From Oceanisphaera pacifica (GTDB lineage Bacteria > Pseudomonadota > Gammaproteobacteria > Enterobacterales > Aeromonadaceae), in NCBI RefSeq assembly GCF_017498065.1, contig NZ_JAGDFX010000015.1, forward strand, positions 1-64,000: a stretch of DNA of 64,000 bases, read 5' to 3'. The position numbers were made by a program, and so were the translations under genes. Positions 1-64,000 of the stretch are shown here, piece by piece; position 1 is the stretch's first letter, and each line of letters starts with the position of its first letter. Under the pieces are notes generated by a model, which made no database searches, had not been told where the DNA came from, and saw only the letters and a program-made list of their open reading frames with translations.

Positions 1-48
1 GGCCTGCCGCCAGCGTTCAATCTGAGCCATGATCAAACTCTTCAATTA
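1..48 (-). rRNA. rrs: 16S ribosomal RNA, 5' end only
   Basis: The reverse complement of the first 48 bases is the universal 16S 5' end, including the stretch recognised by primer 27F (AGAGTTTGATCATGGCTCAG). The mature 5' end should lie near base 48. The rest of the gene and of the rRNA operon lie to the left of the window. In E. coli an rrn operon (rrnH) also borders gmhB, so the neighbourhood is ancestral. Confidence 0.97.
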
Positions 49-170
49 AAAGTTCTAGCTCAATGAATTACTGATGTACTGCTATTTCTAGTTGCACTTC
101 ACAAGACATTGAAAAACAATATTTTTTTGTTCTCAACGCTCTGCGAGTGCCCACACAGTTTGCTTGATAA

Positions 171-184
171 ATTGTTAAAGAGCG
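171..184 (-). promoter_or_regulatory. rRNA antitermination boxA in the rrn leader
   Basis: On the minus strand the leader contains CGCTCTTTAACAAT, matching the boxA core (TGCTCTTTAACA) bound by NusB/S10 during rRNA antitermination. It lies between the promoters and the 16S 5' end, as expected. Confidence 0.85.
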
Positions 185-212
185 GTTGACCTTGTTCAGG
201 TCAGGGATGCGT

Positions 213-240
213 ATTCTACGCATTCCGTAATGTTCGTCAA
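213..240 (-). promoter_or_regulatory. rrn proximal promoter (P2-like)
   Basis: On the minus strand there is a -35 box TTGACG (235-240), a 16-base spacer and a -10 box TAGAAT (213-218). The 16-base spacer is typical of rRNA promoters. It lies about 165 bases upstream of the 16S 5' end. Confidence 0.75.
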
Positions 241-318
241 GTGTTTGTTTGAACTTATTTTCTGCTCTCTGCAAACTCTTGTGACCGTGAGCAACTTGCC
301 CCGTGTCAGTGGATGCGC

Positions 319-346
319 ATTATAGGGAAACAGAGATTTGACGCAA
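319..346 (-). promoter_or_regulatory. rrn distal promoter (P1-like)
   Basis: On the minus strand a -35 box TTGCGT (341-346), a 16-base spacer and a perfect -10 TATAAT (319-324) are followed by a GC-rich discriminator (GCGCATCC). The upstream flank is A/T-rich, as expected of an UP element. Together with the proximal promoter this makes the usual tandem rrn pair, and such discriminators are associated with stringent/growth-rate control. Confidence 0.8.
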
Positions 347-401
347 GACTTATTTTCACAAAACTAACCAAACGATTAGTTTTAACGCAAAGCGCACTAA
401 A

Positions 402-959
402 TTACGCCAAAGTGGCGACCTTTTGTGCAAACTCAACCAGTGATGGGTAAACAGCGTCTGCTAAGGCTTCACCCTCTTCGGTGATCGCTTTACCGGTTCG
501 CACCAAAGTAAGATGACCAACACCTGCCGCTTGGGCCGCCTGAAGATCAGATACCTTGTCTCCAACCATATAAGAGGCGCCAGCATTAATACCAAGATCA
601 TCAATGGCATCAATGAACATACCCGGAGCGGGCTTGCGACAATCGCACACTTGGGTATTCTCGCTACTGCCTTCGCTTGGATGATGCGGGCAAAAGTAGA
701 AACCATCTAGATCTACGCCTCGGTCGCTCAGTGACCAGTCCATCCATTCGGTCAGGCTAATAAAGTCGTCTTCACTAAATAGGCCCCGGGCAATGCCTGA
801 CTGATTAGTAATAATAACCAGCTGATAGCCTTTTTCTTTTAGTAATTTCATGGCGTCGATAACACCGTCGATAAAAATGAAATCGTCTCTTTTAGATACA
901 TAGCCAGTGTCTTGGTTAATAACACCGTCTCGGTCAAGAAAAATTGCGGCTGTGCTCAT
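402..959 (-). CDS. gmhB: D-glycero-beta-D-manno-heptose-1,7-bisphosphate 7-phosphatase
   Basis: This cytoplasmic HAD phosphatase removes the 7-phosphate in the ADP-heptose pathway for the LPS inner core. At 185 aa it has family length. The HAD motif DRDGVIN with the nucleophile Asp is near residue 9, ITNQSG is motif II, and [11 protein letters not shown] is the C-terminal Asp motif. The zinc-binding segment begins with CPHH and ends with VCDCRKP. The ATG has AGGA upstream. It follows the importer ATPase gene by 54 bases in the same direction, so it may be read from that operon. In E. coli gmhB lies directly between metN and an rrn operon; here a five-gene importer has been inserted between metN and gmhB. 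Confidence 0.95.
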
Positions 960-1013
960 TAAAGGTGTCCTGTTGTTGAAGATTGCGTTGAAGATCGAGT
1001 TGAAAACCTTTGG

Positions 1014-2078
1014 TTAAGGCGTGGTAACTGAGGGAATAATATCATAGCTAATGGGCGTTTGAGGCAAGCGTTGCCCACTGCTAATAGCCTGATGAAAGTG
1101 GCAAGCCACTTTATGAGCGCCATTATCACTGTCACTCGCCAAAGGCGGTACTTGCTTGGCACATATTTCGCCAACATAACGGCAACGGGTACGAAAGTGG
1201 CAACCAGAAGGAGGATTGGCCGGTGACGGCGGTTCTCCTTCTAGCATAATGGGTGCTTGGCGTTGGCGTGGATCAGGCTTTGGAATGGCCGCCAGTAAGG
1301 CTTGAGTATAAGGATGCTTTGGCACTTGATAGATCACCTCAGCTGGTGCCAACTCGATAATACGCCCTAAATACATCACCGCAATATGATCCGAAATGTG
1401 TTTAACCACAGAGAGATCGTGGGCAATAAAGAGTATCGCCAACTGATATTCTTGTTGCAGCGAGAGTAATAAATTAAGAATTTGCGATTGTACCGACACA
1501 TCCAGGGCCGACACCGCCTCATCACACACTAATAGCTGAGGTTTTAATGCCATGGCCCGCGCAATGCCAATGCGTTGGCGCTGCCCGCCCGAAAACTCGT
1601 GGGGATAACGCCTTAATGCCGACTCGGGCAGCCCCACTCGTGCTAATAACTCTGCCGCCCACTGGCGTCGCTCTTGGCTTGTTCCTAAACGGTGAATAAT
1701 AAAGGGCTCTTCGAGTATGGCACCTATAGTATGGCGACCATTCAATGATTCTTGAGGATCTTGAAACACCATTTGCATTTGCTGACGTAACGGACGCATT
1801 TCTGTTGATGAATAGTGACTGATGTCTTGACCATTAAACACAATACGCCCGCCACTGGGCTCTTGTAATTTAAGTACCGCATGCGCCAGCGTCGATTTAC
1901 CGCAACCAGACTCCCCCACTAACCCTAACGTTTGCCCAGGAGCTAATTCAAAGCTGACGCCATCTACCGCATATAAAGTGCTACCGCGCCGCAAGAGACC
2001 GCCGCCTAGCGTAAAGTGTTGTGCTAACTGCTCGACCTTGAGTAAGCTTGGTGCAACTTTGTTAGATTCAGCGCTCAT
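1014..2078 (-). CDS. Peptide/opine ABC transporter ATP-binding subunit, second ATPase (DppF/YejF C-terminal half type)
   Basis: The protein has 354 aa and is the second ATPase of the peptide importer encoded just upstream. The Walker A (GESGCGKS), signature (FSGGQRQRIGIARAM) and Walker B (LLVCDEAVSALD) motifs are present. The C-terminal oligopeptide-transporter extension carries Cys residues in GCHFRTRC and VGEIC. I chose the ATG at 2078 because it overlaps the stop of the preceding ATPase gene as ATGA and has a GGGAG box; an in-frame start at 2108 lacks this support. In E. coli YejF both ATPase halves are one 529-aa polypeptide; here they are separate, translationally coupled genes. gmhB follows. 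Confidence 0.9.
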   Translation of the reverse strand: MSAESNKVAPSLLKVEQLAQHFTLGGGLLRRGSTLYAVDGVSFELAPGQTLGLVGESGCGKSTLAHAVLKLQEPSGGRIVFNGQDISHYSSTEMRPLRQQMQMVFQDPQESLNGRHTIGAILEEPFIIHRLGTSQERRQWAAELLARVGLPESALRRYPHEFSGGQRQRIGIARAMALKPQLLVCDEAVSALDVSVQSQILNLLLSLQQEYQLAILFIAHDLSVVKHISDHIAVMYLGRIIELAPAEVIYQVPKHPYTQALLAAIPKPDPRQRQAPIMLEGEPPSPANPPSGCHFRTRCRYVGEICAKQVPPLASDSDNGAHKVACHFHQAISSGQRLPQTPISYDIIPSVTTP

Positions 2079-3055
2079 GGGGTTAACTCCCGCCAGTGAT
2101 GGCACCACACATTATGCCCCCTTGCCGCCACCGCTTTGTGGGGTTGCTGCTCACATGCCGGCGTCATATAAGCGCAGCGATTGGCGAACCGACAGCCTGT
2201 GGGCAGTGCTTCTAATGAAGGGACTTGCCCCTCTATGGTGGCCAGTGGTGTTTTACTGGATTGTTCGAGTCGTGGAATGGCCGACAGTAACCCTTGAGTA
2301 TAGGGGTGCAGCGGCTGTTCAAATAAGGTGATCACATCGGCTTGCTCGGCGCTGCGCCCAGCGTACATCACCAAGACGTGATCGCAAATTTGCGCCACTA
2401 CGCCTAAGTCGTGGGTAATAAACAATACCGCCATGCCAGTTTTTTGCTGTAGCGCTTGGATCAGGTGTAAAATTTGCGCTTGAATGGTCACATCCAACGC
2501 CGTGGTCGGCTCATCGCAAATCAGTAAGTCTGGCTCACAGGCCAGCGCCATGGCAATCATCACTCGTTGGCGCATGCCGCCCGATAGTTGGTGAGGGTAG
2601 GCTTTTAGCCGTGCTTTAGCCTCAGGAATGCCCACTTGCGTGAGCATATCGACGGCGGCTTGTTGCTGTTGGCCTTTATTCATCTCTGGCTGATGCAACT
2701 GATACACTTCCATAAGCTGACGCCCCACCGTATGCACGGGGTTTAATGCTGTCATTGGCTCTTGAAAGATCATGGCAATCTTATTGCCTCGCACCTGGTA
2801 GCTTTGCTCGGCGGTTAAGCTCAATAAGTCTTGGCCCTGAAACAGAGCCTGCCCTCCAACGACTTCGCCTGCGGGTCTGGGCAATAGCCCCAGCAAGCTA
2901 AGCGCGGTAACACTTTTACCGCAGCCTGACTCGCCCACCAAACCTAAGGTTTGCCCTGACGCCAGCGAAAAGCTCACGTCATCCACCACCCGAAACTGCC
3001 CATTTTCAGTGGCAAAGCTAACGGCTAAATGCTCAACCTGTAATAAGGGTTCCAT
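2075..3055 (-). CDS. Peptide/opine ABC transporter ATP-binding subunit, first ATPase (DppD/YejF N-terminal half type)
   Basis: This cytoplasmic ATPase belongs to a peptide-type importer. It has Walker A GESGCGKS, signature [15 protein letters not shown], Walker [13 protein letters not shown], and a C-terminal oligopeptide-transporter domain with the Cys-containing segment [11 protein letters not shown]. The ATG at 3055 is preceded by AGAGG at good spacing. An ATG at 3079 that abuts the stop of the binding-protein gene has no visible ribosome site. The stop overlaps the next ATPase start as ATGA. By similarity to YejF this is the N-terminal half of an ATPase that is fused in E. coli. Confidence 0.9.
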
Positions 3056-3078
3056 GTACTTAACCTCTTGCGGTGCCA

Positions 3079-4884
3079 TTATTGAGCTGTCGTCCGCCAG
3101 GTTTCATCTATTTCTAGCTCGGGCTCAAAGCGAGCCTTGCCAGATTTCACTTCTTTTTTAAGCGCCTCATCAATCCAAAATAAGCCACCGGTACTATAGG
3201 GCGCGCCCTCCATGGGCCAAAATAAAGAAGGCGAATGGCGCGTACCTTTGGTATCGGGCAGTTTCACATAACGCCAATAAGCTTCACGGGTGTACGGCAC
3301 CTGATAACCAGGAATAAAGATAGCCAGCTCATCAACTCGGCGCTGTATTTTACGAGACAGCTCGGCCTTATCATCTAAATCCATGGTAATGCGATAATCT
3401 GCTATTAGGGTATCGAGTTGCTGGTCACTAATATTAAACAAGTTATTGGTTTGCGGCTTATCAGCGTTAGCAGAATGAAAAAACTCCCAATATTGCGGGT
3501 ACAGCCCCCCGCCGCCCCAGCCAAGCCAAGCGGCTTGATGCTTTTTCTCAAGCATGGCTTTAAAGCCGGTGGCACCATCCACCAAGTTGAGTTGTAGATC
3601 TAGCCCCGCCTTGCGAGCTTCTTCACGCAAAATAGCCAAACGCGAGGTGTGCTCTTGAGTGGTGTAAGTCACCGCCAGGCTCATAGAGTCCCCTGCACCA
3701 TTACGCAAAATACCGCCGGGACCTTGTTGGTTATAGCCCGCTTGTGCAAACAGCTCTCGCGCACGTTTAATATCAAAGTTGCGTGCTCGAATATCGGGGT
3801 CGATAAAGTCACCATAGCCAACACCAAAGGTATTCATGCGTTCATAATCACCACGCAATATAGTGTCTAGCATGCGCTGCATATTAAGGGCGTGGGCTAT
3901 GCCTTTGCGTACTCGTACATCACTGAGTCTAGGGTGGGCTGTGTTTAGGTGAAAACCTTGGGCACCGTGGGGCATGTCGTTATAAAACCAAATACGATTA
4001 ATAAGTCCATTGCGATACTCGGGCGTATCGGTTTTATCGTGCCACCATTCAGGGAGCACTAGGCCAAAGGTGTCGATGTTGCCGCGTAAAAAGTGACGGT
4101 AGGCAATATTCATATCCCGTACCACATTGAGGCGAATTTCATCGACGTTAAAACGGTGGCGATAGTATTTAAGATCATTCCCCCACCAGTCATCCAGCCG
4201 TTTAAAGCTAATAGAGCGCCCGCGCTTTACTTTATCAATAACATAAGCGCCGGTAACCGGGGCTTGCGCCCAGTTATAACGGCGCACCCAGTCGTCAGTT
4301 AATTCATAAAAGTGAGCCGGCTGCGGAGCCAACCCTAAGGTATTTAATAATTCCCGTGGGCTTTTTGCGCTCCCCGCCGTCACCGACAAGGTGTGCTTAT
4401 CGAAGGCGGTGACATCAACAATCTCTTCACTAAAATAGTTGTTATACCAAGGGGCGCGGATCACCTCAGAACGCATCATTTTTAGTGCAAACACAAAGTC
4501 TTCACTGGTTACGGGCGTGCCGTCGGACCACTGTGCCGCAGGGTTTAACTTAAAGTACATGGTTTTATCGTCATCCCCAAAGGCCCAGTGCGTTGCCAAT
4601 GCTGGAATGGGCCGCTCAGTTTCGGGATGTAATGTATAAAGGCCCAGTTGGTTTTCGAGAATAAAAGAGCGAAACGAGGTATTAGAGTCGGGCCCCACGG
4701 TGCGAAAAGTTAATGGAAAACTCAACAACCAGCTGTTTAGCACCCCACCCCGCTTGGCATTAGGTGAGGCAAAAATGGGATCTTCATTATTGGTTTGCCA
4801 CGCCAGCGTTGCGGGTAACTCGGCGGCATAAACGTTGCTTAACATTAGCCAGCCCGCTAAAACAATGCATAGTTTTTTGATCAT
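3079..4884 (-). CDS. yejA: YejA-like periplasmic binding protein of a peptide/microcin C-type ABC importer
   Basis: This is a family 5 extracellular solute-binding protein of 601 aa; E. coli YejA is 604. A signal peptide (MIKKL, hydrophobic core, cleavage after VYA) is followed by the mature domain with SFPLTFRTVGPDSNTSF and the SDGTPVTSEDFVFALKM motif found across this family. The E. coli homologue serves uptake of peptides and microcin C-type compounds. I chose the ATG at 4884 because AGGG lies 8-10 bases upstream; the ATG at 4893 would sit directly on that box. The gene lies between the permease and ATPase genes rather than first, as it is in E. coli. Confidence 0.92.
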   Translation of the reverse strand: MIKKLCIVLAGWLMLSNVYAAELPATLAWQTNNEDPIFASPNAKRGGVLNSWLLSFPLTFRTVGPDSNTSFRSFILENQLGLYTLHPETERPIPALATHWAFGDDDKTMYFKLNPAAQWSDGTPVTSEDFVFALKMMRSEVIRAPWYNNYFSEEIVDVTAFDKHTLSVTAGSAKSPRELLNTLGLAPQPAHFYELTDDWVRRYNWAQAPVTGAYVIDKVKRGRSISFKRLDDWWGNDLKYYRHRFNVDEIRLNVVRDMNIAYRHFLRGNIDTFGLVLPEWWHDKTDTPEYRNGLINRIWFYNDMPHGAQGFHLNTAHPRLSDVRVRKGIAHALNMQRMLDTILRGDYERMNTFGVGYGDFIDPDIRARNFDIKRARELFAQAGYNQQGPGGILRNGAGDSMSLAVTYTTQEHTSRLAILREEARKAGLDLQLNLVDGATGFKAMLEKKHQAAWLGWGGGGLYPQYWEFFHSANADKPQTNNLFNISDQQLDTLIADYRITMDLDDKAELSRKIQRRVDELAIFIPGYQVPYTREAYWRYVKLPDTKGTRHSPSLFWPMEGAPYSTGGLFWIDEALKKEVKSGKARFEPELEIDETWRTTAQ

Positions 4885-4899
4885 GGTTTGCATCCCTGC

Positions 4900-5967
4900 C
4901 TATTCATAACGAGAGAAGTGTTTGGGGTCGAATGCCTCACGAATGGCTTCGCCAATAAAAGAGACGGTGATTAATACCAAAGACACCGCCGTGACTACCG
5001 AGGCCACTATCCAAGGGGCATCCAAGTGGTTCACCCCTTGGCGCAATAGCTCCCCCCAACTGGGAGTGGGCGGCGCTAGGCCAAAGCCCAAATAATCGAG
5101 TGCCGTTAACAGTGAAATATTAGCCACCACCGTAAAGGGCGCCAGCGTCACTATCATCACCATGGTATTGGGCAAAATATGGTGCACAATAATACGCCAC
5201 GCCCCTGCCCCCTGCGCCCGTGCCGCTAATACATAATCGCGCACTTTTTCTCGATACGTCAGGGTGCGCATATACCAGGTAATACCCATCCAGCCAAACA
5301 ACACATTAATGCCAACAAACAGCATAAAATTGGGCTGGGTTAAGGACACTAAAATCATGATCACATATAAAAACGGCACCTGAGACCAAACTTCAATAAA
5401 GCGCTGAAAAAACAGGTCAAATTTGCCGCCCATAAACCCCATCATACAGCCAAGTAACACGCCAATGGTATAGCTGGCAGTTAAGGCGATAAAAGCAAAG
5501 CCTACCGCGGTGCGAAACCCATAGACCAAGCGCGCCAAAATATCGCGCCCCGAGCTATCGGTCCCCAAATAATGTTGCTGACTGATGCTAGGAGCAGTAG
5601 GCGGAAAGCCCTGATTACTGTAATCCTGTTCAAAGGGGCTCCAAGGAACAATGGGCAGTAATACCCAATTGTGCGCCTTGGTGGATGAATGGCGAGCTTG
5701 CTCGGCAAAGTGAGCTTTTAGCTCGCGATAGTTAGTTTCATATTGATATTCTAAGCCAAAGGTATCGCCGGTGATCACTGCACCATAGGTAGGAAAATGC
5801 AACTGGCCATCATATTTAACAATTAAAGCACGGTTATTGGCCCATAGTTCAGCGGTCAGCGCCAGCACCACCATCAACATAAACAACAAGAAGGCATAGT
5901 AGCCGCGACGAATACTGCGAAAGCGGCGCAGCTTTTTATGCGTTAGATCAGAAAAGAGTCTAGCCAT
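4900..5967 (-). CDS. yejE: YejE-like ABC importer inner-membrane permease
   Basis: The protein has 355 aa. The N-terminal cytoplasmic segment is basic, and one membrane segment (FLLFMLMVVLALTAELW) precedes a long periplasmic insert typical of YejE. The binding-protein-dependent permease domain follows, with an EAA-like loop (AARAQGAGAWRIIVHHILPN). The LGTDSSGRDILARLVYG segment is diagnostic of DppC-type permeases. The start at ATG 5967 overlaps the end of yejB by 8 bases, indicating coupling. A TTG one codon upstream is less likely. Confidence 0.92.
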   Translation of the reverse strand: MARLFSDLTHKKLRRFRSIRRGYYAFLLFMLMVVLALTAELWANNRALIVKYDGQLHFPTYGAVITGDTFGLEYQYETNYRELKAHFAEQARHSSTKAHNWVLLPIVPWSPFEQDYSNQGFPPTAPSISQQHYLGTDSSGRDILARLVYGFRTAVGFAFIALTASYTIGVLLGCMMGFMGGKFDLFFQRFIEVWSQVPFLYVIMILVSLTQPNFMLFVGINVLFGWMGITWYMRTLTYREKVRDYVLAARAQGAGAWRIIVHHILPNTMVMIVTLAPFTVVANISLLTALDYLGFGLAPPTPSWGELLRQGVNHLDAPWIVASVVTAVSLVLITVSFIGEAIREAFDPKHFSRYE

Positions 5968-6979
5968 CAAAACGCACCCTAGGGTCGACTATCGCCACAC
6001 AAATGTCCGATAAGATATTACCCACTAACATCATGATGGAGGTAACCGCCAAAATGCCCATTACTACCGGATAATCTCGCTCCACTATGGCTTCATACCC
6101 CAGCAAACCTAAACCGTCGATATTAAAGATCACTTCGATTAAAAAAGAGCCGGCAAAAAACACCGAAATCACATTACCAAAGTGACTCGCGATGGGGATC
6201 ATACTGTTACGCAGCGCATGGCGTGTAACCGCCTTATTAAAGGGCAACCCCTTAGCCACAGCAGTGCGAACATAGTCTGCCGACAGGTTTTCCATTAGGC
6301 TGTTTTTCATGGTCATGGTGAGTACCGCAAAGTCACCAATGGCGTAAGCGATTAATGGCAAAAAGGCATGATGGAAGAGGTTGAGGGTTTTTGGCCAAAA
6401 ACCTTCCAGGTAATAAAAGTCATCGCCCACAAAGCCCCCCATAGGAAACCAATCCAGCTGAAAGGCAAATACCGTTAGTAGAAAAATACCCACCACATAA
6501 GCCGGTAGCGCATAACCGGCATAAATGAGCATGGAGCTAATACTGTCAAAACGGCTGTTGTGTTTAACGGCTTTAAGAATACCGAGCGGAATAGACACCA
6601 AATAGCTCAAGATAAAGGTGCTAATGCCAAAGAACGCAGACACCGGCAGCCGCTCTTTAATCAGCTCCCATACCGGTAAGTAATAGCGGGTAGAGTCGCC
6701 TAAATCGAGCCGAACTAATTTACCCAGCCACTCCCAATAGGCGGTAAATACCGGCTTATCTAAACCATAAAACGCTTTAAGCTCGTCTATTTGATCTGAT
6801 GATAATACTTGGCTGCCACGCGAGCTTTGGCTAAATTCGCTGCTGGCCATTTGACTTTCCATGAGCATGCGCTCAACCGGCCCGCCGGGTACAAAGCGAG
6901 TAATGGCAAAGACCACCAAAGTAATACCTAAAAAGGTGGGAATTAGCAGTAATAAGCGACGCAGAAAATACTGGCCCAT
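5960..6979 (-). CDS. yejB: YejB-like ABC importer inner-membrane permease
   Basis: This is a DppB-type permease of 339 aa, the first gene of the minus-strand importer operon. It starts with MGQYFLRRLLLLIPTFLGI, the usual N-terminal membrane segment. Further membrane segments follow, along with the transporter loop (RTAVAKGLPFNKAVTRHALRN). The ATG at 6979 has AAGGAAA just upstream; an in-frame GTG at 7030 adds residues that do not look like the family. It is divergent from metN, separated by a region that holds the metN promoter. Confidence 0.92.
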   Translation of the reverse strand: MGQYFLRRLLLLIPTFLGITLVVFAITRFVPGGPVERMLMESQMASSEFSQSSRGSQVLSSDQIDELKAFYGLDKPVFTAYWEWLGKLVRLDLGDSTRYYLPVWELIKERLPVSAFFGISTFILSYLVSIPLGILKAVKHNSRFDSISSMLIYAGYALPAYVVGIFLLTVFAFQLDWFPMGGFVGDDFYYLEGFWPKTLNLFHHAFLPLIAYAIGDFAVLTMTMKNSLMENLSADYVRTAVAKGLPFNKAVTRHALRNSMIPIASHFGNVISVFFAGSFLIEVIFNIDGLGLLGYEAIVERDYPVVMGILAVTSIMMLVGNILSDICVAIVDPRVRFDG

Positions 6980-7102
6980 GGCTTTCCTTAAATTCAGTCC
7001 TTGAATAACACAACAAAGCTGTTTGCACACTATCCCAAGTGCCGACTAATAAGCAAGATAGAGGCCCAGCGCGCACGCTGGGCAGAGTTGATAAACTTTA
7101 CG

Positions 7103-7131
7103 TTGACTCAGCCATCTGGACGGCTTAGCAT
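7103..7131 (+). promoter_or_regulatory. metNIQ promoter with probable MetJ operator in the spacer
   Basis: A -35 box TTGACT (7103-7108) and a -10 box TAGCAT (7126-7131) are 17 bases apart. The spacer holds two adjacent 8-base units, AGCCATCT and GGACGGCT (7110-7125), each matching the met box AGACGTCT at 6 of 8 positions. MetJ binds tandem met boxes and represses metNIQ in enterobacteria. The placement would let MetJ block RNA polymerase. MetJ itself is not in the window. Confidence 0.65.
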
Positions 7132-7219
7132 TCTCTGCTATTAGTCATGTTCGCATGACTTGTATCTACACTGCCCTGTTAAGGTAGTGGATAACCATAT
7201 CGCAAAGGCTCATCCTCCG

Positions 7220-8263
7220 ATGATCAAGCTAACCAATATCAGTAAACGCTACGGTGAAGGCGAATTTGCCGTTCATGCCGTACGTAATATTAATTTAGAG
7301 GTCGCCTCTGGCCATATTATGGGCGTTATTGGCGAGTCGGGTGCGGGTAAAAGCACCCTGATCCGCTGTGTTAATATGCTAGAGCGCCCAACAGAGGGGG
7401 CCGTTATTGTTGATGGCCAAGACCTCACTCTGCTCAATAATAGCCAACTTCCCGCGGCACGTCGCAATATAGGTATGATTTTTCAGCATTTTAATTTGCT
7501 GTCCTCTCGTACCGTGTTCGCTAATATCGCTCTGCCTCTTGAGCTGGCCGGCATGAACAAAGCCGCCATAAAACAGCGCGTGAATGAATTATTAGCCTTA
7601 GTGGGACTAAGCCACCGTGGTGATGCCTATCCTAACGCATTATCTGGCGGGCAAAAGCAGCGAGTGGCCATTGCGCGCGCCTTGGCACCTAACCCTAAGG
7701 TATTGCTGTGTGACGAGGCCACTTCGGCATTAGACCCGCAAACCACCCAACAAATTTTAACGCTCCTTAAAGATATTAATCGCCAGCTGGGATTAACCAT
7801 ATTGTTAATTACCCACGAAATGCAGGTGGTTAAAAGTATCTGCGACAAGGTGGCTATTATTAACGACGGTGAACTCGTCGAACAAGGGAATGTAGCCTGG
7901 TTTTTTGCCAATGCCAAAACAGAACTCGCGCGGCGTTTTATTGCCTCCACTATTAACTTAGAGATCCCTGAGGAATATCAGCAACGCTTAGTCGCCGAGC
8001 CCATAGCAGGCGCCTTGCCCTTGGTGCGGTTAGGCTTTAGTGGTGAGACCGTAGATAGCCCCTTAATTTCGATTTTAAGCCGCGAGCTTAATGTGGATGT
8101 CAGCATTCTTAGCGCCGACATGGAATATGCTGGTGGGGTTAAGTTTGGCTTTATGCTGGCCGAGCTTGAAGGTGCGCCCACACAAACCCAAGCCGCATTG
8201 GCTTATTTGCAAGATCACAAAATTCAAGTAGAGGTACTGGGTTATGTCCGACGCCATGATTAA
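7220..8263 (+). CDS. metN: D-/L-methionine ABC importer ATP-binding protein MetN
   Basis: The protein has 347 aa (E. coli MetN 343). It has Walker [10 protein letters not shown], signature [15 protein letters not shown], Walker [13 protein letters not shown], and a C-terminal ACT-like NIL domain of about 75 residues that senses methionine to inhibit transport. The first residues [12 protein letters not shown] match the family start, so ATG 7220 is preferred over an in-frame TTG at 7160. It is first in metNIQ and its end overlaps metI by 20 bases. Confidence 0.96.
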
Positions 8264-8897
8264 TTTGCTGTTATCGGCAACATGGGAAACCCTGATCATG
8301 ACCTTTGGTTCAGGCATAATAGCCTGCGTGCTCGGTATCCCTTTGGGGATTGCCTTGCATGTGAGTAAGCCTGGACAGATTTGGGAAAACCGCGTTTTTA
8401 ATAAAATATTAGGCTCAGTAATCAATATTGGCCGCTCTATTCCTTTTATTATCTTGTTAGTGGCCATTATTCCCTTTACCCGCTTCGTGGTAGGGACCAG
8501 TATTGGTACCCTTGCCGCCGTAGTACCGCTAACGGTTGCCGCCATTCCCTTTGTGGCTCGACTGATGGAAGGCGCCCTGATGGAGGTGCCCGCAGGCTTA
8601 GTTGAAGCGGCACAGGCCATGGGCGCCAAACGCCTACAAATTGTTTCTAAGGTTTTATTACCCGAAGCCCTACCCGGTATGTTAAACGGCATCATTATTA
8701 CCCTGGTCACCTTGGTGAACTATTCAGCCATGGCCGGAGCCATTGGTGGCGGTGGTTTAGGGGATGTCGGTATTCGTTATGGTTATCAGCGTTTCGATCC
8801 ACAAGTGATGCTGATTACGGTAGTGTTGTTAGTGATATTGGTACAAGTCATTCAAAGTGTTGGCGAGCGTTTAGTCGCTTATGTAGATAATCGTTAA
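8244..8897 (+). CDS. metI: Methionine ABC importer permease MetI
   Basis: This inner-membrane permease of 217 aa is the same length as E. coli MetI. It has about five hydrophobic segments and the transporter loop [21 protein letters not shown]. The start is inside the end of metN, so translation is coupled. It works with MetN and MetQ to import D- and L-methionine. Confidence 0.96.
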
Positions 8898-8915
8898 TTA
8901 AAAAGGAAGTTATTT

Positions 8916-9746
8916 ATGAAACTGGGTTTTAAAGCATTCACCACCGCCAGTGTACTGGCACTTGCCTTAGCCGGTTGCGGTGAGCAAGCAACAGATACCG
9001 CCGCATCAGAAAAAGCGGAGCCGCTTAAGCCACTGCGCGTAGGGGTTATTTCTGGGGCCGAAGAACAAGTCACAGAAGTGGCAGTTAAGGTGGCAAAAGA
9101 GCAATATAATCTAGATGTTGAACTAGTGGCGTTTAGTGACTATGTGACACCTAACGTGGCATTAAGCGATGGCAGCCTAGATATTAATGCCTTTCAGCAC
9201 CAGCCTTATCTTGATAAGCAAATTGCTGATCGCGGTTATGAGTTAGTACCTGTGGGTAAAACCTTTGTTTATCCTATTGCAGCGTATTCAAAAGAGATTG
9301 CGTCTTTGGATGAGCTAGAAGCGGGCGCTAACGTCGCTGTGCCTAACGATCCAACTAACTTAGGCCGTACTTTGTTGTTGCTAGAGCAGCAAGGTCTTAT
9401 TGAAGTGGACGCAGACGCAGGTTTGGCGGCAACGCCATTGGATATTACCGCTAACCCAAAAGATCTTAAGATTATTGAGTTAGAAGCACCACAGCTGCCG
9501 CGTTCATTAGATGATGTGACTTTTGCGGTGATCAACACCACTTATGCGTCACAAATTGATTTATTACCGGGTCGCGATAGCTTATTTGTAGAAGACAAAG
9601 ACTCACCCTACACCAACTTGATTGTGGCACGTAAAGACAACCAAGATGATGAGCGCATTCAAGACTTTGTAAAGGCGTTTCAAAGTGAAGAAGTCTATGA
9701 AGCGGCCTTAGAGCTATTTAAAGGCGGTGTGGTTAAAGGCTGGTAA
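8916..9746 (+). CDS. metQ: Methionine-binding lipoprotein MetQ
   Basis: This 276-aa NlpA-family lipoprotein has a signal peptide ending in the lipobox LAGC (lipidated Cys21) and a mature domain beginning LRVGVISGAEEQV. The family segment YVTPNVALSDGSLDINAFQH lines the ligand site. AGGAAG precedes the ATG. It is the third gene of the operon, followed by a strong terminator. Confidence 0.96.
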   Translation: MKLGFKAFTTASVLALALAGCGEQATDTAASEKAEPLKPLRVGVISGAEEQVTEVAVKVAKEQYNLDVELVAFSDYVTPNVALSDGSLDINAFQHQPYLDKQIADRGYELVPVGKTFVYPIAAYSKEIASLDELEAGANVAVPNDPTNLGRTLLLLEQQGLIEVDADAGLAATPLDITANPKDLKIIELEAPQLPRSLDDVTFAVINTTYASQIDLLPGRDSLFVEDKDSPYTNLIVARKDNQDDERIQDFVKAFQSEEVYEAALELFKGGVVKGW

Positions 9747-9825
9747 GCCCTTCGGGCAGCCATAAGCGGTCAGTTTAAACAAAAAGACAAACGGCGGCGT
9801 AGGCCAACCAATAACAATATCGATT

Positions 9826-9853
9826 AAGGTCACGGCTTGCCGTGACCTTTTTT
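9826..9853 (+). terminator. Rho-independent terminator after metQ
   Basis: The 11-base arms AAGGTCACGGC (9826-9836) and GCCGTGACCTT (9839-9849) form a perfect stem with a tight loop, followed by a run of T. Confidence 0.92.
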
Positions 9854-9902
9854 ATTGAGGCTGTCATAATTATTCCTGTTTCTCACATTTTAGAGGTCTT
9901 GC

Positions 9903-10409
9903 ATGCAAAAGTGGTATTTAGCGCATTGTCGCCCCCGAGAGGAAGAGCGGGCACTGCAAAACCTGAGCAACCAAAATATAGAAGCCTTTTATCCTTATGC
10001 CGAGGTTAAAAAGCTGTACCGCCGTAAGCTAGTTACCCGTACTGAAGCGTTATTTCCGGGCTATATCTTTATTAAAGCCGATTTAAACGTGACCAGTGCC
10101 AGCACCATAGGCTCAACGCGCGGCGTACGTCATTTAGTTCGCTTTGGTGCGGGCCCCTGTGAAGTACCCACAGAGGTAGTGATAGAGCTGATGCATCATT
10201 GCGATAGCGATGAGCTAAGGGATAAGTTAACGGATCTTCCCCAAAAGGGTGACAGCGTTCGTATAGAAACCGGCCCTTTTGCGGGCCTAGAAGCCATTTA
10301 TCAAGAAGCCGACGGTGAAACTCGTGCCATTTTGCTGCTCACTCTATTGCAAAACGCCACCCCCACCAGCTTTGCCAACGATGAGTTTTCCAGAGTCCCA
10401 AAAACGTAA
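9903..10409 (+). CDS. rfaH: Transcription antitermination factor RfaH
   Basis: This 168-aa NusG paralogue recruits RNA polymerase at ops sites and promotes transcription of long LPS, capsule or surface operons. The N-terminal domain begins MQKWYLAHCRPREEERA and contains ALFPGYIFI and the TRGVRHLVRFG segment matching E. coli RfaH. A KOW-like C-terminal domain follows, with GDSVRIETGPFAGLEAIY. AGAGGT precedes the ATG. No ops element (GGCGGTAG-type) was noticed close by, so its targets lie elsewhere. Confidence 0.93.
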   Translation: MQKWYLAHCRPREEERALQNLSNQNIEAFYPYAEVKKLYRRKLVTRTEALFPGYIFIKADLNVTSASTIGSTRGVRHLVRFGAGPCEVPTEVVIELMHHCDSDELRDKLTDLPQKGDSVRIETGPFAGLEAIYQEADGETRAILLLTLLQNATPTSFANDEFSRVPKT

Positions 10410-10447
10410 AAACACGGCGGCAGCCTGTAAGCTGAACAAAAGGCGCA

Positions 10448-11707
10448 TTACTGGTGCTCTATTACCATCACTTTATGATGTTGTAATGGCTGGTAATGAT
10501 CGTAGCGGCTTGTGTCGGTGAGGCTCTGCCACCATTGTGTGGGAGAAACGCCCAGAGGTAGCTCAACCCCTAAGCTGATTTTAGATTCAAACTTATCTTT
10601 GCTATTACTCAGCAACGCGCTTTTCAATGTCAGCACCTGCCAAGGAGAATAATTAAGTGACCATTGGCGGGACAGGGGAGCTTTGTATTTATCGCCACTG
10701 CCATATAAATCAAGTTGACTGCCCTGCCATTGATAATATTCTCCTGAAATACTTAAGCCCGGCACCCACCCCAAACGCCCTTCACCAAATAATAATTGCC
10801 CAGCCGCTGGGCGCTCTTGTCGTCCGGCTTGTTGCTGCCAGTCAGATAATGGCTGGTATTGCCCTGCTCCTAGCGTCCAATCTGGATGCTCTAGAAATAA
10901 CAATAAACCACCTCTTTGGTGATCTTGGCCGGCTTGATAATCCAGAATAGGTTCAACATGGCCGCTAATTCTGTGCGTTAACGGCTGCTCAAAGTGTAGG
11001 CCGGCTTGATAGGTTAACCGATCATCTCGATAATCTACCCCCAACTCACCTTGCCAGTTCCGCCGCACAGGAAGTGCTAGACGACTGCGTAATTGAGGGT
11101 CTTTATCAAATAATGGCAGTTGATAATCCCAGCTCCAAGATTCTGGGCTTAGCCATAACAAAGAGCTTAGCTGACGAGAGCCAAACGACAGCGTGCTGTC
11201 TGCAATATGACTACTTTGCTGCTCCACAAACTTATCTATGTTGTTGAGTGCTGCTGCTTTAGCCGCAGAGGCTAAGGTGAATAATACTTTATCGGCCTTG
11301 GGGGCTGACGTCGGATCGGGGCGACCTAATTGTGGCAAAGCAGAGGCTTGGGGCTGAGACTGAGCCCGACTTGGAGCCGTCTTGGTTGTCGCCTTGGTTA
11401 TAGCCTTTGTTATCACGGGGGGAGTGGCTGGTTGCACTTGAGTCAGTTGCTGAGGGCTAGCTACATCGGCATGGTTTGGCACCCACACCCAGTCACCGGC
11501 GGCTAACGGCACCAAAAAACGCTGAGGGTTAAAATCATGGCGCAGCTCACGCTCACTTAAGCCATAATGCTCGGCCAATAAGCGCCATGTCTCGCCCTCT
11601 TTCACCTGATGCATGGCGACTAAAGGCATAGCCGCCCACGCGCTCGACGCGAGCAAGCCAATACTCAATATTTGTAATAAGAGAAATAAGCCTAAGCTGC
11701 TGGTCAT
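10448..11707 (-). CDS. LysM and inverse-autotransporter beta-barrel outer-membrane protein, no passenger (YchO-like)
   Basis: This protein of 419 aa has a signal peptide ending SSAWA-AM. A LysM-like segment follows (HQVKEGETWRLLAEHYGLSERELRHDFN, about residues 33-75). A Pro/Thr/Ala-rich linker (about 80-140) precedes a C-terminal region of alternating strands that ends ISLGVELPLGVSPTQWWQSL. That layout matches the intimin/invasin inverse autotransporter barrel, except that the protein stops where a passenger would begin. It is therefore closest to passenger-less proteins such as YchO. Family assignment is by recognition of pattern, not alignment. It converges on rfaH. Confidence 0.7.
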   Translation of the reverse strand: MTSSLGLFLLLQILSIGLLASSAWAAMPLVAMHQVKEGETWRLLAEHYGLSERELRHDFNPQRFLVPLAAGDWVWVPNHADVASPQQLTQVQPATPPVITKAITKATTKTAPSRAQSQPQASALPQLGRPDPTSAPKADKVLFTLASAAKAAALNNIDKFVEQQSSHIADSTLSFGSRQLSSLLWLSPESWSWDYQLPLFDKDPQLRSRLALPVRRNWQGELGVDYRDDRLTYQAGLHFEQPLTHRISGHVEPILDYQAGQDHQRGGLLLFLEHPDWTLGAGQYQPLSDWQQQAGRQERPAAGQLLFGEGRLGWVPGLSISGEYYQWQGSQLDLYGSGDKYKAPLSRQWSLNYSPWQVLTLKSALLSNSKDKFESKISLGVELPLGVSPTQWWQSLTDTSRYDHYQPLQHHKVMVIEHQ

Positions 11708-11794
11708 ATTTAAGGTTGTCAGTCCTTATGCAGAGTAAAGAGAAAACATGGGAAGCCATACGCTGTATGCCCTAGGGTCAATGGCAGCTGATAG

Positions 11795-12094
11795 CCTGCC
11801 ACTTCATCACATCTTTTTGTTGATGTTTGGGTAAAAGTCAGCCAGAGCGCACTGCTCCGCTCGACTCGCCGCTGGGCTAGCCACCTTTGCTGGGTAATGG
11901 CTGCAAATATTCACAGGATATTTGGTCCATCACCCAGCAAAGGTACACGGCAGCAAGCTGCCCCATACGGGCTCCGCCGCGCCATCTGACCGCCAAGGAT
12001 GGCGGAAATGCAGAAATGGCAGGAGCATTTTTCTGCCCTGGCGCGGAGGGTCGACGGAGCAGACACCCTCTGCCTTCCCATTAGCACCGAGTTG
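11795..12094 (+). repeat. Dispersed multi-hairpin repeat, family 1, long copy
   Basis: A 300-base element is repeated in inverted orientation at 45730-45980. It folds as a branched structure. The closing stem pairs 11852-11865 with 12050-12062. One arm pairs ACCTTTGCTGGGT (11883-11895) with 11932-11944. A short hairpin is GGCAGC-AA-GCTGCC. The last arm is GCGCC/GGCGC. In this copy the last arm carries about 50 extra bases (11984-12037) that form two more hairpins (CCGCC/GGCGG and GCAGAAA/TTTCTGC). It contains no credible gene. With the next repeat it fills most of the 11708-12320 gap. Confidence 0.85.
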
Positions 12095-12124
12095 ACTATT
12101 ACTGCAAACAGCCGGCACCAAAAC

Positions 12125-12245
12125 ATGAAGAAGAGACGGGAGGCATTGTCGTAGCCAACCGTCAAATGCCAGGGACGGCATTTGACGAGCGCCGCAGGGA
12201 TGCGGATTAAGCGAGTTGGCGCAGGCAAGCCTGCTGGCTCTTCAT
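12125..12245. repeat. Dispersed multi-hairpin repeat, family 3, copy 1
   Basis: ATGAAGA at the left end pairs with TCTTCAT at the right. Inside are hairpins GTCAAATGCC/GGCATTTGAC, CCGCA/TGCGG and GCAGGC/GCCTGC, and an AGCCAAC/GTTGGC stem. The core AAATGCCA-GGACGGCATTT and the following CGAGC recur at 19770-19790 in the same order. It lies just downstream of dgt's 3' end. Confidence 0.7.
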
Positions 12246-12320
12246 ACACTATGGCACTTTACACATTTGTGACTAAGTGACAGGCTGATAGCATACGGCT
12301 TATAGCGGCCTTTCACATAT

Positions 12321-13688
12321 TTATCCCTGAAAACCGCATAATAAACGATATTCTTCTAATATATAGGTGTCAGTCATGCCGCTCACAAAATCGAGTAATA
12401 AGCGCACTCTAAAGTACCACTCTCGCTCTGTAGCGTCTTCAAATAAGGCAGTCTGACGACTATCTCGCTGATAAGCGGCTAAATGACGGGGCGGCAACCT
12501 GTGGTATAAACGGCGCAATACTAAGCTTTCCGCATCTTGGCGGCTGTCTAACCGAGCAAACTCCTGCGCGGGCAAGGCTAACAAGGGGGCAAAGGCTTCC
12601 AATACTCCTTTTAGTGCAGCAAACCCCGACAGCTCTAGGGCCTCAACTTCACGGCGATTAAACACCTGACGGCGCGCAAAATCTTTAAGCCATTGCAGCG
12701 CTTGGGCAGGTGCCTGCTCAACCGCCAGTAAGGGTTCATTATGCTGACCGGCTAAAATAGCCTGATGATGCGCTAAATACTGCTGACTCACCAGCCGCTG
12801 TAAGTCATCATTAAGCTGCTGTCGAAAACGGCTAAAAAAGTCAGGATCCCCTACCTTAGCTTGCTGCCAGCAAGTTTTAAGGTAGTCATTCCCTTCCCCT
12901 AATACCGCAAGCTCCAGCTCTGCAAGACTGAGTACGCCACGATCAATCGCATCTTCTAAGTCAGCAACGCCATAGGCCATATCGTCAGCGGCTTCCATTA
13001 AAAAAGTGAGGGGGTAACGGCCGCGTACCGTGGTAGGAAACAGCGCTCTCATCTGTTGAATAAGGGGACGTTCGCTAAAATAATGGCCAGGTTTTTGTTG
13101 CCAAGGCGCCTGACTTTGTCGTTGGTAGGCGCCACGCACGTATTTTTGTAATGCCGCAAGCTGGCTTAGGGTAAGATTTAACCCCTGCAAGCTATGTAAT
13201 AATCGCAGGCTTTGAGCATTACCTTCAAACTGCTGCAAGTCGGTAATCAACATAGGCCACTGGCGTGAACCTTTACCGACCGCCTGCTTAAATAAACGGG
13301 GCAATCGCGTGCGTAGCCAGTCAATCATGACCGCTTCACCAAAATGACCAAAAGGCGGGTTCCCCACATCATGCAATAGGCAAGACATTTCAACTAGGCT
13401 GACAAAAGCTTGCTGATCGACATCAAAGCCTTGCTCTTCTCTCAACTCAGTTAACACCATTAGCGCTAGCTGACGACCAATTTCTTTTACTTCTAATGAG
13501 TGCGTTAACCGGCTGCGTACCGAGGCTTTAACATCAAGTGGAAATACCTGCGTTTTTTGTTGTAAGCGCCGCACCGGTGAGCACTGTACAATACGATTAC
13601 GATCCACTTCTATGGCACTTAGTTCCGTCTCAATCTTGTTCGGCGTACTTAGACGATCACTGACAATAAAGTGCTGATAATCACTCAT
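12321..13688 (-). CDS. dgt: dGTP triphosphohydrolase (dGTPase)
   Basis: This HD-domain enzyme hydrolyses dGTP to deoxyguanosine and triphosphate. At 455 aa it is somewhat shorter than E. coli Dgt (505). The substrate/HD residues are visible: RSRLTHSLEV (first His), SCLLHDVGNPPFGHFGE (HD pair) and AADDMAYGVADLEDAID (last Asp). The ATG at 13688 overlaps the arcB stop as ATGA, so it is preferred over a TTG at 13706. In E. coli dgt lies beside mtnN; here arcB separates them. Confidence 0.92.
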   Translation of the reverse strand: MSDYQHFIVSDRLSTPNKIETELSAIEVDRNRIVQCSPVRRLQQKTQVFPLDVKASVRSRLTHSLEVKEIGRQLALMVLTELREEQGFDVDQQAFVSLVEMSCLLHDVGNPPFGHFGEAVMIDWLRTRLPRLFKQAVGKGSRQWPMLITDLQQFEGNAQSLRLLHSLQGLNLTLSQLAALQKYVRGAYQRQSQAPWQQKPGHYFSERPLIQQMRALFPTTVRGRYPLTFLMEAADDMAYGVADLEDAIDRGVLSLAELELAVLGEGNDYLKTCWQQAKVGDPDFFSRFRQQLNDDLQRLVSQQYLAHHQAILAGQHNEPLLAVEQAPAQALQWLKDFARRQVFNRREVEALELSGFAALKGVLEAFAPLLALPAQEFARLDSRQDAESLVLRRLYHRLPPRHLAAYQRDSRQTALFEDATEREWYFRVRLLLDFVSGMTDTYILEEYRLLCGFQG

Positions 13689-16081
13689 ACTCTGCTCTCT
13701 AACCAACGCCGTAGCACGGCTAAGTCATGAGGTAGATACTCATTAAGTGTCACCACCCAGCCCTCTAACTGCAGCCACCAGTCGGCAATATCAGGGCTTT
13801 GAATCTGTTGCGCTAGCTGTTGCGCTCGCTTTAAGCCGACCGATCCTGCAGCACCTTTAATTTTATGCGCTTCTTCAACAATGCGGCTTTGTTCTTTATC
13901 GGCCACAAAGCCGTTTAATCGCGTCAAATAATCGCCGGCCATGTTATCGAGCATATCAACACTTGAGAGCAAAATAGCTGCGCCTACGGTATCTACATAG
14001 TCAGTTAAAAAGACCGTATCTAATATTATCTCTTCATCTGTTTGCACGGTTGCAGGAGCCTCTGTCTCAGCAGTGCGCTTAGTCTTGAGTGCAAGGTTAG
14101 TCTCTGGGTCAACCGTGAGGGTGCGACGGGCTTGTTTAAGCGGCCTGTGTGTAAAAAAGCGAGCCAATACGCCTTTTATCGCTTTAGAAGACAAGGGCTT
14201 ACTAATCGCATCGTCCATACCTTTAGCTAGGTATGCTTGCTTATCGCTGATCAGATTTGCGGTCAGAGCGACCAAAGGCGGCAGTTGTTTCGCTTTTTCT
14301 TTGGCTTCTTGGCGCAAATGGGCAGCGATATCAAAGCCGGTCATATCTGGTAACTGAATATCAAGAAAGACGAGATCAAAGTCCACCTGAGCCAATAGCG
14401 CCAAGGCTTCTTTGCCATCACGTGCAACCGCCACCTTATGACCTAGCTTCTCTAATAAGGCACAGGCCACAGTGACATTTAACTCTACATCTTCTACTAG
14501 CAAGATAGATAAAGTCGGTAAATGAGCAACGACAGGATCTTCCACTGGCGCTGTAGCACGCAGTGCATTAATAGTGACACTGAAGCACGCGCCTTCATTG
14601 GGTTCACTGTCTAATTCAATGGTGCCGTGCATTGCGTCTACTAATTGCTTTGATACCGCAAGTCCAATGCCGGTTCCGGTGGCGTATTTATTACCCTCCA
14701 CCTGAAAGTAGAGTGAGAAAATGTCTTTTTGTAGATGCTGAGGAATACCAATGCCGGTATCTTCAATATCAAACCTGAGTGTGACTTCCCCTGGGGATAG
14801 CTCATCGGCCATGCAACGAATGGTGACGCCACCAGCGTCGGTAAATTTCACCGCATTGCCCACTAGGTTCCAAAGTACTTGGCGCAAACGGGTGCCATCA
14901 GCCAAGATCCAGTCGGGAATATCACCGTCGCGATCAAAATGTAGATAGAGGCCTTTTTGTTCAGCTTGTAATCGGGTTAAAGTTTCTAAGTCATCTAAAA
15001 ATCCCGGAAAGTCCATGGGTTCTGGGGCCAGTTCTAACCGGCTGCGATCTAACTTATCAAGGTCGATAATATCGTTAAAAATATTGCCTAAGGTCACGGC
15101 ACTAAAATGAATGGTTTTTATATGCTGCTGCTGATCTTTATCAAGCCGAGTCGCTAATAAAATACGACTTAAGCCCACAATACCATTTAAGGGAGTGCGC
15201 AACTCATGGCTAATGGTTGAGATAAAAGTGGTTTTATCGCGACTGGCTTTTTCTAACTCTTCTTGGTAGCGCTTACGCTCTGTAATATCTCGGCCAAAAC
15301 CGAGCAAGCCTAAACGCTGGCCGCTGCGATCAAAAAATGGCACTTTACGCAGTTCAAAGCAGGCATCGCGCCCATCAGGATATTGCAACCATTGCTCATA
15401 AGTCTGGCTTTCGTTACGACCAAACACCTCTTTATCGGTTTCTACTACTTTTTCTGCCACATCAGCAGAATAAACATCAAAAGGCGTTAAACCAATTAAC
15501 TCACTCTCTTGTTTCCCCAGTAGCTTTTCCATGGCGCGATTACAGCCAGAAAACTCTTCTCGCTCGTTACGGTAATACACTAAGTCAGGCGAGGTATCGA
15601 TAAAGGATCGCAATAGTGCCATGCGCTCTTGTGACTCCATTTGCGCTTTTTCGCGCTGGTATACTTCCGCCTCTAAATCTTCAATTGCCTGCTGGCGTGC
15701 GGTTTCCGCTTTGTGCGTTTCTTCTATTTGGCAATTCAGCTGTTCTATTTTTTCTTGTAGCTCGTTATTAAGATCCAGATCGCGCTCGCGCATTTGTTGT
15801 AATCGCTGCACTAAGCGACTTAAACGTTGCCGTGAGTCTTCTAGCTGATCCACCACTACCGATAAAAAATACACCGCCCAAGGGGTGACTAATAAGCCAA
15901 AAAAAACTGAACGCACCATATCAACGAGTTCAAAGGTGCCGCGCAAAAATAGCGTCACGCCCACCTGAATAAAAATAGCCAGTAGGATAATGCAGGCCGC
16001 AAGTAACATACTAAAACGTACTATGCCCAACTTAGTCATTAAGTCGACATAATACTGGGCCCAAGTTTTGATGGGTTTCAT
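13685..16081 (-). CDS. arcB: Aerobic respiration control sensor kinase ArcB (tripartite hybrid kinase)
   Basis: This inner-membrane quinone-sensing kinase of the ArcAB system has 798 aa (E. coli 778). Two membrane segments lie at about 22-45 and 57-78. They are followed by a coiled coil (80-155), PAS (155-270), HisKA with His292 in STISHELRTPLNG, HATPase (N-box NLVGNAVKF, GTGIGL), receiver with Asp574 (VFLDIQLPDM) and HPt with His739 (AHKIKGAAGS). Cys180 and Cys241, the redox cysteines of E. coli ArcB, are conserved at the same positions. It is translationally coupled to dgt downstream, an unusual partner. Confidence 0.95.
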   Translation of the reverse strand: MKPIKTWAQYYVDLMTKLGIVRFSMLLAACIILLAIFIQVGVTLFLRGTFELVDMVRSVFFGLLVTPWAVYFLSVVVDQLEDSRQRLSRLVQRLQQMRERDLDLNNELQEKIEQLNCQIEETHKAETARQQAIEDLEAEVYQREKAQMESQERMALLRSFIDTSPDLVYYRNEREEFSGCNRAMEKLLGKQESELIGLTPFDVYSADVAEKVVETDKEVFGRNESQTYEQWLQYPDGRDACFELRKVPFFDRSGQRLGLLGFGRDITERKRYQEELEKASRDKTTFISTISHELRTPLNGIVGLSRILLATRLDKDQQQHIKTIHFSAVTLGNIFNDIIDLDKLDRSRLELAPEPMDFPGFLDDLETLTRLQAEQKGLYLHFDRDGDIPDWILADGTRLRQVLWNLVGNAVKFTDAGGVTIRCMADELSPGEVTLRFDIEDTGIGIPQHLQKDIFSLYFQVEGNKYATGTGIGLAVSKQLVDAMHGTIELDSEPNEGACFSVTINALRATAPVEDPVVAHLPTLSILLVEDVELNVTVACALLEKLGHKVAVARDGKEALALLAQVDFDLVFLDIQLPDMTGFDIAAHLRQEAKEKAKQLPPLVALTANLISDKQAYLAKGMDDAISKPLSSKAIKGVLARFFTHRPLKQARRTLTVDPETNLALKTKRTAETEAPATVQTDEEIILDTVFLTDYVDTVGAAILLSSVDMLDNMAGDYLTRLNGFVADKEQSRIVEEAHKIKGAAGSVGLKRAQQLAQQIQSPDIADWWLQLEGWVVTLNEYLPHDLAVLRRWLESRV

Positions 16082-16222
16082 GTCTTTTTCCGTCCATTAG
16101 ATAGAAGAAACAGCATACCGATTTCGCGCTTTGAAAACCAAGGTTTAGCGCATAAGAACCACATAATCCGCGTCATCAGCAAGCATACAAAAGAGCAATA
16201 CGGTTACATATAAAGCCAATAA

Positions 16223-16250
16223 TCAATGATCGGCCTTTAGATACTATAAT
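16223..16250 (+). promoter_or_regulatory. Probable mtnN-cbiB-btuF promoter
   Basis: A perfect -10 TATAAT (16245-16250) lies 40 bases before the mtnN start. The best -35 match 16 bases further up is weak (TCAATG). Confidence 0.4.
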
Positions 16251-16289
16251 GATAAACTAGCTTTAATTTTCATCAGCAGAGTATTTATT

Positions 16290-16988
16290 ATGACTATCGG
16301 TATTATTGGTGCCATGGAGCAAGAAGTGGCCGTGCTTCGCGAGCAGCTTATCAACCCCCAAACGATTACCGTGGCAGGATGTGAATTCTATCAGGGTACG
16401 CTAGCTGGCAAAAAGGTGGTTATTACTCGCTCTGGTATTGGTAAAGTAGCCGTCAGTATTGCAACTACCCTGCTGTTAGAGCGTTTCTCACCCAGCGCCG
16501 TGATTAATACTGGCTCTGCCGGTGGCTTTGACCCTGAGCTAAGCGTTGGCGATGTGGTTATTTCTAGTGAAGTACGTTTTCATGATGTAGATGTCACCGC
16601 ATTTGGGTACGAAATAGGGCAAATGGCGCAGCAGCCTGCTGCCTTTGTCGCCGATACTCAACTTATTACGCTAGCGCAAGACTGCCTAGCTGAGCAAAAT
16701 GAGATTAACTCTGCCGTCGGCCTTATTTGTACTGGCGATCAGTTTATGCACAGAGACGATCAACTGCAAAAAGCCATCACTCAGTTCCCCACCATGAAAG
16801 CCTGTGAAATGGAGGCTGGCGCTGTTGGCCAGGTATGTCATCAGTTTCAGGTGCCGTTTGTGGTAGTACGTGCTTTGTCTGATATTGCCGGCAAAGAACA
16901 GGTCGAATCGTTTGAAGCTTTCTTAGAAGTAGCAGCACAGCACTCTAGCGCCATGGTATTAGCCATGATTGCACGTATGCCTAATTAA
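16290..16988 (+). CDS. mtnN: 5'-methylthioadenosine/S-adenosylhomocysteine nucleosidase
   Basis: This cytoplasmic enzyme of 232 aa (E. coli 232) cleaves MTA, SAH and 5'-deoxyadenosine. It belongs to the activated methyl cycle and AI-2 production. The start [25 protein letters not shown], the substrate segment [13 protein letters not shown] with its catalytic Glu, and RALSDIA with the catalytic Asp are all present. cbiB starts two bases after the stop. Confidence 0.96.
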
Positions 16989-16990
16989 CC

Positions 16991-17923
16991 ATGACCGATT
17001 ACTTATCGCTGCTAGAACAGCCCGTCCCCTTACTGACCATAGCGATTGTTCTTAGCTTGTTGCTGCCCGCCACACGCATGCAGCAATGGTTAACGCAAAG
17101 CTTGCAGACCTTAGGCCTGCGCCTTAATGGCGCGCGTTACAGCGCCCGTTATCTGAAGGTAGCAGGAGGAGCCGTTTTACTGTGTTTGTTGTTGCCTTTA
17201 GTGGCAACCTACTGGGCACTATCGGTCTTGGCTCCCTCACCCAGTTTGCTTGAGCCACTCTTGTTGTGGTGCTGTTTAGATTTAGGAAGACTGAGCCGCA
17301 CCTTGCCTAGCTGCTTACAACCCCATGAACGACAAAAAGAAATGGCGCGGTTGGCCTTAGCTCCTTTGTGCTTACGCCAAACCGATCCCTTATCGCCTCT
17401 AGGCTTGTATAAAGCCATGGCAGAAATGACCACCTTGCGTTTAGCCGCCGATGCGGCCTTATTGTGCTGGTATGTATGGGGCGGAGTGTACGCCGCCTTA
17501 ATATTTGCCTTATTACGTTATGGTGCACAAGCCTGGCCTTTTAAAATAGAGCAGTGGCGTGCCTTTGGCACTGTTGCCTCATGGCTATATCGCGCTATGG
17601 CGTGGCTACCGTTTCAGCTATTGGCATTAACCTTATTGATTTATCCTGGCTCAATGCGCGCCATAAAGGCTTGGCCACAAGGTAAACTTTGGGCCTACCC
17701 CGCCAGTGGCCGCCTATTAGCAGTTGCCGCAGCGGGTATGAACATAGGGCTAGGTGGACCAAGACGCTATACAGATGCCACCACTTACTACCCTAAGCTT
17801 GGCACTAAAAACTACCTCAATGGTAGCGCTACCCGCGCACTGTTCATACGCATTATAATGGCTTTGTTATTTTGGCTGTCATTAGGCTGGGCTTTTACTT
17901 TAGTGATGCTATTCAATGTTTAA
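16991..17923 (+). CDS. cbiB: CobD/CbiB-family cobalamin biosynthesis membrane protein
   Basis: This 310-aa integral membrane protein has several hydrophobic stretches. It contains family segments MARLALAPLCLRQTDPLSPLGLYKA and an RRYTDATTYYPKLG-like loop near the C-terminus. CbiB attaches aminopropanol (phosphate) to cobyric acid. A variant without the rest of the pathway is common between mtnN and btuF in Vibrio/Shewanella-type genomes, where it probably serves cobinamide salvage. It overlaps btuF by 8 bases. Divergence from classical CbiB means the exact reaction is inferred. Confidence 0.75.
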   Translation: MTDYLSLLEQPVPLLTIAIVLSLLLPATRMQQWLTQSLQTLGLRLNGARYSARYLKVAGGAVLLCLLLPLVATYWALSVLAPSPSLLEPLLLWCCLDLGRLSRTLPSCLQPHERQKEMARLALAPLCLRQTDPLSPLGLYKAMAEMTTLRLAADAALLCWYVWGGVYAALIFALLRYGAQAWPFKIEQWRAFGTVASWLYRAMAWLPFQLLALTLLIYPGSMRAIKAWPQGKLWAYPASGRLLAVAAAGMNIGLGGPRRYTDATTYYPKLGTKNYLNGSATRALFIRIIMALLFWLSLGWAFTLVMLFNV

Positions 17924-18764
17924 TAACATGAAGATTCACTGTCGCCCTATTACTATAGGGCTGGCACTATGGCTGCTCTGCACATCAGGGCAAGCTCAGG
18001 AAATGTCGACGCATCATGCAGAGCGCATTATTAGTTTAGCGCCTCATATTACCGAAATGTTGTTTGCCATAGGCGCCGGTCAACAGGTGGTGGCGGTAGA
18101 TAAGGCCAGCGATTATCCCACGCAGGCAAAAGATCTCCCCAAGGTAGCTAATTATCGCTCGCTGAATATGGAGCAGTTATTAGCATTAGAGCCCGATTTA
18201 GTGGTGGTATGGGGCAGTGCTCAGCAGCAAATGGTGCAACCTTTAGCGCAACTGGGTATTCCAATTTTTTATTCAGACCCAGCGACCTTTGCCAAGTTAA
18301 ACGAAGAGTTAAATCAACTGGGGGCACTAACCGGGCACGCATCACAAGCGGCTGAGGTTGCTGCGCGGTATCAGCAACAAATTGATGAGCTAACACAAGC
18401 CTATCAAGATGCCAGCCCGGTAACTGTGTTTTATCAAATAGCCAGCACACCGCTAATGTCGGCCAATGCCAGTACTTGGATGGGGCAGGCAATTAACTTG
18501 TGTGGAGGCATTAATATTATGGCTGATAGTCCGGCGCCTTATCCGCAACTCAGCCCCGAGCAAGTATTGGCACACAATCCACAAGTGATAATGGCAAAAA
18601 GCACAGAGGAGCTGGCTCATTGGCAACAATGGCCCGCCCTAAGAGCGGTAGAAAATCAGCATTTGCTCACCATAGATGCCCAGCTGATGCACCGCTTTAC
18701 CCCGCGCACCCCTCAAGGCATTCGCCAGCTATGTTCACAACTTGATAAGGCACGGAGCGACTAA
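17916..18764 (+). CDS. btuF: Vitamin B12-binding periplasmic protein BtuF
   Basis: This cluster A-II substrate-binding protein for the BtuCD importer has 282 aa. A signal peptide ends near SGQAQE. The mature part begins RIISLAPHITEMLFAIGAG, the standard BtuF/FepB start, and contains YRSLNMEQLLALEPDLVVVW. Conserved acidic residues that dock the permease should lie in the two lobes. It overlaps cbiB, so import and salvage of corrinoids are co-expressed with mtnN. A second in-frame ATG (17928) is also possible. Confidence 0.9.
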   Translation: MFNNMKIHCRPITIGLALWLLCTSGQAQEMSTHHAERIISLAPHITEMLFAIGAGQQVVAVDKASDYPTQAKDLPKVANYRSLNMEQLLALEPDLVVVWGSAQQQMVQPLAQLGIPIFYSDPATFAKLNEELNQLGALTGHASQAAEVAARYQQQIDELTQAYQDASPVTVFYQIASTPLMSANASTWMGQAINLCGGINIMADSPAPYPQLSPEQVLAHNPQVIMAKSTEELAHWQQWPALRAVENQHLLTIDAQLMHRFTPRTPQGIRQLCSQLDKARSD

Positions 18765-18856
18765 ACACTAAGTACAAATTATGTTCAATTAATCGTCTCT
18801 ATACAATAGCGCCCATTTTTAGCGTAATTGTTTATATTGAAAGAAGGTAAGTGCTA

Positions 18857-19486
18857 ATGCAGCCCTTGGTTGAGTCTGTCTTTTATTGGAGTGATTTATT
18901 CGGCACGACTGTGTTCGCTTTTTCTGGCGTACTGGTCGCCGGACGACTGCGTATGGATGGCTTTGGCGTGATTGTGTTAGCTGCGGTCACCGCCATTGGC
19001 GGCGGCACTATACGGGATCTGATCATTAAGGCCGATACCGTCTTTTGGACTGCAGATACGCTGTATTTATGGGTTATTTTGGCTACTGCACTATTGGGGC
19101 AATATATTGCTAAGCTGCCACGGCGCTTACCTTGGTATATTCTACCGCTGGCGGATGCCTTTGGGTTAGCCACCTTTACCATTATTGGCACCGAAAAGGC
19201 GCTCAATCATGGCACTTCTGGCATGGTTGCGGTGGTTATGGGGGTGATCACTGGGGTGGCTGGCGGCATGATCCGCGATGTTTTAGCCAGAGAAGTCCCC
19301 ATGGTGTTACAAAGAGAAATTTATGCCACTGCCTGTATTTTAGGCGGCATCTTATATACCTGTTCATTAGAAATCGGCATTACCCCTTTATTAGCCACTT
19401 TATTTGGCATGTTAGGTACCTTTACTCTAAGAGTCGCCGCCATTCGTTGGCATTTATCACTACCCGCCTTTTCGTTAAACCGCTAA
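18857..19486 (+). CDS. yadS: TRIC-type cation channel family protein YadS
   Basis: This membrane protein of 209 aa consists of two repeats of a three-helix unit (UPF0126). Each carries the glycine-rich motif, [11 protein letters not shown] in the first and [14 protein letters not shown] in the second. Bacterial TRIC homologues form trimeric K+ channels. The position after btuF identifies it as the YadS orthologue. ATG 18857 has AAGG at good spacing; a GTG two codons earlier is less likely. Confidence 0.88.
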
Positions 19487-19567
19487 CGGAAGATACTGCG
19501 GTACGCCATACGTCTTACGACTAATACTAATCATATTAAAGAAGCAGTCAGTTTGCTTGCTACAAAA

Positions 19568-19676
19568 GCCGAACAAAGGGGTAACTCCACCGACACGCTG
19601 CAAGCACATCCCTGTGGCGCTCAACACATGACGTCCCTGTCATGTGATGGCCGGTGGAGTCACTCCCTTTATCCGG
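19568..19676 (+). repeat. Dispersed structured repeat, family 2, copy 1
   Basis: This 109-base element is about 87% identical to 45483-45591. Nested stems are AAAGGG/CCCTTT (19575-19580 with 19665-19670) and ACTCCACCG/CGGTGGAGT (19584-19592 with 19652-19660). Two inner hairpins are CACA-TCCC-TGTG (19605-19616) and CACATGAC/GTCATGTG (19625-19646). Differences from the second copy preserve pairing. It lies between the convergent yadS and tyrS genes. Confidence 0.88.
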
Positions 19677-19728
19677 CCATCAGCCACTGAGTCGCCTGTT
19701 AGCAGTCTCACAGACAACTCTGAGCTTT

Positions 19729-19845
19729 ATAAGAGGCGGCTGAGATCGCCTCCCACGACCGTGAAATGCCATGGACGGCATTTCCCGAGCCCCCATAGAT
19801 GGGTTTATGGCGTGTCTTGGGAGGTGACTCAGCTTCCTCTCTTAT
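19729..19845. repeat. Dispersed multi-hairpin repeat, family 3, copy 2
   Basis: ATAAGAGG pairs with CCTCTCTTAT across the element, then GCTGAG with CTCAGC and CCTCCCA with TTGGGAGG. Inner hairpins are AAATGCC/GGCATTT and CCCAT-AG-ATGGG. The architecture and the ATGCCA-GGACGGCAT core match 12125-12245. The 19487-19939 gap holds this, the preceding repeat and the tyrS terminator, and no gene. Confidence 0.72.
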
Positions 19846-19891
19846 GCAGGTTTTCAATAGAACAAATATTTAGTGTATTTGGTATAAACAC

Positions 19892-19919
19892 AAAAAAAGC
19901 CTCCATGTTGGAGGCTTTT
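19892..19919 (-). terminator. Rho-independent terminator of tyrS
   Basis: On the minus strand, GCCTCC and GGAGGC (19899-19904 and 19910-19915), extended by A/T pairs, form a hairpin followed by seven T. It lies about 20 bases after the tyrS stop. Confidence 0.9.
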
Positions 19920-19939
19920 AGCTTGGCGCTCGGCGCTTG

Positions 19940-21136
19940 TTACGCCACTGTCACCTTAGCAAACTTACGTTTACCTACCTGATAGACAGCTTCTCCGGCT
20001 TGTACTATCAGCTTGGTATCTTCGAGTTTCTCACCGTTTATTTTAACCGCCCCTTGCTTGATCATGCGTAATCCATCCGAGGTCGAGTTCACTAACCCCG
20101 CTTCTTTTAACAGATTAGCAATGGCCATGCCATCAGCCGCCACATTTAAGGTGACTTCTGGCAGATCATCAGGAATGGCATTTTTTTGAAAGCGATTTAC
20201 AAAGTCTTGATGCGCTTGCTCAGCCGCAGCTTCACTGTGATAGCGACTAATCAGCTCTTTTGCCAATAAGATCTTAATATCACGAGGGTTAGATCCATCA
20301 GCGACAGACTGTTTTAGCGCCGCCAGCTCATCTAGGCTTAGGCGTGACAATAGCTCAAAGTAACGCCACATCATCTCATCAGATAACGACATCACCTTAC
20401 CGAACATTTCTCCTGGGGCTTCATCTACACCAATGTAGTTATTCGCCGACTTAGACATTTTCTTAACACCGTCTAACCCTTCTAATAATGGCATAGTGAT
20501 CACCACTTGAGCAGGCTGCCCTTCTTCTTTTTGCAGCTCACGGCCCATTAGCAGGTTAAACTTTTGGTCGGTTCCCCCCAGCTCAATATCGGCGTTCAAC
20601 GCCACAGAGTCATAACCTTGCAATAAGGGATACATAAACTCATGAATGGCAATTGACTGACCCGAGCTATAACGCTTTTTAAAATCATCACGCTCTAACA
20701 TGCGCGCCACTGTTAATCGAGAAGCGAGTTTGATCATACCGGTGGCGCCTAACTCACCTAACCAGCTGGAGTTATAAACAATCTCTGTTTTATCCGCGTC
20801 CAATACCTTAAAGGCTTGCTCGGCATAGGTCTTCGCATTCGCTGCAACTTGTTCAGCTGTTAATGGTGGGCGAGTACTATTTTTACCACTGGGATCCCCT
20901 ACTTGGGCGGTAAAGTCACCAATCAGTAATAAGACCTGGTGCCCCAAGTCTTGAAACTGACGCAATTTATTTAAAATCACCGTATGCCCAAGGTGAATAT
21001 CAGGTGCAGTTGGGTCCATTCCCAACTTAACCCGCAGCGGGCGATCCAGCTTTAGCTTGGCAACAAGCTCTTCTTCAACCAATATTTCTTCTACACCGCG
21101 TTTAATTTCTGCTAACGCCGTTTCTAGCTGAGACAT
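19940..21136 (-). CDS. tyrS: Tyrosyl-tRNA synthetase
   Basis: This class I synthetase of 398 aa is of the TyrS subclass with the short catalytic domain. The HIGH-like motif is HLGH (residues 48-51), KMSKS is in [13 protein letters not shown], and the tRNA-binding S4 domain is C-terminal ([19 protein letters not shown]). I chose ATG 21136, which has GGAG upstream, over a GTG at 21157. It is divergent from the peptidase gene and has its own terminator. Confidence 0.95.
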
Positions 21137-21306
21137 GACCACTCCACTCCTGTGCACCTAAATAGCTGTTCTAAATACCTATTGTGATCCGAAACGGCTA
21201 TGTAGACAAACCAAATAAAATAAATTGAGCATATTACTGGAATGGCAGATAAATTGGAAAGAATGTAAAATCCTTTATACATTACAAGGAAGAGTAGCGA
21301 CTCATC

Positions 21307-22593
21307 ATGATTCATCGTTTTAAAGCGTTGCCTCGCCAACATAAAGTAGCCATTTCCCTACTCAGTGCCTTAGTAGGGCTATTATTTATGGCACCCACAG
21401 AACTCGCATTGGCCAGTCGTTCACAACCGGCGGCAGGTTTAAACTCCGGCGAACGCCAGCCTTTGCCGCTTGAGCTGACTGATCTGCCTACCAGTCAGGC
21501 AGCCCAACTCGCTCAGCAAGAGCATGTTGTCACCATAAAGAAAGGCGATACTTTATCAGCAATTTTTGAAAGTAATGACCTACCTTCAAGCTTATTACGG
21601 GATATCACCCGCTTGGGTAAAGCCGCAACAGGCTTACAAAGAATTTATCCTAGTAAGCAAATTACTTTCTCTTTTAAAGAGTCGGGCCAGTTTGCAGGAC
21701 TGCGCTATCCAATAGATAACCAGCATACTCTTGAGATAGAACAAACCCCGAATGGCTTACAAGCTAAAACAAGCAGTGCCACTCTCGAAAGTAGAACTGC
21801 CTACGCCCAAGCTACCGTCACCTCTAACTTTTGGAATGCAGGCGCCAAGGCCGGCTTAACGCCAAATCAAATTATGAACTTAGCGGCCATGTTTGCTTGG
21901 GATGTAGACTTTGCCCTTGATATTCGTGCCAATGACAGCTTTACCGTTTTATATGAACAGCATTACAAAAACGGCTTTAAAGTGGGTACAGGGAAGATTT
22001 TAGCTGCCGAGTTTATTAACCAAGGCAAACGCTATCAAGCAGTGCGCCACACTGATGGTAATTACTACTCTGCCGATGGCCGTGCTATGCGCAAGAGCTT
22101 TTTACGCGCCCCCGTGAGCTTTACCCATATTAGTTCTAACTTTAACCCGCGCCGTTTACACCCTGTTACCGGCAAAGTTCGCCCCCATAGAGGCATTGAC
22201 TATGCCGCGCGCACCGGCACACCTGTATTAGCTGCAGGCAGTGGTACTGTGATGAAGTCAGGCTATAACCGCTTTAATGGTAACTATGTGTTTATTCGCC
22301 ACGACAGCACTTATGTCACTAAGTATTTGCACTTAAATAAGCGCTTAGTACGACAAGGTCAAAAGGTAAAACAGGAGCAAAAAATAGGCACAGTAGGCGC
22401 GACAGGCCGTGTAACGGGCCCGCACTTACATTATGAGTTTTTGGTTAATGGGGTTCACAAAAACCCTAAAACCGTTGATATGCCTCAAGCCGCCGTCTTA
22501 TCTAAATCTGAGTTGGCTCAGTTTAAGCCCAAAGCCGATCAGTTAATGGCACAATTGGGTAAGGTGAGTGGCATTATGGTGGCAAAAAATTAA
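21307..22593 (+). CDS. mepM: MepM-type murein DD-endopeptidase (M23, LysM/OapA domain)
   Basis: This peptidoglycan hydrolase of 428 aa cleaves D-Ala-mDAP cross-links to allow wall growth. An N-terminal membrane anchor or signal (residues 15-36) is followed by a LysM/OapA-type region (VVTIKKGDTLSAIFESNDL, 74-92) and a linker domain. The M23 domain carries zinc ligands His294 and Asp298 (PHRGIDY) and H373/H375 (GPHLHYEF). The position beside tyrS matches MepM homologues in other gammaproteobacteria. TTGGAA/TATACA at 21254-21281 may be its promoter. Confidence 0.88.
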   Translation: MIHRFKALPRQHKVAISLLSALVGLLFMAPTELALASRSQPAAGLNSGERQPLPLELTDLPTSQAAQLAQQEHVVTIKKGDTLSAIFESNDLPSSLLRDITRLGKAATGLQRIYPSKQITFSFKESGQFAGLRYPIDNQHTLEIEQTPNGLQAKTSSATLESRTAYAQATVTSNFWNAGAKAGLTPNQIMNLAAMFAWDVDFALDIRANDSFTVLYEQHYKNGFKVGTGKILAAEFINQGKRYQAVRHTDGNYYSADGRAMRKSFLRAPVSFTHISSNFNPRRLHPVTGKVRPHRGIDYAARTGTPVLAAGSGTVMKSGYNRFNGNYVFIRHDSTYVTKYLHLNKRLVRQGQKVKQEQKIGTVGATGRVTGPHLHYEFLVNGVHKNPKTVDMPQAAVLSKSELAQFKPKADQLMAQLGKVSGIMVAKN

Positions 22594-22690
22594 CCCTTAC
22601 GGGGAGCTATAAGCCATCAGCAGTCAGTTAGAACAAGTGCAACGGCTGCGCCGAGCACCGACGTTTATTTTTAACGTATGACGTAAGGCC

Positions 22691-23125
22691 TTAGGCGCAC
22701 TGCTCGGGGGTAAAGCCGTCGACTTTACTTAAGCGCTGTTGCCATAACGCCACTTCATCGCCTAGATTAGCGTAGACAATGGCGGGGTGTTTGCCCCAAA
22801 TAGGCGCAGGCCAAGCAGCATCAGTGCTAAATCGTGCCACATGGTGCAGATGCAGCTGGGGCACCATATTCCCCAGTGCCGCCACATTAATTTTTTCAGC
22901 CGCCAACACAGACTCCATTAAGCATGCCACTGCACAAGACTCGCACATCAAGGTTTGCTGATCCGCCTCACTTAAATGGTGTATTTCGCGAATATCCGCA
23001 CGTTTAGGCACTAAGATAAGCCAAGGATATTGGCAATCATTGGCTAACAATACCAAGCTCAGTGGGAATTCACCCAAACACTGCGTATCTGCTGCTAACT
23101 GAGGGTGTAACTGAAACTCGTTCAT
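22691..23125 (-). CDS. HIT-domain nucleotide-binding protein
   Basis: This histidine-triad family protein of 144 aa has its triad in PQLHLHHVARF (His92, His94, His95). Members hydrolyse or transfer nucleotide phosphates; the substrate is not known for this subgroup. The downstream AAWPAPIWGK is typical of this proteobacterial branch. It overlaps the glutaredoxin-like gene upstream by 4 bases, so the two are co-translated. Confidence 0.85.
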   Translation of the reverse strand: MNEFQLHPQLAADTQCLGEFPLSLVLLANDCQYPWLILVPKRADIREIHHLSEADQQTLMCESCAVACLMESVLAAEKINVAALGNMVPQLHLHHVARFSTDAAWPAPIWGKHPAIVYANLGDEVALWQQRLSKVDGFTPEQCA

Positions 23126-23445
23126 TTAAGGCCTTCAGCATGACGGCGCAAATAGGCAATAATATCTGCCGATTCATATAGCCAAACATATTCGCCCGGT
23201 TGCGGCTCAATACGCAAACAAGGCACCATACGCTGACCACCGCCATTCACCAGCGCCTGCAAGTGCTCGGGCTGAGTGGTATCACACTCATTTATTTCAA
23301 GTTCAAGGTCATCCAGCACGCTTTGTACGCGATCGCAAAAAGGGCACCAGTCTCTGCGATATAACGCTAATTTATCATTCGACGCTACCGCTGGCGCAGA
23401 AATTGATTCAGATACGCCACTTTTAAACCAATCAAATACCGACAT
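23122..23445 (-). CDS. Glutaredoxin-family protein
   Basis: This 107-aa protein has a thioredoxin fold, with the redox motif CPFC (Cys34, Cys37) in LYRRDWCPFCDRV, the cis-Pro in MVPCLRI and a C-terminal ESADIIAYL segment. These are the GST-N/glutaredoxin signatures. An N-terminal extension of about 25 residues is present. Its location between erpA and a HIT gene suggests redox or Fe-S related work, but its substrate is unknown. Confidence 0.85.
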   Translation of the reverse strand: MSVFDWFKSGVSESISAPAVASNDKLALYRRDWCPFCDRVQSVLDDLELEINECDTTQPEHLQALVNGGGQRMVPCLRIEPQPGEYVWLYESADIIAYLRRHAEGLK

Positions 23446-23493
23446 ATTTACCCTCTTTGGCTTTTGGTACTCATCTCACTAGACTGATGCGAA

Positions 23494-23838
23494 CTAGACA
23501 CTAAACGAAGAGCCACAGCCGCAGGTGCTAGTCGCATTGGGGTTAGTCACCAAAAATCGCGAACCTGCTAGACCATCAATATAGTCGACCGTACCACCCA
23601 CAAGGTATTGCAGGCTCATGCTGTCCACCACCATAGTGACGCCATTTTTTTCTACCACTGTATCGCCATCATTGGTTTTCTCATCAAAGGTAAAACCATA
23701 CTCAAAGCCCGAACATCCCCCGCCCGTTATATATACGCGCAAGCGCAAATCGGGGTTTTCTTCTTCGCTGATTAAGGCTAATACCTTATTGGCTGCCGCA
23801 TCACTCATTTGGATTGGCAAAGGAATTGCTTCACTCAT
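23494..23838 (-). CDS. erpA: Iron-sulfur cluster insertion protein ErpA
   Basis: This A-type Fe-S carrier delivers clusters to apo-proteins such as IspG/IspH. It has exactly 114 aa, as in E. coli, with the three ligand cysteines Cys42 ([11 protein letters not shown]), Cys106 and Cys108 ([10 protein letters not shown]). The ATG at 23838 has AGAGGT upstream; a GTG one codon earlier is discounted. Synteny with yadS and hemL is conserved. Confidence 0.96.
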
Positions 23839-23893
23839 CACTACCTCTTAAATTAGTTATCGCCTGAAATTATCCAGTACCCCACCAAATAGG

Positions 23894-24526
23894 TCAAGTA
23901 TTGTCCGATACAGGCCAGTGGATACTTAAGGTTCGATCCGCCCTGTTATCTAATGTGAGTCGTAACTCTAATGTGCGTGCTTGACTGTTAAGCGGTAAAC
24001 GCAATTGCCCCATTAACACCTGAAAGTGACGAAAATCTAAGGTAACGGGAGCAACCCCTAACATCTCGCCCGTGAGTATCTGCGACTGTTTATTGTGTAT
24101 TGCGCGCACCTTTAATTGCGCTTGCCCTGTTACTTTGCGCGCACCTTGCCTAGGCTGCAATAACACGAGCCGATAAGCAAATACCCTAGGCTCTGAGGCT
24201 GGCACTATCTCTTGCTGTACTAGCGCAAGCTTACCGCCTTTAGGCGACAAAACGACCTGATAAAGCGCAAGCTCTTGCGCTTGCTCCGCTAGTTGTTGTG
24301 CTTGCAAATCTAGCTTAACTTGCCGAGCCTCTTGTGCACTCAATAAGGCTTGCATATCAACATTCAGCGCCAATAGATGTTGCTGTTGGCGCGCTAAGCT
24401 GTGTTGCTGCTCGATAAGCAATTGAGTTTGGTCATAATAACGCATCCCTAAATAACCCGAACACAACAGCAATAATACAGATAACAAAGATAATACAATT
24501 AAACGGCGCTTGAACGGCGACGGCAT
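23894..24526 (-). CDS. Membrane-anchored coiled-coil protein, DUF6776-like
   Basis: This 210-aa protein has a basic N-terminus, one membrane helix (about 9-28) and a Gln/Leu-rich coiled coil (35-90). A C-terminal beta-rich domain begins at YQVVLSPKGGKLALVQQEI. I recognise the layout of the DUF6776 proteins often found beside erpA in gammaproteobacteria; no function is established. The protein probably faces the periplasm. Confidence 0.7.
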   Translation of the reverse strand: MPSPFKRRLIVLSLLSVLLLLCSGYLGMRYYDQTQLLIEQQHSLARQQQHLLALNVDMQALLSAQEARQVKLDLQAQQLAEQAQELALYQVVLSPKGGKLALVQQEIVPASEPRVFAYRLVLLQPRQGARKVTGQAQLKVRAIHNKQSQILTGEMLGVAPVTLDFRHFQVLMGQLRLPLNSQARTLELRLTLDNRADRTLSIHWPVSDNT

Positions 24527-24671
24527 AGTCAGCTCCTCTCAATATTGGCGGCGAATTGTGCCAAAGCCCGAGGCGTGGCGCCAGCAAGATTCAAGCGTTG
24601 GGCAATCTTTGTTATAGTCTGCCTACCTTAGCAGCACAGGCTGCGACCGACCCTATTCAAAGGATGCTGAC

Positions 24672-25958
24672 ATGTCCAAGTCTGATGATTTATTTACCAA
24701 AGCGCGCCTGGTTATTCCCGGTGGCGTTAACTCTCCTGTTCGCGCCTTTAATGGCGTAGGCGGCACACCTCGCTTTATTGAACGTGCCGATGGCGCTTAT
24801 ATTTATGATGCCGATGGCCAGTCTTATGTAGATTATATCGGCTCTTGGGGCCCGATGATCTTAGGCCATAATGCCCCAGCAGTACGCGAAGCTGTAATAG
24901 AAGCCGCTGAACGAGGCTTAAGCTTTGGTGCCCCAACCGGAGTAGAAGTGACCATGGCCGAGAAGGTCAATGAGCTGGTGCCTTCTATGGAACAAGTACG
25001 CATGGTGAACTCGGGCACCGAAGCCACCATGAGCGCCATTCGCTTGGCCCGTGGCTTTACCAATCGCGATAAAATTTTGAAATTTGAAGGCTGTTATCAT
25101 GGCCACGCCGACTGCTTATTAGTAAAAGCCGGCTCAGGCGCGCTCACTTTAGGCCAACCCAACTCCCCGGGCGTACCGGCTGATTTTGCCAAGCACACAC
25201 TTACCGCTACTTTTAATGATTTAGCATCCGTTGAAGCCGCTTTTGCCGCCGCGCCTGATGATATCGCTTGTATTATTGTTGAGCCGATTGCCGGCAATAT
25301 GAACTGCATTCCTCCTGCGGCTGGGTTTTTAGAAGGCTTACGCGCCCTTTGTGACCGATATGGCGCTTTATTGATTTTTGATGAAGTAATGTGTGGTTTC
25401 CGTGTGGCACTGGGTGGGGCTCAGCAACGCTTTGGCGTCACCCCAGATTTAACCACCTTGGGTAAAATTATTGGCGGTGGTATGCCAGTGGGTGCCTTTG
25501 GTGGCCGCCGCGATGTAATGGAATACCTAGCACCCACAGGCCCTGTTTATCAAGCCGGTACTTTATCGGGTAACCCTGTGGCCATGGCTGCCGGTTTGGC
25601 TACGCTAAATGCCCTGAGCCAACCTGGTGTACATGAGCAGTTAGAGCAAAGCACCAAAGCTTTACTTGATGGTGTACAAGCCGCCGCCGACAAACACGGC
25701 ATTCCTTTTACCACTAATCAAGTGGGCGCCATGTTTGGCTTTTTCTTTACCGATGAAAAAGACATTCTCGGTTATGAGCAAGTGACCCGCTGTGATGGCG
25801 AGGCCTTTAAACGCTTCTTCCACTTAATGTTGGACCAAGGTGTATATTTGGCCCCTTCTGCGTTTGAAGCCGGCTTTATGTCACTGGCCCATGGCGAGCA
25901 AGAAATTGCCCACACCATAGCGGCCGCCGATAAAGCGTTCGCCACTATGAAAGGTTAA
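24672..25958 (+). CDS. hemL: Glutamate-1-semialdehyde 2,1-aminomutase
   Basis: This PLP enzyme makes 5-aminolevulinate from glutamate-1-semialdehyde for haem, sirohaem and corrinoid synthesis. It has 428 aa (E. coli 426), with Lys265 as the PLP lysine in [31 protein letters not shown] and [10 protein letters not shown] are the expected motifs. TTCAAG and TATAGT 17 bases apart about 50 bases upstream may be its promoter. It converges on the VOC gene, 11 bases away. Confidence 0.97.
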
Positions 25959-25969
25959 TTTAAGTTACT

Positions 25970-26398
25970 TTACTCAGGCTGCTGGATATTAACCAGCGGC
26001 CTTTCTAATAACTCAACTCCGTTACCATCGGGGTCAACAATAAACACATAACGAGCACAGCTTTGCCCATAAGTTACGGATGGCTTTTCATCCAATACGC
26101 CGGCTTCATATAAGGCATTTAATGCCTCATCTAAATCAGTAACTTGCAAAGCAAAATGCCGTAACCCCAGACGAAAGCCATTTGCCCATGGTGGAAATGA
26201 TCTTACTGCATCAAACTCGTGCTCAGGCCTAAAGCAGTACAACTCTAATATCGCCGCTCCTAACCTTAAGTGACATATTTGTAATTGCTCTGCCTCATCC
26301 TGCCAGCGAAATACCGACTCAAACCCCAGCCCTTTATAAAAGCCTTCTGAGACCAATAAGTCACGTACACTCAAGGTTACGTGATGAAAAGAAAACAT
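25970..26398 (-). CDS. VOC-family (glyoxalase/bleomycin resistance-like) protein
   Basis: This 142-aa vicinal-oxygen-chelate protein has two beta-alpha-beta-beta-beta modules, starting FHHVTLSVRDL and LRHFALQVTDL. The metal ligands are probably His in FHHVTLS, Glu in LELYCF, His in LRHFALQ and Glu in NGVELLE. The role could be detoxification of an aldehyde, as in glyoxalase I, but the family is diverse and the substrate cannot be assigned. ATG 26398 has GGGGAA upstream. Confidence 0.8.
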   Translation of the reverse strand: MFSFHHVTLSVRDLLVSEGFYKGLGFESVFRWQDEAEQLQICHLRLGAAILELYCFRPEHEFDAVRSFPPWANGFRLGLRHFALQVTDLDEALNALYEAGVLDEKPSVTYGQSCARYVFIVDPDGNGVELLERPLVNIQQPE

Positions 26399-26550
26399 AA
26401 CTGATTCCCCCATAACATACTATTGAGCATAGGCGAAAATTACAGTGGTAAAGGGCGGTGTTACACTCTTCGCTAATCGCCAGCGCTTACCTTTGATATT
26501 GATCTAAACAGTTGAATTAAAAACAAAGACCCCTGTGACTCTCTAAACAT

Positions 26551-26588
26551 AAAAATAGGCCCCTGATATATATCAGGGGCCTATTTTT
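26551..26588 (-). terminator. Terminator of mrcB (bidirectional hairpin)
   Basis: A long perfect palindrome, AAAAATAGGCCCCTGA with its complement, ends in five T on either strand. It is placed about 36 bases after the mrcB stop on the minus strand. The remaining bases of the 26399-26624 gap show nothing else. Confidence 0.88.
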
Positions 26589-26624
26589 CTTAAATTAACC
26601 TTTACAGTATTGTAAAATAGCTAT

Positions 26625-28958
26625 TTAGCGAGCAAAGTTAAAAATATCTTTTAACCAATCTCCCACTTTTTCGCCCGCTTCAGGTAGGGATGGCATACTG
26701 GGTTCGCACCCACGAATGCTGGGTAAGTCTGCTGACTTAGCGGGTAACAAACGGGTTTCTTCACAACGTGGGTCCGCCGGCATACCATCGCTATAAGCAA
26801 AGTTCACCTGATCAACACCAACAGGCGGCCTAAGCTGCAACGAGTCCACACCACGGCTATCTAAATAGCGGCTATACACCCGTAACGCCCCACTGGCACC
26901 GGTTAGTCCCGTTACACCATTATTGTCACGCCCTACCCACACACTGGCGAGCTCTTCGTTGTCTAAACCGGCATACCAAGCATCACGCAAATCATTAGTG
27001 GTACCGGTTTTACCCGCCATATTACGATTAGGGAAGCGCGCCGCTAAATGTGAGGCCGTACCGCCGCCCACCACACGTGTCATACCATAAAGCGCCAAAT
27101 ATCCCGCTTCGGGTGACAACACTTGCGTAGCTTTGGCATTATGTTGATATAACAACTCACCTTCATCATCTTGAATGGCCCGAATGGAGGTTAACGGCTG
27201 ATAAAGCCCCTGATTGGCCAAGGTCAGATACAGCTGGTTAACCTCCAGCGGCGTAAGCTCCAGCGTCCCCAATAGCAAAGATGGGTAAGCCGGTATATCT
27301 TGCCTCACCCCCATGCGCTTGAGGCCCTTAATCACCTTATCGAGCCCCACTGCCATGCCTAAGTTAACCGTGGGCACGTTCAATGATTTTGCCAACGCAT
27401 CCACCAGCATGACCTGACCACGAAACTGGCGATCATAGTTATTGGGCTTCCAGACTTGTCCACCGGCGCTGCGCAAGCTAATGGGTTTATCTTCAATGGC
27501 AGAGCCTAAGGTAAAGCCATCTGCTAGGGCTTGTGCATAAACAGGCGGCTTAATTAAAGAACCAATAGGACGACGGGCGGCCAGGGCACGGTTAAAGCCG
27601 GCAAAGCTAGGATCGGCGCCCCCCACTACCGCACTTACTTCGCCTTTGCGCCAGTTAGTGACCACCATGGCCGCTTCTAAATCTTTCTTTTTAGTACGTT
27701 TTTTAAGCTGAGTTAATTGCTCACTAATCGCCTGTTCAGCGCTGTGTTGAGCAATAGGGTCTAAACTACTAAAGATTTTTAAGCCGTTTTGTCGTAAAAA
27801 TTCACCACCAAAACGGTCTTGCAACTCTTGGCGTAGCAGCCCCATAAAAGCAGGTGTGCGGCCATAGCCCATTTGGCCACGTTTAATTAAACGCAGTGGC
27901 GTACTGCTGGCTTGCTCGTAGGTCTCGCGGTCAATATGGCCGTCGTTGGCTAACAGGCGTAATACTAAATCGCGACGCTTTTGGGCACGCTCACCATTAC
28001 GCCAAGGATCGTAAAAAGACGGCCCTTTCACCAGTGCCACCATAAGAGCAATTTGATCAGGGTTTAGCTCATTCAGCGGTACGCCAAAATAGAAGTAGCT
28101 GGCTAAACCAAAGCCATACACTCCTTGGTTACCATTTTGCCCAAGGTAAACCTCGTTAAAATAGGCTTCGAGTATGTCATCTTTGCTGTAACGAAAATCA
28201 ATAATCAAGGCCATATAAGCCTCTTGCACTTTACGCCACAAACTACGGTCTTGAGTTAAAAAGAAGTTTTTGGCGAGCTGCTGGGTAAGCGTACTGCCCC
28301 CCTGCACGGTTCGCCCCGCTTTAATATTCACCACAAGCGCCCGTAAAATAGCCAGTGGCGAGACACCGCCATGTTGGTAGAAATCTCTGTCTTCTACCGT
28401 GATCAAGGCCGTTTTTAGTAATTCAGGCACTTGATCAAGGCGCACCAATAAACGATCTTCGCGCTTTTCTACATTTAACCGATCAAGCAACACCGGATCC
28501 ATGCGCCCATAACCTAACTCGCGGCCATTGTCGGGGTTTTGCATACGCGTGAGTCGCTGGCCCGAAAAGCTCAGCAAGAAGCGACGAGACTTTTCTGCGC
28601 CATCGGAAAAGTTAAAAGAGCGTCGATAAATTTCAATGCGATTAGTGCCCACCGAATATTCGCCTGGGCGCTTGGGGTTGGCCACTTTACGGTAATTTAA
28701 CAGCTGTAATTCACGCAGCATTTGCGCATGAGACAGTCGCTGATCGGGATATAGCTCTAGCGGACGGCTATACACCAATGCTGGTAGTGCCCATTTTTGG
28801 CCATCAAAACGCTCTCTCACTTGGCTGTCGAGGTAAATACCAAAAATACCCATAAGCACTGCAAACACCAGGGTTAATTTAAGCAGCAAGCCCCACCAAA
28901 AACGGGATGTTTTTGCCGGTTTTTTTTTCGATTTTTTCTTACGAGTTTGTTTTGCCAT
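26625..28958 (-). CDS. mrcB: Penicillin-binding protein 1B (bifunctional transglycosylase/transpeptidase)
   Basis: This inner-membrane class A PBP of 777 aa builds peptidoglycan. A short Lys-rich cytoplasmic tail and one membrane helix (about 22-45) precede a UB2H-like region. The glycosyltransferase domain (TVEDRDFYQHGGVSP with catalytic Glu, GGSTLTQQLAKN) and the transpeptidase domain (SxxK in GSLIKPPVY, SLN, KTGTTND) follow. It is slightly shorter than E. coli PBP1B (844). It lies 2 bases after hrpB, apparently an operon. Confidence 0.95.
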   Translation of the reverse strand: MAKQTRKKKSKKKPAKTSRFWWGLLLKLTLVFAVLMGIFGIYLDSQVRERFDGQKWALPALVYSRPLELYPDQRLSHAQMLRELQLLNYRKVANPKRPGEYSVGTNRIEIYRRSFNFSDGAEKSRRFLLSFSGQRLTRMQNPDNGRELGYGRMDPVLLDRLNVEKREDRLLVRLDQVPELLKTALITVEDRDFYQHGGVSPLAILRALVVNIKAGRTVQGGSTLTQQLAKNFFLTQDRSLWRKVQEAYMALIIDFRYSKDDILEAYFNEVYLGQNGNQGVYGFGLASYFYFGVPLNELNPDQIALMVALVKGPSFYDPWRNGERAQKRRDLVLRLLANDGHIDRETYEQASSTPLRLIKRGQMGYGRTPAFMGLLRQELQDRFGGEFLRQNGLKIFSSLDPIAQHSAEQAISEQLTQLKKRTKKKDLEAAMVVTNWRKGEVSAVVGGADPSFAGFNRALAARRPIGSLIKPPVYAQALADGFTLGSAIEDKPISLRSAGGQVWKPNNYDRQFRGQVMLVDALAKSLNVPTVNLGMAVGLDKVIKGLKRMGVRQDIPAYPSLLLGTLELTPLEVNQLYLTLANQGLYQPLTSIRAIQDDEGELLYQHNAKATQVLSPEAGYLALYGMTRVVGGGTASHLAARFPNRNMAGKTGTTNDLRDAWYAGLDNEELASVWVGRDNNGVTGLTGASGALRVYSRYLDSRGVDSLQLRPPVGVDQVNFAYSDGMPADPRCEETRLLPAKSADLPSIRGCEPSMPSLPEAGEKVGDWLKDIFNFAR

Positions 28959-28960
28959 AA

Positions 28961-31405
28961 TCAGTGCTTTATATGCCTCTTGGTGTGTCGAGTTGGGGCT
29001 GTTTGTGCCGGATCGTCAGGCCAGTGGTGTTTAGGGTAGCGCCCACGCATTTCTTTTTTTACGTCTTGATAAGATCCCGCCCAAAACGCGGCTAAATCTC
29101 GTGTAATTTGTAATGGTCGTCGTGCCGGTGATAATAGCTCTAACACCAATGGCACCCGCCCATAGGCTAATTCGGGCCCGCAAGCTTGGCCTAACATTTC
29201 TTGTAACCGCACCGGTAAAATAGGGTCTTCATTAGCCCGATAGCGAATGCGAGCACGGCTGCCCGTTGCCAAGGTCACAGCGCTGGGTAGCAGGGTATCC
29301 AGCAATTGTTGTTGTGACCAGTCTAGTCGACTTTTAAAAATATCACGCCAGTTTAACCGCGCCAGCTCATCCCAACGCCCAAGCCCCGTCAAATAAGGCA
29401 GTAGCCAGTGTTCGGCTTGCGTCAACCAAGTGTTTTCATCACACTCAGCAAAGCCGTTATCGGCCAGTTTTTGTCCGGCCAGTTGTAATCTCAGCCAATA
29501 TTGCTGCGCGGTTTCGTCTAGGGGTAGCGCCGACCAGCCACGTCGCTGTACTTCGGTGAGTAAGCACTGGGCTTTTTGCTCTGGGCTTATTTTTTGTAAT
29601 GGCTTGCGCTGTAAAATCAATTGACCAAAGCACCATTGTTGCTCGGCACGCACCCGATTTGCGTCTGCATCCCAATGTAATTGGTCACGGTGCGCAAAGC
29701 GCTGGGGCAAGGTTTGTTGTAGCTGCGACAAGGTGACCGGCTCTGCGGCTTGAATAAATACCCCAAGATCATTGCGCCCTAATGCCGCTATCGCCAGCAT
29801 GGTTTTCCCTTGCAAGGGGCTATCTTGAGGTAGGTCGGCACTTAAGCCCCCCGCTAAGCCATAGCGAGCTTGCCGGCCTGACTGAGGGCGCAATAAACCT
29901 ACCCAATCGGGTTTGGCATTCGCTAATAAAACGCCAATATACTGCCCACTAGGCGAAGATTCTGCGGCCTGTAAGCGGCTAAACCAGCGCCGTGCCGACG
30001 CCTTTAATGCCCCTTGCCGCGCCAATATTTGCCCTGATAAAGGCCCAGCCCCCCAGCGCCCTTCTTCTAATAAGGCCACTAAATAGACGCCATCAGCCAA
30101 GGCGCCTTGATGCCCTTGTTGCTGCCAAGCCTGAGCACTCAGTAACAACTGCCCCAGCCAAGGCTCACACCCAAGCTGCCATACGCGCTGGCCTAGGGTA
30201 GTGATTTTTCCCTCCGCTAATAACCCAAGTGCGGCCAATTGATGATGCGCCGCTGCCAGTAATGGTGCCGGCGGCGGGGTTAATAACGACAACTGCTCAG
30301 GCGGTGCGCCCCATGCGGCGCACTCAAGTACAAAACTGCTCAAGTCACTTTGCTCAATTTCAGCAGGGCGTTTAGGGGCTAGCCGTGCTTGCTGCTCTTG
30401 GCTCCACAGGCGCACGCAATGGCCCAGCTGTAAGCGCCCAGCACGCCCGGCACGTTGCGTGGCAGACGCTTGGCCTATTTGTCGGCTATATAGGCGGGTC
30501 ATGCCTGATTGCGGTTCAAACTCAGCCCGTCGCTCTAACCCTGAGTCCACCACTATGCTTATGCCATCTATGGTAAGGGAGGTTTCTGCCACATTGGTGG
30601 CCAGTACCACCTTACGCCGCCCGTTTGCAGCAGGTGCAATGGCGGCTTGTTGTTCCGCTAAAGACAATCGACCATATAAAGGTCGCAACTCGACATTAGA
30701 ATCAGTTTTATCTGATAGCCAAGTGAGTAGCGACTTTATCTCTCGCTCACCGGGCAAAAAGGCCAAGGCGCTGCCACTGTGTGTGGTTAATGCCATTAAG
30801 ATGGCGCGCCCCATGGCTTCATCTAATCGAGTGTGCTGATTGCGCGGCTGATAACTCAGCTCTACCGCAAAGCTGCGCCCTGCACTGCTAATACTGACTG
30901 CCTCGGGTAATAGCTCAGTGAGTGCCAGCCCTTCTAAGGTGGCCGACATTATCATTAGGGTTAAGTCTTCACGCAGTGCTTGGCACTCTAAGGCAAATGC
31001 CAGTGCTAAATCTGCTTGTAAGCTGCGCTCATGAAACTCATCGAAGATCAGCAAGCTCACCCCGCTTAGCTCAGGATCCGCCTGCAACATACGAGTGAGC
31101 ACGCCCTCGGTGACGATTTCTAGACGCGTGTGTTGACCCACTTTTTGCTCACCGCGCATACGATAGCCTACCTGTCCACCCGGTGACTCACCCAATTGCG
31201 AAGCCAAATATTGAGCAATACTACGGGCTGCCAATCGTCTGGGCTCTAGCATAATAATACGCCCAGCTATGCCCTGCTGCTTTAATAACCACAGCGGTAG
31301 CCAGGTTGATTTACCCGCCCCAGGCGGGGCTTCAATAATAATTTGAGACGCCGAGAGTGCCGCTTGCAATTGCGGCAGTACTTCAACAATGGGCAGCTGG
31401 TTCAC
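28961..31405 (-). CDS. hrpB: ATP-dependent helicase HrpB
   Basis: This DEAH/RHA helicase of 814 aa (E. coli 809) has an unknown physiological substrate. Walker A is APPGAGKSTW, the DEFH box is LLIFDEFHERSLQADLA, motif III is MSATLEG, and motif VI is RAGRAGR. HrpB-specific C-terminal domains follow. Homology to E. coli begins at VNQLPIVEVLPQL, so I use GTG 31405, which has AGG upstream; a TTG at 31429 is less likely. The neighbouring mrcB keeps E. coli synteny. Confidence 0.93.
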   Translation of the reverse strand: MNQLPIVEVLPQLQAALSASQIIIEAPPGAGKSTWLPLWLLKQQGIAGRIIMLEPRRLAARSIAQYLASQLGESPGGQVGYRMRGEQKVGQHTRLEIVTEGVLTRMLQADPELSGVSLLIFDEFHERSLQADLALAFALECQALREDLTLMIMSATLEGLALTELLPEAVSISSAGRSFAVELSYQPRNQHTRLDEAMGRAILMALTTHSGSALAFLPGEREIKSLLTWLSDKTDSNVELRPLYGRLSLAEQQAAIAPAANGRRKVVLATNVAETSLTIDGISIVVDSGLERRAEFEPQSGMTRLYSRQIGQASATQRAGRAGRLQLGHCVRLWSQEQQARLAPKRPAEIEQSDLSSFVLECAAWGAPPEQLSLLTPPPAPLLAAAHHQLAALGLLAEGKITTLGQRVWQLGCEPWLGQLLLSAQAWQQQGHQGALADGVYLVALLEEGRWGAGPLSGQILARQGALKASARRWFSRLQAAESSPSGQYIGVLLANAKPDWVGLLRPQSGRQARYGLAGGLSADLPQDSPLQGKTMLAIAALGRNDLGVFIQAAEPVTLSQLQQTLPQRFAHRDQLHWDADANRVRAEQQWCFGQLILQRKPLQKISPEQKAQCLLTEVQRRGWSALPLDETAQQYWLRLQLAGQKLADNGFAECDENTWLTQAEHWLLPYLTGLGRWDELARLNWRDIFKSRLDWSQQQLLDTLLPSAVTLATGSRARIRYRANEDPILPVRLQEMLGQACGPELAYGRVPLVLELLSPARRPLQITRDLAAFWAGSYQDVKKEMRGRYPKHHWPDDPAQTAPTRHTKRHIKH

Positions 31406-31470
31406 ACGATTACCTAAGGGGGAAAACAACCAATATATTATGCCAAAAAGACTGACTCAGGGCTATATGA

Positions 31471-31485
31471 CGCGATTTAATCGCG
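31471..31485. repeat. Perfect 15-base palindrome in the hrpB upstream region
   Basis: CGCGATTTAATCGCG is a perfect inverted repeat around a single central T. It is GC-rich at its ends within an AT-rich stretch. It could be an operator or a small hairpin. The 31406-31637 gap otherwise holds only AT-rich sequence with no gene. Confidence 0.5.
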
Positions 31486-31637
31486 ATCTTTCAGAAGAAG
31501 GGTAAAAAATAGTAATTTTACTGAAGTAAGATTGTTATTTAAAGTAATAGCAATACAATTATTAAAAATAATGCTGTCAATTTTATCTAAGAACAGCAAA
31601 TAGCTAATATTTATTCTTAGAGAGCAAGGTGACAGGG

Positions 31638-31925
31638 ATGTTTCAGAAAAGACTCAGCAGCATTTATCCGTTTATCATATTTATTTTAATATTTGCTGCG
31701 GGCTATTGTTATACTCATTTGAGCATCATTGCTAAACGAAATAAGCAAAAGCTATTACTAACAACAGTGATTAATGCACAAGTAGCCGTCATAGACGACA
31801 CTTAATCCATTATTTATTTAGACTTAGATAATTTTAAATGGGTGAATGATACCGCAGGTCATGAGCGCGGCGGGCGTTTATTAATAAAGATTGCACAACG
31901 CCGATCTTGCCATGTATCACTCTAA
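31638..31925 (+). pseudogene. Remnant of a membrane-bound diguanylate cyclase (GGDEF)
   Basis: An ATG at 31638 opens 55 codons encoding a basic start, a membrane helix (about 9-28) and a short tail, then a TAA at 31803. The same frame continues with LDLDNFKWVNDTAGHERGGR (31818-31877). That is the conserved metal- and GTP-binding segment that precedes the GGDEF signature. The frame stops at 31923 before the signature itself. Sensor region and catalytic loop are missing, so no active cyclase can be made. A 55-aa membrane peptide could still be translated. Confidence 0.75.
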
Positions 31926-32104
31926 ATGATCAGGAAAAAATCAGTTTTCGTTCTTGTCATCCAGTATGAGACGGTAAATGATCACCAACTAAACGCGCTG
32001 AGGTTTTGCTCATAGCTCTCGGCTCACTGCTGACACCTTCCAACTGGGCCTTTGCACAGACAAGCGCTGCTGCCTTACCTGCGTCAATTTTTGATAACAA
32101 AAAT

Positions 32105-32141
32105 AAATACCGCCCTGTATTAAGAACACTGGGCGGTATTT
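32105..32141 (+). terminator. Hairpin upstream of the luxE-like gene, possible terminator
   Basis: AAATACCGCCC (32105-32115) pairs with GGGCGGTATTT (32131-32141) across a 15-base loop. Only a short T run follows. It could be the old terminator of the degraded gene upstream, and the TATACT at 32143-32148 next to it could serve as a -10 box for the operon that follows. The 31926-32196 stretch has no other convincing content. Confidence 0.5.
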
Positions 32142-32196
32142 GTTATACTCTTTTGTAGCTTAAAGCAGTGCTTACCATTAGAAATAGGTATATTAG

Positions 32197-33294
32197 ATGG
32201 ATATTGACAAGATGGATCAAGAAATAATGGCGCAAACCTTGCGCTTCATACAACAAGAAACCAGCTCAGATGCTGATTTTAACGAACAAGCCCTAGCCCT
32301 CTTTAAATATCAATTTACTTATAATCGCCCCTACCAAGTCTATTGTCGCACCAAAGGTAAAACCCCCAGAATAGTTAAGCACTGGCAAGATATCCCTGCG
32401 GTACCTATTAATGCCTTCAAAGAAGTGACACTAAGTTGTACCGATGCCGAACGGGCAAGTGCTACTTTTATGACCAGTGGTACCACAAGCGGCAACAAAG
32501 GCAAGCATTATCATCCACAGTTAACGGTTTATAATTTATCTACCTTAACTCACTTTAAAGCCGCTGTTATGGGAGCAACCCCTTCAATTCCGATGGGATT
32601 GCTATTTCCTACACCACAGGCGCTGCCTAACTCCTCTTTGGCTCACTATTTAGCCTTGGTTTCTAAAGAGTTTGGTCAGCAAGATACCCGTTATTTTATT
32701 AATGAATCGGGCTTGTTAGTGGATGAGCTAATTGCAGAGCTAGAAGTGCGAGTTGCGGCTAATCAACCCTATGCACTGCTGGGTGCCTCCTTTAGTTTTG
32801 TGCATCTATTTGAGGCTTTAGCTGCCAGAAACCAACGTTTTGTCTTACCTAAAGGCAGTAAATTACTTGATACTGGTGGCTATAAGAATCAATCCTCTGC
32901 CCTTGATACGGACACTTTCTATCAACAAATGACGTACTACCTTGGGGTTGAGCCTAGCCACTGTATTAATATGTTTGGTATGACTGAGCTAAGTAGTCAG
33001 CTTTATACTCAAGGCAGTCAGACCTTGCCTGCGACCATTACAGGCCCACACTGGATAAGAACTCGTGTCGTTAATCCAACAACCGGTGAAGAGGTTTCCG
33101 AGGGCGAGCCTGGTGTATTAGTGCAAATAGACTTGGCAAACTACAATTCCGTTGCTGCTATTTTGACCGAAGATATAGGCATTAAAAAAGACAACGGCTT
33201 TCTTTTTTTAGGCCGAGTGCAAGGCGCTGAAGCTAAAGGCTGCTCTTTAGCACTAAATGAATTTATGCACTCATTGACGAGTGCTAACCCATGA
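32197..33294 (+). CDS. LuxE-family acyl-protein synthetase
   Basis: This adenylate-forming enzyme of 365 aa belongs to the LuxE/acyl-protein synthetase family. In luminous bacteria LuxE activates a fatty acid with ATP and hands it to LuxC. The ATP/AMP loop FMTSGTTSGNKGKHYHP (about residues 91-107), LDTGGYK (about 226-232), NMFGMTELSSQLY and the C-terminal Cys349 in KGCSLALNEF are visible. The family acyl-acceptor cysteine is also near the C-terminus, so Cys349 is the likely one. AGG lies 8 bases before the ATG. The stop overlaps the luxC-like start as ATGA. It is the first gene of a six-gene operon; no luciferase gene is present, so the acid is probably not for light. Confidence 0.85.
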   Translation: MDIDKMDQEIMAQTLRFIQQETSSDADFNEQALALFKYQFTYNRPYQVYCRTKGKTPRIVKHWQDIPAVPINAFKEVTLSCTDAERASATFMTSGTTSGNKGKHYHPQLTVYNLSTLTHFKAAVMGATPSIPMGLLFPTPQALPNSSLAHYLALVSKEFGQQDTRYFINESGLLVDELIAELEVRVAANQPYALLGASFSFVHLFEALAARNQRFVLPKGSKLLDTGGYKNQSSALDTDTFYQQMTYYLGVEPSHCINMFGMTELSSQLYTQGSQTLPATITGPHWIRTRVVNPTTGEEVSEGEPGVLVQIDLANYNSVAAILTEDIGIKKDNGFLFLGRVQGAEAKGCSLALNEFMHSLTSANP

Positions 33295-34742
33295 TAGAGA
33301 AAGCCGGATTTATTCCCCAACTCGCCGAAGATAATATCACTTATGACAGCCTAAATTTTACCCAAAACGGGGTTGAACTAAGTGTACAAGTGCCGGTATT
33401 AACGGCCACACAGCTCACTCAGGTGATAGAAAAAGTCACCACAGCTAGAAATAGCCTCTTGCAAAACTTCACTGTGATTGAGTTGGTGGATATTATTGAT
33501 AATGCCGTGCATCAACTGCTAGACAGCAATAACCGGTATCGAAAAAAGGCCGAGCAACTACTACCCATCATTACAGGCTTTGATGCACAGATGATCCGCC
33601 TAGGGCTCACCGCTTCACTTAAAACCTTTCGCAAACCTCAGTTGCTCAAGTTTTTAGTGGAAGACTTTAATAATCCGCTCTTGTTAGATGGCTTTCAACC
33701 TCGGGCAAAAGGCGGTTATGTTAAAGCCGTTGGGCCACAGTTAATGACTCATATTTGGGCGGGAAATGTGCCTGGCCTTCCCTTATGGAGCCTGCTCTCT
33801 GGATTATTAGTAAAAGGCGGCACCATTGGTAAGGTATCTAGTTCGGAGCCATTATTTGCCGGTTGGGTTGCTCAACTTATCACTGAAATAGAACCAAAAC
33901 TCAAAGACTGTCTTGCTATTTTATGGTGGCGAGGCGGAGACGAAGTAAAAGAAAAACAACTTTTCAACGCCTCAGATATTGTACTGGCCTATGGCGGCAA
34001 CACCGCCTTATCAGCCATGCAATCTCGCGTGCCCGTTACTAGCCGCTTTTTAGCTTACGGCCATAAAATTGCCTTTGGCCTAATAGCGAATACCAGCTTA
34101 AATGCAAACAATGCCAAACAAACGGCTCATAATGCTGCATTTGATGTGATCAACTATGATCAACAAGCCTGCTTTTCTCCCCATTGCTTCTTTATAGAAA
34201 AAGGGGGCCAAGTGGATGCAAAAGACTTTAGTGAGCTATTAGCGGGTGAGTTAGCCAACTACCAAAAAAAGTATCCCCGACAGACATTATCTTTTGCCGA
34301 GCAAACGCAACTTGTCGCCTGGCAGCAACAAGAGCAGATGAGCACTTATCAACAAACAGATAAGCAGGTTATTAGCCCAGAATCTGGAGACTGGTCGGTA
34401 GTTTATGAAACGGCCGCTACCGCTTTTGTGCCTAGCCCACTTAATCGTACTGTTCGGGTAATAGAAGTCGCAGACTTAACTTGCATCCCCGCTTTAATCG
34501 CCCCCTACCGTGCCTATTTACAAACCGTAGGCATAGCTGCGGCACCAACTGAACTTTTTAAGCTGTCAGCCATGGTCGCTGAACTCGGCGTTACTCGCAT
34601 TACCGCTATTGGTAACATGACAGCTCCAGAGGCGGGATGGCATCACGATGGTAGTGCTAACTTATTAGATTTAGTACGCATGGTAGACTTAGAGTTAAGT
34701 GCAGAGCAAGCAGCAGAACATTACTCTTCGTACCGACATTAA
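33291..34742 (+). CDS. LuxC-family acyl-CoA/acyl-protein reductase
   Basis: This 483-aa protein is an aldehyde-dehydrogenase-fold reductase of the LuxC family, which reduces an acyl thioester to an aldehyde with NADPH. HIWAGNVPGLPLWSLLSGLL (about 154-173), KGGTIGKVSS, LAYGGNTAL and the probable catalytic Cys294 in DQQACFSPHCFF are visible. It is coupled to the LuxE-type gene, matching the luxE/luxC functional pair. I infer that the pair converts a carboxylic acid to an aldehyde; the chain length or ring type cannot be told from sequence. The ATPase gene follows after 12 bases. Confidence 0.87.
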   Translation: MIEKAGFIPQLAEDNITYDSLNFTQNGVELSVQVPVLTATQLTQVIEKVTTARNSLLQNFTVIELVDIIDNAVHQLLDSNNRYRKKAEQLLPIITGFDAQMIRLGLTASLKTFRKPQLLKFLVEDFNNPLLLDGFQPRAKGGYVKAVGPQLMTHIWAGNVPGLPLWSLLSGLLVKGGTIGKVSSSEPLFAGWVAQLITEIEPKLKDCLAILWWRGGDEVKEKQLFNASDIVLAYGGNTALSAMQSRVPVTSRFLAYGHKIAFGLIANTSLNANNAKQTAHNAAFDVINYDQQACFSPHCFFIEKGGQVDAKDFSELLAGELANYQKKYPRQTLSFAEQTQLVAWQQQEQMSTYQQTDKQVISPESGDWSVVYETAATAFVPSPLNRTVRVIEVADLTCIPALIAPYRAYLQTVGIAAAPTELFKLSAMVAELGVTRITAIGNMTAPEAGWHHDGSANLLDLVRMVDLELSAEQAAEHYSSYRH

Positions 34743-34754
34743 GAGTATTATAAA

Positions 34755-35504
34755 ATGAACACTTTACTAATCAAAAATGTTAGCCATCACTACCAGAACA
34801 ATAAACCTATTTTAAGTAATATTGACTTAAAAATAAATAATGGGGAATTTTACTCTTTAATTGGACGTAGCGGCTGCGGTAAAACATCGTTATTAAATAT
34901 AGCATCAGGGCTACTTATCCCTCAAGAGGGACAAGTGATGATTAATAACGCTCCTCTATGTGGCCCCATAGCAGAGGCAGGCTTTGTTTTTCAATCTCCC
35001 ACTTTGCTAGAGTGGAAAACCGTATTACAAAATACTTTATTCCCAATAGAAATAAAAAGAAAAAGCACTCAGCAAGAAAAAGAAAGAGCAAACTACCTAC
35101 TCTCTCTAATGAAAATATCCGAGTTGGCTCATCAGTATCCTCTGCAACTATCTGGCGGGCAGAAAAGTCGAGTAGCCATTGCTCGCGCCTTAATTAAAAG
35201 CCCACCTTTCTTATTTATGGATGAGCCTTTTGCTGCACTAGATGCAATTACTCGTGAAGAGCTACAGCAAGATCTTATTAGTTTATGCGCCACACATAAC
35301 ACAACGGTTATCTTCATTACCCATGATATTGCTGAGGCAATTTATTTATCTGATAATGTAGCTGTAATAGGTCAAGGAAAAATTATTTATAACACTCATA
35401 TTCCTTTAGCCAAACCTCGCCTATCTCAGGTGCGATATAGCAAGGAATTCAACCAGTTAAGCCATAAATTACGCCAAGCACTAGAGGGGGGAGATTCTTT
35501 ATGA
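34755..35504 (+). CDS. ABC importer ATP-binding protein, NitT/TauT type
   Basis: This 249-aa ATPase of the nitrate/sulfonate/thiamine-precursor importer family has Walker A GRSGCGKTS, Q-loop FQSPTLLEWKTVLQN, signature [15 protein letters not shown], Walker B FLFMDEPFAALD and the H-loop in FITHDIAEA. Its codons are strongly AT-rich compared with flanking core genes. The stop overlaps the permease start as ATGA. Together with the two following genes it forms a complete importer. Confidence 0.9.
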   Translation: MNTLLIKNVSHHYQNNKPILSNIDLKINNGEFYSLIGRSGCGKTSLLNIASGLLIPQEGQVMINNAPLCGPIAEAGFVFQSPTLLEWKTVLQNTLFPIEIKRKSTQQEKERANYLLSLMKISELAHQYPLQLSGGQKSRVAIARALIKSPPFLFMDEPFAALDAITREELQQDLISLCATHNTTVIFITHDIAEAIYLSDNVAVIGQGKIIYNTHIPLAKPRLSQVRYSKEFNQLSHKLRQALEGGDSL

Positions 35505-36256
35505 AAAAGATTCACTTTGTCTCTTTAGGGCTATTCATTGTTTTACTGGGGTTATGGGAGTGGGCAAGCTACTATATGTCGCAATTGGTACTGCCTGCGC
35601 CATCAGTTGTTTTCCCGTTATTATGGTCTGACTTAACCTCTGGTTACTTTAATGCACATGTTTTTCAAACTACCACTGAGGTGCTAGGCGGTTTACTCAT
35701 TGGCAGTCTCTTTGGCATAACCATGGGAGTGCTAATGGGGGAAGTAAAGTGGCTAGGTCAAATGCTCTCGCCTTATGTTATTGCCAGCCAAGCCATACCT
35801 AAGCTCGCCCTAGCTCCACTTTTTGTTTTATGGTTTGGCTTTGGCACTAGCTCTAAAGTTGTCATTACCGCTTTAATATGCTTTTTCCCTTTATTAGAAA
35901 GTACTATGACGGCTATTAGGCATACGAACAAAGACAAACAAAATTTATTTAAAGTATTACAAGCTTCACGCTGGCAGACACTTATACACCTTAAAATACC
36001 TGAAGGCTTACCCGTTATTATGAGTGGTTTTAGAGTAGCTGTAGTATTAGCGTTAGTTGGTGCTGTTGTAGGTGAGTTTATTGGTGCCAACCAAGGGCTT
36101 GGCGCATTAATCATTGCCTCACAAGGTATGATGGATACCCCATTAATGTTTGCAGTACTCATACTGCTCACAGTATTGGGCATGTTGTTATATGGACTGG
36201 TTAATTTAATAGAAGTAACACTATTAAAGAAATACTTTTATCAAGGAGAAAGATAG
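35501..36256 (+). CDS. ABC importer permease, NitT/TauT type
   Basis: This 251-aa inner-membrane protein has about six hydrophobic segments and a PAPSVVFPLLW start as in SsuC/TauC-type permeases. The coupling loop is KVLQASRWQTLIHLKIPEGLP. It overlaps the ATPase gene by 4 bases, and the binding-protein gene begins 2 bases after its stop. AT-rich like its neighbours. Confidence 0.9.
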   Translation: MKKIHFVSLGLFIVLLGLWEWASYYMSQLVLPAPSVVFPLLWSDLTSGYFNAHVFQTTTEVLGGLLIGSLFGITMGVLMGEVKWLGQMLSPYVIASQAIPKLALAPLFVLWFGFGTSSKVVITALICFFPLLESTMTAIRHTNKDKQNLFKVLQASRWQTLIHLKIPEGLPVIMSGFRVAVVLALVGAVVGEFIGANQGLGALIIASQGMMDTPLMFAVLILLTVLGMLLYGLVNLIEVTLLKKYFYQGER

Positions 36257-36258
36257 AA

Positions 36259-37269
36259 ATGAAGAAAAAAACAATGACCTCTGTGCTCATAGCTGTCAGT
36301 GTGATGCTCTCAGCTTGCAATGATACAAACCAACACAAGAAAAATACTCAACAAGCCGACCCTGTTACTGTGAGAGTTGCAAGTTGGAGCCAGCCAATAA
36401 CTGAACAAACAAACTTATTAGTGAAAGATAAAGACTTCTTTAAGAAAAATAATATTGATGTGGAATTTATTCCTGGTGCAGGGGGCGGCGATGCCATAAA
36501 AAACATTGCCTCAGGCAAGGCAGATATTGCATTTACCGATCCTGGATCTTTCTTTTCAGCACTTGATAAAGGCGAAAAACTGCTAGCTTTGTATAATATT
36601 TATCCACAAAACGTATTTAATGTGGTCTCGTTAGCAGACAGCGATATTACACAACCCCAAGATTTAAAAGGAAAGAAAGTTGGTGTTTACAGCCTCTCTA
36701 GCGGCACCCGACAAAACTTATTGATGTTACTACATCAGGTAGGCCTCACTGAAGATGATGTGGAGATTATTGAAACAGGTGTACTCAACTTTTCTCCCCT
36801 AATGCAAGGCCAAGTGGATGCCACCGCCGCCACAGATACGGGCTTAGCCACCGGGAAAGCCAAAGGACTCGGTGATGTGAATGTGATTGAAGTTAAAGAG
36901 ATCTTTAACTATTCAAGTGATTTATTTGTTGTCACCGAACAAGCCTATCAGCAAAAAAAGTCGATACTCGATGATTTTTTAGCAAGCTATAAAGACAGTG
37001 TGCAATGGATGATGGCTGAGCCTGAGGCTGCAGCAGAGCTTGCGGTAAGCTATGCCATTGATGGCAAAAATACCGCACACAACCTCCGTATTATTAACTT
37101 ACGCAACGCATCAAGTATGCCTATTTCTCAAGATAAAACAGAACTTGGGCTCTTAGATCCACAAAACTTACAAGATGTTGCTAATCACTATTACCAACTT
37201 GGACTCATTTCACAACAGCTAGATATAAGCAGCGCCATTAGTTCACAATATCGTTTGCCCACAGAATAA
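36259..37269 (+). CDS. NMT1/THI5-like substrate-binding lipoprotein of the importer
   Basis: This 336-aa lipoprotein has a signal ending LSAC (Cys20), so it should be tethered to a membrane. The mature domain VRVASWSQPITEQTNLLVKD and the IASGKADIAFTDPGSFFSAL segment fit the NMT1/THI5 group. That group binds thiamine precursors, sulfonates, aromatic acids or similar small molecules. No residue pattern lets me choose among these. It defines what the operon imports, so it is the best handle on pathway function. Confidence 0.88.
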   Translation: MKKKTMTSVLIAVSVMLSACNDTNQHKKNTQQADPVTVRVASWSQPITEQTNLLVKDKDFFKKNNIDVEFIPGAGGGDAIKNIASGKADIAFTDPGSFFSALDKGEKLLALYNIYPQNVFNVVSLADSDITQPQDLKGKKVGVYSLSSGTRQNLLMLLHQVGLTEDDVEIIETGVLNFSPLMQGQVDATAATDTGLATGKAKGLGDVNVIEVKEIFNYSSDLFVVTEQAYQQKKSILDDFLASYKDSVQWMMAEPEAAAELAVSYAIDGKNTAHNLRIINLRNASSMPISQDKTELGLLDPQNLQDVANHYYQLGLISQQLDISSAISSQYRLPTE

Positions 37270-37279
37270 GGAGTGGCTT

Positions 37280-38047
37280 GTGAAAATTGCAGGAAAAGTC
37301 GTCTTAGTCACTGGATCCAGTAAAGGCATTGGCGCTGCCATTGCGCAAGAGTTTGCTCGTGAGGGAGCCTTTGTCATTATTAACTATTTACAAGACTCCT
37401 CATCTGCAGAGAAGGTGGTTGCTGCCTGCCAAGCGGCAGGAGGAGATGCATGGGCGATCGCTGCTGATGTCACCTGTGAAGAGCAAGTACAGCGCATGAT
37501 CCAAGATATTGACTTAGAGTTAGGTCGACTGGATATAGTGGTTAATAATGCCTTTAGATCTTATCAATTTGATCCTGAGCGGCGAAAACTTGCCTGGCAA
37601 CTCAGCTGGGAAGATTATCACACACAACTAGAGGGCTCATTACGCTCTGTTTATCATATTAGCCAAGCCGTACTGCCGATAATGAAAAAACAAGGCTGTG
37701 GCTGCATGGTCAATATTATAACTAACTTAATTGCACGCCCTATTGTACCCTATTTAGATTACACCACTGCTAAAGGCGCCGTGCTTAGTTACAGTAAAAA
37801 CTTAGCCGCTGAATTAGGCCCCTTAGGTATTAGAGTCAACTGCGTAGCCCCTGGATTGGTGTACCCAACCACCGCTAGCCAAAACACCAAAGAGGCTATA
37901 AAGGAGCATATTATTGCTCAAACGCCTTTAGGCAGATTAGCGCAGCCAGATGATATTGCAGGGCCTGTACTGTTTTTGGCGTCTGATTTGGCGCGTTTTG
38001 TAACCGGACAAACCCTGTATGTTGACGGTGGTTTTGTGATGAGTTAA
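37280..38047 (+). CDS. Short-chain dehydrogenase/reductase with altered catalytic motifs
   Basis: This 255-aa classical SDR has a Rossmann motif TGSSKGIGAAIA (residues 11-22), the active-site YTTAK and the C-terminal GQTLYVDGGF. It resembles FabG. Two departures are clear: the NNAG motif reads NNAF, and the catalytic Ser, 13 residues before Tyr, is Thr (IITNLIARP). Thr may still function. It starts at GTG 37280 with AAGGAG upstream, 10 bases after the binding-protein gene, and is the last gene of the operon. It may reduce the aldehyde made by the LuxC-type enzyme, but that is inference. Confidence 0.85.
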   Translation: MKIAGKVVLVTGSSKGIGAAIAQEFAREGAFVIINYLQDSSSAEKVVAACQAAGGDAWAIAADVTCEEQVQRMIQDIDLELGRLDIVVNNAFRSYQFDPERRKLAWQLSWEDYHTQLEGSLRSVYHISQAVLPIMKKQGCGCMVNIITNLIARPIVPYLDYTTAKGAVLSYSKNLAAELGPLGIRVNCVAPGLVYPTTASQNTKEAIKEHIIAQTPLGRLAQPDDIAGPVLFLASDLARFVTGQTLYVDGGFVMS

Positions 38048-38118
38048 AGGCCAGTTATGTGGTGAGTTACCCGATTGTGTCATGAGTTAATAGTTAGGTT
38101 GCATTACCAAGGCGGTCT

Positions 38119-38880
38119 TCACACTATAAATGGCAGCGGCTCCACTAATTGCATGCCGGTGGGGCTAATATCCGCCCGCCAGGCGATACATTCCACCCCC
38201 ATCGCCATGGCCTCAGACACTAAACTCCCATATACGGGGTCTAGATGATGGGCTGGGCTGACTTGCTTAATGCCGGTGTGCAAGACGCAAAACAGCAAGA
38301 CGGCGCGCTGTCCGTCTTGTACACAGGCCATTAGCTCTCGCACATGCTTTTGTGCTCGCACGCTTTGAGTATCAGGGAAAAAGCCCTGTCCTTGAGAGAG
38401 CCAAGACGTGGCGCCAGGTAATACGTCATTATCTAATAAGGTGACGCTTTTCACTTCTACATAACAGTCGGGCTCACCGGTTTGACGCAATAAAAAGTCA
38501 ATGCGGCTACGTTCACTGCCATAAGCCTGTTCGGCTTTTATCTCGCCATAGTGTGCTAGCGTAGCAATAGTACGCTGCTGCAATGCTTCACCCACCAATT
38601 GATTAGCACGAACGGTATTAACACAAATAAAGTCACCTTGCGGATTTTCTACTAACTCCCAAGTATGAGCATATTTACGCTTAGTATTATGAGAGGTTGA
38701 ATAATATATAGCCCAACCCGGTTCGGCACAGCCGGTCATTTTACCGGTATTAGGACAGTGAATCGTTAGCACCTCCTCTGCTATGGCGTTGTTCTGCAAT
38801 ATATTCGGCTTTATATCTGCTAAAAAACGTTTATAACGCTGTATTAATCTGCCTTGCTGTAACGGTGAAGAAAACTGCAC
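38119..38880 (-). CDS. sfsA: Sugar fermentation stimulation protein SfsA
   Basis: This 253-aa protein has an OB-like N-terminal part and a nuclease-like fold, and has been linked to nucleic-acid binding in E. coli; its biochemical role is unsettled. TIHCPNTGKMTGCAEPGW, STSHNTKRKYAHTWE, GSERSRIDFLL and CYVEVKSVTL match the family closely. The start is GTG 38880, with AGGAG five bases upstream, matching the E. coli start; an in-frame upstream start at 38931 has no such support. An insertion of about 10-15 residues follows VKSVTLLDND. It faces the preceding SDR gene and is divergent from dksA. Confidence 0.93.
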   Translation of the reverse strand: MQFSSPLQQGRLIQRYKRFLADIKPNILQNNAIAEEVLTIHCPNTGKMTGCAEPGWAIYYSTSHNTKRKYAHTWELVENPQGDFICVNTVRANQLVGEALQQRTIATLAHYGEIKAEQAYGSERSRIDFLLRQTGEPDCYVEVKSVTLLDNDVLPGATSWLSQGQGFFPDTQSVRAQKHVRELMACVQDGQRAVLLFCVLHTGIKQVSPAHHLDPVYGSLVSEAMAMGVECIAWRADISPTGMQLVEPLPFIV

Positions 38881-39086
38881 AATTTCTCCTATAATCCATC
38901 GTTGAATACGGTTAACAAAAGAGCCAAACACTCTTTTTCTACTAGCTCTTGAAAAGCCAACTTTTTACCCCCATATGGTGGTGTCGTTACTAAAAGGCTG
39001 CACTCTATTCAATGATACAGCCATGAGTAACACCATGAATAGGATCAAGTTTAAAGCATTATTTTTACAGAAACGGTAAAACACAA

Positions 39087-39115
39087 TTGCGTTATTGGTA
39101 TGCTTTGTGTATAGA
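39087..39115 (+). promoter_or_regulatory. Probable dksA promoter
   Basis: TTGCGT (39087-39092) and TATAGA (39110-39115) are separated by 17 bases, about 55 bases before the dksA start. Confidence 0.5.
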
Positions 39116-39168
39116 TAGCCGCTTCTTAATATTGGTTGGCGCTATTATAGCTTTTTAGGAGATACGGA

Positions 39169-39621
39169 ATGCCAGCAGTTGAAACCAAAAAATCTCTCGG
39201 TATTCTGGCCATTGCCGGTGTTGAGCCTTATCAGGCCAAGCCCGACGAAGAATACATGAACGAAGAGCAGAAAACGCACTTTCGTAAAATTCTAGGTGCT
39301 TGGCGCAATCAATTGCGCGAAGAAGTTGATCGCACCGTAGGCCATATGAAGGATGAAGCAGCCAACTTCCCCGATCCGGTGGACAGAGCCGCTCAAGAAG
39401 AAGAGTTTGCACTTGAATTACGCGCCCGTGATAGAGAGCGTAGACTGATCAAAAAAATCGACAAAACCCTGCAGCAAATTGAAGAAGACGATTTTGGCTT
39501 CTGCGAACATTGCGGCATCGAAATTGGTATTCGTCGATTAGAAGCCAGACCCACAGCCGATTTATGCATAGACTGTAAAACTCTGGCCGAAATCAAAGAA
39601 AAACAAATGGCTGGTTACTAA
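39169..39621 (+). CDS. dksA: RNA polymerase-binding transcription factor DksA
   Basis: DksA binds the RNA polymerase secondary channel and works with ppGpp to control rRNA and amino-acid promoters. It has 150 aa (E. coli 151). The coiled-coil tip DPVDRA (residues 69-74) carries the two essential aspartates. The four-Cys zinc finger is C112/C115/C133/C136. AGGAGAT precedes the ATG. gluQ starts six bases after the stop. Confidence 0.97.
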
Positions 39622-39627
39622 GCGAGT

Positions 39628-40509
39628 ATGAATAACAGTGCGCCCAAGCCTTATATTGGGCGCTTTGCTCCCTCACCCAGTGGCCCCCTGCATTTTGGCT
39701 CGCTGATTGCTGCACTAGGCAGCTATTTACAAGCCAAAAGTCAGCAAGGTCTATGGCTGCTGCGTATCGAAGATTTAGATCCACCGCGAGAAGTACCAGG
39801 CGCGGCGGATGAAATTTTGCGCACCCTAGACGTCTTTGGCCTACATTGGGACGGCCCCTTAGTTTATCAAAGCCAACGACTTGACGCTTATCAAGCCGTG
39901 CTTGATGACTGGGCAAAAGCAGGGCTGACTTATTATTGCCACTGCACGCGCAAAATGATTGCCAATAGAGGCGGCTGTTATGATGGCCATTGTCGTCAGC
40001 TAGCACTCAGCCCAGCACATGCCGCCACACGCTTAATCATGCAGCAACCTATCTATCAGTTTGATGATCAGTTGCAAGGCAAGATAGATATTGCTCCTAA
40101 ACTGGCTGAAGAAGACTTTATTGTGCGCCGCCGCGATGGTTTTTATGCGTATAATTTAGCCGTGGTACTGGATGACGCACACGCAGGCATTAGTGAAGTG
40201 GTGCGCGGAGCCGATTTACTGGAGCCCACGGGCCGCCAAATCGCACTCTATCAGCTGTTACAGATGCCTACTCCCCGTTGGCTGCATCTACCCTTGGTAT
40301 CTAGTGCTGGCTTAAAGTTATCAAAACAAAATCATGCGCCGGCACTAGATATTAGGTTCCCTAGTAAAGCACTTTGGTCTGGGTTGCACTTTCTTGGCCA
40401 ACAGCCGCCTGTTGCACTACAAGCAGCCCCTGTCGAGGAGCAGCTTGATTGGGCGCAGCAACATTGGTGTTTAAAAAAGGTGCCGAATAAAATCAATATT
40501 GAACTCTAA
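39628..40509 (+). CDS. gluQ: Glutamyl-Q tRNA(Asp) synthetase
   Basis: This 293-aa paralogue of the GluRS catalytic domain, without an anticodon-binding domain, attaches glutamate to the queuosine base of tRNA-Asp. The HIGH-like HFGS is in APSPSGPLHFGSL, the zinc site is in CHCTRK and CYDGHC, and KLSKQNHAP replaces KMSKS. The dksA-gluQ linkage is conserved in many proteobacteria. A weak hairpin with a T run (about 40540-40566) follows. Confidence 0.94.
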   Translation: MNNSAPKPYIGRFAPSPSGPLHFGSLIAALGSYLQAKSQQGLWLLRIEDLDPPREVPGAADEILRTLDVFGLHWDGPLVYQSQRLDAYQAVLDDWAKAGLTYYCHCTRKMIANRGGCYDGHCRQLALSPAHAATRLIMQQPIYQFDDQLQGKIDIAPKLAEEDFIVRRRDGFYAYNLAVVLDDAHAGISEVVRGADLLEPTGRQIALYQLLQMPTPRWLHLPLVSSAGLKLSKQNHAPALDIRFPSKALWSGLHFLGQQPPVALQAAPVEEQLDWAQQHWCLKKVPNKINIEL

Positions 40510-40591
40510 TGCGTTGGTAGTTCGCATTTTCAACACTCTGCGCTATTATAGTGCGCCAATTTTTTTAGCTTAAGGCCTTGCGAGGTGTCCT

Positions 40592-41977
40592 ATTTTTTCC
40601 CAGATTGCTAGCTTTTGTAAAAAGCTGCTGACCCGACAACAGGAGGCGTTGCCCTTGCAACCCCTAGTGTTAACGCGCGACCAACATGGTATTTCGCGCA
40701 GTCAAATCAGCGAAAACGCCCTAAAAGTACTGTATCGTCTACACAAGTCTGGCTTTGAAGCCTACTTGGTTGGCGGTGGGGTGCGTGACTTGCTACTGGG
40801 CAGACAACCCAAAGACTTTGACATTGCCACCAGTGCCACACCAGAACAAGTGAAGCAGCTGTTTGGTAATAGTCGTTTGGTGGGTCGTCGTTTTCGCTTG
40901 GCACATATTTTATTTGGTCGTGATGTTATTGAAGTGGCGACCTTTCGTGGCCATCACCACCAGGTAAATAACAGCAAAGATATCTCAGCTCAGTCATCAG
41001 AAGGTATGTTACTGCGCGACAATGTCTATGGCACCATTGAAGAAGATGCTGAGCGTCGCGACTTTAGCGTTAACGCCCTGTATTACAATATTGCCGACTT
41101 TAGTGTGGTGGGTTTTGCTAATGGGCTAGCAGATTTAGAAGCACGCCGCCTTGAGCTAATTGGTGACCCCGAAACGCGTTATCGTGAAGACCCAGTGCGT
41201 ATGATACGTGCGGTGCGCTTTGCCGCTAAACTAGATTTAACTATTAGCCCTCGCACCGAAGCGCCCATTCGTGAGCTTGCTCCTTTACTGTCGGATATAC
41301 CCCCAGCACGCCTGTTTGAAGAAACACTCAAGCTATTAATGGCAGGCCAAGGGTTAAAAACCTATCGCACCTTAAAGTATTACGGCCTGTTTGCGCCTTT
41401 GTTTCCTGAAGCCGCTGAGGTGATGGGACAAGGGGATAATAACTATGGTCGCTTTCTTGAGCTTGCGCTCACTAATACCGATGAGCGTCTTGCCAATAAT
41501 ATGCGCGTTACACCGGCCTTTTTATATGCCGCGCTGTTATGGGGCCCCGTAGAAACACGCACCCAGCAGTTTATGCATGAAGGGGGCTTAAGTTATTACG
41601 ACGCCTTTATGATGGCCATGGATGAAGTGCTGAGCCGTCAGGTAAAATGTGTGGCTATTCCGCGCCGCTTTAGCTCTGTAGTACGCGATATTTGGATGAT
41701 ACAAGACCGTCTTAATAGACGCAGTGGCAAGCGCCCTCACCGTCTGTTAGAGCATCCTAAGTTTCGTGCCGGATACGACTTTTTACTGCTTAGAGCCGAG
41801 TTAAATCCTAAGCTCACAGAGCTGGCCGAGTGGTGGACTGAGTTTCAAGAAGCCAACCCTGTTGATCGCCAGCAGCTGTCGCGCCAAGCCAAAGCAAAAC
41901 ATAATAAATTTGGTGATAGCTCAAGCAAACCCCGTAAGCGCCCTCGTCGTCGGCCGCGTAAGAAAAAAGAAGCATGA
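40592..41977 (+). CDS. pcnB: Poly(A) polymerase I with an apparent AUU start codon
   Basis: This enzyme of 461 aa (E. coli 465) adds poly(A) tails that promote RNA decay. It has the nucleotidyltransferase signature LVGGGVRDLLLG, catalytic aspartates in KDFDIATSA, RRDFSVNALYY, and an RNA-binding tail rich in Arg/Lys. The reading frame has no ATG near its start. Upstream of the first TTG (40649) it reads FSQIASFCKKLLTRQQEA, which aligns with FTRVANFCRKVLSREESEA of E. coli PcnB. The codon at the homologous Met is ATT (40592-40594), with GAGG seven bases upstream. E. coli pcnB is known to start at AUU. The alternatives are TTG 40649 or 40655 after AGGAGG. folK overlaps as ATGA. Confidence 0.93.
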   Translation: MFSQIASFCKKLLTRQQEALPLQPLVLTRDQHGISRSQISENALKVLYRLHKSGFEAYLVGGGVRDLLLGRQPKDFDIATSATPEQVKQLFGNSRLVGRRFRLAHILFGRDVIEVATFRGHHHQVNNSKDISAQSSEGMLLRDNVYGTIEEDAERRDFSVNALYYNIADFSVVGFANGLADLEARRLELIGDPETRYREDPVRMIRAVRFAAKLDLTISPRTEAPIRELAPLLSDIPPARLFEETLKLLMAGQGLKTYRTLKYYGLFAPLFPEAAEVMGQGDNNYGRFLELALTNTDERLANNMRVTPAFLYAALLWGPVETRTQQFMHEGGLSYYDAFMMAMDEVLSRQVKCVAIPRRFSSVVRDIWMIQDRLNRRSGKRPHRLLEHPKFRAGYDFLLLRAELNPKLTELAEWWTEFQEANPVDRQQLSRQAKAKHNKFGDSSSKPRKRPRRRPRKKKEA

Positions 41978-42465
41978 CCCGGGTTTTTATCGGCCTAGGG
42001 GCCAACTTGCACCAACCATTGGCACAAGTTACGGCAGCACAGCAGGCGTTAGTCGACCTAGCCACCCCAGAGACGCTACAGCACTCTCCGCTGTATCAAA
42101 GTCAGCCCATGGGGCCTGCCGATCAGCCGGTGTATACCAATGGGGTATCTATGTTTGATACCCCCTTGTCGCCTCTTGCGTTACTCGATGCGCTACAAGC
42201 CATAGAGCAGGCTCAGGGGCGAGTAAGAAAAGAAGAACGTTGGGGGCCACGCACCTTAGACTTAGATATTTTGCTCTATGGTGACCTTATTATCGATGAG
42301 CCGCGCCTAACAGTGCCGCACTATGGCATGAAACAGCGCGAGTTTGTCCTCTATCCGCTGGCTGATTTAGCGCCTGACTTAATTTTGCCTTGTGGCAGTG
42401 TACTGGCAGAGCTGATACAAGCCTGCCCCACCAATGGACTGACCCTTCTACCTTCGCAGTCGTAG
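41974..42465 (+). CDS. folK: 2-amino-4-hydroxy-6-hydroxymethyldihydropteridine pyrophosphokinase
   Basis: HPPK transfers pyrophosphate from ATP to the pterin in folate synthesis. At 163 aa it has family length. It begins MTRVFIGLGANL and contains RWGPRTLDLDILLYGD, with the metal-binding Asp pair, and VPHYGMKQREFVLYPL. It is coupled to pcnB and precedes panB. Confidence 0.96.
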   Translation: MTRVFIGLGANLHQPLAQVTAAQQALVDLATPETLQHSPLYQSQPMGPADQPVYTNGVSMFDTPLSPLALLDALQAIEQAQGRVRKEERWGPRTLDLDILLYGDLIIDEPRLTVPHYGMKQREFVLYPLADLAPDLILPCGSVLAELIQACPTNGLTLLPSQS

Positions 42466-42479
42466 TAAAGGAATAACTC

Positions 42480-43274
42480 ATGAGTAAAATAACCACAGCC
42501 CGCCTGCTTGCCATGAAGCAAGAGCAGCAAAAAATTGCCATGATCACCGCCTATGATGCCAGCTTTGCCGCGTTATTCGATAAGGCCGGTGTGCATGCAC
42601 TATTAATTGGTGATTCATTAGGCATGGTGCTACAAGGTGAGAGCAGCACCTTAAAGGTAACGGTAGAGGATATGGCCTATCACACTCGCTGTGTTGCTAA
42701 TGGCTGCGAAAAGGCACTAATTGTCGCCGATCTCCCCTTTATGAGTTACAGCAATCCAGAACAGGCCTGTAGTAATGCAGCCAGCTTAATGCGCGCTGGA
42801 GCACATATGGTGAAATTAGAAGGCGGCGCTTGGCTTGCAGAAACCATCACCCAGCTTACGCGCCAAGGCATACCTGTTTGTGGTCATTTAGGCTTAACCC
42901 CCCAGTCGGTTCATGTGTTTGGTGGTTTTAAGCTACAAGGGCGAGCTGCAGAGCAAGCGGCGCAAATAAAGCAAGATGCCAAGGCACTCGAGGCCGCCGG
43001 TGCCCAGCTGTTGGTGTTAGAGTGTGTGCCAACGCAACTGGCTAAAGATATCAGTGAACAGCTTACTATTCCTGTGATTGGCATTGGTGCAGGCCCAGAA
43101 ACCGACGGTCAAGTATTGGTGATGCAAGATGCTTTAGGCTTAACCAGTGGCTATGTGCCTAAGTTTACTAAGAATTTTTTGGCTGAGCACGGTCAAGTAC
43201 AGGCCGCCATTGCCGCTTATGTTAATGACGTAGCCGAAGGGCGTTTTCCTGGCCCTGAGCACAGCTTTAATTAA
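42480..43274 (+). CDS. panB: 3-methyl-2-oxobutanoate hydroxymethyltransferase (ketopantoate)
   Basis: This TIM-barrel enzyme of 264 aa (E. coli 264) adds a hydroxymethyl group from methylene-THF to ketoisovalerate, the first step to pantothenate. [48 protein letters not shown] and [15 protein letters not shown] are the expected motifs. AAAGGA precedes the ATG. Confidence 0.97.
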
Positions 43275-43303
43275 TCAAATAACACAGAGAGCATTTTGCT
43301 GAT

Positions 43304-44149
43304 ATGCAGCTACTTGATAATATTGCAGCCTTAAGAAATACCATCACCCACTGGCGACAACAAGGCCTGCGTATTGGCTTTGTGCCAACCATGGGTAACT
43401 TGCATCAAGGTCATCTTGCGCTTGTAAAAACGGCACAACAACACTGCGATAAGGTTATCGTGAGTATTTTTGTCAACCCAATGCAATTTGATAATGCCTC
43501 AGATTTAACGGCCTACCCCCGCACGTTAGCGCAAGATTGCACGCAGTTAGAATCACTTGCCGATGCGGTTTTTACGCCAACATCTGAGCTTATGTATCCC
43601 AGTGGCCAGCAACAACACACACGGGTCACCGTACCCGGCATTGCCGACGTACTAGAAGGCGTACTCAGACCGGGCCATTTTGATGGCGTAAGCACAGTGG
43701 TTTGTAAGTTATTCAATTTAGTACAGCCAGATGTGGCCTACTTTGGCGAAAAAGACTATCAGCAGCTGGCCTTGATCCGTACTATGGTAAAAGACTTAAA
43801 TATGCCGATCGATATTATCGGCTTGCCAACAGTGCGCGACTCAAATGGCTTAGCACTTAGTTCACGCAATGGTTACTTAACCCCAAACGAACTAAAACTG
43901 GCCCCTGAGTTAGCCGCCAGTATGCGCCATATTGCTAAAGAAATGACGGCAGGTAAGTCAGATATGACAGCCTTAGCCAACCAAGCCAGCGCCCATTTAA
44001 ACAGTCTCGGATTTCGCACAGACAGCATAGATATAGTGGATGCCGATACTCTTGGGCCCATTAATGAGCACAGCCAAGCTGTGGTCATTTTAATGGCGGC
44101 ATTTCTTGGCAAAGCCAGATTAATAGATAACCAAGTTGTTCCTTTATAA
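43304..44149 (+). CDS. panC: Pantothenate synthetase
   Basis: This enzyme of 281 aa (E. coli 283) joins pantoate and beta-alanine with ATP. FVPTMGNLHQGHLALV contains the HxGH-type nucleotide site. SIFVNPMQFDNASDL, FGEKDYQQLALIRTMV and LALSSRNGYL (KMSKS-like) follow. It lies between panB and panD, the three steps of one pathway. Confidence 0.97.
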   Translation: MQLLDNIAALRNTITHWRQQGLRIGFVPTMGNLHQGHLALVKTAQQHCDKVIVSIFVNPMQFDNASDLTAYPRTLAQDCTQLESLADAVFTPTSELMYPSGQQQHTRVTVPGIADVLEGVLRPGHFDGVSTVVCKLFNLVQPDVAYFGEKDYQQLALIRTMVKDLNMPIDIIGLPTVRDSNGLALSSRNGYLTPNELKLAPELAASMRHIAKEMTAGKSDMTALANQASAHLNSLGFRTDSIDIVDADTLGPINEHSQAVVILMAAFLGKARLIDNQVVPL

Positions 44150-44206
44150 GTCTTGTTAGCAGGGCAGTCCCCTCTCGGCCTTATTATTACCATGGAGATA
44201 AGATTA

Positions 44207-44593
44207 ATGGATATGCAACGCATCATGCTCAGAGGCAAACTACATCAAGCCCGAGTCACTCACGCCGAGCTTAATTACGAAGGCTCTTGTGCCATCGATC
44301 AAGACTTACTCGACGCGGTCAATATTCGTGAATACGAACAAATTGATATTTATAATATTGAAAATGGCGAGCGTTTTCACACTTATGCTATTTCGGGTGA
44401 GCGTGGCTCGAAAATGATTTCGCTCAACGGTGCCGCTGCCCGCAAAGCCGCCGTTGGCGATCGTATTATCATTTGTGCTTATGCGCCCATGAGCGAGCAG
44501 CAAATTGCAAGCTATGATCCGAACCTGGTCTACCTAGATGCAGAGAACAATATTGTACGCACCAGCAAAAACATTCCGCTGCAATTGGCTTAA
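44207..44593 (+). CDS. panD: Aspartate 1-decarboxylase proenzyme
   Basis: This pyruvoyl enzyme makes beta-alanine from aspartate. It has 128 aa (E. coli 126). Self-cleavage occurs in YEGSCAID between Gly26 and Ser27, where Ser becomes the pyruvoyl group. I chose ATG 44207, with GGAG nine bases upstream; an in-frame start at 44153 adds 18 residues not found in the family. It completes panBCD and is followed by a terminator. Confidence 0.96.
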
Positions 44594-44596
44594 AAC

Positions 44597-44632
44597 CAGC
44601 TGTCAGCCGTAAGCTATCAGCGGCCAGTTAAA
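44597..44632. repeat. Short degenerate intergenic repeat, family 4
   Basis: AGCTGTCAGCCGTAAGCTAT followed by CAGCGGCCAGTT is one of several related copies. Others lie after metQ (about 9758-9778), after the mepM-like gene (about 22610-22635), at 44690-44715, and inside the end of the acetyltransferase gene (about 45352-45368). All are at or near 3' ends of genes. The meaning is unknown. Confidence 0.6.
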
Positions 44633-44637
44633 AATAA

Positions 44638-44664
44638 ACACCGAGCCGATGCTCGGTGTTTTTG
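44638..44664 (+). terminator. Rho-independent terminator of the pan operon
   Basis: ACACCGAGC (44638-44646) and GCTCGGTGT (44651-44659) form a perfect nine-pair stem with a CGAT loop, followed by a T run. Confidence 0.93.
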
Positions 44665-44749
44665 TTGGTATGGTCGAGCCCTCGGCAGCTATCAGCGTTA
44701 AGCCGTCAGCGCTCAGATAACGATAAAGCCTAAGGAGTGCCAACCTAAT

Positions 44750-45436
44750 ATGCCATCCAACACCATTAGCCTTCAGCCGCTACCCCCATCCGACATAAAC
44801 ACGGCGGCGCGGTTTTGTGCGTTAGCCATGGCCGATAACCCGTTACATATAACAGTATTTGGCCAAGCTGCTGATAAGCGCCAGCATCGGTTAACACGAC
44901 TCTTTAGCGGTTTATTCCCCTACATCAATCGCAATGGTGACTTAATTGGGGCCTATGCCGATGGTCAGCTGGTGGGAGTATTAGGCCGTTTACGCCCCCT
45001 ATGTTGCCGACCTCATTGGCGAGATATGCTTCGATTGATGCCGACTTTATTAACCAGTAACTCTGCGCTGGGCTTGCTGAAAACCTACAGCTGGCTGAGT
45101 AACTGGGCCAAACTCGACCCTGATACTCCACACTGGCATTTAGGGCCATTGGCAGTGGCCCCAGACCAGCAGCGCCAAGGTATAGGCCACTCGTTAATGG
45201 CGTACGCCATTAACCAAGCTCATGGTGTGAGCTTATACCTAGAAACCGATAAGCTGAGCAACGTACACTTCTACCAAAGATTAGGTTTTCATATTACAGC
45301 CACGCCCACGCTGCTGGATGCACAGACTTGGCTAATGCACCGAACACACAGCGATCAGCCGTCAGATAAGTTCAAAAACCAAGCGAAAGAAAGATACCGG
45401 AGCAAGTCCAGTATGACGACCAAAGGCGACATCTGA
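44750..45436 (+). CDS. GNAT-family N-acetyltransferase
   Basis: This 228-aa protein has the acetyl-CoA motif A of GNAT enzymes: LGPLAVAPDQQRQGIGHSLM (about residues 137-156), then LYLETDKLSNVHFYQRLGF. The acceptor is unknown. The last 25-30 residues, after the natural domain end at LMHRTHSDQP, are encoded by repeat-like sequence (45352 onward). They probably result from loss of the original stop. It lies alone between the pan terminator and a repeat-filled gap. Confidence 0.78.
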   Translation: MPSNTISLQPLPPSDINTAARFCALAMADNPLHITVFGQAADKRQHRLTRLFSGLFPYINRNGDLIGAYADGQLVGVLGRLRPLCCRPHWRDMLRLMPTLLTSNSALGLLKTYSWLSNWAKLDPDTPHWHLGPLAVAPDQQRQGIGHSLMAYAINQAHGVSLYLETDKLSNVHFYQRLGFHITATPTLLDAQTWLMHRTHSDQPSDKFKNQAKERYRSKSSMTTKGDI

Positions 45437-45482
45437 AAATAAAAATGAGGTGCATGATGTAGTCGGTTTTTCCTGCATAACT

Positions 45483-45591
45483 GCCGAACAAAGGGTCTAC
45501 TCCACCGACACGCTGCAAGTACATCCATGTAACGCTCAGCACATAACATCCCTGTTATGTGATGGTCGGTGGAGTAGCTCCCTTTATCCGG
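45483..45591 (+). repeat. Dispersed structured repeat, family 2, copy 2
   Basis: This element has the same length and fold as 19568-19676. The inner hairpins here are TACA-TCCA-TGTA and CACATAAC/GTTATGTG; relative to the first copy, C-G has become T-A and G-C has become A-T in matching pairs. The outer stems AAAGGG/CCCTTT and ACTCCACCGAC/GTCGGTGGAGT are intact. It lies in the 45437-46013 gap. Confidence 0.88.
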
Positions 45592-45729
45592 ACACACACC
45601 TCGGTGTCTCCTATTGGTATCGATTACCGATACCCTTGAGCGAATGGTTGAAATCAAGCCACTTCCCGAAAGAAGCTAATTTGCGCCTGCGGCCCAATGC
45701 GAGAGCAAGCGTTCACCTACACATTCAGG

Positions 45730-45980
45730 CAACTCGGTGCCAATAGGAAGGCAGAGGGTGTCTGCTCCGTCGACCCTCCGCGCCAGGGAGGGCGCGGCGG
45801 AGCCCGTATGGGGCAGCTTGCTGCCGTGTACCTTTGTTGGGTAATGGATCAAATATCCTGTGAATATTTGCAGCCGTTACCCAGCAAAGGTGGCTATCCC
45901 AGCGGCGAGTCGAGCGGAGCAGTGCGCTCTGCTTGACTTTTACCCAAATATCAACAAAAAGATGTGATGAAGTGACAGGC
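45730..45980 (-). repeat. Dispersed multi-hairpin repeat, family 1, short copy
   Basis: This 251-base inverted copy of 11795-12094 has high identity in the shared parts. It lacks the two extra hairpins of the other copy, having only a few bases in the loop of the GCGCC/GGCGC arm. A separate hairpin GGTATCG/CGATACC lies at about 45623-45641. The whole 45437-46013 gap is repeats between the convergent acetyltransferase and yadH genes. Confidence 0.85.
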
Positions 45981-46013
45981 TTACGGCTTAAAGCTGATCG
46001 CTCCCCGAAGGGG

Positions 46014-46787
46014 TTAAGTGCGTAAGCCTCGGCCGGTATGAATAAGATACCAAGCCCAACTATAAAACACACAAATAAAGCCGATAATAATCATATAGGC
46101 GGTGCCTAAGCTCACATCAGAGACCCCTAAAAAGCCATAGCGAAAAGCGTTCACCATATACAATACAGGGTTAGCGTGAGAGACCGTTTGCCACACCTCG
46201 GGCAATAAGCTGATAGAGTAAAACACCCCGCCCAAGTAGGTAAGTGGCGTCAGTATAAAGGTCGGGATTATGCTGACATCGTCGAAGCTACGAGCAAAAA
46301 TAGCATTCAATAGGCCGGCTAGTGAGAATAACACTGAGGTTAAAAAAATCGTAAATATCACACTAAACAGGTGCTCTATGTGCAAGTCCACAAAAAACAA
46401 CGACACCAAACTCACAATCAAACCGACTAATAACCCTCGCGTCACTCCCCCGCCAACGTAACCGGCAATAATTACATAAGTCGGCACAGGCGCTACCAGT
46501 AATTCTTCAACATTATGCTGAAACTTACTGCTGAAAAAAGACGAGGCCACGTTAGAGTAAGAGTTGGTAATCACCGACATCATGATCAAACCGGGCACAA
46601 TAAAGGCCATATACGAAAAACCGTCCATTTCACCAATGCGACCACCAATCAAATTACCAAAAATCACAAAGTACAAAGACATAGTAATGGCCGGCGGCAC
46701 CAAAGTTTGTAGCCAAATACGGCCAAAGCGCACCACTTCGCTATGTAGTATGCTCTTAAAAGCGACATAGTAACGTTGCTGACTCAT
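46014..46787 (-). CDS. yadH: ABC-2 type exporter permease YadH
   Basis: This 257-aa inner-membrane protein (E. coli 256) has about six hydrophobic segments and the ABC-2 signature region FILTPLTYLGGVFYSISLLPEVW. It pairs with YadG; the exported substrate is not established. Its start overlaps the yadG stop as ATGA. Confidence 0.93.
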   Translation of the reverse strand: MSQQRYYVAFKSILHSEVVRFGRIWLQTLVPPAITMSLYFVIFGNLIGGRIGEMDGFSYMAFIVPGLIMMSVITNSYSNVASSFFSSKFQHNVEELLVAPVPTYVIIAGYVGGGVTRGLLVGLIVSLVSLFFVDLHIEHLFSVIFTIFLTSVLFSLAGLLNAIFARSFDDVSIIPTFILTPLTYLGGVFYSISLLPEVWQTVSHANPVLYMVNAFRYGFLGVSDVSLGTAYMIIIGFICVFYSWAWYLIHTGRGLRT

Positions 46788-47707
46788 GCACTTGCTCTCC
46801 CATTTTCGACTAAGGTGACAAATAGCTCCTCTAAGCGGTTGGCTTTATTGCGCATACTTAATACCCGCACGCCTTGCTCATTAAGCTGAGCGAATACGCC
46901 ATTAAGCCCCTGCTCCTTTTTCACTTCCACTTCTAGCGTATGTGAGTCTAATAGCTGCCAGTGCATACCCGACAGAAAAGGCTCTCGGCCATCAGCAGCA
47001 AGATCTAAGATAAAGGTTTCGGCATTCAACTTACCTAACAAGCCTTTCATGCTGGTATTTTCGACTAACTGCCCTTTATCGATAATGCCAATATTACGAC
47101 ACAATAACTCGGCTTCTTCCAAGTAGTGAGTGGTCAAAATAATAGTAATGCCTTGCTCGTTAATCAGCTTAAGAAAATCCCACATTGCTCGGCGAATTTC
47201 GATATCCACCCCTGCCGTGGGCTCATCAAGGATCAACAGCTTAGGCTCATGCATTAAGGCGCGGGCTATCATTAAGCGGCGCTTCATACCACCGGATAAG
47301 GTTCGCGCAGGAAGCGCACGCTTTTCCCATAAATCCAGCTGTTTTAAGTAACGTTCGGCACGCACTTTCGCTTCTTTGCGCTCAATGCCATATAAGCCTG
47401 CCTGATTAACCACTATGTGTTCAACTTTTTCAAACTGGCTAAAGTTAAACTCTTGCGGCACTAATCCAATATGCGACTTCGCCTGCTCCAGCTCGGTATC
47501 TAAATCGTAGCCAAACACTTTCACTTTACCGGCAGTCTTATTTACTAACGATGAAATAATACCAATGGTGGTCGACTTACCCGCGCCATTAGGCCCCAGC
47601 AAGGCATAAAAATCTCCTTGTTCAACGGTAAGATCAACGCCCTTTAGTGCTTCAACACCACCAGCATAGGTTTTACGCAAGTCGGTAATTTCTAGCGCTT
47701 TGGTCAT
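46784..47707 (-). CDS. yadG: ABC exporter ATP-binding protein YadG
   Basis: This 307-aa ATPase (E. coli 308) has Walker A GPNGAGKST, signature LSGGMKRRLMIARAL, Walker B LLILDEPTAGVD and H-loop LTTHYLEEAE. ATG 47707 has GGAG upstream; an in-frame start at 47752 is discounted. With YadH it forms a complete exporter. Confidence 0.94.
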   Translation of the reverse strand: MTKALEITDLRKTYAGGVEALKGVDLTVEQGDFYALLGPNGAGKSTTIGIISSLVNKTAGKVKVFGYDLDTELEQAKSHIGLVPQEFNFSQFEKVEHIVVNQAGLYGIERKEAKVRAERYLKQLDLWEKRALPARTLSGGMKRRLMIARALMHEPKLLILDEPTAGVDIEIRRAMWDFLKLINEQGITIILTTHYLEEAELLCRNIGIIDKGQLVENTSMKGLLGKLNAETFILDLAADGREPFLSGMHWQLLDSHTLEVEVKKEQGLNGVFAQLNEQGVRVLSMRNKANRLEELFVTLVENGRASA

Positions 47708-47721
47708 TAATAGCTCCATAA

Positions 47722-47774
47722 AATCAAAAGCCCAGAGACGGTCAACAAGCACCTCGTCGCCCTGTCTCTAGGCT
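47722..47774 (-). terminator. Probable terminator between hpt and yadG
   Basis: On the minus strand AGCC-T-AGAGAC pairs with GTCTCT-G-GGCT across a loop and is followed by TTTGATTTT. It would separate hpt from yadGH transcription. Confidence 0.55.
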
Positions 47775-47800
47775 GATAGTCATAGCAAAACTCGGCTAAA

Positions 47801-48331
47801 TTAGTCCAGCGGCACAACCTTGCCGATATAAGGTAAGTTGCGATAGCGCTGGGCATAATCAATACCGTACCCCACCACAAATTCGTCAGGAATCGTAAAG
47901 CCAACCCAGTCGACCGGTACATCCACTTCACGGCGTTCGGGCTTATCCAGTAGCGAGCAGATAGTCAGTGAAGCCGGTTGGCGCAACGATAAAATCTCTT
48001 TTACCTTACTTAAGGTATAACCGGTATCAATAATGTCTTCGACGATCAGCACATGCTTACCGTGAATTTCATCATCTAAGTCTTTTAATATCCGCACGTC
48101 TCGATTGCTTTCCGTGCTGCTGCCATAGCTAGAAGCCGTCATAAAGTCGAGTCGTACGGGTAGTGTTATTTCACGACAGAGGTCGGCCATAAAGATACAG
48201 GAGCCACGTAACAACCCCACCATTACCAGCTCATCAACGCCTTGATAATGCTTATTTATTTGCTCGCCTATGGCCTGAGTCTTGGCATGAACTTCTTCAG
48301 TGCTAATCAGGACATCTACTCTGTGTTTCAT
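47801..48331 (-). CDS. hpt: Hypoxanthine phosphoribosyltransferase
   Basis: This purine salvage enzyme of 176 aa has the PRPP-binding motif [14 protein letters not shown], an early [12 protein letters not shown] loop and the flexible-loop segment [16 protein letters not shown] precedes the ATG. The hpt-yadG-yadH neighbourhood is the same as in E. coli. Confidence 0.96.
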
Positions 48332-48442
48332 TTTCGCTCCGCTCGGGATAACAACACCCGACTGTGATTAAAGGCGTATTCTAACGGAATTTCAGACGCT
48401 CTGCATGTAAGGCCGCAAACGGCCATCAATCTAGCGCCCAAA

Positions 48443-48480
48443 CAAAAAAGGCACCGTATCCACAGATGCAGTGCCTTTTC
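48443..48480 (-). terminator. Terminator of tldD
   Basis: On the minus strand AAAAGGCAC and GTGCCTTTT pair across a loop with a small inner helix, followed by a run of six T. It lies about 38 bases after the tldD stop. Confidence 0.8.
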
Positions 48481-48517
48481 TTTAACTGACAGCTTACCGC
48501 AGCCCGAAGGGCCCGAG

Positions 48518-49963
48518 TTACTGAGTGCCACCTACCGTCAATTGGTCTAATTTGAGAGTGGGTTGACCTACGCCAACGGGCACGCTTTGTCCCTCTTTTC
48601 CGCACACCCCCACACCCGCATCTAATGCTAAATCATTGCCCACCATAGACACCTGACTCATGGCTTCAGGTCCATTACCAATAAGGGTGGCGCCTTTGAT
48701 AGGTGTGGTTATTTTGCCGTCTTCAATCAGGTAAGCCTCAGACGCTGAAAACACAAAACGACCCGAGGTAATGTCCACCTGCCCCCCCCCGAAGTTAGGG
48801 GCATAAATGCCTTTTTTAACACTTTGAATAATATCGGCAGGCGGTGCTTCACCGCCCAGCATATAGGTATTAGTCATACGCGGCATGGGTAAATGCGCAT
48901 ACGACTCACGGCGACCATTACCCGTGGGATTTACTCCCATTAAGCGAGCATTTAACTTATCCTGCATATAACCTTTAAGAATGCCGTTTTCGATCAGCAC
49001 GTTATACGCACCTGGCGTGCCTTCATCATCAATAGATAAAGAGCCGCGACGATCGGCCAAGGTGCCATCATCCACTATGGTACAGAGGCTAGAAGCCACT
49101 TTCTCACCCACGCGCCCTGCATAAGCCGAGGAGCCTTTGCGGTTAAAATCCCCTTCTAAACCATGACCGACCGCTTCATGAAGCAAGACTCCAGGCCAAC
49201 CTGAGCCTAATACCACTGGCATAGTGCCCGCTGGGGCATCAATGGCTTCTAAATTGACTAACGCTTGGCGTACTGCCTCTTTGACATAGCTCATGGCTCT
49301 GGGCTGGCCGTCTAGCTCGTCTAAAAAATATTCATAACCAGTACGGCCGCCACCGCCACTGCCGCCACGCTCTCGGCGACCATTGCGCTCAACCAATACC
49401 GAGCAGTTTAAGCGTACTAATGGTCGTAAATCGGTGGCTAAAGTGCCATCGGTTGCCAGCACTAATATTTCTTCATATACACCCGAAATAGAGGCAATGA
49501 CCTGCGTCACCGCAGGGGCTAGGCTGCGACCAAAGGCATCCATTTGCTGTAATAACTCAATTTTTTGCTCGCGGCTTAAGCTATCTAAAGGGTTCACCCC
49601 CATATAACGACTCGTGATTGGACGCTCGGCCCCCACTTTAAAGCGACCATCACCGCCCTTCTCAGCAATACCGCGTGCCGCACTCACCGCTTGATCAAGT
49701 GACGCTGCAGTCAGCTCATCAGAGTAAGCAAATCCGGTTTTTTCACCACTAATGGCACGAACCCCCACGCCTTGTTCTATGTTGTAACTGCCATCTTTTA
49801 CGATGCCATCTTCTAATACCCAAGACTCATGTACGCTGTTTTGAAAATATAAGTCGGCAAAGTCAATCTGATGGCGGCTAAGACGCCCCAGCTGAGCGTT
49901 TAACAACGCCATATCTAAGTCATTAGGCACCAAAATGCTGTTGTTTAGTTGTTCAATACTCAT
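48518..49963 (-). CDS. tldD: Metalloprotease TldD
   Basis: TldD forms a heterodimeric protease with TldE/PmbA that processes peptides such as microcin B17 and CcdA. It has 481 aa, as in E. coli. The zinc site is [11 protein letters not shown] (HExxxH), and the [10 protein letters not shown] segment is a family hallmark. ATG 49963 overlaps the last base of the nitrilase stop and has GGAGAG upstream; a TTG at 49975 is rejected. Confidence 0.96.
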
Positions 49964-50781
49964 TAATCTCTCCAAACCGCGTTTAAGCGGCCATGTTGTG
50001 CCACTGGCATTTGCCGACGAATATCTGCCAGTCGCTTTGTGTCTATGGGCGTGCTCACCAGCCCCTCGCCTTCAGGCAAACAGCATTCAATCTCTCCCCA
50101 AGGGCTAATAATCATCGAGTGCCCCCAAGTAGGCCGCTTACCTTGCTCACCGTATAAGCCGGCCGCCAGTACATAACACTGGTTTTCGATGGCCCTAGCC
50201 TGTAATAACGGCTGCCAATGCGCTTCACCGGTAACCCGAGTAAATGCTGCAGGCACCAATAAAATATCGGCACCTTGGTCACGCAAGGCGCTATAAAGTG
50301 GTGCAAAGCGCAAATCATAACAGATAGATAAGCCTAAACGACCAAACGGACTGTCAATAACACAGACGTTATCCCCCGGCGCATAGCTGTCTGATTCTCG
50401 ATACCTGCCCTGCACATCCGCCACATCCACATCAAATAAATGCAGCTTATGATAATGGGCAACCCGCTTTCCTCGCTCGTTATACACCAAGCTGGTGGCA
50501 TGTAGGCGCTCGCTACCTTCAATCAAGGTAGGCATTGAGCCGACCACCAACCAAATATTGTGCTCTTTGGCCCACTGACTAAACTGGCGTTGTATTGGCC
50601 CTTCACCCAAAGGCTCTGCCGCCTCTTGTATGGCGCTTTTACGACCAAATACCGCCACGTTTTCTGGCAATAGCACCAATAGTGGCCGCTGGGTAGGTAA
50701 TTGCTGTAATAACTCAGCTAAACGCGCCTGATTGACCGGCCATTCAGGCCCTGCAGTCATTTGTAACGCCACCAATTCCAT
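49963..50781 (-). CDS. Carbon-nitrogen hydrolase, Nit2/omega-amidase-like
   Basis: This 272-aa nitrilase-superfamily protein has the catalytic triad visible as Glu in [10 protein letters not shown], Lys in [10 protein letters not shown] and Cys in LSICYDLRF. Relatives act on deaminated glutathione or alpha-keto acid amides. ATG 50781 has GGAG seven bases upstream. The stop and the tldD start share a base. It sits between yhdP and tldD, as in many related genomes. Confidence 0.88.
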
Positions 50782-50883
50782 TATCAGCTCCTTCATTATA
50801 CGGCGTAAAACATCGCTATATACCGTAAGTTAACTTGATCGCTTCTTGTCTTACAGCGTATGGCGTAAGGCGTACCGCCGTTC

Positions 50884-53800
50884 TTACTCCGGCACTGTCA
50901 CCCGTTTTTTATCCCGCCCAAGCTCAGTCACCTTAGGCTTGGCCAATGGCCCCGATACTTGATAGCGAATACGAGTAAAGACATCTACCACAGGGCCTAA
51001 TACTTTAGATAACGCTAGCACATATAAACCCGCCACCGGCGTTACCGCAAAAGCAGCAATAGCCGGTAAATTTCCCGTCAGGTTAGGGACAAGTTCAAAT
51101 TGATAATCTAATTGCTCACTAGCAAAATCGAGCTGCCCTTGGCCTCGCAGATTACCTGCCGCGCCTTTTAATAACAGATCATTATTTTGTAATACGCCAT
51201 TGTTTAACTCACCCGTCGCACTAATGCGATCAAAGTAGAATCCCTGCGCATACACGTCTCTAAAATCAAGCCGCAACCGGCGCATTAATGACTCTAAGCT
51301 AATGACAGAGAGCAAACCGGCGCCTTTATCATTAATATCACGCAACACACCAGCGCCGGTATTCATGGCAAGCGACCCATTCATTTGCGCTAACTCTGGC
51401 CGCCAAGGCACATCTAACCAGCGTAACTGGCCACTAAGTTTTGCTGAGGTGTCACTAAAAGGCGAGGTGTTACCCAAGGCTTTCCATAACCGTTCTAACG
51501 AGGGGCTGTTACTCTGCCACTCTAAACGGCTTAAATTAACCTGATCTTCTTGCAGCCATTGCCCTTGTGCCTGTGCGTGTAATAACGGCCCATCAAGGTC
51601 AAATTCTGTTAATAACACCTTATTGGGTTCAGACTGCAAACTAAAGTTCAGCTTACCGAGCGCCAGTTTCTGCCAACGACAATCATCACAACTAAATGCC
51701 AGAGCCGGTATTTGCTCAGGAGCCACATCTATCTCTGACTTTTCACTGGTTTCTTGGCCCACAGCAGGCTTTTGCCCCAACCATAGGCGGCTAAAGTGAG
51801 CCTGCAAGGCTTGGGCTCCGCCAAACAGTACCTGTCCCTGAGCTTGTTCAGATTGTATGTGTAACTGGTGGCGGTGAGCCCCCTGAGGCTCGACTAATAA
51901 CGAGAGCTGATTAAAAGGTTGTTGCCACAATTGAGCACGACTGGCCTGCACATCAATACGATAAGGACTAGGCCAACGAATACCATTAGCTGCGGTTGAG
52001 TTAGCTGCCACGGGCGCGGCTTGTAGCTGATTGAACAATGAAACCCAGTCATCCAGCACCATATCAGGCTGGTTAATGGCAATATCTAAGGGTGCACTAT
52101 GTGGGCGAGTATTTACCCCCGCCGACAGCCATAAGCGTTCAACCTGAGGGCCAGCCTTAGTAAAAGCCAGTTTGGCTTGTCCGCGAATATGTGGACCTAC
52201 ATTTAACTGCAGTTGTGCGTTATCAATATCACCGGTAACAGTTAGCTCACTGTGCTTGGCTTGTGTGGCTTTTTTATTTAATGGCGCTGGCAATGCGCTG
52301 CCAAGGCCGGTTAATGCAGAGTTGGCACGAAACTGATATGACACCGGTCCTTGGTTGGGCAAGGTTAAGTCTAATTGCCCTTGCCAGTCGCTCTTTCCCG
52401 ACAGTTCGCTTAATGCCGGAGAAAAGGCACTGAGCTTTGCCGCTTGCAGTTGGCCTGTTATGTCTAGTTGTACTTGATAACTGTCGGGTGTTTGTTGGCC
52501 GTTATAATCGAGTTGCAACGGCTGCTGATGCCACTGGGCTTTCATTGCTTTAAAGTGGGTTTGCTGCTCATCAAACACCAAGCGCCCACTCACCGCTTGC
52601 AGCGGCAAATCAAGAGGCTTCACTCGCACCTTATTATCTAAAAAATCAACTTGGCCATTCACTGCAACCTCACCGCCATTTAAAGGAATACTGAGCGCTA
52701 ACTGCCCATTAAGTGGGCCTGCCACCTGTATTTGCTCTAAGGTAATGCCCACCGATGAAGCAAGCGATGAATGCTGTAAGTAATCGGTAACAGCTTCACC
52801 TTTGCCATTGATGTTGGCACTCAGCTCTAATATTCCATCCTCATCTAGCGGCACTATACGAGCATCAATATTACTGGCGTTAACCTGCCCTAAACGACCG
52901 GTATCGCCCTGCATATACAGGCCGTCGTTTTCAAATAAGAGATCTAGGCTTAGTGCCGATAAGGCTTGCCATTCGGGGTCAAATTGAAACTGAGCTTGGC
53001 GCAGTGGAACCCGCGCATGAAAAATACCGCTGTTATCGTGATAAGGAAAATCCAGTGGCCGCCCATACCACAACACCTCTGCACCTTTAGCTTGGCCACC
53101 TTTAATGGCACCTTGCAAGTAATCCACTAGCTCAGAGCCCATAACAGGCTCAGGAAAATAACGAAAAGCCTGCTCGGCACGCAATACATCGACCCGTGCC
53201 GAGGCACTCAATAAAGGAGTGCCTTGCTTGGGTAGCAGTAAGCTAAACCAGCCTTGCAAGGTTAAATCATCGGTATCAACCTCAAGGTCTCGGCTCCATA
53301 ATGTCCAACCCTCAGCTTGTTTTTGCCACTGCACTTTGGCGGCAAGTCGCTGCATAGGCCAAGCCGCTCTAAAGGCATTATCAAAGGTCCAGTTGGCCGC
53401 CTCATCTTGCTGCACACTCAGCTGCCCCTGAGTGGCACTCACTGAGAAGTGGCCATTCACTCCTTGGGTACTGGGTGCCCACTCAAACGCTTGGGTACTA
53501 ATATCCTCGAGCTCGCCCTGCCAACGCCAATGGTCTAGGTTGCTATCGGCAGAAAAATACAGCTTAGTGAGCTCACCTTGCGGGGCTATACCCGCCAGTT
53601 GGCGTGCCGGCTCTGGCCAAAAACTTTCTCCCCACTGCGCCAGTAATGCTAAGTCGGTAAAGGTTAGGCGGTTTAAATATCCTTGCAAACGGCCGTTATG
53701 TTTATCGAGTTGCAGCTGCCAACTTGGCCATATTTCATCATCTACACTAATATCGATATTGCTACTGGCCAGTTGCCAGCCGCTATCTGTGGGTTGCCAC

Positions 53801-54651
53801 TGTAAGCGCCCTCCCTTAACGGCCACATTATGCTGCTCCCCCCAACCAAAGCGGTTGTCGCCAAACTCAAGCACACCCGCATTGAGTTGCCCTTGTTGCC
53901 ACTCTAGCCATAACTCAAAATTAACCTTGGCAGTGACCGCTTTATCTTGGGGGCGAATAAGCGACAAAGCTTCAGTGGCATCAACATTATCGGCTTGCAT
54001 ATAAACATGGCCCGAGAGCTTATCGCTTGAGCCGATAAAATAGCTGTTGAGCTGTAACTGTTGTTGAGCAGCACTGCCAAATCCTAATCGCCCCTGGCCT
54101 TGATGGAGTCCGGGCTTATTTTGCCAATGTAAATCGGGTAGATGTAATTCAATTAAGTCTTTGTCTGGGCTACTCACAATAAGCTGGCCATCTTGCAGCG
54201 AAAACTGCTCAACGCCTTCTAGCACAAGATGACGCAAGCTTGACCAATCAATCGACATGGGGGGCGCATCAGAGTGGCTATCCAGCACCATGGGCACACG
54301 TAAACCGTCCAGCGTTAATTCATTCAACACAGGGCGCCATTGCCGTATACTTTGCCACAACTGCATATCCACTAGGGCACGACGTAGCGTAATGGGAGGG
54401 GCTTGTTCTTGGTGTAGGCTCACCTGATTAACCACCAGCACAGGCCCGTAATCTTGCCAGCTCACGCCAAGCTCGCCTATCTCTAGCGTTAATTGCTGAT
54501 CATTGAGTTGGCGGGCTAACCAATCTTGTTGCCAGTTAGCCAGCCAAGGCGAGCCAAAGCGCAGTAGCGTCACTAATATCGCTAATAGCACAGCTAACAA
54601 GGCAACGCTTAACCAGGCCCAGCTAACACCTCGCCTTAATACCACCGACAC
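50884..54651 (-). CDS. yhdP: YhdP, AsmA-like phospholipid transport protein
   Basis: This 1255-aa protein (E. coli 1266) has one N-terminal membrane helix (about 10-32) and a long periplasmic beta-rich region of AsmA/DUF3971 type. Together with TamB and YdbH it is thought to bridge the envelope and carry phospholipids to the outer membrane. The C-terminal part (LSGQLRWLDVPWRPELAQMN onward) is the most conserved. The start is GTG 54651, overlapping the last base of the rng stop. A second GTG at 54645 is possible. Confidence 0.92.
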   Translation of the reverse strand: MSVVLRRGVSWAWLSVALLAVLLAILVTLLRFGSPWLANWQQDWLARQLNDQQLTLEIGELGVSWQDYGPVLVVNQVSLHQEQAPPITLRRALVDMQLWQSIRQWRPVLNELTLDGLRVPMVLDSHSDAPPMSIDWSSLRHLVLEGVEQFSLQDGQLIVSSPDKDLIELHLPDLHWQNKPGLHQGQGRLGFGSAAQQQLQLNSYFIGSSDKLSGHVYMQADNVDATEALSLIRPQDKAVTAKVNFELWLEWQQGQLNAGVLEFGDNRFGWGEQHNVAVKGGRLQWQPTDSGWQLASSNIDISVDDEIWPSWQLQLDKHNGRLQGYLNRLTFTDLALLAQWGESFWPEPARQLAGIAPQGELTKLYFSADSNLDHWRWQGELEDISTQAFEWAPSTQGVNGHFSVSATQGQLSVQQDEAANWTFDNAFRAAWPMQRLAAKVQWQKQAEGWTLWSRDLEVDTDDLTLQGWFSLLLPKQGTPLLSASARVDVLRAEQAFRYFPEPVMGSELVDYLQGAIKGGQAKGAEVLWYGRPLDFPYHDNSGIFHARVPLRQAQFQFDPEWQALSALSLDLLFENDGLYMQGDTGRLGQVNASNIDARIVPLDEDGILELSANINGKGEAVTDYLQHSSLASSVGITLEQIQVAGPLNGQLALSIPLNGGEVAVNGQVDFLDNKVRVKPLDLPLQAVSGRLVFDEQQTHFKAMKAQWHQQPLQLDYNGQQTPDSYQVQLDITGQLQAAKLSAFSPALSELSGKSDWQGQLDLTLPNQGPVSYQFRANSALTGLGSALPAPLNKKATQAKHSELTVTGDIDNAQLQLNVGPHIRGQAKLAFTKAGPQVERLWLSAGVNTRPHSAPLDIAINQPDMVLDDWVSLFNQLQAAPVAANSTAANGIRWPSPYRIDVQASRAQLWQQPFNQLSLLVEPQGAHRHQLHIQSEQAQGQVLFGGAQALQAHFSRLWLGQKPAVGQETSEKSEIDVAPEQIPALAFSCDDCRWQKLALGKLNFSLQSEPNKVLLTEFDLDGPLLHAQAQGQWLQEDQVNLSRLEWQSNSPSLERLWKALGNTSPFSDTSAKLSGQLRWLDVPWRPELAQMNGSLAMNTGAGVLRDINDKGAGLLSVISLESLMRRLRLDFRDVYAQGFYFDRISATGELNNGVLQNNDLLLKGAAGNLRGQGQLDFASEQLDYQFELVPNLTGNLPAIAAFAVTPVAGLYVLALSKVLGPVVDVFTRIRYQVSGPLAKPKVTELGRDKKRVTVPE

Positions 54652-56120
54652 TACATCATTACCACGTCAAATTGCTCTTGGTTATACAAAGGCTCACTTT
54701 GTACTTTTACCTGCTTACCGATAAAGACTTCTAATTCCGCCAACATATGACTTTCATCTTCTTGTAGCGCTGAGGCCACTGCTAGCGAGGCATACACCAC
54801 AAATTTATCGGCGGCATAGGCTTTATTCACACGGGTAATTTCGCGCAATATCTCATAGCTAACGGTTTCAACTGTTTTCACTCGTGCCCGTCCAGCACAT
54901 TCGGGGCAAGCACCACACAACACATGCTCTAAGCTTTCTCGGGTACGCTTGCGCGTCATTTCAACTAACCCAAGCTGAGAAAAGCCATTTACATTGGTTT
55001 TAGCGCGATCTTTAGCTAACGCCATTTCTAGGCTCTGTAAGACACGCCGTTTATGGTCGGCATCGTACATATCAATAAAATCAATAATGATAATACCGCC
55101 TAAATTACGTAGTCTTAACTGACGAGCAATGGCTTGGGTGGCCTCGATATTGGTATTAAAGATGGTTTCTTCAAGATTACGGTGCCCCACAAAAGCACCG
55201 GTATTAATATCAACCGTGGTCATGGCTTCTGTTTGGTCAATAATCAAATAACCACCCGATTTAAGCTCTACTTTTCGACTTAACACCCGTTGTATTTCAT
55301 TTTCAACATCATATAAGTCAAAAATCGGTGAATCGCCGTGATAATACTCAACTTTACCGGATAACTCGGGCACAAACTCTTCCACAAAGTGGCTAAGAGT
55401 CTCACAGGTACTGCGTGAATCTATTCGCACTCGATCCAGCTCAGCGCCGACAAAGTCGCGCACAATACGACAGCTTAGCCCAAGATCTTCATACAAGATC
55501 GAGCAAGCAGAGAGTTTTCGACGACGCTCTTGAATTTTTCGCCATAATCGATTTAAAAAAGCGGCATCTTGCGCTAATTCAAGATCGCCCACTCCTTCAG
55601 CGGCAGTGCGAATAATATAGCCGCCTTGTTCATCGACATATTCCCCCACTATCTGCTTAAGGCGCTCACGCTCTTGTTCCGACTCTATGCGTTGCGATAC
55701 CCCCACATAGGCGCTGCCAGGCATAAAAACAAGATAACGAGAAGGTAGCGTAATGTCTGTGGTGAGGCGCGCGCCTTTAGTCCCTAGCGGATCTTTAACC
55801 ACTTGCACCACAATATCTTGCCCTTGGCGCACTAGCTCACCAATATTGCCAGCCTGAAAATGTGCCTGCTCTTTGGTACCCACACACTCGGTATGAGGGA
55901 CAATATCAGATGCATGCAAGAAGGCGGCGCGCTCACCACCAATATCAACAAAAGCGGCTTGCATCCCCGGCAGCACTCGACTCACTTTGCCTTTATAAAT
56001 ATTGCCAACAATGCCACGTCGAGACTGACGTTCAATATGTACCTCTTGCAAAATACCATTTTCAACTAACGCAACTCGGGTTTCTGCAGGAGTGACATTA
56101 ATAATCAGTTCAGCCGACAT
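54651..56120 (-). CDS. rng: Ribonuclease G
   Basis: This endoribonuclease of 489 aa (E. coli 489) matures the 5' end of 16S rRNA and decays some mRNAs. An S1 domain lies at about 35-125 (GNIYKGKVSRVLPGMQAAFVDIG). The catalytic DNase I-like part includes TTVDINTGAF and IIIDFIDM with the metal aspartates, and the zinc-link CGACPEC lies near 400. It starts at ATG 56120 and overlaps yhdP. Confidence 0.96.
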   Translation of the reverse strand: MSAELIINVTPAETRVALVENGILQEVHIERQSRRGIVGNIYKGKVSRVLPGMQAAFVDIGGERAAFLHASDIVPHTECVGTKEQAHFQAGNIGELVRQGQDIVVQVVKDPLGTKGARLTTDITLPSRYLVFMPGSAYVGVSQRIESEQERERLKQIVGEYVDEQGGYIIRTAAEGVGDLELAQDAAFLNRLWRKIQERRRKLSACSILYEDLGLSCRIVRDFVGAELDRVRIDSRSTCETLSHFVEEFVPELSGKVEYYHGDSPIFDLYDVENEIQRVLSRKVELKSGGYLIIDQTEAMTTVDINTGAFVGHRNLEETIFNTNIEATQAIARQLRLRNLGGIIIIDFIDMYDADHKRRVLQSLEMALAKDRAKTNVNGFSQLGLVEMTRKRTRESLEHVLCGACPECAGRARVKTVETVSYEILREITRVNKAYAADKFVVYASLAVASALQEDESHMLAELEVFIGKQVKVQSEPLYNQEQFDVVMM

Positions 56121-56183
56121 GCTTACCGTCCATAGAAGAAGTGAATGCTCTAAACTAACATAGATTACCCTTAGGGTAAGAAA

Positions 56184-56777
56184 TCAGTCCCACAAAACCT
56201 CACCCAGATGTAATAAGGCTTCGGTTTCGACCAAGGGTAAGCCAACTACGGCACTGTAACTGCCATTAATGCTCGCAACAAAGCGCCCGCCTAAGCCTTG
56301 AATACCGTAGCCTCCTGCTTTATCTACTGGCTCACCACTAGCCCAATAGCGCTCAATGTCGGCGTCACTTAGCGTACGAAACCTCACCTGAGTGCACACA
56401 GTCACGGTGTTTAGTAAGTGACCCTTTGCTTGGGGCTTAGGTGTCGCCAGTGCCATGGCGGTCATTACCTGATGAGTACGCCCCGATAAACGACGCAACA
56501 TAGCCACACCGTCAGCTTTATCTATGGGTTTTTCTAATACGTCGCCGTCTAGCACCACTATGGTATCGCCAGCGAGTACAGGAATGAGGGTAGGAGCAAC
56601 CTGCAACCCCGCCTTGGCTTTATCGCAGGCCAAGCGTGCTACATAGGTTGCAGCCTCTTCGTTAGGGTGCCGAAGCTCTTCCACCTCTGGGCGCAACACG
56701 GCAAAAGTTATGCCTAACTGGGCTAAGAGTTCATGGCGACGAGGGGAACCAGAGGCTAAATAAATGTGTGGAGACAT
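56184..56777 (-). CDS. maf: Maf-family nucleoside triphosphate pyrophosphatase (YhdE type)
   Basis: This 197-aa enzyme hydrolyses dTTP/UTP and modified pyrimidine nucleotides to monophosphates. The start is [40 protein letters not shown] and the [16 protein letters not shown] segment place it in the YhdE branch. ATG 56777 begins at the family start; an in-frame start at 56924 is discounted. The ribosome site is weak. Confidence 0.94.
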
Positions 56778-56811
56778 TGTCTGTATACCGTAAGAGGTAA
56801 TGAGTGTGTTT

Positions 56812-57300
56812 TTAAGCCAAAGCGAGGTGACGGCGGCCTTTGCGCAACAGTAGAAATACCCATGGCCAAAACACCATAGTGCTGACGATGGACCAAAAAT
56901 AATGATAATCCAGCTGAATATCACGATTCATATAGGCAACCCAAAATATCAACAACTTGTTTAAAATCGCCAATGCGCCCAATACAAATGATTGTTGCCA
57001 AACCGAATAGTTACGCATGCGCTGAAACTGAGAAGCAGCAAGATAAACAGGAATAACTAATGCCAAGGCATGCATGCCCAGCACTGAGCCCAATACGACA
57101 TCCAATAGCAAACCGGTAAAAAATGCGGTTCCCACATTGGCACGGTGCGGCAGGGCTATGCTCCAATAAACCAAAGTCATGAGCAGCCAATCGGGACGAA
57201 AAGGCGCAATCAGCTCTGGCAAAGGCAAAATAGATAACACCAGTGCGAGCAGCAAGCTCCCCGCGATCATCATACGTCCTTTTAGCGAAAATCGTCTCAT
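56812..57300 (-). CDS. mreD: Rod shape-determining protein MreD
   Basis: This 162-aa integral membrane protein of the elongasome has about five hydrophobic segments and a family C-terminus [14 protein letters not shown]. Its ATG overlaps the mreC stop as ATGA, so the products are made together. Confidence 0.93.
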
Positions 57301-58181
57301 TGGGATACTTGTTCCTTAGCATCAGCCTCTAAAGCTACGGCAGCATCCACATCAATAATTTTAGGCTCAGGCCATAGCAACAATAAATAACGCACTCTGT
57401 CTAATGCAGCAAAAGGCTCAACCTGAATATCGGCAAACGGCTGACCTTCTTCATACCCAACATGGCTCACTTTGCCCACGGGATAGCCTTCAGGAAAACG
57501 CCCTGCCAGACCAGAGCTCAACAAGGTATCGCCTTCTTGAATGTCGGTGTTGCGGGTAATATTATGCAGCGATAAGCGGTTAAGTTGCCCACTACCGCTG
57601 GCAATAGCGCGAATATCGTTACGCGCTACGCGCACCGGAATTCCATGACTACTGTCGGTAATTAACAATACCCGCGCCGTGGTTTTACCAACCGACATCA
57701 CTTGCCCCACCACGCCCTGCTCGTTAAGCACCGGTTGGCCTTCAAACACGCCTTTTAAGCTACCCTTATCAATCACTACTTGGTGTGAGAAAGTGTCAGA
57801 GTCAACCGCCATTATTTCTGCCACCATACGTCTAGCATCAAAACGCACCGGCGACCCTAGCAAACCGCGCAATCGACTGTTTTCTTGCTCAAGATGACTG
57901 AGTTGTAAGAGATCATCACGCAGCAAAAAAAGCTCTTGCTCGAGTCGCTTAGACTGAGCGAGCAAAGCTTGATTAGACATCAGTTGACTAGACGCCGAGT
58001 CTAGCAATATGCGTGGGCTATTCGCGATATATTGCAATGGGCTCACCAATGTATTGAGGTAGACTTTAACCTCATTAAAACTCTGGTAGCGGCTGTCTGC
58101 TATAATGAGCACTAATGACACCAGCACCGCCAATGCTAAGCGGATTGGCAGTGACGGACCTCGGCCAAATATGGTTTTCAT
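57297..58181 (-). CDS. mreC: Cell shape-determining protein MreC
   Basis: This 294-aa protein has a membrane helix (about 11-27) followed by a coiled coil (about 65-105) and two beta domains containing AEIMAVDSDTFSHQVVIDKG and GLAGRFPEGYPVGKV. MreC links MreB, MreD, RodA and PBP2. It lies between mreB and mreD. Confidence 0.95.
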   Translation of the reverse strand: MKTIFGRGPSLPIRLALAVLVSLVLIIADSRYQSFNEVKVYLNTLVSPLQYIANSPRILLDSASSQLMSNQALLAQSKRLEQELFLLRDDLLQLSHLEQENSRLRGLLGSPVRFDARRMVAEIMAVDSDTFSHQVVIDKGSLKGVFEGQPVLNEQGVVGQVMSVGKTTARVLLITDSSHGIPVRVARNDIRAIASGSGQLNRLSLHNITRNTDIQEGDTLLSSGLAGRFPEGYPVGKVSHVGYEEGQPFADIQVEPFAALDRVRYLLLLWPEPKIIDVDAAVALEADAKEQVSQ

Positions 58182-58217
58182 GGCGTAACAGACAGCCCGA
58201 GCAACTCGGCCTTATTA

Positions 58218-59345
<1,128 letters not shown>

Positions 59346-59436
59346 TTAGCTAAAACCACACAAAGAGTGAGTACGAGTTTCAATTGAACAAGAAGTTCCT
59401 TAAACTGAACCTATTCGCTCGTTTAATGTGTGTTAT

Positions 59437-60393
59437 ATGCCACTATCTAAATGGTATCAACTGTATTGCACTCCTCCCCCAGCACAATGGCTACAGCTAT
59501 TACATCATCCTTTACTCACTCAGTACCAGCTTACGCTATGGGTCGCCCGAGATGATTTACGCCACACCAGTATTTCGGGTAATAAATGGCGCAAGCTAAA
59601 ATATATATTACGTCATGCTTTACTTGAGGATAGTAACGGCATACTGAGTTTTGGTGGGGCTTATTCTAATCATTTGCATGCTTTGGCATCGGCTGGGCAT
59701 CACCTTAATTTACCTACCCTTGGCATAGTGCGAGGCGAGGCTAGCAGCCAAGATAACCCTACCCTAAGCGATGCTCAGCATTGGGGCATGCAGTTAGCAT
59801 TTGTCGACCGCCAGCAATATCGCCGTCGCCAAGAGGCGGATTGGTTAGCCGAACTAAGTCAGCGCTACCCAAAATATATAATTGTGCCTGAAGGTGGCAG
59901 CTGCGACGCCGCGTTACCGGGCGTGGCAGAAGTGTGGCAAGACTTACGTTATGGGCTCAGTTTGCAACAGGGACAAAACGCACCCAATATTGACCATCTA
60001 ATAGTGCCGGTTGCCAGTGGAGGGACACTCGCCGGCTTACTCTCTCAGCGCCCACAACAGACACAAGTCACCGGCTATGCGGTATTAAAAGGTGCGCGGT
60101 GGCTATCCGACGAAATTTGTCGTCTTTATCCTAAGGCGGCGCTTGATAATGGCTGGCGCTTAGCTTTAGAGCATCACGGCGGCGGTTATGCTAAATGCTC
60201 CGTCAATGATAAAACTAACATCGACTTGCTAGCCGAGCAGCTCAATTTACCACTTGAACCTATTTATAGCGGTAAGGCGCTATTAGGATTATTTCGCGAT
60301 ATCGCCGCCGGCTTATACCCAAGAGGTAGTCAGCTAGTCTTCTTACACACCGGCGGACTGCAAGGAGCCCGTGGTACCTTGAAGCTGCGCTAA
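59437..60393 (+). CDS. PLP-dependent D-cysteine desulfhydrase/ACC deaminase-family enzyme
   Basis: This fold-type II PLP enzyme of 318 aa has the PLP lysine in SGNKWRKLKY, LSFGGAYSNHLHALA and VPEGGSCDAALPGVAE. A glycine-rich phosphate loop (PVASGGTLAGLL) and the closing LHTGGLQGARG follow. Relatives break down D-cysteine or 1-aminocyclopropane-1-carboxylate; which reaction applies is not clear. No strong ribosome site is seen; a GTG at 59428 is an alternative start. It lies between mreB and csrD, adjacent in E. coli, and its last 51 bases overlap the antisense end of csrD. Confidence 0.85.
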   Translation: MPLSKWYQLYCTPPPAQWLQLLHHPLLTQYQLTLWVARDDLRHTSISGNKWRKLKYILRHALLEDSNGILSFGGAYSNHLHALASAGHHLNLPTLGIVRGEASSQDNPTLSDAQHWGMQLAFVDRQQYRRRQEADWLAELSQRYPKYIIVPEGGSCDAALPGVAEVWQDLRYGLSLQQGQNAPNIDHLIVPVASGGTLAGLLSQRPQQTQVTGYAVLKGARWLSDEICRLYPKAALDNGWRLALEHHGGGYAKCSVNDKTNIDLLAEQLNLPLEPIYSGKALLGLFRDIAAGLYPRGSQLVFLHTGGLQGARGTLKLR

Positions 60394-62292
60394 AGGTTCG
60401 GGCCGAGCAAAAAGATAGCCTTGCCCCGCATACACGCCCTGTTGCGCTAAGCATTGCCACTCTTCTTGTGTTTCTACACCCATGGCAATCACTAAGGTAG
60501 CACGATCGACGCAGTTACCGATTAAGCTCCTCACTGCCATTTGATTAGCGGGCTTGGCGTTAATATCGCGCACTAAGCTTGAATGTAATTTAAGGTAATC
60601 TAAATTATAATCTTGTATATATTCAGTACTCACAATATTTTGCCCTGCTTGGTCTACAGCTAGCTGACAGCCGAGTGCTTTAAGACCACGCAACGGTTTC
60701 TTTAATGCTTGATAATGTCGGCTAACCTGAGCTTCAGACAGCTCGACTACCAACCTATTAAGGAATGATTTAGGCCGTTGAATTAACTCAAAAAGTAGCC
60801 AACTATAAAAGTCACGGGCCAGCAAGTTAGCAGCGCTAATATTGAGTGTCATCGCAATCTTATGCTCATCACTCTCTAGGTAGCCGAGTGTTTTCACCAC
60901 TAAGGCTTTATCTAACTCTTTGGACAGCCCGCATTTTTCCGCCATGGGTATAAAGTATCCAGCCGACAGCACCTTGCCTTGCTCATCTTGAATACGCGCT
61001 AATAATTCATACATGATGGGAGCGCGGTTAGTCTCCGTATAAATTCCTTGGCGATCTAGTTGAATTAAATTTCGCTCTAGCAAACGAGTTAACAGAGTAC
61101 GCCAGCGCACAGTGCCCTTACCCATACTGGCCTCAGTGATACCTTTATAATACATAAAGTAACCCTCACCGCCCTGCAGCGCGGCACTGCGCAAAGCCAA
61201 CTCAGCTTCCTCTTGAATTTGTACTAAAGACTCTTTGTAGCGAAAACAAACTCCGCCGATGTAAATTGCCGGATCGTGTACCGCATCCGGCCAGTGCAAA
61301 CGACGCAACACACTCATCGCTTGGCGTGCAATATCTTGCGCCTCACTTTCGACAACATTAGGTAATAACAAAGCAAAGGTGTTACCACTGTAGCGGGCTT
61401 GTAATGCACCAGGAATACGCTGAATAAAATTATTTAAGTACACAGCCGCCGCAGACAACACCTCATCACCGCGATCATAGCCCAAATAATAGTTAATACT
61501 TTCTACATCTTGCAGTTTAACGATCAGCAAGGCACCGGCATGGCTACTAGGATCACTGAGCATAGCCTCTAAGCGATTATCAAAAAACGCCCGGTTACCA
61601 ATACCTAACTTTTTATCCATAAAAACATTAGTGCGCATAAAGGTATCGAACCGACTACGCTCTTTACTGGCGTCTTCTAGCTCTAGCAACAATCGATCGA
61701 GCGCTTGACTTACAGAGCTTGGCCATTCTTGCTGCGGGTCATGTTGCAAGGTATTTTGCTTATCTTGCAAAATATATTGTCCACGCAAATCAAGTAGTTC
61801 AGCCCCACGTAGCTGCCGCCTAAGCCAACGCAACATAAACAAGGTGCCAATAAAGACCAGTGCAACTGCACCTGCAAGCCAAAAAAGTGAACTTAAGGTA
61901 TGTGTCACTTCATAAAGAGGGGGGCGTAACTCTAACTGTATATGAAGCTCTGGATGTTCAATAAGGGAGCGCTGATATTCTATAGATAACTCGCTCTCAG
62001 AAAGTACTTGGGGAGTATCATAGCGATACAAAGGAGTCTCGCCTTTTAGTATCACCAGCTTAAGCACACTATTCGCTTCCAGCAATGCAGGTAGCTTATT
62101 ACCCATAATCTGCTGCTGAGGCGCGTCTAACTGCCCACTGTTATCTACAGAACGCACTATGCTGTCTACTTGGCGTTGCTGATATATTTCACCTACCTGA
62201 TAAAAGCTAACTCCTGCTCCCACTATGATTAAGATAACGGTTGCTAGTATGCTTAAACTGATAGTGGCAGTAAGCTGATTAGTAAGTTTCAT
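60343..62292 (-). CDS. csrD: RNase E specificity factor CsrD (degenerate GGDEF/EAL)
   Basis: CsrD directs RNase E to the small RNAs CsrB/CsrC and so controls CsrA activity. It has 649 aa (E. coli 646). Two membrane helices (about 9-31 and 137-157) flank a periplasmic domain, followed by a HAMP-like/coiled region, a GGDEF domain whose signature has decayed to RYSGNTF, and an EAL domain with YELLAR in place of EAL. No nucleotide cyclase or esterase activity is expected. The mreB-linked position supports the call. The last 17 codons overlap the PLP gene. Confidence 0.92.
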   Translation of the reverse strand: MKLTNQLTATISLSILATVILIIVGAGVSFYQVGEIYQQRQVDSIVRSVDNSGQLDAPQQQIMGNKLPALLEANSVLKLVILKGETPLYRYDTPQVLSESELSIEYQRSLIEHPELHIQLELRPPLYEVTHTLSSLFWLAGAVALVFIGTLFMLRWLRRQLRGAELLDLRGQYILQDKQNTLQHDPQQEWPSSVSQALDRLLLELEDASKERSRFDTFMRTNVFMDKKLGIGNRAFFDNRLEAMLSDPSSHAGALLIVKLQDVESINYYLGYDRGDEVLSAAAVYLNNFIQRIPGALQARYSGNTFALLLPNVVESEAQDIARQAMSVLRRLHWPDAVHDPAIYIGGVCFRYKESLVQIQEEAELALRSAALQGGEGYFMYYKGITEASMGKGTVRWRTLLTRLLERNLIQLDRQGIYTETNRAPIMYELLARIQDEQGKVLSAGYFIPMAEKCGLSKELDKALVVKTLGYLESDEHKIAMTLNISAANLLARDFYSWLLFELIQRPKSFLNRLVVELSEAQVSRHYQALKKPLRGLKALGCQLAVDQAGQNIVSTEYIQDYNLDYLKLHSSLVRDINAKPANQMAVRSLIGNCVDRATLVIAMGVETQEEWQCLAQQGVYAGQGYLFARPEPLAQLQGTTGSLQSAGV

Positions 62293-62604
62293 TCCTAGTC
62301 CCTAACAACACCGGTCACGGCCGGTATTCTTCCTTGAATGCTGTTTTAATGGAGCACATTGCCCCCTAGCAGCTCATAACTATCATTATCATGGTCTAAC
62401 CACAAAAATACCAATGCTTTCCAAGTAAAGTCTTATATTGCCCGAGCACACATACAGTGCCGTACAGCGTGCTTTAACTTTATGCCATATTTAGATATTA
62501 ATTACCGAGTTTACATTTCATTCTTTACTAACAACCCTTTACACTGACTAGAATCTGTACTTATCACGTCTCACTGGCGCTTCACTAAAAGGCTCATTTC
62601 AACC
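62293..62604. other. Intergenic region between divergent csrD and symporter genes
   Basis: About 310 bases without a gene. It must hold promoters for both divergent genes. TAACTATCATTATCA (62377-62391) resembles a Fur box in part (11 of 14 positions of the 7-1-7 form by my count). I see no hairpin or repeat from the dispersed families. Confidence 0.4.
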
Positions 62605-63828
62605 TTGAATATATGGAAAACATACAAAGACACTTCGCTCGTTCTTAAAATGTCTGCCGGCTTTTTGCTGGGAATCCTAGTAGCACTCATTTTTAGAGAG
62701 CAAGCCGATATTGTCAGCCCTCTGGGGGACATTTTTATTCGCTTGCTCAGCCTAATTGCCACTCCGGTTATCTTTTTAACCGTGGCACTGGCCATTGGCC
62801 GCATGAATATTCGGCAAATGGGCAGGCTCAGTGGCAAACTGGTACTCTACTATGCCGCAACCACCGCCATGGCGGTCATTATTGGGGTAACGCTTGCGCT
62901 GACCTTTTCTCCTGGTAGCCAACTCTCTTTACCTAATACCGTCGTGCAGCCACCCGAAGTGCCCCATGCCTCCGACATGCTGTTGAAGATAGTTCCCAAC
63001 AATCTATTTTCTGCTTTTGCGGCAGGAGATCTCATGGCCATCTTATTTATCGCCATTATTATGGGCATGGCTATATCAGCCATGACTTATTCTAGCGAGC
63101 AAAAGATGCAGGCCCACGGTGCTTTGTTAGAGCGCTTTTTTAGCGCATTTAATGAGTTATTTTACAAAATACTCGATGGGATTTTGCTGTATGCCCCCAT
63201 CGGCGTGTTTGCCATTAGTGCCGCCACCTTTGGTAGCCAAGGTTGGACAACGCTAAAGTCGTTGCTAGTCTTTATCGCCACTTTTTATTTAGGCTTAGTA
63301 ATTTTATGGGCACTGGTCTACACCGGCTTCCTAAAATTATCCGGTCACCCTGTGCTGCGCTTTTTAGCGGATATAAAAGAAGCCTATGCCACGGCTTTTT
63401 TTACTACGAGCAGCTTAGCCACTTTACCTATCGCCATTTCCTCAGCAAAAAAAGCGGGCGTATCAGAAAAAACCGCCAACTTTGCCCTGCCGTTAGGGGC
63501 CATTTTCAACTCAGACGGCGGTGCCCTACGCATGGGGGTATCGCTGGTTTTTGCCGCTAATATCACAGGCCTTGATCTTGCTTGGATAGATTTAATGACC
63601 ATAGTGGTGATTGGTACCCTGCTCTCTATTGGTACCGCAGGTGTACCAGCCGCAGGCTTAGTCACCTTATCTGCGGTGTTAAGTTTATTTGGCTTACCTT
63701 TAGAAATTGTGGCACTTATTGCCGGTGTCGATGCTTTAATTAATATGGGCGGCACCGCTTCTAACGTAACCGGCGATATCATTGGCGCCGCCGTGATTGA
63801 TGAAAACCCCTCAACCACAACGGGGTAA
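62605..63828 (+). CDS. Dicarboxylate/amino acid:cation symporter (DAACS family)
   Basis: This 407-aa inner-membrane transporter is of the glutamate/dicarboxylate type. It has about eight membrane segments, a serine-rich re-entrant loop FFTTSSLATLPIAISSAKKAG, NFALPLGAIFNSDGGALRMG (the NMDGT-like site), GTAGVPAAGLVTLSAVL and DALINMGGTASNVTGD. It probably moves a dicarboxylate or acidic amino acid with Na+ or H+. The reading frame has no ATG at the family start, so I use TTG 62605 (LNIWKTYKDTSLVLKMSAG). An internal ATG at 62650 would cut into the first segment. Confidence 0.88.
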   Translation: MNIWKTYKDTSLVLKMSAGFLLGILVALIFREQADIVSPLGDIFIRLLSLIATPVIFLTVALAIGRMNIRQMGRLSGKLVLYYAATTAMAVIIGVTLALTFSPGSQLSLPNTVVQPPEVPHASDMLLKIVPNNLFSAFAAGDLMAILFIAIIMGMAISAMTYSSEQKMQAHGALLERFFSAFNELFYKILDGILLYAPIGVFAISAATFGSQGWTTLKSLLVFIATFYLGLVILWALVYTGFLKLSGHPVLRFLADIKEAYATAFFTTSSLATLPIAISSAKKAGVSEKTANFALPLGAIFNSDGGALRMGVSLVFAANITGLDLAWIDLMTIVVIGTLLSIGTAGVPAAGLVTLSAVLSLFGLPLEIVALIAGVDALINMGGTASNVTGDIIGAAVIDENPSTTTG

Positions 63829-63948
63829 AGTAACAAACAGTAACAAGCCACAACCAAGCAAAAATGCGGCGAGCAAACCCAAAATTAGACTAAATGTATC
63901 GAATATCGTCTAATGTTAGCCTGTTTGATTATATGAAGTGATATATCA

Positions 63949-64000
63949 ATGCGCGCTAAATTTTGGGAGCGTTACTCACTTTTAGAGTTAAACGCTAAAG
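63949..64000 (+). CDS. Start of a probable YcgN/UPF0260-family gene (cut by the window end)
   Basis: The last 52 bases encode MRAKFWERYSLLELNAK, with GAAGTG upstream. This resembles the start of YcgN-type Cys-rich proteins (FW-x-x-K/R-x-LxE at the N-terminus). Only 17 residues are visible, and the diagnostic cysteines lie outside the window. Confidence 0.45.
   Translation, partial: MRAKFWERYSLLELNAK

What the first reader, a model, noticed from the sequence alone, without database searches (positions are those of the whole stretch)
32197..38047. LuxE-LuxC-type acid reductase operon with its own ABC importer and an SDR, without luciferase
Six genes are packed into one operon: two ATGA overlaps and gaps of 2 to 12 bases. 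They encode an acyl-protein synthetase (LuxE family), an acyl-CoA/acyl-protein reductase (LuxC family), an ATPase, permease and NMT1/THI5-type binding lipoprotein, and an SDR. LuxC and LuxE are known for making the fatty aldehyde for bacterial luminescence, but luxA/luxB are absent. Joining this pair to a small-molecule importer suggests a self-contained pathway: import a precursor, activate a carboxylate as acyl-AMP and acyl-Cys, reduce it to an aldehyde, then possibly to an alcohol. I know of no named pathway with this gene set. The substrate is unknown; thiamine-precursor-like, aromatic or sulfonate compounds are all possible given the importer family.
Basis: partly seen in the sequence, partly recalled or inferred. 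Interest (0 to 1): 0.85.

Follow-up and report, generated by a model that had tools for sequence, protein, structure and literature searches.

The report
Vitamin B1 precursor salvage operon
This bacterial operon joins enzymes best known from bacterial light production to a small-molecule importer, and gene neighbourhoods in related bacteria suggest it recovers an oxidised piece of vitamin B1 (probably its pyrimidine half) so the cell can rebuild the vitamin.

Summary
The six genes are present as described. The order LuxE-LuxC-ATPase-permease-binding protein-SDR is kept in 66 of 84 loci (window included; O. arctica counted twice); 12 keep only LuxE-LuxC-SDR and 6 are cut by contig or stretch ends. 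A TPP (thiamin pyrophosphate) riboswitch precedes the unit in 78 of 83 loci holding luxE, and Rfam finds it at gathering score in 18 of 26 loci given. Some operons include thiD, thiE or a thiS-thiG-thiF set. In five further records a nucleobase-type NCS2 transporter replaces the importer.

I read it as thiamin-precursor salvage: an oxidised pyrimidine, most likely 4-amino-2-methylpyrimidine-5-carboxylate, is imported, activated by LuxE, reduced by LuxC to the aldehyde and by the SDR to HMP, which ThiD uses. The thiazole alternative needs ThiM; 26 of 53 operon genomes, this one included, show no convincing ThiM. The thiamin link is strong, the pyrimidine branch well supported, the exact substrate inferred. 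The window's copy has no riboswitch and groups with Sporosarcina, so it was probably acquired from a Gram-positive. My paper searches found no description.

The parts
32197..33294 (+). LuxE-family acyl-protein synthetase (365 aa): proposed ATP-dependent activation of the carboxylate and transfer to its own Cys349
   Evidence: PF04443 96.7 bits; TSGTT 93-97 and Cys349 invariant in 79 of 79 aligned rows; aligns with LuxE of 7xc6 incl. KGCSL; below NF052244 equivalog cut-off, 73.1 of 550
33291..34742 (+). LuxC-family acyl-protein thioester reductase (483 aa): proposed reduction of the acyl thioester to aldehyde
   Evidence: PF05893 320.5 bits; Cys294 in YDQQACFSP invariant in 81 of 81 rows, aligned with 7xc6_A YDQQACFS; below NF052251 cut-off, 125.8 of 750
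34755..35504 (+). ABC importer ATPase
   Evidence: PF00005 107.9 bits; best NCBIfam models shown are SaoA, taurine and sulfonate ATPases, all below cut-off
35501..36256 (+). ABC importer permease
   Evidence: PF00528 107.7 bits
36259..37269 (+). NMT1/THI5-type substrate-binding lipoprotein
   Evidence: PF09084 159.8 bits; profile of 25 orthologs matches THI5 (1e-8) and ThiY 3ix1 (2e-8), and more strongly 3qsl (4e-16) and 4nmy (2e-15)
37280..38047 (+). Short-chain dehydrogenase/reductase, GTG start: proposed aldehyde-to-alcohol step
   Evidence: PF13561 204.5 bits; Tyr161 and Lys165 invariant in 78 of 78 rows; PRK08642-like, 269.7 of 292 cut-off
31430..32196 (.). Upstream gap: AT-rich, apparently decayed DNA; no TPP riboswitch, unlike 78 of 83 loci
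   Evidence: No Rfam match at E<=1 in 30500-39500; model R1 with filters off gives at most 5.4 bits on + upstream of luxE, and 9.3 bits at best anywhere, on - inside the SDR gene; GC 0.364
32103..32143 (+). Strong hairpin just upstream of luxE, terminator-like, role unknown
   Evidence: 100-nt fold z-score -4.39, 0 of 200 shuffles as stable

Best explanation
The operon is a thiamin (vitamin B1) precursor salvage pathway. An NMT1/THI5-type ABC importer brings in an oxidised thiamin pyrimidine, most likely 4-amino-2-methylpyrimidine-5-carboxylate ('HMP acid'). LuxE adenylates the carboxylate with ATP and holds it as a thioester on Cys349. LuxC takes the acyl group on Cys294 and reduces it with NADPH to the aldehyde. 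The SDR reduces the aldehyde to HMP (4-amino-5-hydroxymethyl-2-methylpyrimidine), which ThiD phosphorylates and ThiE joins to the thiazole. Shown by sequence: gene set, conserved order, TPP riboswitch in 78 of 83 loci with luxE, thi genes in the same unit in some relatives, conserved catalytic residues, NCS2 swap. Inferred: the chemistry, the direction and the exact substrate. The window's copy probably came from a Sporosarcina-like bacterium and has no riboswitch, so how it is regulated here is unknown.
For: TPP aptamer at the unit in 78 of 83 loci with luxE: 74 within 300 nt upstream on the same strand, 3 with thiW or thiD in between, 1 overlapping the extrapolated luxE start (7 of the 83 also served to build the model, after Rfam had found them). 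Rfam gathering-level TPP in 18 of 26 loci given (two pairs among the 18 have identical aptamers). All 10 loci of the Bacilli sample have an aptamer in front of the unit, 7 and 3 in longer re-fetches. Covariation over 84 hits: score 0.407 against 0.170 in shuffles, 0 of 500 as high. One-unit operons: L135 aptamer-tenI/thiE-like-thiO-like-thiS-thiG-thiF-luxE-luxC-importer-SDR; L108 aptamer-thiD-luxE...SDR-thiO-like, then thiG and thiE; L100 ...SDR-thiD-thiE; L033 ...SDR-thiM-thiD-thiE. NCS2 nucleobase-type transporter in place of the importer in L109, L110, L114, L136, L137. The binding protein is related to THI5 and ThiY, both tied to thiamin pyrimidines by their PDB names. No ThiM at E<1e-70 in 26 of 53 operon genomes including the window's.
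Against: No biochemical test was found. The window, O. arctica and two proteobacterial MAG loci (L057, L069) have no riboswitch, and some family hits are weak or partial (L071, L092, L027); 8 of 26 loci missed Rfam's cut-off. ThiW or ThiM (thiazole-side genes) adjoin the operon in L037, L114 and L033. By the tool's own tally 29 of 53 genomes pass the ThiM family cut-off, the window's among them through two weak hits (31.9 bits in a 559-aa ORF, 26.6 in the ThiD-ThiE ORF); I read these as paralogs because O. arctica has the same kind of hits besides a real ThiM. Loss of ThiC with ThiG kept, in 4 of 40 operon genomes (4 of the 20 Bacilli among them), is no commoner than in 200 Bacilli, 38 of 200, so it gives no support. 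35 of 40 operon genomes, and the window's, have ThiC. The closest solved relatives of the binding protein are 3qsl and 4nmy, whose ligands I do not know. That HMP acid is available to these bacteria rests on recall.
Confidence: 0.66

Rival explanations
1. Same enzymology on the thiazole side: the operon imports 4-methylthiazole-5-acetate and reduces it to hydroxyethylthiazole (THZ), which ThiM phosphorylates.
For: ThiW or ThiM lie next to the operon in L037, L114, L033; ThiM is present in 27 of 53 operon genomes at E<1e-70.
Against: The other 26 of 53, the window's own included, have no ThiM at that level, so THZ would be a dead end (11 of the 26 are MAGs, and 2 of the 26 pass the family cut-off through weak hits). 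Operons that already carry a thiazole set (L135 thiS-thiG-thiF, L108 thiG) would gain nothing. NCS2 transporters and THI5/ThiY-related binding proteins fit a pyrimidine better.
Confidence: 0.09
2. The substrate is intact thiamin acetic acid; the operon regenerates thiamin itself.
For: Thiamin acetic acid is a thiamin metabolite in the rat (title of a cited reference, seen as a passage of PMC7575681). TPP control would fit.
Against: thiD, thiE and thiG in the same units would be bypassed. A cationic bicyclic compound is an unlikely NCS2 cargo (general knowledge). Thiamin kinases were not searched.
Confidence: 0.08
3. A TPP-sparing or unrelated acid reductase (for example for short fatty or aromatic acids) that is merely switched on when TPP is low.
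For: LuxE and LuxC families are known for fatty acids; the importer family is broad.
Against: thi biosynthesis genes in the same units in L033, L100, L108, L135; one conserved binding protein with 94 positions at 98.5% or more over 67 rows argues for one specific ligand.
Confidence: 0.1
4. Fatty aldehyde supply for luminescence, as the family names suggest.
For: Pfam family membership.
Against: Far below the LuxE and LuxC equivalog cut-offs (73.1 of 550; 125.8 of 750); no luciferase among the six genes; TPP control of relatives; LuxE separate from the 12 outgroup rows, one of them from a luxCDABE-type plasmid insert, SH-aLRT 97 (long outgroup branches).
Confidence: 0.01

Closest known systems
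ThiXYZ importer with YlmB/TenA salvage of base-degraded thiamin
   Same: TPP-riboswitch-controlled NMT1/THI5-type ABC importer feeding a modified thiamin pyrimidine towards HMP (passages of PMC5627462)
   Different: That route is hydrolytic; here an ATP/NADPH acid-reductase pair plus SDR takes the place of the amidohydrolase and TenA
LuxC-LuxE fatty acid reductase of bacterial luminescence (PDB 7xc6)
   Same: Same two families, catalytic Cys motifs aligned
   Different: Equivalog cut-offs not met, no luciferase in the unit, thi genes and TPP riboswitch in relatives instead
CytX / PLUTO NCS1 transport of HMP
   Same: Nucleobase-type transporter linked to thiamin genes that moves the HMP half (passages of PMC5874261)
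   Different: Here the swapped-in carrier is NCS2 (xanthine-permease-like), paired with acid-reductase genes
RibXY riboflavin importer in Chloroflexi
   Same: ThiXYZ-like importer placed under a vitamin riboswitch (passage of PMC3766115)
   Different: FMN, not TPP, control; no reductases mentioned in the passage
LuxC/LuxE of Aeromonas flagellin-glycosylation islands
   Different: Those LuxE relatives are 25-30% identical, and no TPP aptamer was found in the 4 short loci searched (L004, L006, L007, L016)

Membership tests
LuxE family (PF04443) | Pfam gathering score and conserved C-terminal GCS cysteine | tested here: met
   96.7 bits over 24.9; Cys349 in 79 of 79 rows
LuxE long-chain-fatty-acid ligase equivalog (NF052244) | score over 550 bits | tested here: not met
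   73.1 bits
LuxC family (PF05893) | Pfam gathering score and catalytic Cys | tested here: met
   320.5 bits over 21; Cys294 in 81 of 81 rows
LuxC long-chain-fatty-acyl reductase equivalog (NF052251) | score over 750 bits | tested here: not met
   125.8 bits
Luminescence operon luxCDABE | linked luciferase luxA/luxB | tested here: not met
   none among the six genes; rest of window and genome not searched
TPP-riboswitch regulon | RF00059 aptamer upstream, in the family | tested here: met
   78 of 83 loci with luxE; Rfam gathering in 18 of 26 loci
TPP-riboswitch regulon | RF00059 aptamer upstream, in the window itself | tested here: not met
NMT1/THI5-type importer (ThiXYZ-like) | NMT1-domain binding protein with one ATPase and one permease | tested here: met
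ThiXYZ proper | binding protein binds HMP/FAMP-type pyrimidine | not testable with these tools
PRK08642 SDR (NF006393) | score over 292 bits | tested here: not met
   269.7 bits
Thiamin pyrimidine salvage pathway | conversion of a pyrimidine precursor to HMP | not testable with these tools
   needs enzyme assay or complementation

The most novel reading that the evidence does not exclude
A route to vitamin B1 that I found described nowhere: oxidised thiamin pyrimidine (HMP acid) is reclaimed by a LuxE-LuxC thioester relay plus an SDR, as a portable cassette with interchangeable importers (ABC, NCS2 or none) that moves between Bacillota and Proteobacteria, partly on plasmids. It would imply that HMP acid is a real environmental currency of B1.
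Probability: 0.55. Interest if true: 0.85.

Novelty: new variant of a known kind. Interest (0 to 1): 0.77.

Why it matters
Thiamin is scarce in surface oceans, and several algae and the bacterium SAR11 live on its pyrimidine precursors (PMC5635689, abstract and passages). A pathway that restores an over-oxidised pyrimidine would add an unrecognised precursor to the B1 economy and give a function to a LuxE-LuxC subfamily now annotated as 'long-chain fatty acid--CoA ligase' and 'acyl-CoA reductase' with a bioluminescence term. It makes a clear prediction, testable with one deletion strain and one compound.

Tried and rejected
Luminescence, and generic fatty or sulfonate substrates, were set aside after the TPP riboswitches appeared. 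I first hoped that ThiC-lacking, ThiG-holding operon genomes (4 of 40) would prove the pyrimidine branch. The control in 200 Bacilli (both 102, ThiC only 8, ThiG only 38, neither 52; 8 operon holders are among the 200) showed this is ordinary (Fisher p 0.25 for 4 of 40 against 38 of 200), so I dropped the argument. Promoter-like matches in 31400-38200 are no commoner than in shuffles (16 against 15.3). Upstream regions of the window and O. arctica share nothing beyond 10-base matches. A terminator follows the aptamer in L045; the scan found none in L033. No structure model could be made, so no fold search was run. An alignment of 17 other window ORFs was made for a family scan that I then did not run.

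Paper searches for an earlier description; one search was on salvage in general. Listings were capped (30 of 740; 25 of 1,187; 25 of 41; 30 of 163; 15 of 17), and complete in 5, 23, 79 and 80. Only open-licence PMC papers, no supplements. In PMC3766115 the words LuxE and LuxC do not occur in the main text; its additional files were not read.
Full report
What is there. Six + strand genes at 32197-38047 encode a LuxE, a LuxC, an ABC ATPase, a permease, an NMT1-type binding lipoprotein and an SDR, with spacings of -4, 12, -4, 2 and 10 bases. The genome lies in the same genus as handle G039, whose contig has the length of the Oceanisphaera arctica record behind L029 (L026 and L029 share the operon DNA). 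Within that genus 2 of 23 genomes have a strong LuxE match; at E <= 1e-30 the order sample gave 3 of 394 and the class sample 2 of 369, both counting the window's own genome. In a sample of the class of Sporosarcina ureae (Bacilli), itself included, 10 of 398 genomes have the LuxC at E <= 1e-30.

Conservation of the set. A LuxC scan of named genomes found 260 relatives and kept the best 80 loci; the other 180 were not seen. Mapping the six proteins on these, three further loci (L026-L028) and the window (84 loci) gave the complete six-gene order in 66, LuxE-LuxC-SDR without importer in 12, and 6 loci cut off by contig or stretch ends (L038, L040, L071, L088, L089, L095). L026 and L029 are the same O. 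arctica locus, so 66 counts it twice. Hosts include Sporosarcina, Domibacillus, Bacillus, Desulfosporosinus, Azospirillum, Polaromonas, Achromobacter and Pantoea. The core is therefore LuxE-LuxC-SDR, with the importer as an add-on.

The riboswitch. A pattern look at upstream regions showed THI-box-like sequence. Rfam at gathering score then found RF00059 (TPP) upstream of the unit in 5 of 8, 7 of 10 and 6 of 9 loci given: 18 of 26 distinct loci, L027 having been given twice; L109/L110 and L104/L113 have identical aptamers. L026, L027, L033, L071, L079, L089, L108 and L111 did not reach the cut-off; L033 scores 48.8 of 54.3 bits. L060, searched singly, scores 58.1. A covariance model built from 11 Rfam-confirmed aptamers, run over 90 sources at E <= 0.1, put an aptamer within 300 nt upstream of luxE on its strand in 74 of 83 loci with luxE. 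Three more have thiW (L037) or thiD (L101, L108) in between, and L098 has one overlapping the extrapolated luxE start by 14 nt. Five have none: window, L026, L029, L057, L069. Seven of the 83 were also training loci. Some hits are weak or partial, for example L071 (30 nt, 24.7 bits), L092 (28.1) and L027 (31.3, partial). The 10 loci of the Bacilli sample all have an aptamer in front of the unit, 7 and 3 in longer re-fetches. Over 84 aligned hits, five of which precede other genes, 95.7% of cells pair and the covariation score is 0.407 against 0.170 in shuffles, 0 of 500 as high (the alignment is fitted to the model). In L045 a terminator follows the aptamer directly.

Thiamin genes in the same unit. 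In L135, from the Bacilli sample, one aptamer is followed on one strand by a TMP-TENI-family gene, a DAO-family gene (thiO-like), thiS, thiG, thiF, luxE, luxC, ATPase, permease, binding protein and SDR; the largest gap inside is the 75 bases before luxE. In L108 (Ramlibacter) the order is aptamer-thiD-luxE-luxC-importer-SDR-thiO-like (208 of 251 bits), then thiG and thiE by tblastn. L100 has SDR-thiD-thiE and L033 SDR-thiM-thiD-thiE. L054 has a second aptamer downstream, followed by TMP-TENI, DAO, ThiG and ThiF family genes, in a genome without ThiC. In two Lactobacillus plasmids, a Niallia plasmid and two further Bacilli genomes an NCS2 transporter replaces the ABC importer (L109, L110, L114, L136, L137); the Niallia one scores as a nucleobase/xanthine permease relative and has ThiW beside it. 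All five of these loci carry TPP aptamers.

Which half of thiamin. If the product were hydroxyethylthiazole, ThiM would be needed. ThiM (PF02110) is present at E < 1e-70 in 27 of 53 operon genomes. The other 26 include the window's own, all 6 Azospirillum and all 5 Polaromonas searched, and Metabacillus fastidiosus, whose operon runs on into thiD-thiE; 11 of the 26 are MAGs. The tool's tally at the family cut-off is 29 of 53, because the window's genome and one Polaromonas pass through weak hits (31.9 and 26.6 bits in a 559-aa and the ThiD-ThiE ORF for the window). O. arctica has the same kind of weak hits besides a real ThiM, so I take them for paralogs. Operons that already hold thiazole genes (L135, L108) need the pyrimidine. 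The binding protein is related to THI5 and ThiY among solved structures, although 3qsl and 4nmy score better. Against this, ThiW or ThiM adjoin some copies. The ThiC/ThiG profile is uninformative: 4 of 40 operon genomes (4 of the 20 Bacilli among them) lack ThiC and keep ThiG, against 38 of 200 Bacilli.

Mechanism. LuxE keeps the TSGTT motif and a C-terminal Cys349 in 79 of 79 rows, LuxC Cys294 in 81 of 81, the SDR Tyr161 and Lys165 in 78 of 78 (six incomplete or unreadable ORFs were skipped and L026 left out as a duplicate). The Cys motifs align with the LuxC-LuxE complex 7xc6; their roles as acyl acceptors are recalled from the luminescence literature. The natural reading is acid + ATP to acyl-AMP, acyl-LuxE, acyl-LuxC, aldehyde with NADPH, and alcohol by the SDR. 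For a thiamin pyrimidine that alcohol is HMP, the ThiD substrate. HMP acid as a thiamin breakdown product is recalled, not from a call; thiamin acetic acid as a metabolite was seen only as a reference title.

Origin of the window's copy. In a LuxE tree of 102 rows (quick method, SH-aLRT) the window and O. arctica form a pair (99) next to two Sporosarcina (100) inside the Bacillota rows. The operon's GC is 0.426 against 0.483 for the rest of the window. The two Oceanisphaera copies sit in different surroundings with no upstream similarity. The window's own genome has five TPP riboswitches elsewhere and ThiC, a ThiD-ThiE fusion, ThiF and ThiG downstream of one of them, so here the operon would spare synthesis, not replace it, and its control has been lost or changed.

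Novelty. Thiamin-precursor importers under TPP riboswitches and LuxC-LuxE acid reductases are each known; their union as a B1 salvage route was not found in searches of open-licence papers (several listings capped), nor in passages of PMC3766115, PMC2258182, PMC5627462 and PMC5874261. Databases such as RegPrecise and most subscription papers could not be checked.

Noticed in passing
L121 (window's genome, G000:C5:28000-47000), 11533-13770 +: TPP riboswitch followed by a PRK08642 SDR (435 bits over 292; 41% identical to the operon SDR) and an NtaA/DmoA-type FMN monooxygenase: a second TPP-controlled unit of unknown role, perhaps another oxidised-precursor route.
   Followed up: partly
L121, 7608-9284 -: TPP riboswitch upstream of a sodium:solute symporter (SSS family, below its cut-off), a candidate thiamin or precursor carrier.
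   Followed up: partly
window 31430-32196: Apparently decayed stretch between an HrpB-type helicase gene (28961-31429) and luxE, with a GGDEF-like fragment around 31810-31920 (recognised by eye) and a strong terminator-like hairpin at 32103-32143.
   Followed up: partly
L109 (10-kb Lactiplantibacillus plantarum plasmid) and L110 (Levilactobacillus brevis plasmid): The whole module (TPP aptamer, NCS2 transporter, LuxE, LuxC, SDR) is carried on small plasmids that also hold integrase and toxin-antitoxin genes.
   Followed up: partly
L138, 9456-10426: Two TPP aptamers back to back: one for LuxE-LuxC-SDR, one for a divergent PF09819 membrane protein (YkoE-like by recall), a possible precursor transporter.
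   Followed up: partly
L056, 2066-3262 - and L062, 6500-7630 -: In two alphaproteobacterial loci without the importer a luciferase-like monooxygenase relative (24-25% to the one in L121) lies divergently beside the operon.
   Followed up: no
L102, 5533-7826: thiC with its own TPP aptamer lies directly upstream of the LuxE operon, which has a second aptamer.
   Followed up: no
L145 (Pseudomonas silvicola plasmid): Relatives of LuxE and LuxC, each matched in two pieces without annotation, possibly a decaying copy; left as it is.
   Followed up: no
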